A stretch of 23,661 bases of DNA from a virus. Each line of letters begins with the position of its first letter. Positions within the stretch are counted from its first letter, which is position 1. The translations under genes and the position numbers were made by a program. Below the pieces are notes generated by a model that worked only from the letters and a program-made list of their open reading frames with translations, had not been told where the DNA came from and did not search any database. Shown piece by piece: positions 1-23,661 of this stretch. The DNA lies in IMG/VR virus record IMGVR_UViG_3300012936_000170, positions 1 to 23,661 of that record; one strand, 5' to 3'.

Positions 1-3000
1 AATTTTGGAACTGGATATGTTCCTACTGATGTTCTTACATTCCCAGTAGGAGTATCTAACGTTTCCACAACTCTTTCTGGTGAAGTTACAGGAGTATCAA
101 CAACACTGTCAGTAGCATCGACTTCAGCGACTGTTGCCTCTACAGCTGGCATTGTTCCTGGAATGAACGTATTTACTGAACCAGGAAGTATTGGTCAATT
201 AGATCAAGGTGTAACAGTTAGTGCTGTTCCAAACTCAACTACTGTCACTTTCAACCTTCCTCCAATTTTAGACGGAACAGCAACTCTATCTTTCACGCCA
301 GTAAATACTTTAGATATTGTAGTACCAAATGCTAGTTTAATTAGTCCTGGAGATGTTGTAGAAAAGGTATCTGGTGCTGGAGAATTAGCTGAGAACACTA
401 CCGTATCTACTGTTGATACTGTCAACAATGTAGTTACTCTTTCGACTGCTCCAGAAACTCCTGGGGCGATTGTAGTTAATTTTGCTCCTTCTTTTGGCAC
501 AAGTCCTAGTCCATTCTCATATCGTGTTGATAATTTAGGTGCTATCAGTATCGTTACTATCAATAATGAAGGAAATGGTTATTTTGTTGGAGATACTTTC
601 AGTGTCAATCCATCAGAATTAACACAAAATATTGAAAAGGTTGTTACCGTAGATCCTATTCAATCAATAACATTTAGTACATCAGTTAGTTCATCTGCTC
701 TTTCTGTTGGTGATATTATTGGAAAACCAGATGGAGAGATCATTGTTTTCCAATCAGCATCGAGTAGTGTTCCAGCAGCAGGCAACGGTTCTTACAGCGG
801 TCTTTCTCCTACTGGAGGTACAGGATCTGGTGCTGTATTCGATGTCTTTAGACTAGCAGATGGTTCATCAGGTGCCAATATAGTTAGTGGTGGTAGTGGG
901 TATGTTCTTGGAGATAGTTTAGTTATTGCTGGTAATTTAATTGGAGGAGCATCACCAGCAGATGATATGACCATTACGGTTGATAGTGCTACAACATTTC
1001 CAGATTTGGTAGTAAAAGCAATCGGCACTGCTGGTGGTAATATCACAGAAGTATTAGTAGAGTTAGATGATACTGATCCACTAGCAGATGGTGATACAGT
1101 TAGATTTAGTGGAACTGGATCTACATCGTATACAATCAATACTGCTTCTACGGAAAAAGCAAAGTATAGAATTGATGGCGTTCTTATTCCTAATATCACT
1201 TTATATGAGGGAAGTAATTATCTATTCAATACTCAAGATGGATCTAATGCTAACCATACTTTTGGTTTGTCTACTTTCCCTGGAGGACAATATGCTCCAA
1301 GCAGATTGGAGGGTGTTGGAGTATCATTAGAAACAAATTCTAAGCAAATAACCGTAGCTTCAACTATTGGTATCTCGGTTGGAATGGTAGTTAGTGCTGC
1401 TGGAGTAGGAGTTTTAGAAGGAGATACTTTTGTTGAGACTGTAGACTCCAGCACTCAAGTAACACTGACTAAGTTCCCAGCTGGATCTGGATCAGCGACA
1501 TTAACTTTTGCTGGTGCTGAATACACTGATGGAGTTACAGCAACAGCAGAAGGTTTACAATTAAAAGTTACTGAGAACACCCCATCAACTTTATATTACT
1601 ATTGTAAAGGACTTGGATCCAGTCATGAAGGAATGGGAGATTTGTTTGGAACTGCTGGTACTATTACCATTGATCCGAACAACCCCAAAACATTTGGATC
1701 TGGGTTTGTATTAGAAGCATTTGAAGTTTCTTCTACGGATGTAATTAAATCTGATGTGGTAACTGGTAAATTTACTGCTGTTGAAGTTGAAGCACCAACC
1801 GTCACTAGTGAGTTTTCTAACGTATCAAATAAATTAACAGCAGCTGTTGCTGACATTGGCACGTTAGATAACGTTTCTATTATCAATAATAATGGATTAA
1901 CAACAATTGTTAATTTAAATGGTGGTGGTTATACCTACAACACTGGAGCTCTCAGACTTCAAGATAGCACTTTAACAACACAATTAGTTTTAAGTGATAA
2001 CGGCAACATTGATTCCCCTAATGGTACTATCACTGCCGATACATTTAGCACTAGTTTATCAGCATTAGAAATTTCTTCTAATACAGTTGAATCTACAAGT
2101 GATATTGTTTTAAAACCAAGTTTTTCTGATACGGTTTATATTGATAACACAGTTGCTCTACGTTTACCTGTTGGAGACACTAACCAGAGACCAACCTTAA
2201 CAGGATCTGATTTTGGTTACGTAAGATTTAATACTGACACAGATCAATATGAAGGATTCAGTGCTACTACTGCTTCATGGTCATCTCTGGGAGGAGTAAG
2301 AGATCTTGATGGCAACACTACTATCCTTGCTGAAGAAACTGTAGGTGCCAATGACAATACATTATGGTTTATTAATGATGGTATCAATACCTTAAAATTT
2401 ACTCCAGAGTATCAAGAGTTTGTTAATGTAAAGAAAGTAAGGTCAGTAAACACTACTGCTCCTGCTTCAGTAGAATGGACAGCAAACTCCCCAGTAACTG
2501 CTGGACAATATCTTAAGTATAGAAATAGTATTTACGTAGTAGTAACAGGAGGAACTACAGCAACATCGGGGGCTGAACCAACCGATACTAGTGGCAACAA
2601 TTTTAGTAATGGAAGTGCAACTTTAGCGTATCATACTTCTGCTGTTTCTTCGTTGACTTTTGAAGAGATTTCTGAACTCCGTATTGACCCACTAGGATTT
2701 ACTGATCTACTAGTAAATAACCAACTACGTTTTTCTAATAATGAGATTTCCACAGAATCAGAAGATTTAAAGGTAAGACCATTTGCTGGTCAGAAAGTTA
2801 AGATTGATTCTGTAACTTCTTTAGTTGTTCCTGTTGGAGACAACAATCAAAAAGGAAACCCAGAACAAGGTTCTGTTAGATATAATACTGACGATAATCA
2901 GTTTGAAGGATATAACGGTAATCAGTGGGGTGGTCTTGGCGGAGTAAAAGACGTTGATCAAGATACCAAAATTGATGCCGAAGTTTCTCCTGGAAGCGAC

Positions 3001-3699
3001 GAGGATATTTTATACTTCTTCAACAATGGAAGCAATACATTAAGAGTTACAGAAACTCAATTAGAGTTTGATACTATTGATACTATCGCTTCCTCTTCGG
3101 GAGATGTTAATATAAATGCTTCTCTGCTTACACTTAATAATTTAGATCTACAATTTGATAACACTTCCGTTGATACTAGTTTAATTCTTTCTCAAAAGGA
3201 TAATCTAGACCTAGGTTTATCAAGTGGTCTTTTTGCCGATCATTTGCTAAGACTAACAAATAATGGAGACATTTTCTACAACTTAGGATATGGCACTGGA
3301 ACTCCAAATAATGTAAAACTCTTTGATCAAGAGTTAAAAACTATTGAGATGAAGAATTTCAAAATGGATTCTGCTAAGTTTAGTTTAGAAAGGGGAACTC
3401 TTAATTCTGGCAATGCCTCGATTTATGCTACAGCAACTGAGTTATCTTCTAAGGTAGAAGTAACTGCTTTTAATGTAACTACAAATGACAGAGAGATTGC
3501 TGAATATTTTGTTACCCATAAAGGGTCCGACGTATTCTTCACTGATACTAATAATGTAAAAACAGGAGTTGATTTATTCTCTACGGTATTTGATATTGAT
3601 TCTAACGGTAACGTTCGTATGACTGTTACCTTGGACGATGGATTAGCAACGGGCGATGATGTTGAAATGATTATTGTAAACACTATCACCAAGAGGTAA
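1..3699 (+). CDS. Large modular virion structural protein (tail fibre/baseplate type), 5'-truncated
   Basis: The frame is open from the first base of the window, so the start lies upstream; 1232 residues are visible. The ATG at 163 is internal, because the coding pattern and a repeat run straight through it. The protein is rich in Thr, Ser, Gly, Val and Asn and has no membrane segment, as expected of a beta-rich extracellular virion protein. Visible modules, numbered from base 1, are: tandem beta repeats (about residues 38-162), Gly-turn segments (GNGY near 190, GSGY near 300), a cupredoxin-like domain (about 387-555), two copies of a roughly 90-residue module (about 717-810 and 939-1030), and a C-terminal beta domain. 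Proteins of this build occur among cyanophage tail fibre and baseplate-associated proteins. It lies 5 bases before the next structural gene. The structural role is fairly sure; the exact part of the virion is not. Confidence 0.8.
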   Translation, partial: NFGTGYVPTDVLTFPVGVSNVSTTLSGEVTGVSTTLSVASTSATVASTAGIVPGMNVFTEPGSIGQLDQGVTVSAVPNSTTVTFNLPPILDGTATLSFTPVNTLDIVVPNASLISPGDVVEKVSGAGELAENTTVSTVDTVNNVVTLSTAPETPGAIVVNFAPSFGTSPSPFSYRVDNLGAISIVTINNEGNGYFVGDTFSVNPSELTQNIEKVVTVDPIQSITFSTSVSSSALSVGDIIGKPDGEIIVFQSASSSVPAAGNGSYSGLSPTGGTGSGAVFDVFRLADGSSGANIVSGGSGYVLGDSLVIAGNLIGGASPADDMTITVDSATTFPDLVVKAIGTAGGNITEVLVELDDTDPLADGDTVRFSGTGSTSYTINTASTEKAKYRIDGVLIPNITLYEGSNYLFNTQDGSNANHTFGLSTFPGGQYAPSRLEGVGVSLETNSKQITVASTIGISVGMVVSAAGVGVLEGDTFVETVDSSTQVTLTKFPAGSGSATLTFAGAEYTDGVTATAEGLQLKVTENTPSTLYYYCKGLGSSHEGMGDLFGTAGTITIDPNNPKTFGSGFVLEAFEVSSTDVIKSDVVTGKFTAVEVEAPTVTSEFSNVSNKLTAAVADIGTLDNVSIINNNGLTTIVNLNGGGYTYNTGALRLQDSTLTTQLVLSDNGNIDSPNGTITADTFSTSLSALEISSNTVESTSDIVLKPSFSDTVYIDNTVALRLPVGDTNQRPTLTGSDFGYVRFNTDTDQYEGFSATTASWSSLGGVRDLDGNTTILAEETVGANDNTLWFINDGINTLKFTPEYQEFVNVKKVRSVNTTAPASVEWTANSPVTAGQYLKYRNSIYVVVTGGTTATSGAEPTDTSGNNFSNGSATLAYHTSAVSSLTFEEISELRIDPLGFTDLLVNNQLRFSNNEISTESEDLKVRPFAGQKVKIDSVTSLVVPVGDNNQKGNPEQGSVRYNTDDNQFEGYNGNQWGGLGGVKDVDQDTKIDAEVSPGSDEDILYFFNNGSNTLRVTETQLEFDTIDTIASSSGDVNINASLLTLNNLDLQFDNTSVDTSLILSQKDNLDLGLSSGLFADHLLRLTNNGDIFYNLGYGTGTPNNVKLFDQELKTIEMKNFKMDSAKFSLERGTLNSGNASIYATATELSSKVEVTAFNVTTNDREIAEYFVTHKGSDVFFTDTNNVKTGVDLFSTVFDIDSNGNVRMTVTLDDGLATGDDVEMIIVNTITKR
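112..486 (+). repeat. Two tandem beta repeats of about 60 residues
   Basis: The encoded protein has two adjacent units with a common plan: a short strand, a turn such as 'AGIVPGM' or 'SLISPGD', a Gly/Leu-rich loop, a 'TVS.V' strand, then a 'TL...P...G...V.F' closing strand. A third, clearer unit occurs at 1339-1512. The pattern suggests repeated small beta domains along a fibre. Boundaries are approximate and were judged by eye. Confidence 0.55.
1159..1665 (+). other. Cupredoxin-like domain with an inserted beta repeat
   Basis: The encoded segment begins with 'YRIDGVLIPNITLYEGSNY' and 'NHTFGLST', continues after an insertion with 'YTDGVTATAEGLQLKV', and ends with 'LYYYC' plus 'HEGMG'. This order matches the cupredoxin-like domains often seen in marine phage and bacterial surface proteins, where a His plus a Cys-His-Met cluster can bind copper. 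Candidate ligands, numbered from base 1, are His419, Cys535, His542 and Met545. The loop between Cys and His is longer (six residues) than the usual two. A unit like the upstream tandem repeats sits inside the domain at 1339-1512. Copper binding is not shown by sequence. Confidence 0.5.
2149..3090 (+). repeat. Two copies of a ~90-residue structural module
   Basis: Copy 1 is at about 2149-2430 and copy 2 at about 2815-3090. Both read 'PVGD.NQ', then 'VR(F/Y)NTD..Q(Y/F)EG(F/Y)', then 'LGGV(R/K)D.D..T.I.AE', then a short 'LWF/LYF..(D/N)G..TL' strand. Protein similarity is clear while the DNA has diverged, so the duplication is old. Between them lies an unrelated segment of about 130 residues. 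Modules of this kind recur in cyanophage fibre proteins. Confidence 0.7.
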
Positions 3700-3704
3700 A
3701 TTAA

Positions 3705-4220
3705 ATGGCAGAACAATTAAAAACATTTGATTCATTTGGAGGGTTCTCTGTAGAGAACACAACTCTAATTACAGATACAAAAGATCTTACTAATGTCAAC
3801 ACATTAGAAGTAAGAAACAATGTATTTACTGATGCTAATTCGACATCATACATTCTTAGAGGAAACACTACAGCAGTTCTTTCTCTAGACAATAGTGGAA
3901 CTCAAATTACATTATCATCAAATACTATTAACTTTATTACAGCACATGTAATTGGTGTAAATGATACTGGCGGCGGACATTTTTCAGAAAAAATAGAATC
4001 GGTTGTTTCTGTAAGTAACCTTGGTGACGTTCTCGAACTTTCCAACCTCACTACTATCATTAAAGACAGTGTTCCTGCTGGAGAAACCTGGACTGTAGAC
4101 TTATTTGACACTGGCGCTGCCAATAGATTTAGTTATTCTGTTAGCAAATCTGGAGGGGCTCCAGGGCAGACAGTTAAATGGTTAGCATACGTTCAAGTAG
4201 TACGCATTGACTGGACATGA
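3705..4220 (+). CDS. Small virion structural protein, 171 residues
   Basis: The start is set by an ATG five bases after the previous stop, with a good ribosome site (AGAGG at 3692-3696, 8 bases upstream). The first 60 residues carry 'FDSFGGFSVENTTLI' and 'INTLEVRN'-like text of a type I associate with cyanophage structural proteins. The rest is beta-rich and ends in a strand-like 'WLAYVQVVRIDW'. There is no signal peptide or membrane segment. It probably joins the same virion assembly as the large protein upstream, whose C-terminal domain has a loosely similar strand plan. The precise function is unknown to me. Confidence 0.75.
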   Translation: MAEQLKTFDSFGGFSVENTTLITDTKDLTNVNTLEVRNNVFTDANSTSYILRGNTTAVLSLDNSGTQITLSSNTINFITAHVIGVNDTGGGHFSEKIESVVSVSNLGDVLELSNLTTIIKDSVPAGETWTVDLFDTGAANRFSYSVSKSGGAPGQTVKWLAYVQVVRIDWT

Positions 4221-4222
4221 TG

Positions 4223-4229
4223 CTAAATA
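4223..4229 (+). promoter_or_regulatory. Putative T4-type late promoter (CTAAATA)
   Basis: CTAAATA lies in the 49-base gap before the giant fibre gene, 40 bases upstream of its ATG. T4-like phages use TATAAATA-type late promoters, and cyanophage versions include CTAAATA. The position in one of only three real gaps supports the call. No transcription data are available. Confidence 0.55.
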
Positions 4230-4269
4230 GATAAGAGAATAAAACCATCGGCAGAGGCTGGATAGTAAC

Positions 4270-7200
4270 ATGAGTTTTCAGTTTAATTCTGACAGAGAGC
4301 AACTTAGAGGCGTTGATTCCACTATTATCGGATCTGGGTCAGTACGTATCAGGTCTGGTTCTGGAATTGAAGAACGAGAAATCTTCCAGGCAAAAGTCGA
4401 TGCTGTATCTGGTCTACCCCGCGTTGGTATCAATAGAACGGGAAGACGTGTAGATGCTATCTCTGTAGACACCCAAGGTATTGGATATACCTCCCAACCA
4501 TCCGTTAACTTGTCTGCCCCTACTCTGCCAGGTGGTATTCAAGCAATTGCTTCTGCTTCTACAGATAATTTCGGTAGAATTACTGGAATCCAAGTTGACA
4601 ATCCAGGAGATGGTTACGAATTTCCCCCCACTATCGAAATTACAGGTGGTGGTGGTAACGGTGGTTCTGCTACTGCTTTTCTTGATACCATTGACTTTGA
4701 ACTTGATGTTAATGGTGCTATCAGAACATCAACCTCTATCATTTCTGATACAGCAAATATTCTCAACCTGGATATTAACAATCTGGTAACTCCAGATGTA
4801 AAACTGCGCACTCCAGACCTCAAAACGTGGGCAAACGGTACAGGAACAAGATTCCCAACCAACACACAAGTAAATAAAGACGCATACTATTGGGAAGGAA
4901 ACAACATCTATCAGATGTTGAATAGTGGTGTAACTGATATTTTGCCACCATTCCATGATGATGGAACGGAATTAAATGGTACTGTACAAGTCAAGCATAT
5001 TGGTTTTAGGGTAGACTCTGTTACACTACCTTATTACGGAGAAACTGGAGAATCAGGTTTCTTCCCTCGTTCTATTACTCCTTTGCTAGGAGATAGATCA
5101 TCCAAAGTTGCTACAACAGAATACGTCCTCAACCTAGCAACGAATGACGTTGGTGGTCGTATCTATGTTTCTGAACAAATTGGTAATGATAATAATGATG
5201 GTCGTTCGCCAGTTAACCCTGTTAGAACAATTAAGAGAGCATGTCAACTGGCATGGACAACTCCTGGTGTAAAAGAATCTATTATTGTTGCTGGTGGTGA
5301 ATATAACGAAGACAACCCAATTTCAATTCCCCCTGATGCTTCTGTTGTAGGTGACAACCTTCGTCTGGTTATTATCAGACCCATCAATAAAAACAAACAC
5401 ATCTTTAAGTTTGGCGACAAAAACTACGTTATTGGTGTAACTTACCAAGACCAAGTTAATGCTTCTGGTGCTTCCGTTGGCACATGGGACTTTGCTATGG
5501 TCTTCGACGACAAGCAAAGAGTTACTTATGATATTGCTGCCAATGGAGACTTCGGAACTAACTTCCCTGTAGGTCATCAGTTCTTTGGTAACGAGTCTTT
5601 CTCAGCGTTATTTAATTCTAACCTAACAGGATTAGATCAGTTATCAGCTGGCATTCAAATTTTTGGTGTCAACTCTCAAGCAACTGGTACTATTGGAGAA
5701 GTAGTATTTGACAGCACAGATCTATCTGATCCAGACAGATATAAGACTGGTAGATTAAACAACATTGTAAAAACTGCTGGTGAATCTTTTAATAACTCAG
5801 AATCATTCTTCTATGGTGGAACAGGAACATTCAAGTGGGAACCTAATACTGATTATGTTGTAGGTAACGTTGTTTGGACTGATGCTGTTCTACCAGATCA
5901 ATCTTTGACGGCATATGTATATACTGTAACTACCGCTGGTACATCTGGTACATCTGCTCCTACTCATGGTGCAGGAACTGCTACCAACGGAACTGTAGAT
6001 TTCCAGTTTACACGTGGAGCATATATTTTTAATGCTACAGAACTAGAATCTACTACGCCAGAGGGAGAAGTAGTATTTACTAATAAAGAATATGAAATCA
6101 GTGATGACCTACCAATTCAACTCATTGATTTCACCAAGGAGGGAACATTTACCGATGGTTTCCAAAATGAAATTTATGGTAGCGCCGAAGATTTAGGTGG
6201 TATTGTTTTCTACACAAACCAACTAGACGGTGCCTCTAACATCCACGATTTTAAAGAGGGTGAAGAGATTGAAATCTCTGGAATGCCAACCAATTCTCCA
6301 GACCTTTCATTCTTCAATGGTAAGCATAGAATTTACAAAGTCATTGAAGATGCTGATGGACGTTCTAGAAGATTTGTACTTCCAAAGAAAGTTCCAACTT
6401 CTTTAGGATTACAATTAGAGGATGCCTGGGATCCAGGATCTGTGGGTGCTACCCCAAGTGTAAGAACGTTCTCGAAGTCAGTTACGTTATCACTACTAAA
6501 CTCACCAAACAAGTTCCCAGTTGCTCAACCAGTAGCAAGAAGATATCAGGATGCTTGTTTACAAATTAGAAATAATATTGACTTTATTGCTGATGAAGTT
6601 GTAAGAAAAGTCAACGACCAATTCAAGCAAGAATACTTCTTTGCTTTTGATATTGGTGCTGGTGGTGGTAACGACTTTAAGATTTACCTAGGCACTTCAA
6701 GATTTGACCATACCTATGTAAGCGGCGGCACGGTTACTAATGGTGGTGTTACATATAATGTCACTAACTTTGATTATGATTTTGATACTACTGGTTGTGC
6801 AACAATTACTCTTGATTCTGCCCCAGCATTCTCAGAAGATGATACGATCCTTCTCGCTGGATTGACTGTATCGTGTGTCATTGATGGTGTAACAACCCAG
6901 AAGGTCTATCCAAGTTATAGCATCCCCATAAGCGATGCTAAGTGCCGTAGAGACGTTGGTCACTTCCTTAATGCTCTCATCCAAGATTTAGAATTTGGTA
7001 GCAACTACAATATTATCAATGCTGCTAAGAGATATTACTCTGCTGGGCAAATTGATTACGTTGATTACGAAATCATTCAGACCGTAAGAGCTATTGAGTA
7101 TGCTAGAGAGTTAGCAATCTATGCCATGAGAAAGTGGCGTACTGGAACAGGTCTTGCTGGCGAACCAGTTTATGTTCCTCAATATTCTTCTTTGGATCAG

Positions 7201-10200
7201 TATATTGATCCCACAATTATTGATGATACGTCATCACCCGCTTGTGATAATGTAAGGTCTGCTATCGATACTTTATCGTATCTATTCGTAGATGTTCTCG
7301 CTAACGATGCTTCTGGAACATATCTAGATGCTGCTTATCTAATTTCAAGAAATAGACATTACATTGCTGATGAAGCATACGAGAGTGCTAAACAGCAATA
7401 TCCTTCTCTTGCTCTCAGTAATATTGATGAGCGTAAGTGTCGTAGGGATGTCAATTATGTTTTAAATGGAGTTCTAAGAGACTTAGTTCTTGGTGGTAAT
7501 ACTGGTGCTGTAAGTGCTGCTGAATTGTATTACCAAGGAACTACTCTAACTGGAGTTCCTGTTTCCGAACTTGGTGCTACTAGATATACGTTCCAGAAAG
7601 TAAGAGATTTGTCTATCCAGGCAATGAGAAACTGGAAGACAGCTTCTGGATCTAGTGTAAGTGCTACCTATACTGATATTCCTCAGTTCACAGATAATAC
7701 TATTCTGGTTGATGCCAACGGCACACCTACAGCACAACTAACTCCAACAGATGCTACCTACGATCCTGCCAACGGCAATTTCGTAATGACATTTGCTAAT
7801 GCTCATAACGCAACTACAAATGATTCGATCCGATTAGACATCGAATCATTTGTATTTACATGTGCTATGGACAACAATAGGTCTGAGCACTATCTACCAG
7901 ATTCTGATCAACCAGCTGCCACATCACTCCTACCAATTACTGCTGTAACTACAAACACAATTACAGTCAATGTAGGTGCCTCTGGACCTAACGTATCATA
8001 TTCTGTTACTGGTGCTACTTACGATCCCGCTACTGGTGATTTCGTAATGACCATTGATGGTGATCATGATCTATCTTCTGGTGAAGGAATTTTACTTGCT
8101 GATAATGGATTTACATTTACATGTGACATGGATAACAACCAGTCATATAAACAGTATCCTAGACCTGGAATTGATCCTTTCTCTGGTAGATCCATTCAGA
8201 TCAAATCAACAACCACAGACACAATTACAATTAATGTAGGTGCTTCTGCTCCTAATAAGTATTTCACTCCATCTGCTGTTACATACAGTCCTTCTACAGG
8301 TGACATGACTGTCACTGTAGGTCAGCATGGTCTGGGTGTTGGACGTGGCGTTGTTCTTGCTGACAATTCATTCACATTCACTTGTGATCTGGATAATAAT
8401 CAGACCCAGCACACATATCCACGTCCTGGAACTGACCCATTTGCTGGTAAGTCTATTGCTATCACTTCTGTTGGTAATACGACACACTCACCATCTAATG
8501 CTGATTACGATCCAGCAGCAGGTACGCTAGACATCACTCTAGTCGGTCATGGTTTCTCCACTGGTGATTATATTAAGATCGATGATAATGCTATTACGTT
8601 CACATGTACTCTAGACAGTAATGTCACCCAGCATACGTATCCACGTTCCTATGAATATGCTAGTGGAAGATGGTTTGATATTACTGTAGTCGATCTTGAT
8701 ACTATTAGAATTAGTGGTTTACCAATTCCTAGAGATCAGTCTACACACACCTACGTAAGTTTTGCTCCTAATTCAGTACAGAGACAAGATGGTACGTTTA
8801 CTATTAACGTAGGTACATCATCTGACACCTCTACACACACGTTTGTAAGTGCTACTACCAATGCTATCAAGCATGAACCACAGTCAACACATACTTACGT
8901 TGCCTCATCTCCTGGTGTTATTCAACATCTCCCACAATCAACACACACATTTAAGCGTGTAACAGGAACCAACGTTGTTGGTGTTTATCCTAGTGGTGGT
9001 AGTGCCCCATGTGCTGATGTTGAAGCAACTCTAACAACGTCGTTTGCTTTGATCGATGGCATTCTAGAATACGCTGCCGACAATAATAGTTCATCTGCTA
9101 TCCAACCAGGATCCACAACAAAGACAACAGGAACTCTTTATACTGGTTCTAATGTAATTTCCTATCCAGATAATATTCTTCGAGATGCTAGTGGAAACTA
9201 CGTAACAATTCGTGCTGTATATGATGATCTACCAATTATCTCAGCATCTCCATATACTCAGAATGCTTCTATCATCTCTAAGATTGGTGGTAGCGGTGCT
9301 CTGGTCGATGGTTCTAAAGTTAAGAATCCTAACTGTCCTTTCCCTGGTCTGTCCGATGGTAAAGCAACCTTCCCGAATCAGGGTAAATCTATGGTTGCTT
9401 CGGCATTCACGATTGTTTCTGAAAAGAATGGTACTGGATATAAGATCATCGAAGATGGTTATGTTCAGTTAGTTTCTGTCTTCTGTATCTTTACCGTAGA
9501 TGGCATCCTTGCCGAAACAGGTGGATATGCTTCTGTTACCAACTCTGCTTCTAACTTCGGTACATTTGCTCTTAGAGCAACTGGATTTAGAAGAGAAGCA
9601 TACTCATTCGATGCTGGTTATGACGCTGCTCTAGGTTATCAAAGAGCATATATTGATGCTGTAAATGAGTCCGTTGCTGGTCTAACAGTCTTCACTGTTG
9701 ATAACTTAGGTAGAGCACCACTTGAGCATTACATTGTTAAGGTTGACGGACATGAAACTGGTGATCCAGATCTAGAATATTTCATCAATGAAGTTAAGGT
9801 TCTCCAAGAGGGTCCTCCATACAGAGCAGAAATTACTGTAACAGATGGTACTGGAGCATCAGTTATCGATCTGAACAACATATCAACTGGTTTAGCAGTG
9901 TCGCCATCAGCTCTTGATGGTTTGAACATCTCTCTACATAGACCATCTATTGTTAACTCTTCTTCTCACACGTTTGAATTTGTGGGATCTGGTACTGACT
10001 ATGATGCTCTACCAGAAAACGGTGGTATTAAGTTTGGTACTAACGAACAAGTATCACAAGACTACGGTAGAGTCTATGCTTCTGGTACTGACGAACTTGG
10101 TGACTTCAAAGTTGGTGACTTCGTTATCATTGAAAACAGAACTGGTAACATCCAGTTCAAGGGTACAGTTTCTATCTCGGAAGTTGACTTCCTGAAACTG

Positions 10201-13200
10201 AGTGGTGGTGACGTAACAATTACTGGTTTCAGTAAGTTGAACACTCTCGGTGGAACTGACGCTGATGACAAGACTCTACCTACACAAAAAGCAGTTAGAG
10301 ATTTTGTAATCAACAACCTTGGTCAATATATTGGCAAAGGATTTACTACCAACAGAGTTCCAAGAAACCTCGTAGAACTGAATGATCAGGGTCTGATTTC
10401 TGAATCTCAGTTACCAACTACAAGTCCAATTGAAGTTTATAGTGTAGCAAACGAACAGGAAAGACTAGCACTAGAAGGTGTTAGAGCTGGTGACATTGCT
10501 GTAGAAGCAGGAGAAGCATACATTCTCAATACAGATAATGACTCGTTGTTCTTAGGCATTACTGTAGATACAACATTACAATTTACTGTTAATGATATTT
10601 TCACTGGCAGTGTTACTGGTGGTAAGATTCAACTTACCGAATATAGACCTGGAGTAGTTAAGAGTATTATCATTCCTGAAAATGGTGGTGGATCTGGTTA
10701 CTCAACATCAAACCCACCAACCGTTGTTATTACAGACACGGGAACTTCACTAGGACATGTTGCTGCTGTGGCAGAAGCAGTCGTTGCTGGTGGCGAAGTT
10801 GTTGCTATTAATTTAGTCTCTTCTAATGGTTATATTGGTGGTCAAGGATATAACAGCGTTCCTACAATCTCATTCACAAACACCAGTGGTGGTAGCGGAG
10901 CACAAGCAGACGCTGAAATTGAATCTAGATTGTATGGTGATATTGTTAACAGCATCAAGATTGGTCCTAATGACTTTATCGAATCCAGTGATGTTCCTGC
11001 CGAAGACGTAGATATTATTAGAGTTATCAACACCTCTGCTTCTAATGATGCTAACTGGGTCTCACTGAACACAGGAACTATTTCTGCTGATGCTATTGTT
11101 GATGGTCCTATCCCAACCGACATTCTTGCTGACAACTCAGAATCAGCAAACTCTAATACATTCCTTGCTGGTGATCAATCGTATAAGAAGGTTGTAAAAT
11201 CACTACGTAATATTGAGAATAGATATTTCCTAAGAACGGCAACAAGTTCTGCTTCGGATACCATTCTGTTTGAAGTTAATGCTGAAAACAATACAGCTGC
11301 TTTAGTTGTTGGTCATTCTGTAGTTACTCAAACTGGTGTACAGGCAGGAACTACTATTGATCAAGTAGTATCAGTTACTGTTGGAACTACAAACTACGTA
11401 AGAATCACATTAAGTGATGGTCTAACTTCAACTATTGCTGCTGGTACTATCATTGAGTTCAGCAGACCCGACTCTCCTGTTAAGATTTCTTCGCTACTAA
11501 GAACAACTGGTTCTGTATCCGAAGTTCTAATTGTCAATGGAGGATCTGGATTTGCTGCCGATGCTACACCAGTTGCTGGTAATAAAGTTTATGGCAACAT
11601 TCCTGTATCAGGAGGATCTGGAGGTTCTGATTTAAGATTAGATATCACAGTAACTGGTGGAGTAGTTACTAACGTAGTTATTAACAACCCAGGGGTTGGT
11701 TTCAACGGAGACTTCCAAATCAATCCACCATCAGAAATTGGAACTGGTGGTTCTGGATTAATTCTCCAAGCAAAGATTACCAACGAACCAAAACTAGAAG
11801 GTGACATTACTATTGACATCGACAGAGCATCATCAGATACTTTGTCTGGAGATGAGTTTGGTACAGTTGGTGTTTCTAGATTTAAGAAATCTCAGTTTAT
11901 TCTAGGTGATAATGGTTCAGTACAAATTGATACTGGTATTGACTCTGGATTAGATGCTGACCTCCTAGATGGTAAACAAGGTAGTTTCTACAGAGACGCT
12001 GATAATATTAATGCTGGTAGACTAAAACCAGCATATCTATCTGGAGAATATACCATTGATATTACTGGAGAATCTGGTAATACCGCTACACTATCAGCAC
12101 AGTCTGGTTCTCTAACAAATGATTTAAATCCATCAGGTCTTCGTGCTGGTGCTACGGTTGCTGTAAGAAGAAATGATGCTAACCAACTATTAGATCCTCC
12201 AACAAAACCAGACCCACAAAACCCAACTGGAACTATCAGTACAGCATCTGATTACAATACTGTTCTATCTGTTAGAGGTGGTGGTACTGGTACTACGAAC
12301 CAATTTGGTGGTGTAGTTCAGGTTGCCTTTACTGATGGTAACAATCTTTATGTTAGAGGTAGTTCGGGTTCTGTTGTATCAGAACAAGCATGGAGTTCTT
12401 GGGGTAAGATCTGGTCTTCCCAGAATGATTATTCTGAAGACCCAGCAAACACTTCTGAAATTGCAGGACCAAATGCTTATCGTCTAAGAAATAGGACGGG
12501 TAAGTGGTACATGAATGCCAACACATTTACCTATGGAGATCTAAGTGACAGAAGGCTTCCAACATACCAAACCCAGAAAGATTTCAACACTAGACTAAGA
12601 ATTCTTGAGGATACTGGAACTGGCAAGAGATATGATATTTACATCGCTGAAGTATCAGCGTCTGTTATCAATGCTTTTGATAATTCTCCATTCACAGATA
12701 CTCCCCGTGACGTAAAACTACTAACTGCTTCTGGAGATGATCCTGGTCAGATTAGAGTATCACAAATCAAAGTATATAATATCGAAGGTGATGAAGTTGA
12801 TACCACACAGACCATTAGTGATTACACTGCTCTATACGCTATTGTATCTGGAACACTAAGCACTGGTGGCAACTTCACCTTTACTGATGCTTCTGGCGCT
12901 ACATTCCCAGCTGTAAACATTGGTGATGACACTGTACAAATTCCATTTGCTGACTACGGTCTTTCTGCTGTTGATGCCAATTCTGATGGAATGCCAGATG
13001 GTAACGTCGAAGCAATCCGTCTTGAGAGTATTGCTGGTGAATCTTTCCTCATCATGGGTAGAGAAGATGGTCAGCAGGGTAGTCAAACCACACCACAAAT
13101 TTGGTTTAGATCTTCTGCTACAACACCAACTGACACATCACTATGGTATAACTCTGGATTTAAAGCATCTGGTGGTAATGATAATAACGGTAGTGGATCT

Positions 13201-14811
13201 CTCGATGTTCTTGTAACAAGTCCAAATGCTTTCACCGTTGGTTCTAACATTGTTTGGAATGCTGGTAATACATTAATTACAGCAACCAATACTGGATCTA
13301 CATATACCCAAACTGGTGGAACATCCAACTTCGATAAACTCAATCCAGATCTCAACGTAGACATTCGTAGTCTCGTAATGAGAGATGAGGATGGAGACTT
13401 CTCTGCTAATGTAATTACTGCTGATCTTACTGGTACTGCTTCTGGCAACCTACCTATTAATGGTGGTATCCTACAGGGTGGTTTACAAATTGGAGACACC
13501 AATAGTGATGCTACGTTGGTTGTTTATGGTACATCAACATTCAATGGTGATGTAGACATTGTTGATAGTGGAGACTTAACAGTAAATACCACTACACTTA
13601 TTGCCGATGCTACAAATGATCGGGTAGGTATTGGAACATCTCCAGATTACAAATTAGATGTATATCAAAGAACCAATACTTCTGGTAGCAGCACTGGTAC
13701 TACTCTAGCTAGATTTACAAATGATGTAAGAGATTTCACAGACCCTGGTACTGGAGATCTCGTACAACAGAAAACGTTTATTGATTTCAACTTTGTAGAT
13801 CAAGATGGAAACGGCAATCCCCATGTAAGAATTGGTGCTGAAATTGGTGAGAATGGTGACGCTAACAATAGAAATAAAGAAGGATCTGGTGCCTTTGTTG
13901 TTTACACAGCAGCAGGAACCAGTATTAGTACAAATACTATATCCGAAAAACTAAGAGTTGATTACAATGGTAATGTAGGTATCAACGAAACTAATCCATC
14001 ATACAAACTACATGTTGGAGGCACTGGTTACTTTGATACTACTTTAACGGTTGTTGATGGCATTTACTTAGGTAACGTTGGCAACAATGACAATGCTCCA
14101 TTGTTCTTCGATGGTGCTACTACTGGTGCTGATGGAACTACTAGAGGTCCAGATGGTGGTGGTGGAACTATTACTGGTTACTCAAGTAACTTCCGAGTTG
14201 GTAATGGAATTATTGGTGGTGACATCTTTGAAATTACTGCTACGGATAACACTACTATCAATAGTGCTCCTAATAATGGTACTGATAAGAGAGTTTATAA
14301 ATCAACTCCAGCACTTTCGATTGAAGGTACTACAAATAGAGTTGGTATTAATACCACAACATTCCAAGGAACTGATAACAGTGGTTCTACAGCAGTTGAA
14401 AGGTATTATTCATTAAATGTTCAAGGAGACATGAACCTCAATGGTCAGTTCTTCCAGAACAATGAAGAGTTTGTTACTTCCAGATGGACAGAAGCAAGCA
14501 ACCAACTAGACATTTATAGGATGTCTAAAGTTGGTATAAATAAAGCAGACCCGTCTGCTACTCTTCACATTGATGGAGATGTAAATATTGAGGGCACTAC
14601 CTTAACGAATGGATCAAATGCCAATGTCCTATATGCCAATGGACAGAAGCAATGGATTGACTCTTATGGTCTGTTCAAAGCGAATGGAAACACTGCTACT
14701 GAAAGTATCACTGTTCCAGCTAATACAAACTGTGGTAGTTTTGGTCCAATCACAATTCAAGATACAGTAGTAATCACTATTGCTGACGGCGGTACATGGA
14801 GTATTATCTAA
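4270..14811 (+). CDS. Giant modular tail-fibre/adhesin-type structural protein, 3513 residues
   Basis: One uninterrupted frame of 10.5 kb starts at the ATG at 4270. Rough module order by residue: Gly-turn repeats (GIGY, GDGY; 70-130); first part of a beta-helix (294-500); two helical modules marked by CRRDV (892 and 1057); four beta repeats of 76-87 residues (1161-1475); four short STHT(Y/F) repeats (1490-1565); the rest of the beta-helix (1650-1785); a domain with 'GDFKVGDFVII' (about 1950); Gly-rich segments (2140-2510); an 'LLDGKQGSFYRDADNINAG' segment (about 2565); and VGI(G/N) fibre repeats (3120-3450). The C-terminus ends 'VVITIADGGTWSII'. VGIGT repeats often precede a self-cleaving S74 chaperone, but none is present. 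It has its own putative late promoter. A role in host contact or as a long fibre is inferred from this architecture; receptor and location are unknown. Confidence 0.82.
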   Translation: MSFQFNSDREQLRGVDSTIIGSGSVRIRSGSGIEEREIFQAKVDAVSGLPRVGINRTGRRVDAISVDTQGIGYTSQPSVNLSAPTLPGGIQAIASASTDNFGRITGIQVDNPGDGYEFPPTIEITGGGGNGGSATAFLDTIDFELDVNGAIRTSTSIISDTANILNLDINNLVTPDVKLRTPDLKTWANGTGTRFPTNTQVNKDAYYWEGNNIYQMLNSGVTDILPPFHDDGTELNGTVQVKHIGFRVDSVTLPYYGETGESGFFPRSITPLLGDRSSKVATTEYVLNLATNDVGGRIYVSEQIGNDNNDGRSPVNPVRTIKRACQLAWTTPGVKESIIVAGGEYNEDNPISIPPDASVVGDNLRLVIIRPINKNKHIFKFGDKNYVIGVTYQDQVNASGASVGTWDFAMVFDDKQRVTYDIAANGDFGTNFPVGHQFFGNESFSALFNSNLTGLDQLSAGIQIFGVNSQATGTIGEVVFDSTDLSDPDRYKTGRLNNIVKTAGESFNNSESFFYGGTGTFKWEPNTDYVVGNVVWTDAVLPDQSLTAYVYTVTTAGTSGTSAPTHGAGTATNGTVDFQFTRGAYIFNATELESTTPEGEVVFTNKEYEISDDLPIQLIDFTKEGTFTDGFQNEIYGSAEDLGGIVFYTNQLDGASNIHDFKEGEEIEISGMPTNSPDLSFFNGKHRIYKVIEDADGRSRRFVLPKKVPTSLGLQLEDAWDPGSVGATPSVRTFSKSVTLSLLNSPNKFPVAQPVARRYQDACLQIRNNIDFIADEVVRKVNDQFKQEYFFAFDIGAGGGNDFKIYLGTSRFDHTYVSGGTVTNGGVTYNVTNFDYDFDTTGCATITLDSAPAFSEDDTILLAGLTVSCVIDGVTTQKVYPSYSIPISDAKCRRDVGHFLNALIQDLEFGSNYNIINAAKRYYSAGQIDYVDYEIIQTVRAIEYARELAIYAMRKWRTGTGLAGEPVYVPQYSSLDQYIDPTIIDDTSSPACDNVRSAIDTLSYLFVDVLANDASGTYLDAAYLISRNRHYIADEAYESAKQQYPSLALSNIDERKCRRDVNYVLNGVLRDLVLGGNTGAVSAAELYYQGTTLTGVPVSELGATRYTFQKVRDLSIQAMRNWKTASGSSVSATYTDIPQFTDNTILVDANGTPTAQLTPTDATYDPANGNFVMTFANAHNATTNDSIRLDIESFVFTCAMDNNRSEHYLPDSDQPAATSLLPITAVTTNTITVNVGASGPNVSYSVTGATYDPATGDFVMTIDGDHDLSSGEGILLADNGFTFTCDMDNNQSYKQYPRPGIDPFSGRSIQIKSTTTDTITINVGASAPNKYFTPSAVTYSPSTGDMTVTVGQHGLGVGRGVVLADNSFTFTCDLDNNQTQHTYPRPGTDPFAGKSIAITSVGNTTHSPSNADYDPAAGTLDITLVGHGFSTGDYIKIDDNAITFTCTLDSNVTQHTYPRSYEYASGRWFDITVVDLDTIRISGLPIPRDQSTHTYVSFAPNSVQRQDGTFTINVGTSSDTSTHTFVSATTNAIKHEPQSTHTYVASSPGVIQHLPQSTHTFKRVTGTNVVGVYPSGGSAPCADVEATLTTSFALIDGILEYAADNNSSSAIQPGSTTKTTGTLYTGSNVISYPDNILRDASGNYVTIRAVYDDLPIISASPYTQNASIISKIGGSGALVDGSKVKNPNCPFPGLSDGKATFPNQGKSMVASAFTIVSEKNGTGYKIIEDGYVQLVSVFCIFTVDGILAETGGYASVTNSASNFGTFALRATGFRREAYSFDAGYDAALGYQRAYIDAVNESVAGLTVFTVDNLGRAPLEHYIVKVDGHETGDPDLEYFINEVKVLQEGPPYRAEITVTDGTGASVIDLNNISTGLAVSPSALDGLNISLHRPSIVNSSSHTFEFVGSGTDYDALPENGGIKFGTNEQVSQDYGRVYASGTDELGDFKVGDFVIIENRTGNIQFKGTVSISEVDFLKLSGGDVTITGFSKLNTLGGTDADDKTLPTQKAVRDFVINNLGQYIGKGFTTNRVPRNLVELNDQGLISESQLPTTSPIEVYSVANEQERLALEGVRAGDIAVEAGEAYILNTDNDSLFLGITVDTTLQFTVNDIFTGSVTGGKIQLTEYRPGVVKSIIIPENGGGSGYSTSNPPTVVITDTGTSLGHVAAVAEAVVAGGEVVAINLVSSNGYIGGQGYNSVPTISFTNTSGGSGAQADAEIESRLYGDIVNSIKIGPNDFIESSDVPAEDVDIIRVINTSASNDANWVSLNTGTISADAIVDGPIPTDILADNSESANSNTFLAGDQSYKKVVKSLRNIENRYFLRTATSSASDTILFEVNAENNTAALVVGHSVVTQTGVQAGTTIDQVVSVTVGTTNYVRITLSDGLTSTIAAGTIIEFSRPDSPVKISSLLRTTGSVSEVLIVNGGSGFAADATPVAGNKVYGNIPVSGGSGGSDLRLDITVTGGVVTNVVINNPGVGFNGDFQINPPSEIGTGGSGLILQAKITNEPKLEGDITIDIDRASSDTLSGDEFGTVGVSRFKKSQFILGDNGSVQIDTGIDSGLDADLLDGKQGSFYRDADNINAGRLKPAYLSGEYTIDITGESGNTATLSAQSGSLTNDLNPSGLRAGATVAVRRNDANQLLDPPTKPDPQNPTGTISTASDYNTVLSVRGGGTGTTNQFGGVVQVAFTDGNNLYVRGSSGSVVSEQAWSSWGKIWSSQNDYSEDPANTSEIAGPNAYRLRNRTGKWYMNANTFTYGDLSDRRLPTYQTQKDFNTRLRILEDTGTGKRYDIYIAEVSASVINAFDNSPFTDTPRDVKLLTASGDDPGQIRVSQIKVYNIEGDEVDTTQTISDYTALYAIVSGTLSTGGNFTFTDASGATFPAVNIGDDTVQIPFADYGLSAVDANSDGMPDGNVEAIRLESIAGESFLIMGREDGQQGSQTTPQIWFRSSATTPTDTSLWYNSGFKASGGNDNNGSGSLDVLVTSPNAFTVGSNIVWNAGNTLITATNTGSTYTQTGGTSNFDKLNPDLNVDIRSLVMRDEDGDFSANVITADLTGTASGNLPINGGILQGGLQIGDTNSDATLVVYGTSTFNGDVDIVDSGDLTVNTTTLIADATNDRVGIGTSPDYKLDVYQRTNTSGSSTGTTLARFTNDVRDFTDPGTGDLVQQKTFIDFNFVDQDGNGNPHVRIGAEIGENGDANNRNKEGSGAFVVYTAAGTSISTNTISEKLRVDYNGNVGINETNPSYKLHVGGTGYFDTTLTVVDGIYLGNVGNNDNAPLFFDGATTGADGTTRGPDGGGGTITGYSSNFRVGNGIIGGDIFEITATDNTTINSAPNNGTDKRVYKSTPALSIEGTTNRVGINTTTFQGTDNSGSTAVERYYSLNVQGDMNLNGQFFQNNEEFVTSRWTEASNQLDIYRMSKVGINKADPSATLHIDGDVNIEGTTLTNGSNANVLYANGQKQWIDSYGLFKANGNTATESITVPANTNCGSFGPITIQDTVVITIADGGTWSII
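6541..7650 (+). repeat. Two helical modules marked by CRRDV
   Basis: Module A has 'RNNIDFIADEV' (about 6568), then 'CRRDVGHFLNALIQDLEFG' (from 6943), then 'AMRKWRTG'. Module B has 'CDNVRSAIDTL' (from 7243), 'RNRHYIADEAY', 'CRRDVNYVLNGVLRDLVLG' (from 7438), then 'AMRNWKTA'. The leading 'C..V......T' helix is seen again alone near 9010. The two halves of module A are separated by about 300 bases of unrelated beta sequence. These are rare alpha-helical islands in a beta-rich fibre. Confidence 0.65.
7750..8690 (+). repeat. Four beta repeats of 76-87 residues, with a degenerate fifth upstream
   Basis: Units begin near 7750, 8011, 8272 and 8500. Each reads 'a.YdPa.G...(M/V/I)T', then 'G.(G/D).I.L....FTC..D.N....(Y/T)YP', then a strand such as 'TITVNVGAS'. 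The 'FTC.(M/L)D.N' motif is the best marker. A weaker copy, with 'SEDDTILLAG' and 'VSCVIDG', is found at about 6800-6918 inside helical module A. The repeats are clear in protein but only moderately similar in DNA. Confidence 0.7.
8736..8960 (+). repeat. Four short STHT(Y/F) repeats
   Basis: Four spaced copies of 'STHT(Y/F)' occur at about 8739, 8829, 8883 and 8939, the first three followed by 'V.(F/S/A)....N.(V/I)'-like strands. Spacing is 18-30 residues. The matching DNA includes recurrent 'tcwacacayac' stretches. They form the exit of the preceding repeat array. Confidence 0.6.
13621..14577 (+). repeat. VGI(G/N) fibre repeats near the C-terminus
   Basis: Units with 'RVGIGTSPDYKLDV' (from 13624), 'NVGINETNPSYKLHV' (from about 13972), 'RVGINTTTF' (about 14338) and 'KVGINKADPSATLHI' (about 14527) recur, separated by variable beta sequence. 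This pattern is common near the distal end of phage fibres, often before an S74 peptidase. Here the gene ends shortly afterwards with a different short domain. Confidence 0.7.
14535..14542 (+). promoter_or_regulatory. Possible internal late promoter (TATAAATA)
   Basis: An exact TATAAATA, the classic T4 late promoter core, lies inside the giant fibre gene about 270 bases before the next start. It encodes part of a conserved repeat, so codon choice alone could explain it. It could give extra transcription of the small genes downstream. Confidence 0.25.
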
Positions 14812-14812
14812 A

Positions 14813-15469
14813 ATGAGTACATTACAAGTTCATAATTTACAAGGACTACCAACATATAATAACGAAATTGTTATTCCGAGTGGCAGTACCCTGAATGTAT
14901 CAGGGGGTTCTATGAAAATGGCAACCTGGGGAAACAGTTCTCGACCACCTTCGCCAGCAAATGGCACCTTCGGTATCAATACCGACGAGGGTGCTGTCGA
15001 ATATTATGATGGCACTTCTTGGCAAAACGTTGGTGGTGGTAGTTCTTTTACAAGACTAACTACCCCTGGTTATTACACCACTTCATATACTAGTGGTTCT
15101 TCAGGAACTCTATCAGCAAGTGGTGTTTTTGGTGTACCAACTTCGGCAAAAGCATTGCTAGTAAGTGGGTACTATCATGTCACTGGATATAATAGTAGTC
15201 ATAACGATCACGTTACTTCTATTTTTGGTGGTTATGATAATGCTTCTACAGGAAGTAACTGGAGTCTCACCTCAAGTACAAGTAGTATTTGGCAAGAATT
15301 TGTTCTATATCATGATGGAGATGCTTCGGGTTCTCCACATAATTATGGTTACTGGACAGATGGTGGTGTAATCTCAACCAACAGTAATACTATCTATTAT
15401 CAATTAGGTAAAGGCATAAGTGGTGGAACACATTATGTCCACATATGGTGTTTCGGATATTGGAGTTAA
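14813..15469 (+). CDS. Tail fibre-type structural protein, 218 residues
   Basis: I chose the ATG at 14813, one base after the previous stop, rather than an in-frame TTG at 14780 that would lie inside the giant gene. The N-terminus ('STLQVHNLQG', 'IPSGSTLNVSGG') is a short beta segment of the kind that anchors trimeric phage fibres. It is followed by 'RPPSPANGTFGINTDEG' and 'VEYYDGTSWQNVG', a small module often repeated in marine phage fibres. The remaining 140 residues are rich in Gly, Ser, Thr, Tyr and Trp and may form a receptor-contacting head. No enzyme motif is seen. A fibre or receptor-binding role is inferred from composition, the N-terminal module and neighbours. Confidence 0.72.
   Translation: MSTLQVHNLQGLPTYNNEIVIPSGSTLNVSGGSMKMATWGNSSRPPSPANGTFGINTDEGAVEYYDGTSWQNVGGGSSFTRLTTPGYYTTSYTSGSSGTLSASGVFGVPTSAKALLVSGYYHVTGYNSSHNDHVTSIFGGYDNASTGSNWSLTSSTSSIWQEFVLYHDGDASGSPHNYGYWTDGGVISTNSNTIYYQLGKGISGGTHYVHIWCFGYWS
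15462..15465 (+). promoter_or_regulatory. Ribosome binding site fixing the start at 15474
   Basis: GGAG lies 8 bases before the ATG at 15474. This favours that start over an upstream in-frame codon at 15420, which would lie deep inside the preceding gene and has no such site. Confidence 0.6.
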
Positions 15470-15473
15470 TCAA

Positions 15474-15827
15474 ATGACAGTAAGACAAATAAGAATTATT
15501 CCTTCTGAAAGAACTGCTCAAGATATTTCTATCGTAGAAGTTCTTTATGAAGAATTTGGAATTACCTCCAAAGAAGAAATGGGTAAGTTAACTTTAGACC
15601 ATGGATTTAAAATGCCAGGTGCTAAAGCACTAGAAGATGCTAAACAAAGATACTTACAAAAAGTTAAAGATTCTAGGTATAAGGAAAAAAGATACGCTTG
15701 TTATCCTTCTCTTGCAGATCAACTTGATCTGTTATATCATGATCTAAAAAATGGTAATCTTGCTCAAGGGAAATGGGTAACTGCTATTGATGAGGTTAAA
15801 AACTTGTATCCGAAGCCAGAATCATAA
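15474..15827 (+). CDS. Small tail-associated protein with a C-terminal YPSLADQLD motif, 117 residues
   Basis: The ATG at 15474 has a GGAG site 8 bases upstream. The protein is soluble and charged, unlike its beta-rich neighbours. Residues 77-90 ('YPSLADQLDLLYHD') and 101-114 ('WVTAIDEVKNLYPK') match a small domain found at the end of many phage tail-associated and fibre-assembly proteins (XkdW-like; named from memory). The N-terminal half is probably helical. Its place between two fibre-type genes suggests a helper or minor component in fibre assembly. The function has not been proved for this family as far as I know. Confidence 0.65.
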   Translation: MTVRQIRIIPSERTAQDISIVEVLYEEFGITSKEEMGKLTLDHGFKMPGAKALEDAKQRYLQKVKDSRYKEKRYACYPSLADQLDLLYHDLKNGNLAQGKWVTAIDEVKNLYPKPES

Positions 15828-15830
15828 ATA
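15824..15830 (+). promoter_or_regulatory. Putative T4-type late promoter (ATAAATA) overlapping a stop codon
   Basis: ATAAATA contains the TAA stop (15825-15827) of the preceding gene and lies 36 bases before the ATG at 15867. It matches the T4-like late promoter core and sits in a true intergenic gap of 39 bases. It would give the 455-residue gene its own late transcript. Confidence 0.65.
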
Positions 15831-15866
15831 GTTATTATTATAGTACCACATAGCTAGATAGAAGAC

Positions 15867-17234
15867 ATGGCATCCAGAATAAAAGTCACTGATATTACTA
15901 CCATTACGGGTACTGGTTCGGTCAATATCGAAGTTGGATTGGGTGTGACTGGCGACCTGAACTTTACAGGAAGTCTACTTAAGAATGGGTTACCTTTTGC
16001 TTCCTTACCCGATCAGTCTGTATCTACTATGGGTGCTATGTTGATGTCCGATGGACAATCAGCTTTCTGGGCACACCCAACTACTTTTGAAGATACGGGA
16101 ACGTCAACAGCATACCCTGGTGGTACTGCTGATACTGGAGGTATTAACTTACAGAACCCTGTAGTTCCTGAATCTGGATATCTACCGTTCTCTGGTACTG
16201 GAACGTGGATTGACAACCAAGGAAATCAATATCAAGTAACTATCGGATCTGAATTTAAATATAGAAGTATCTTTACTCACGGATTCCTTTGTGGTGGATA
16301 TAGAGGATCTAATCCTTGGAGAACAGTTAACCAAACTTATCATGCTACCGACGTTACCGTATGTCGTGGTGACCAGTTAGACCGAGCAGCATCGTATGTT
16401 GATGGAAACTTTGGTGACTATAACGGATATGTTTATGGTACAGCAAACTCTTACTCTGGATCAAGTAACCACACAGCATCTATTAACCTCCACACTGGAA
16501 CAAGTAGAGGACTAGGTGTTGATAGCACATATGGACATAGTGATGGTTACTCTACCACTCCAGATGATATTGGTGCTTCTTGGGATGGTTGGTCTTCTAT
16601 TGATGACTGTGGTTCTACATCTGGTCAGCAAGTACAAAGAGGATACACCACTGGTGGTGGAGACTGGGGTAGTTCTAAGTGGGGTAGAATGAACTTCCAC
16701 TCAGAAATTATGTCTAGAGTTTCTGGTGGTCACACAAATAACTATGTAAGTGCTACCGAAGGTGAGATCCGAGGATATGCTTTCGGTGATACATCTAATT
16801 CCCAGTACATCGAATTTGCTACAGAGACTACAGGATCTTGGTCTACTACTGATCTAGCAGGTGACGGATGGAAGAAGTCACTATCCACAAAGTGGAACTT
16901 TGGATATCATGGTAATGGTGGTAACAACACCCAGCAGTGGATGAAGTTCACCCATAACACTGGAACTAAGATCAGTACATTTAACCAATCTGATGTATCT
17001 TCTGGTGAAGAAAATATGTCCATGGGTCAAGACTGGGGTTACATGTTAGGTAACTACACTGGTACTGGTGGTTCTGGTAATGCCAGACAGACTAATAGAA
17101 CTGCTAAATTATTCCACGCTACTGATTCGTTTGTTCTTATGGGATTCAAGACGGAACCAAAAGGACACCAGGGACAATCTTCTGGAGCATGTCACTCCGC
17201 TTCGTTTACTGTAACAGCAACTAGGTATCAGTGA
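15867..17234 (+). CDS. Gly/Ser/Tyr-rich virion structural protein, 455 residues
   Basis: The ATG at 15867 follows a putative late promoter. Residues 1-70 ('SRIKVTDITTITGTGSVNIEV', 'FAHP'-like end) form an N-terminal strand segment like those at the base of other fibres. The rest is rich in Gly, Ser, Tyr, Trp and His. Two segments look related: 'FLCGGYRGS...' ending in 'YHATD' (140-162), and 'YMLGNYTGT...' ending in 'FHATD' (392-420). A middle 'RGYAFGDTSN' may be a third. The repeated G-Y-x-x-G and HATD text suggests a blade-like or propeller-like fold, but that is inference. The stop overlaps the next start (TGATG). It is probably a surface-exposed virion protein; its location is unknown. Confidence 0.68.
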   Translation: MASRIKVTDITTITGTGSVNIEVGLGVTGDLNFTGSLLKNGLPFASLPDQSVSTMGAMLMSDGQSAFWAHPTTFEDTGTSTAYPGGTADTGGINLQNPVVPESGYLPFSGTGTWIDNQGNQYQVTIGSEFKYRSIFTHGFLCGGYRGSNPWRTVNQTYHATDVTVCRGDQLDRAASYVDGNFGDYNGYVYGTANSYSGSSNHTASINLHTGTSRGLGVDSTYGHSDGYSTTPDDIGASWDGWSSIDDCGSTSGQQVQRGYTTGGGDWGSSKWGRMNFHSEIMSRVSGGHTNNYVSATEGEIRGYAFGDTSNSQYIEFATETTGSWSTTDLAGDGWKKSLSTKWNFGYHGNGGNNTQQWMKFTHNTGTKISTFNQSDVSSGEENMSMGQDWGYMLGNYTGTGGSGNARQTNRTAKLFHATDSFVLMGFKTEPKGHQGQSSGACHSASFTVTATRYQ

Positions 17235-18169
17235 TGAAAACAAAAAGAAATTTTATAGAAGAAAGAGATTTTGTAGTAGAATGGCAATCTAAAATTCCAT
17301 CACATATGGTGGAAGAGAAGGATCTTCTACGTCCGAAGTATGAACCACAGCATCCTCTAGAACTAGAAACTAGAAAATTTATTAACAGCGATGAAGAGGT
17401 ACAGAAAGGTGTAGTTCATATGGCACTCACCGCTGAAGATTTAAAAGCTTTAGATATTCCACCTCACGAAACAACTTACCTTATTCACGAAAACTTCTTT
17501 AATATCCAGACTATTACAATGCAGTATGAGATTTTTTCTAATCTCAAGTCAGGATTAAAACGTTATGTAGAGTTTACAGAAGACGAAGTTCGTGCTGGAC
17601 AAAGATTCGCTCATGAAATTAGAGGACATCATAAAGAGTATGTCGGTGAGATGAATGATAAAGGAAAGATTGTTTTTGAGAAAAAGAAATTACCAATGAC
17701 CGAAAAGAAGATAGCTAACGCTGTCTCTTTTATGAAAAAGATTTCTATCTTGGTTGTTGAGAGAGAATTTGAATTAAGATTTAAAAACTTCAAGAACTGC
17801 CATGATGTAGAAAGTGAGTCATGGGCGTATCAATTACCAGAAGCAAAAGCAGCGTTAAAAAATCCTGATGCTGAAACTCCATTTTTAAATATCCTTGCTA
17901 TTACCAGAGGCATACCAAAAGATATTCTGGTTAAAAAGGTTATTGAGAAACATGATAAATATGTATTAGATTATGCTGCCCTATTAGGGAAGTATCATGC
18001 CATCAAATCACAATTTAAAAACTGTGATAACATGTGGGATATGAACATTTTGTATGAAGATTATTTCCATATTGGTATGCCATCTGCTCAAGGTATCGCT
18101 ATGGGCAGAATGGATGAACATCAAACTAGATTAAATGGAGAACTTAAATATGGAACCTTTGGATTCTGA
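17234..18169 (+). CDS. Helical protein with DUF4376-like (tail-fibre assembly) segment, 311 residues
   Basis: The ATG at 17234 overlaps the previous stop (TGATG), preferred over GTG at 17231. The protein is soluble, Lys/Glu-rich and mostly helical. Residues 191-262 have the order 'ESESWAYQLPEAKA', then 'TPFLNILAITRGIP', then 'LVKKVIEKHDKYVLDYAALLG'. This matches the DUF4376-type domain (E-x-x-S-W-x-x-Q-x-x-E-A ... P-x-L ... R-G) found in phage tail-fibre assembly and fibre-tip proteins. The N-terminal 180 residues I do not recognise. Its place directly after fibre genes fits an assembly or chaperone role. The domain assignment is moderate and the function is inference. Confidence 0.6.
   Translation: MKTKRNFIEERDFVVEWQSKIPSHMVEEKDLLRPKYEPQHPLELETRKFINSDEEVQKGVVHMALTAEDLKALDIPPHETTYLIHENFFNIQTITMQYEIFSNLKSGLKRYVEFTEDEVRAGQRFAHEIRGHHKEYVGEMNDKGKIVFEKKKLPMTEKKIANAVSFMKKISILVVEREFELRFKNFKNCHDVESESWAYQLPEAKAALKNPDAETPFLNILAITRGIPKDILVKKVIEKHDKYVLDYAALLGKYHAIKSQFKNCDNMWDMNILYEDYFHIGMPSAQGIAMGRMDEHQTRLNGELKYGTFGF
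18137..18140 (+). promoter_or_regulatory. Ribosome binding site favouring the start at 18150
   Basis: GGAG lies 9 bases before the ATG at 18150. The in-frame ATG at 18135 overlaps this site and has no ribosome site of its own, so the later start is preferred. Confidence 0.5.
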
Positions 18170-18956
18170 TGCTATTGTAAAACGATCAGATTTAGATAAC
18201 AGTAGTATTATTGAAGCGTCTCTCAATTTACAAGGTGGACAAACTAAGTATCAGAATACCGCTTTCGTAGTCGGTTCTCAGTTGACTCCATTTATGAAAA
18301 TGAAGCAGGCTTTGATGGAGTTGGAAACTAGAAATCATGGTTTCACAGAGTTACAGTATAGAATTAAACTCTGTAAGAATAAAATTAAAAAGTTAGAAAG
18401 ATCTATTGAGTGGGAAAAAGATCCACTAGAAATAGAGAATCTCGAAATTGAATTAGAGAAAGCTTTCTACGACTTAACTATTTTTGAAAGAAAGGAAGAA
18501 TCTTTCGAGCAAGAGATTCAAGATTTTTGTGACATCGTTAGAGATCTTAAAGATCCAGACATCCCTCTTCTAGATTACCTTGAAGTCAGTGAGGAAGAAG
18601 ATCGTAAGTATTGGATTACTCGTATGGCAAAACAGTCTGCTGTTGACATGCATACGCTAGGCAGGATTGGTAGTGGCAACTTGGATTCTATATTACAAAT
18701 GCCACCCGAAGATCAGTTACTAGCTATACAAGGTGCTGTAGAACATGCTACAATGTTGACTGCTGGTGTAGATAAATTAACACAGCAGTTACTTCCAGAA
18801 GTTAGAAATCTTTTGGAATCGGATGAGTTTAAAGTTCCCCAATTAAAATCATTTGATAGACCACAAACTCCATCATTGCCCGAGGTGATTAACGATGAAA
18901 CAAATGCTCCAAAAGAAAAATTCCGTCTTCAGTCTTCCGATAAATCCGAAGCTTGA
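18150..18956 (+). CDS. Coiled-coil protein of unknown function, 268 residues
   Basis: I prefer the ATG at 18150 because of the GGAG 9 bases upstream; the alternative at 18135 would add five residues. It overlaps the previous gene by 20 bases and the next by 62. Residues about 50-130 are rich in Lys, Glu and Leu with heptad-like spacing and should form a coiled coil. A conserved-looking segment follows: 'WITRMAKQSAVDM', then 'LGRIGSGNLDSILQMPPEDQ' (155-190). The tail (about 230-268) is Pro-, Lys- and Ser-rich and probably unfolded. No catalytic motif, signal or membrane segment is seen. It sits between a fibre-assembly-like gene and enzymes. I do not recognise its function. Confidence 0.65.
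   Translation: MEPLDSDAIVKRSDLDNSSIIEASLNLQGGQTKYQNTAFVVGSQLTPFMKMKQALMELETRNHGFTELQYRIKLCKNKIKKLERSIEWEKDPLEIENLEIELEKAFYDLTIFERKEESFEQEIQDFCDIVRDLKDPDIPLLDYLEVSEEEDRKYWITRMAKQSAVDMHTLGRIGSGNLDSILQMPPEDQLLAIQGAVEHATMLTAGVDKLTQQLLPEVRNLLESDEFKVPQLKSFDRPQTPSLPEVINDETNAPKEKFRLQSSDKSEA
18882..18888 (+). promoter_or_regulatory. Strong ribosome binding site (GAGGTGA) for the start at 18895
   Basis: GAGGTGA lies inside the end of the preceding gene, and its GAGG core is 9 bases before the ATG at 18895. It is the best ribosome site in the window. It explains how the large enzyme can be made despite a 62-base overlap, and it fixes the start. Confidence 0.65.
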
Positions 18957-20631
18957 GAAAGTATTTGTTGACTCGTATCTAATTCCTTGGTTGTGTGCTC
19001 ATAGGAATTACATTAGGGATTTATATTTTACTTGTAGAATGCCGCCTTTCACTCAGGATGCTATGGGTGATGTATTTGATGGCGACACGAGACAACTAGT
19101 TTTTAATGCTCAGGTTATTTCAAGAGAGACAGAGATTCCTTTGTCTGCTACTTTTAATAACATATATGTTAGACCAGATCAAGATAACCTAGATTTGTTT
19201 ATCTATAATTTCCGTCCACTATACGAGATGGGAATTAAGATTGCTACAATTCCACACACTACCTGGGTATCTTCTGGTCAAATTCAAGCAGCTTTTCCAG
19301 ATCTACAAATCAAGAATACTATTCTTAGAAATGTAACCAAACCAAATGATATTGTATCTCTTGCTAAAGCAGGATTCCATTACATTAACCTTGATAGAGA
19401 TATGATGAGAGACCGTGATGGTCTCAAGAAAGTAATAAAAGCAAGAGAACATTGTGCTGCTATTGGTAAACCAGTAGAGTTATCTCTCCTTGCTAATGAA
19501 GGTTGTTGGGGTGGATGTTCTATTATGGATGAGCATTATCACTTCAATAATACAAGAGAAGGGAAGTCTCCCCAATTCTTCATGGATCCTATCAGCACCA
19601 ATTCTTGTCAGAAATGGGATATTGAAGATCCATCCGCTTCTTTAAAAGCAGCAAATCTCCCGCCATGGCGTGAAGATTGGAATGAGTTTTTAGATTTAGG
19701 TATTGATGTTTTCAAACTACATGGTAGAGAAAATGCCCTGAGGTTGAAAGAGTCTATGGATATTATCGAACGTTGGAGCAGGGAGGATGAACTTCTATTC
19801 CCAGAGTTTGATGAGTACATGGAAGACTTGGCAGTCAAAGATGCTCCTATCAATCTTTGGAGAAAGAAAATCAAGACATGTAATTTTGATTGTTGGGATT
19901 GTAACTACTGTGAAAATGTAGTGGATGCACATCTCAAGAAGCAAGGTGATGTATATGAGGTTGAGGATTATACACAAAGAACTTTAGATGCTATTGATGA
20001 TGCTCTATGTTATAGATCTAATTTTAAAATAGAAAATTATGCTCCACGTGGTTTAACTTCTGCTAGGGTTCAGCACTTCCTAAACAATCTGTGCTCATAT
20101 GATGATTCAGTTTACCTTGAGTTGGGTACTTACATGGGTGGCACATTCTTTGCCGCTATGATGGGTCACAAGAACAAGTGTTTTGGTGTTGACGATTTCT
20201 CAGAATTGGATATCAAACCAATGATGCAGCATGTCAACTGGACTGAAATTGGTAATCCACTTGAGGTGTTCCAACAAAACTTTGAACGTCACGAAAATGG
20301 TAACACCACCTTTATTGGATCAAGTGTTCAACAATTGAATGAGGATGATTTTGAAGGGTACAAACCTAATGTGGTTTTCTATGATGCCAACCATGATTAT
20401 GTGGAGCAACTAAATAATTTAAATCACCTCGTTCCTTTCTTAGCAGACAAGTTTATTCTTGTTGTTGATGATGCTAACTTCGATGGCGTTATTGAATCTG
20501 CTGTTCAATTCGTCAAAGACAATAACTTTACAATCTATTTTGAAAGAAAAATCTTGAGTAAAATTATTGAGAACCAATCACATTGGTGGAATGGATTATT
20601 CATTATGGTCTTAGAAAAAAATGAGTCTTAA
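18895..20631 (+). CDS. Two-domain enzyme: U32-like Cys-bearing barrel fused to class I SAM methyltransferase, 578 residues
   Basis: The start is fixed by the GAGGTGA ribosome site. Residues about 70-300 resemble the barrel domain of peptidase U32 proteins: 'LSATFNNIYVRPD' (84-96), 'YEMGIKIATIP' (110-120), 'LAKAGFHYINLDRD' (156-169), then 'LLANEGCWGGCSI' (198-210). U32 members such as UbiU, UbiV, TrhP and RlhA hold a 4Fe-4S cluster and support oxygen-independent hydroxylation. Candidate ligands are Cys204, Cys208 and Cys238 plus a cluster at 329, 333, 336 and 339. Spacing differs from UbiU, so the assignment is distant. Residues about 400-575 form a class I methyltransferase: SAM loop 'YLELGTYMGGT' (407-417), acidic 'GVDDF' (431-435), 'VFYDANHDY' (494-502) and 'VVDDANFD' (523-530), similar to Methyltransf_24. 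The methyltransferase half is confident; the U32 half is moderate. The substrate is unknown. Confidence 0.7.
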   Translation: MKQMLQKKNSVFSLPINPKLEKVFVDSYLIPWLCAHRNYIRDLYFTCRMPPFTQDAMGDVFDGDTRQLVFNAQVISRETEIPLSATFNNIYVRPDQDNLDLFIYNFRPLYEMGIKIATIPHTTWVSSGQIQAAFPDLQIKNTILRNVTKPNDIVSLAKAGFHYINLDRDMMRDRDGLKKVIKAREHCAAIGKPVELSLLANEGCWGGCSIMDEHYHFNNTREGKSPQFFMDPISTNSCQKWDIEDPSASLKAANLPPWREDWNEFLDLGIDVFKLHGRENALRLKESMDIIERWSREDELLFPEFDEYMEDLAVKDAPINLWRKKIKTCNFDCWDCNYCENVVDAHLKKQGDVYEVEDYTQRTLDAIDDALCYRSNFKIENYAPRGLTSARVQHFLNNLCSYDDSVYLELGTYMGGTFFAAMMGHKNKCFGVDDFSELDIKPMMQHVNWTEIGNPLEVFQQNFERHENGNTTFIGSSVQQLNEDDFEGYKPNVVFYDANHDYVEQLNNLNHLVPFLADKFILVVDDANFDGVIESAVQFVKDNNFTIYFERKILSKIIENQSHWWNGLFIMVLEKNES

Positions 20632-21277
20632 ACCTTTATTTGTTTTACCGATTGGTGTATATGATTACCCAAGACACCAAGAATTTAAAGAGGTAGTTAC
20701 TAATCACATCATAGAAAATACTGACAAGTTATATGTAGATGACGTTAATATCGATCATCTATATAATCTAGAACATCAAAGTTTCTTTAGAGATGTTGAT
20801 CATCCAGAAGTAAAAGAACTGAGAGATTTTATTATAAGAAGATGTGATGATTACATCAAAGAAGTATTTGGATATACTAGATACGAAAATCTTTTAATTA
20901 CTAATAGTTGGTTGAACATTGGTTCCGATGATTGTTTTCTAGGGTTTCATCATCACGGGTGTGCTATGGTAGCAGCAAATTACTTTGTTAATTTTAATCC
21001 AGAATTACATTCACATTTGTCATTCGCTAATCCATTTTATCCCAACACACCCATGCCTAAGTTGAGTCCATGGGTTGATAACCCATCTCCATTTTCTACG
21101 CTATCAAATACTCCCCAACAGAGAGAAGGTCAAATATTAATCTGGCCAGCAGGATTAGATCATGGATATGAAAGTAAAAATACCACAGCAAATAGAGTAA
21201 CTCTTTCTATGAACATAGTTCCGAACAGAGTAAACACAGGACCATATGAAGTCACAATTTCGGAGTGTACAAAATGA
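20621..21277 (+). CDS. 2OG-Fe(II) oxygenase superfamily protein (TIGR02466-like), 218 residues
   Basis: The ATG at 20621 overlaps the previous gene by 11 bases. The protein has the layout of TIGR02466-type putative 2-oxoglutarate/Fe(II) oxygenases: an N-terminal 'FVLPIGVYDYP', central 'TNSWLNI' (94-100), a His-rich strand 'FHHHGCAMVAANYFVN' (109-124), then 'GQILIWPAGLDHGYE' (170-184) and 'NRVTLSMNIVP' (191-201). Probable iron ligands are His110 or His112 with distal His181; Arg192 is positioned to bind 2-oxoglutarate. The usual HxD is replaced by His-rich text. Length is normal. Such enzymes typically hydroxylate a protein side chain or small molecule; here the substrate is unknown. Confidence 0.72.
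   Translation: MSLKPLFVLPIGVYDYPRHQEFKEVVTNHIIENTDKLYVDDVNIDHLYNLEHQSFFRDVDHPEVKELRDFIIRRCDDYIKEVFGYTRYENLLITNSWLNIGSDDCFLGFHHHGCAMVAANYFVNFNPELHSHLSFANPFYPNTPMPKLSPWVDNPSPFSTLSNTPQQREGQILIWPAGLDHGYESKNTTANRVTLSMNIVPNRVNTGPYEVTISECTK
21262..21265 (+). promoter_or_regulatory. Ribosome binding site fixing the start at 21274
   Basis: GGAG lies 8 bases before the ATG at 21274, which overlaps the preceding stop as ATGA. This rules against an in-frame GTG at 21265 that overlaps the site itself. Confidence 0.6.
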
Positions 21278-21984
21278 AAGTAGTTAATGAAGAATTATTT
21301 GCAGTTAACCCATCTACTGCTTGGGATGTCCAGAAAAAACATATCGGACATCATAAAAATAGGATTATCATTGTAAGAAATTTTTTCAGAAATCCATTAG
21401 ATGTTAAACTGTTTGCTCAATCAACTGAGTATGCTTCTACACTCAATGGAGAGTACACTAACTTACCTGGGTTTATTCACAACATTGGTATTTTTAGAAA
21501 AATTTTATATCAACCATACTTTTATATTTGTAAGCATTACTTTGAAGGAAGCAATGAAGTAATGAAAGCACCTGATCATTGTAGATTTACTTTTCAAATT
21601 TATGATATAAAAGAGAAGTGTAGATTCTCAAGTTTATATCCACACACAGATGATATGAGATATGCTTCTGTGCTTTCTTTAAATCAAGAAGATGAATATG
21701 ATGGTGATAACAATGGCACGGCTTTCTATAGAAGTGTAGAGACTAATGAAGAGTATATCTCATATGATAAAAACTACCGAGCAGCAAGACTACAGAATGC
21801 CACCCAAGCTCTAGTTAATTTTGATCCGTCTAAAGTTAAATATAAAGAGTGGGAACGTTATCACGTAGAACCACAAGAATTTAATTCTCTCATTGTGTAC
21901 GAAGGAAACCTATGGCATAGTTTATACTTTGAACAAGAGAAATGGAGAACGAATAGAATGACATTCAATGGATTCATTAGATGA
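21274..21984 (+). CDS. DUF6445-like 2OG-Fe(II) oxygenase superfamily protein, 236 residues
   Basis: The start ATG overlaps the previous stop (ATGA), with GGAG 8 bases upstream. The central text 'YPHTDDMRYASVLSLN' (122-137), then 'GTAFYRS' (148-154), then 'LIVYEGNLWHS' (206-216), then 'NRMTFNGFI' (227-235) follows the DUF6445 pattern, a branch of the 2OG/Fe(II) oxygenase fold (family name recalled, not searched). The metal triad would be His124, Asp126 and His215, with Arg228 for 2-oxoglutarate. All are present, so it is likely active. The N-terminal third ('IIIVRNFF.NPLDV') is the usual helical lead-in. No substrate can be read from the sequence. It differs clearly in sequence from its oxygenase neighbours, so this is not a recent tandem duplication. 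Confidence 0.7.
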   Translation: MKVVNEELFAVNPSTAWDVQKKHIGHHKNRIIIVRNFFRNPLDVKLFAQSTEYASTLNGEYTNLPGFIHNIGIFRKILYQPYFYICKHYFEGSNEVMKAPDHCRFTFQIYDIKEKCRFSSLYPHTDDMRYASVLSLNQEDEYDGDNNGTAFYRSVETNEEYISYDKNYRAARLQNATQALVNFDPSKVKYKEWERYHVEPQEFNSLIVYEGNLWHSLYFEQEKWRTNRMTFNGFIR

Positions 21985-22577
21985 TCAATATTGATATCAT
22001 CCCAGCTTTCCCACATTTGTTGATGAAGTTTAATCTTCCTGATTATTCTTTCAGGAACGATTTAATTAACTACGTTTACGAACAAAAAGAAATTAATCCT
22101 ACTGGTGTATCTAAATCAAACAACGGTGGATGGCAGTCGGATACAATAAACAATCTTCCCATAAAATTCCAGGAAAAGTTGTTTCCTGTAGTTGGTACAT
22201 GTTTAGATGATTACTTAAAAGATGGGTTGACATGTAGTATTGGAAATCTTTGGTTGAATATAAATCCGCCAGGATCTTGTAATGATCGTCACACTCATCC
22301 AGGGGCAGATCTCTCTGCTGTTTTTTGGGTGAAGACTTCAAAGGAATCTGGAATGATTGAGTTTGAAAACCCTTCTCATTTCGTAGCGTTCAAACTTATC
22401 AACTCTAGTAATAGTGAACACAAAGATCCCTACAACGTTAGCAATTCTATGTGGGTAGAACCAGACGAAGGTTGTGTAATGGTTTTCCCATCTTACATGC
22501 TTCATAGAGTAATGCCAAATGAAACAGAAGAAGATCGTATTTCCATTTCATGGAACATGACTATCGTTAATAAATAA
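21981..22577 (+). CDS. 2OG-Fe(II) oxygenase superfamily protein (TIGR02466-like), 198 residues
   Basis: The ATG overlaps the previous stop (ATGA). The order is 'IGNLWLNINPPGS' (87-99), 'DRHTHPGADLSAVFWVKTS' (102-120), 'SGMIEFENPS' (123-132), 'PDEGCVMVFPSYMLHRVMPN' (161-180) and 'EEDRISISWNM' (183-193). This is the TIGR02466 plan: a His-rich strand followed by G-x-I-x-F-x-(D/N)-P, a distal His, and Arg in 'RISISWN'. Probable residues are His104, His106 and His175 with Arg186. As in the 218-residue paralogue there is HxH instead of HxD. A late promoter overlaps its stop codon. Likely activity is hydroxylation of an unknown target. Confidence 0.75.
   Translation: MINIDIIPAFPHLLMKFNLPDYSFRNDLINYVYEQKEINPTGVSKSNNGGWQSDTINNLPIKFQEKLFPVVGTCLDDYLKDGLTCSIGNLWLNINPPGSCNDRHTHPGADLSAVFWVKTSKESGMIEFENPSHFVAFKLINSSNSEHKDPYNVSNSMWVEPDEGCVMVFPSYMLHRVMPNETEEDRISISWNMTIVNK
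22570..22576 (+). promoter_or_regulatory. Putative T4-type late promoter (ATAAATA) overlapping a stop codon
   Basis: ATAAATA spans the last codons of the preceding oxygenase gene and overlaps its TAA stop. It lies 28 bases before the ATG at 22605, in a gap of 27 bases. It would drive the small coiled-coil gene and the oxygenases after it. Confidence 0.6.
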
Positions 22578-22604
22578 TAATACACACTATCATTTTTGAT
22601 TACC

Positions 22605-22796
22605 ATGGACACTGAACAACTCAAGAAAAATTTTGACGAGCAACTTGCTAACACAGAAAAGCAGATTGCTGAGTTGGAAGCTAACCTTGCTAAAGCAAAA
22701 GAATATAAAATTAAACTACAAGGTGGTCTAGAAACTTTAGATCTGTTGAATCCACCAGAAGAAAAAGAAGAAGAAGAAACTGCTTCTGCTGAGTAA
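22605..22796 (+). CDS. Small acidic coiled-coil protein, 63 residues
   Basis: I chose the ATG at 22605 over an in-frame TTG at 22596; no clear ribosome site precedes either. The protein is almost wholly helical: 'TEQLKKNFDEQLANTEKQI' and 'AELEANLAKAKEYKIKLQGG' show heptad-like Leu/Ile/Ala spacing, which suggests a dimeric or trimeric coiled coil over residues 3-45. The tail is strongly acidic (a run of Glu around residues 52-58). It has no enzyme motif. The stop overlaps the next ATG (TAATG), so it is translationally linked to the following oxygenase. Small proteins of this sort are common in cyanophage genomes. The function is unknown. Confidence 0.65.
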   Translation: MDTEQLKKNFDEQLANTEKQIAELEANLAKAKEYKIKLQGGLETLDLLNPPEEKEEEETASAE

Positions 22797-23344
22797 TGGC
22801 ATATGAAGCGGTCTGGTATAAGACTCAGTTACCTAAAGAAGTAATTGATATCTTTTTAGAAGATGATACTTTTGAAGATGATCTAGAACCTTCTACACTT
22901 AATGGTGAATTAAAAACAGATCTAGTAATTAGAAACAGTCACTCTTCATGGGTGAACAGTAATCATTGGATTGCTGGTTTTTGTTATCATTACGTATTGA
23001 AAGCAAACGAAGAAAATTTTAAGTATAAAATTAATTCTTTCGGAAAAAGATTCATTCAATATACTTCTTACGGAGAGGGTCAACACTATAGGTGGCATAC
23101 TGATAATGCATATGGTACACCCAATCCAAGAAAATTATCTTTTAGCGTACAACTTTCAAGTCCAGAAGACTACACTGGTGGACAACTAGAATTTTTAACT
23201 GACAACGATCATAGATTTATAGCACCCAAAGTTAGAGGTACTATAGTTGTATTTGATAGTAGAGTTAAACATAGAGTTAGAAAAATTACTTCTGGATGTA
23301 GGAAGTCTTTAGTCGGTTGGGTTGAGGGACCAGCATGGCAATAG
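22796..23344 (+). CDS. PKHD-type 2OG-Fe(II) hydroxylase, 182 residues
   Basis: The ATG overlaps the preceding stop (TAATG). This is the most canonical oxygenase in the group. Residues 86-103 'FIQYTSYGEGQHYRWHTD' give the HxD pair His101 and Asp103. 'YTGGQLEFL' (126-134) and 'GTIVVFDSRVKHRV' (148-161) supply distal His159, and 'CRKSLVGWVEGP' (168-179) supplies Arg169 for 2-oxoglutarate. The order and spacing match PKHD/PiuC-type hydroxylases and prolyl 4-hydroxylase-like enzymes. The length is slightly shorter than bacterial PiuC (about 225), lacking the C-terminal extension. It is likely an active iron- and 2-oxoglutarate-dependent hydroxylase. Cyanophages often carry one or more of these, with unproven targets. 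Confidence 0.88.
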   Translation: MAYEAVWYKTQLPKEVIDIFLEDDTFEDDLEPSTLNGELKTDLVIRNSHSSWVNSNHWIAGFCYHYVLKANEENFKYKINSFGKRFIQYTSYGEGQHYRWHTDNAYGTPNPRKLSFSVQLSSPEDYTGGQLEFLTDNDHRFIAPKVRGTIVVFDSRVKHRVRKITSGCRKSLVGWVEGPAWQ

Positions 23345-23661
23345 AACAGTGGGATTTTATTAGAGTAAAAAATTTAATTGATGTTTCTAAGTATGTGGAA
23401 GATCCTCCATCAAGAGAATCAAAAACTCTTAGATATCATAAGACAGGAACTTATGTAGAGTCCACTCAGGAAGATCAGAATTTAGTTATAAGGGGAAATA
23501 CTTTTTGTAGATACAACTACCCTAAACTAAGACCAGTCCTTTTTGAGATTAAACATTTTTTAGAAGAGTTATTAGAAGAACCACTATTTGAAACTTATTG
23601 TTTTGATAGATTTTACTTTGCTGGATCTTCCATGCTTCCACATACAGATAGAGCTGCTTGT
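23335..23661 (+). CDS. 2OG-Fe(II) oxygenase superfamily protein, 3'-truncated by the window
   Basis: An open frame starts at the ATG at 23335, overlaps the previous gene by 10 bases, and runs off the window after 109 residues. A GAGGGA ribosome site at 23324-23329 supports the start. The last residues read 'FYFAGSSMLPHTDRAAC', where 'PHTD' (His103, Asp105) is the expected first part of an iron-binding HxD. The distal His and the Arg would lie beyond the window. The N-terminal part ('DFIRVKNLIDVSKYVED') resembles helical lead-ins of other phage oxygenases. The family call rests on one motif plus context. Confidence 0.6.
   Translation, partial: MAIEQWDFIRVKNLIDVSKYVEDPPSRESKTLRYHKTGTYVESTQEDQNLVIRGNTFCRYNYPKLRPVLFEIKHFLEELLEEPLFETYCFDRFYFAGSSMLPHTDRAAC

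Follow-up and report, generated by a model that had tools for sequence, protein, structure and literature searches.

The window analysed in this study is a virus record of 23,661 bases whose relatives are T4-like cyanophages. The genes, domains and motifs considered here are given in Table 1. The gene that encodes the fusion runs from ATG to stop with zero internal stops, specifies 578 amino acids and overlaps g273 at its 5' end, as it does similarly in Syn19; the conserved stretch of the protein starts at residue 12. PHROG 1458 spans the whole fusion (E 3e-245), and at least 80% of the protein length was present in 123 of 50,697 phage records, all of them from cyanophages and many from near-identical S-RIM2/S-RIM12 isolates. 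The dN/dS ratio with respect to relatives at 94, 78, and 75% identity was 0.07-0.10, which indicates strong purifying selection. Given the number of records, the PHROG match and the dN/dS, the fusion is not due to chance, and the single intact frame with two domains that had been read from the letters in the original prediction is confirmed.

Table 1. Positions in the window of the fusion gene, its domains and motifs, and the three genes preceding it
Feature	Position	Strand	Evidence
g455, putative cassette gene (phrog_1417; 'sericin 1 precursor-like' in Syn19)	15867..17234	+	123 phage records
g312, putative cassette gene (phrog_1604)	17231..18169	+	PHROG, locus comparison
g273, putative cassette gene (phrog_1409), 62-nt overlap with fusion ORF	18135..18956	+	123 phage records
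Fusion ORF: U32-like Fe-S-type barrel + class I SAM methyltransferase	18895..20631	+	ORF call, Pfam, PHROG, phage-record search
U32-like domain, residues ~12-345: eight-stranded beta/alpha barrel + C-terminal Cys-rich extension	18928..19929	+	Profile comparison, model, Foldseek
N-E-G-C204-x3-C208 motif, just past barrel strand 7, site of the first two cysteines in canonical U32 proteins	19495..19518	+	37/37 homologues, RB69 type, bacterial homologues
Invariant C238	19606..19608	+	Fusion family, bacterial homologues, RB69 type
C329-x3-C333-x2-C336-x2-C339 motif, likely to ligate an additional cluster	19879..19911	+	Invariant in fusion family; bacterial spacing identical
Class I SAM methyltransferase domain (Methyltransf_24), residues ~390-575	20062..20619	+	Pfam, Foldseek, alignment
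SAM-binding motif I, E409-x-G411-x3-G415	20119..20139	+	Invariant in C-domain alignment
F-Y-D497 ... D525-D526-A527-N528, candidate metal/catalytic residues, aligned with D...DN region of YrrM/TrmR	20377..20478	+	Alignment

The original prediction knew of this fusion in no described phage system. The 123 cyanomyovirus records annotate it as hypothetical, and the search of phage records suggested at that time, cyanophages included, found it to be common and conserved. The family has already been sequenced and clustered, without annotation, as PHROG 1458 and T4-GC 354, and a literature search found no paper linking 'peptidase U32' to cyanophage. The N-terminal domain is encoded in at least 555 viral contig stretches, and the methyltransferase is present in nearly all full-length N-domain frames, with L071/L115 split into two frames. 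Standalone relatives of the N-domain were found in L099 and in L098; the latter is a phage-like fragment that also carries a dCTP deaminase gene. Two matches from genome collections (L096 and L097, the latter ending at the contig edge) have phage neighbours. The standalone seven-Cys U32-like gene of L099 (902-1999) lies on a Desulfocapsa MAG contig, with an RTX-like repeat gene on one side and a type I secretion-type ABC transporter gene on the other.

In most loci with enough flanking sequence, the gene order was a giant tail-fibre gene, g455, g312, g273 and the fusion, followed by 2OG and/or DUF6445 genes; the distant loci L073-L080 keep the cassette in part, and in S-SM1 the stretch after the tail fibres has other genes and no fusion. 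Published virion protein lists do not bear on whether the fusion is packaged. The genes g455, g273, and the fusion each matched 123 phage records with an identical breakdown (77 Synechococcus, 38 Cyanophage, and 8 Prochlorococcus), an agreement of counts and not of accession lists. The distribution of g312 was similar, with additional weak matches in Helicobacter prophages. The equal counts are not a by-product of universal presence, because the core T4-like neck protein matched 378 Synechococcus and 61 Cyanophage records. Counts and breakdown point to g455, g312, g273 and the fusion being an inherited four-gene cassette of the tail region.

Some observations on the surrounding genes must be mentioned. 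At the tail-fibre position, the window carries a gene of 3513 codons (4270-14811) with zero Pfam match. Helicobacter prophage proteins (L180, 7632-8267) contain a counterpart of the C-terminal part of g312, which suggests a wider phage domain. Downstream of the fusion (20621-23344) lie further genes, several of them overlapping: two 2OG-FeII_Oxy_5 genes, a DUF6445 gene, annotated in relatives as 'minor coat protein', a small ORF and a 2OG-FeII_Oxy_3 gene. In addition, the name 'DNA endonuclease V' (denV) that neighbours carry in cyanophage records may be wrong (L081, 10716-11213; window, 21981-23344), since phrog_274, which bears the denV name, weakly matches the 2OG oxygenases of the window.

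The C-terminal part of the protein proved to be a complete class I methyltransferase, in agreement with its original placement at about residues 400-575. PF13578 (Methyltransf_24) matched residues 408-526 with 28.2 bits (gathering cut-off, 26.3) and also all 28 aligned homologous C-domains (E up to 0.1), in which the invariant residues include E409, G411, G415, D433, D497, D525, D526, N528 and the WNG at 565-567. With the C-terminal half of the full-length model, Foldseek returned COMT and a B. cereus O-methyltransferase, as well as METTL5 and other methyltransferases. The sole PDB sequence match below E 0.1 was YrrM (= TrmR), at a non-significant E of 0.033; the acidic residues align while the N falls in a different column. 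The domain resembles YrrM/TrmR and COMT-like O-methyltransferases in its class I fold, its Foldseek matches and, tentatively, its acidic/DN-type motif region, but not in significant sequence similarity, its Pfam family being Methyltransf_24.

The N-terminal half is modelled as a TIM barrel (residues ~12-280) continued by a Cys-rich extension to ~345. A Cys-bearing barrel had been anticipated at about 70-300; the barrel and its cysteines stand, and its true extent is longer. Direct searches gave little: PF01136 (Peptidase_U32) had zero match in the window protein or in the standalone L098 and L099 proteins, the PDB sequence search with the whole fusion or the N-domain found nothing, the NCBIfam subfamily models of TrhP/RlhA/UbiU/V did not match the window protein, and tblastn gave a weak match (E 6-10) to the 'peptidase U32' of T4-like coliphages. 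Profile comparison was more informative. The N-domain aligned over its whole length with the RB69-type phage U32 protein (probability 93-97%), which itself matches PF01136 (E 6e-11). When 297 genomes from a single phylum were searched with the N-domain profile, bacterial homologues were recovered, most of which share NEGCxxxC, the third Cys, RPED...K-x2-GR and CX3CX2CX2C; the full-length profile-profile match to seven-Cys proteins among them reached a probability of 99.5% (E 1e-22), against less than 1% for reversed and column-shuffled control profiles. Of seven such proteins, four match PF01136 (best E 1.2e-13), and their profile matches the solved U32 structure 5d88 (E 3e-15).

The N-domain model, built on 38 sequences (pLDDT 86.7, pTM 0.86), shows strands alternating with helices in a beta/alpha-barrel-like manner and the TIM-barrel fold of 5d88; in the full-length model confidence was low in the Cys loop 203-238, where the N-domain model with its broader alignment was better. 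Among the PDB matches listed by Foldseek, 5d88 had the top TM-score (TMt 0.70, rmsd 4.3), and among viral models the best match outside the fusion family was a coliphage 'peptidase' (E 2e-10, TMt 0.76). The link to U32 follows from homology to Pfam-U32-matching proteins, homology to the RB69-type protein and the closeness of 5d88 by TM-score, so that the relation originally described as distant and inferred is now on firmer ground.

Seven cysteines (C204, C208, C238, C329, C333, C336, and C339) were invariant in 37 of 37 non-redundant fusion homologues. All seven are kept in the bacterial relatives, with identical C-terminal spacing. The RB69 type keeps C204/C208 and has a C-terminal cluster C-x4-C-x3-C-x2-C; every cysteine of the fusion aligns with one of its own except C329, for which a nearby Cys substitutes. 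The invariant CX3CX2CX2C at 329-339 had gone unmentioned in the original prediction. According to the alignment, the NEGC motif comes past a late barrel strand, which would correspond to where U32 proteins have their first two cysteines. The characterised members of this superfamily use four cysteines (PMC6747719), and the fusion has CX3C...C...CX3CX2CX2C instead of the canonical CX6CX15CX3/4C. The N-domain is likely to carry one or two [4Fe-4S] clusters; it is a reasonable guess that C204/C208/C238 would hold one at the barrel mouth and CX3CX2CX2C a second. With its divergent spacing and three additional invariant cysteines, the N-domain, judged from its sequence, is not a canonical TrhP/RlhA/UbiU-type protein. 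We place it within the U32 superfamily as a distant, separate seven-cysteine branch outside the canonical subfamilies, on account of this spacing, from whose canonical form UbiV also deviates (PMC6747719).

Comparison with known systems shows which parts of the fusion have precedents. The RB69-type 'peptidase U32' (RB69 ORF050c homologue, phrog_5757; P0003) shares the barrel, NE-x-C...C, the third Cys, FK-x2-GR and the C-terminal Cys cluster, but it is a standalone protein without methyltransferase, has longer Cys loops and is encoded in the DNA arabinosylation region. The bacterial seven-Cys proteins (L164, L166, L169-L173), in spite of their cysteines, are only ~22% identical to the N-domain and also lack the methyltransferase; their neighbours (molybdopterin hydroxylase-like, AMP-ligase and radical-SAM MoaA-like) are too varied for a substrate to be named. 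Another unusual U32 fusion was seen in the bacterial genome L175, where a 906-aa frame combines a radical-SAM-like N-terminal part with a seven-Cys U32-like domain. TrhP/YegQ and RlhA, which act in C5-hydroxylation of tRNA and rRNA, have a U32 barrel with cysteines past the same strand and a partner methyltransferase in TrmR, but they are separate proteins with the canonical spacing and no reported C-terminal CX3CX2CX2C (PMC6599085, PMC6747719). Both are required for prephenate-dependent RNA hydroxylation, TrmR methylates ho5U34, the product of TrhP, and trhP1, trhP2 and trmR are adjacent in a B. subtilis operon (PMC6599085). UbiU/V are U32 members with proven [4Fe-4S] clusters required for O2-independent ubiquinone hydroxylation; they differ from the fusion in Cys spacing and in being an unfused heterodimer (PMC6747719).

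Since the fusion joins the same two kinds of domain as the trhP-trmR operon, hydroxylation followed by O-methylation is the simplest reading, and we give about an even chance to its being a bifunctional cyanophage enzyme of this type. The seven-Cys U32 branch, with its predicted [4Fe-4S] clusters, would insert an oxygen atom into the substrate without O2, and the Methyltransf_24/COMT-like domain would then move the SAM methyl onto the new hydroxyl, leaving a methoxy product. One chain would do the work of TrhP1/TrhP2 and TrmR (ho5U to mo5U), or of UbiU/UbiV and UbiG, which are separate proteins. UbiG methylates ubiquinone intermediates, the product of UbiU/UbiV included.

It must be considered that, with this non-canonical arrangement of cysteines, the chemistry may differ from that of the characterised hydroxylases. 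The barrel might carry out another redox reaction or a rearrangement, or act in a radical-SAM-like manner through C329-x3-C333-x2-C336, with the methyltransferase acting on an unrelated site. Seven cysteines against four in characterised U32 enzymes, and the presence of CX3CX2C spacing, agree with this; however, the motif sits past the barrel and not past strand 1, and fold and profile favour U32, which makes it possible but somewhat unlikely. Membership of the Radical SAM family itself was considered and rejected, the motif lying only past the barrel and Pfam Radical_SAM having zero match. An unrelated TIM barrel that came to resemble U32 by convergence is a very improbable reading of the N-terminal half, given that, although the window protein lacks a Pfam U32 match of its own and Foldseek lists MTHFR (TM ~0.5, rmsd 8 to 9) and other barrels alongside, 5d88 is the better fit in both measures, the full-length profile match stands well above its controls and all seven cysteines are common to Pfam-U32 proteins; the different fold that the original prediction had named as grounds for abandoning it was not found.

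With regard to the substrate of the proposed hydroxylation and O-methylation, the cassette suggests that it would be made with, or act on, the adjoining tail-fibre-region products. A virion component, with the modification falling on an amino acid or a sugar of some product of this region (for example g455) and tuning host attachment, is a plausible candidate, although we rate it below an even chance. The matching record counts against those of the core gene, the constant order behind the giant tail-fibre gene, the different genes behind the S-SM1 tail fibres and the adjoining 2OG-Fe(II) oxygenases speak for it. On the other side, the linkage may merely reflect common transfer, the near-identical isolates weigh on counts that were matched only as counts, and action on protein or glycan is not known to us for any characterised U32 protein.

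RNA is a rather unlikely substrate. The fusion would then produce, within a single chain, 5-methoxyuridine or a related base on tRNA or rRNA of the host or the phage, in line with the TrhP/RlhA and TrmR precedent and with YrrM/TrmR as the best PDB sequence match of the methyltransferase, but that match is weak, the TrhP/RlhA models are unmatched and the gene is located in a tail-fibre cassette. Improbable as well is DNA or a nucleotide, with a modified base serving, for example, against restriction. The dCTP deaminase gene near the standalone relative of L098 and the location of the RB69-type relatives would fit, but the fusion lies in the tail region and not among DNA-metabolism genes, and no reported role for the RB69-like U32 gene was found in the literature. 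In two RB69-like coliphages (L083, 2404-3579; L084, 3410-4579), this related-branch gene lies between sugar-nucleotide genes and a thymidylate-synthase-like gene, in the arabinosyl-hydroxycytosine region. The 5-hydroxycytosine of RB69-like phages is credited to the thymidylate-synthase homologue and not to the U32 protein (PMC13390438), so that this relative, the only one from a phage whose pathway is known, gives hydroxylation no direct support.

Carried furthest, the bifunctional reading describes a phage 'methoxylase', a single polypeptide that would use its Fe-S barrel to hydroxylate the adhesin of the phage itself, without O2, at an amino acid or sugar, and would then O-methylate that amino acid or sugar. 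We consider this version doubtful; if true, it would be the first U32 enzyme acting beyond RNA and quinones and a new viral route for decorating the attachment apparatus. To our knowledge, U32 proteins are one of the few known routes of O2-free hydroxylation, and their mechanism is unsolved. The built-in SAM partner would offer a handle on this chemistry, since the methyltransferase should cap the hydroxylated product, leaving a methoxy mark detectable by MS. For PHROG 1458 / T4-GC 354, unannotated in 123 cyanomyovirus records, the analysis provides a likely function and links it to two unexplained neighbour genes.
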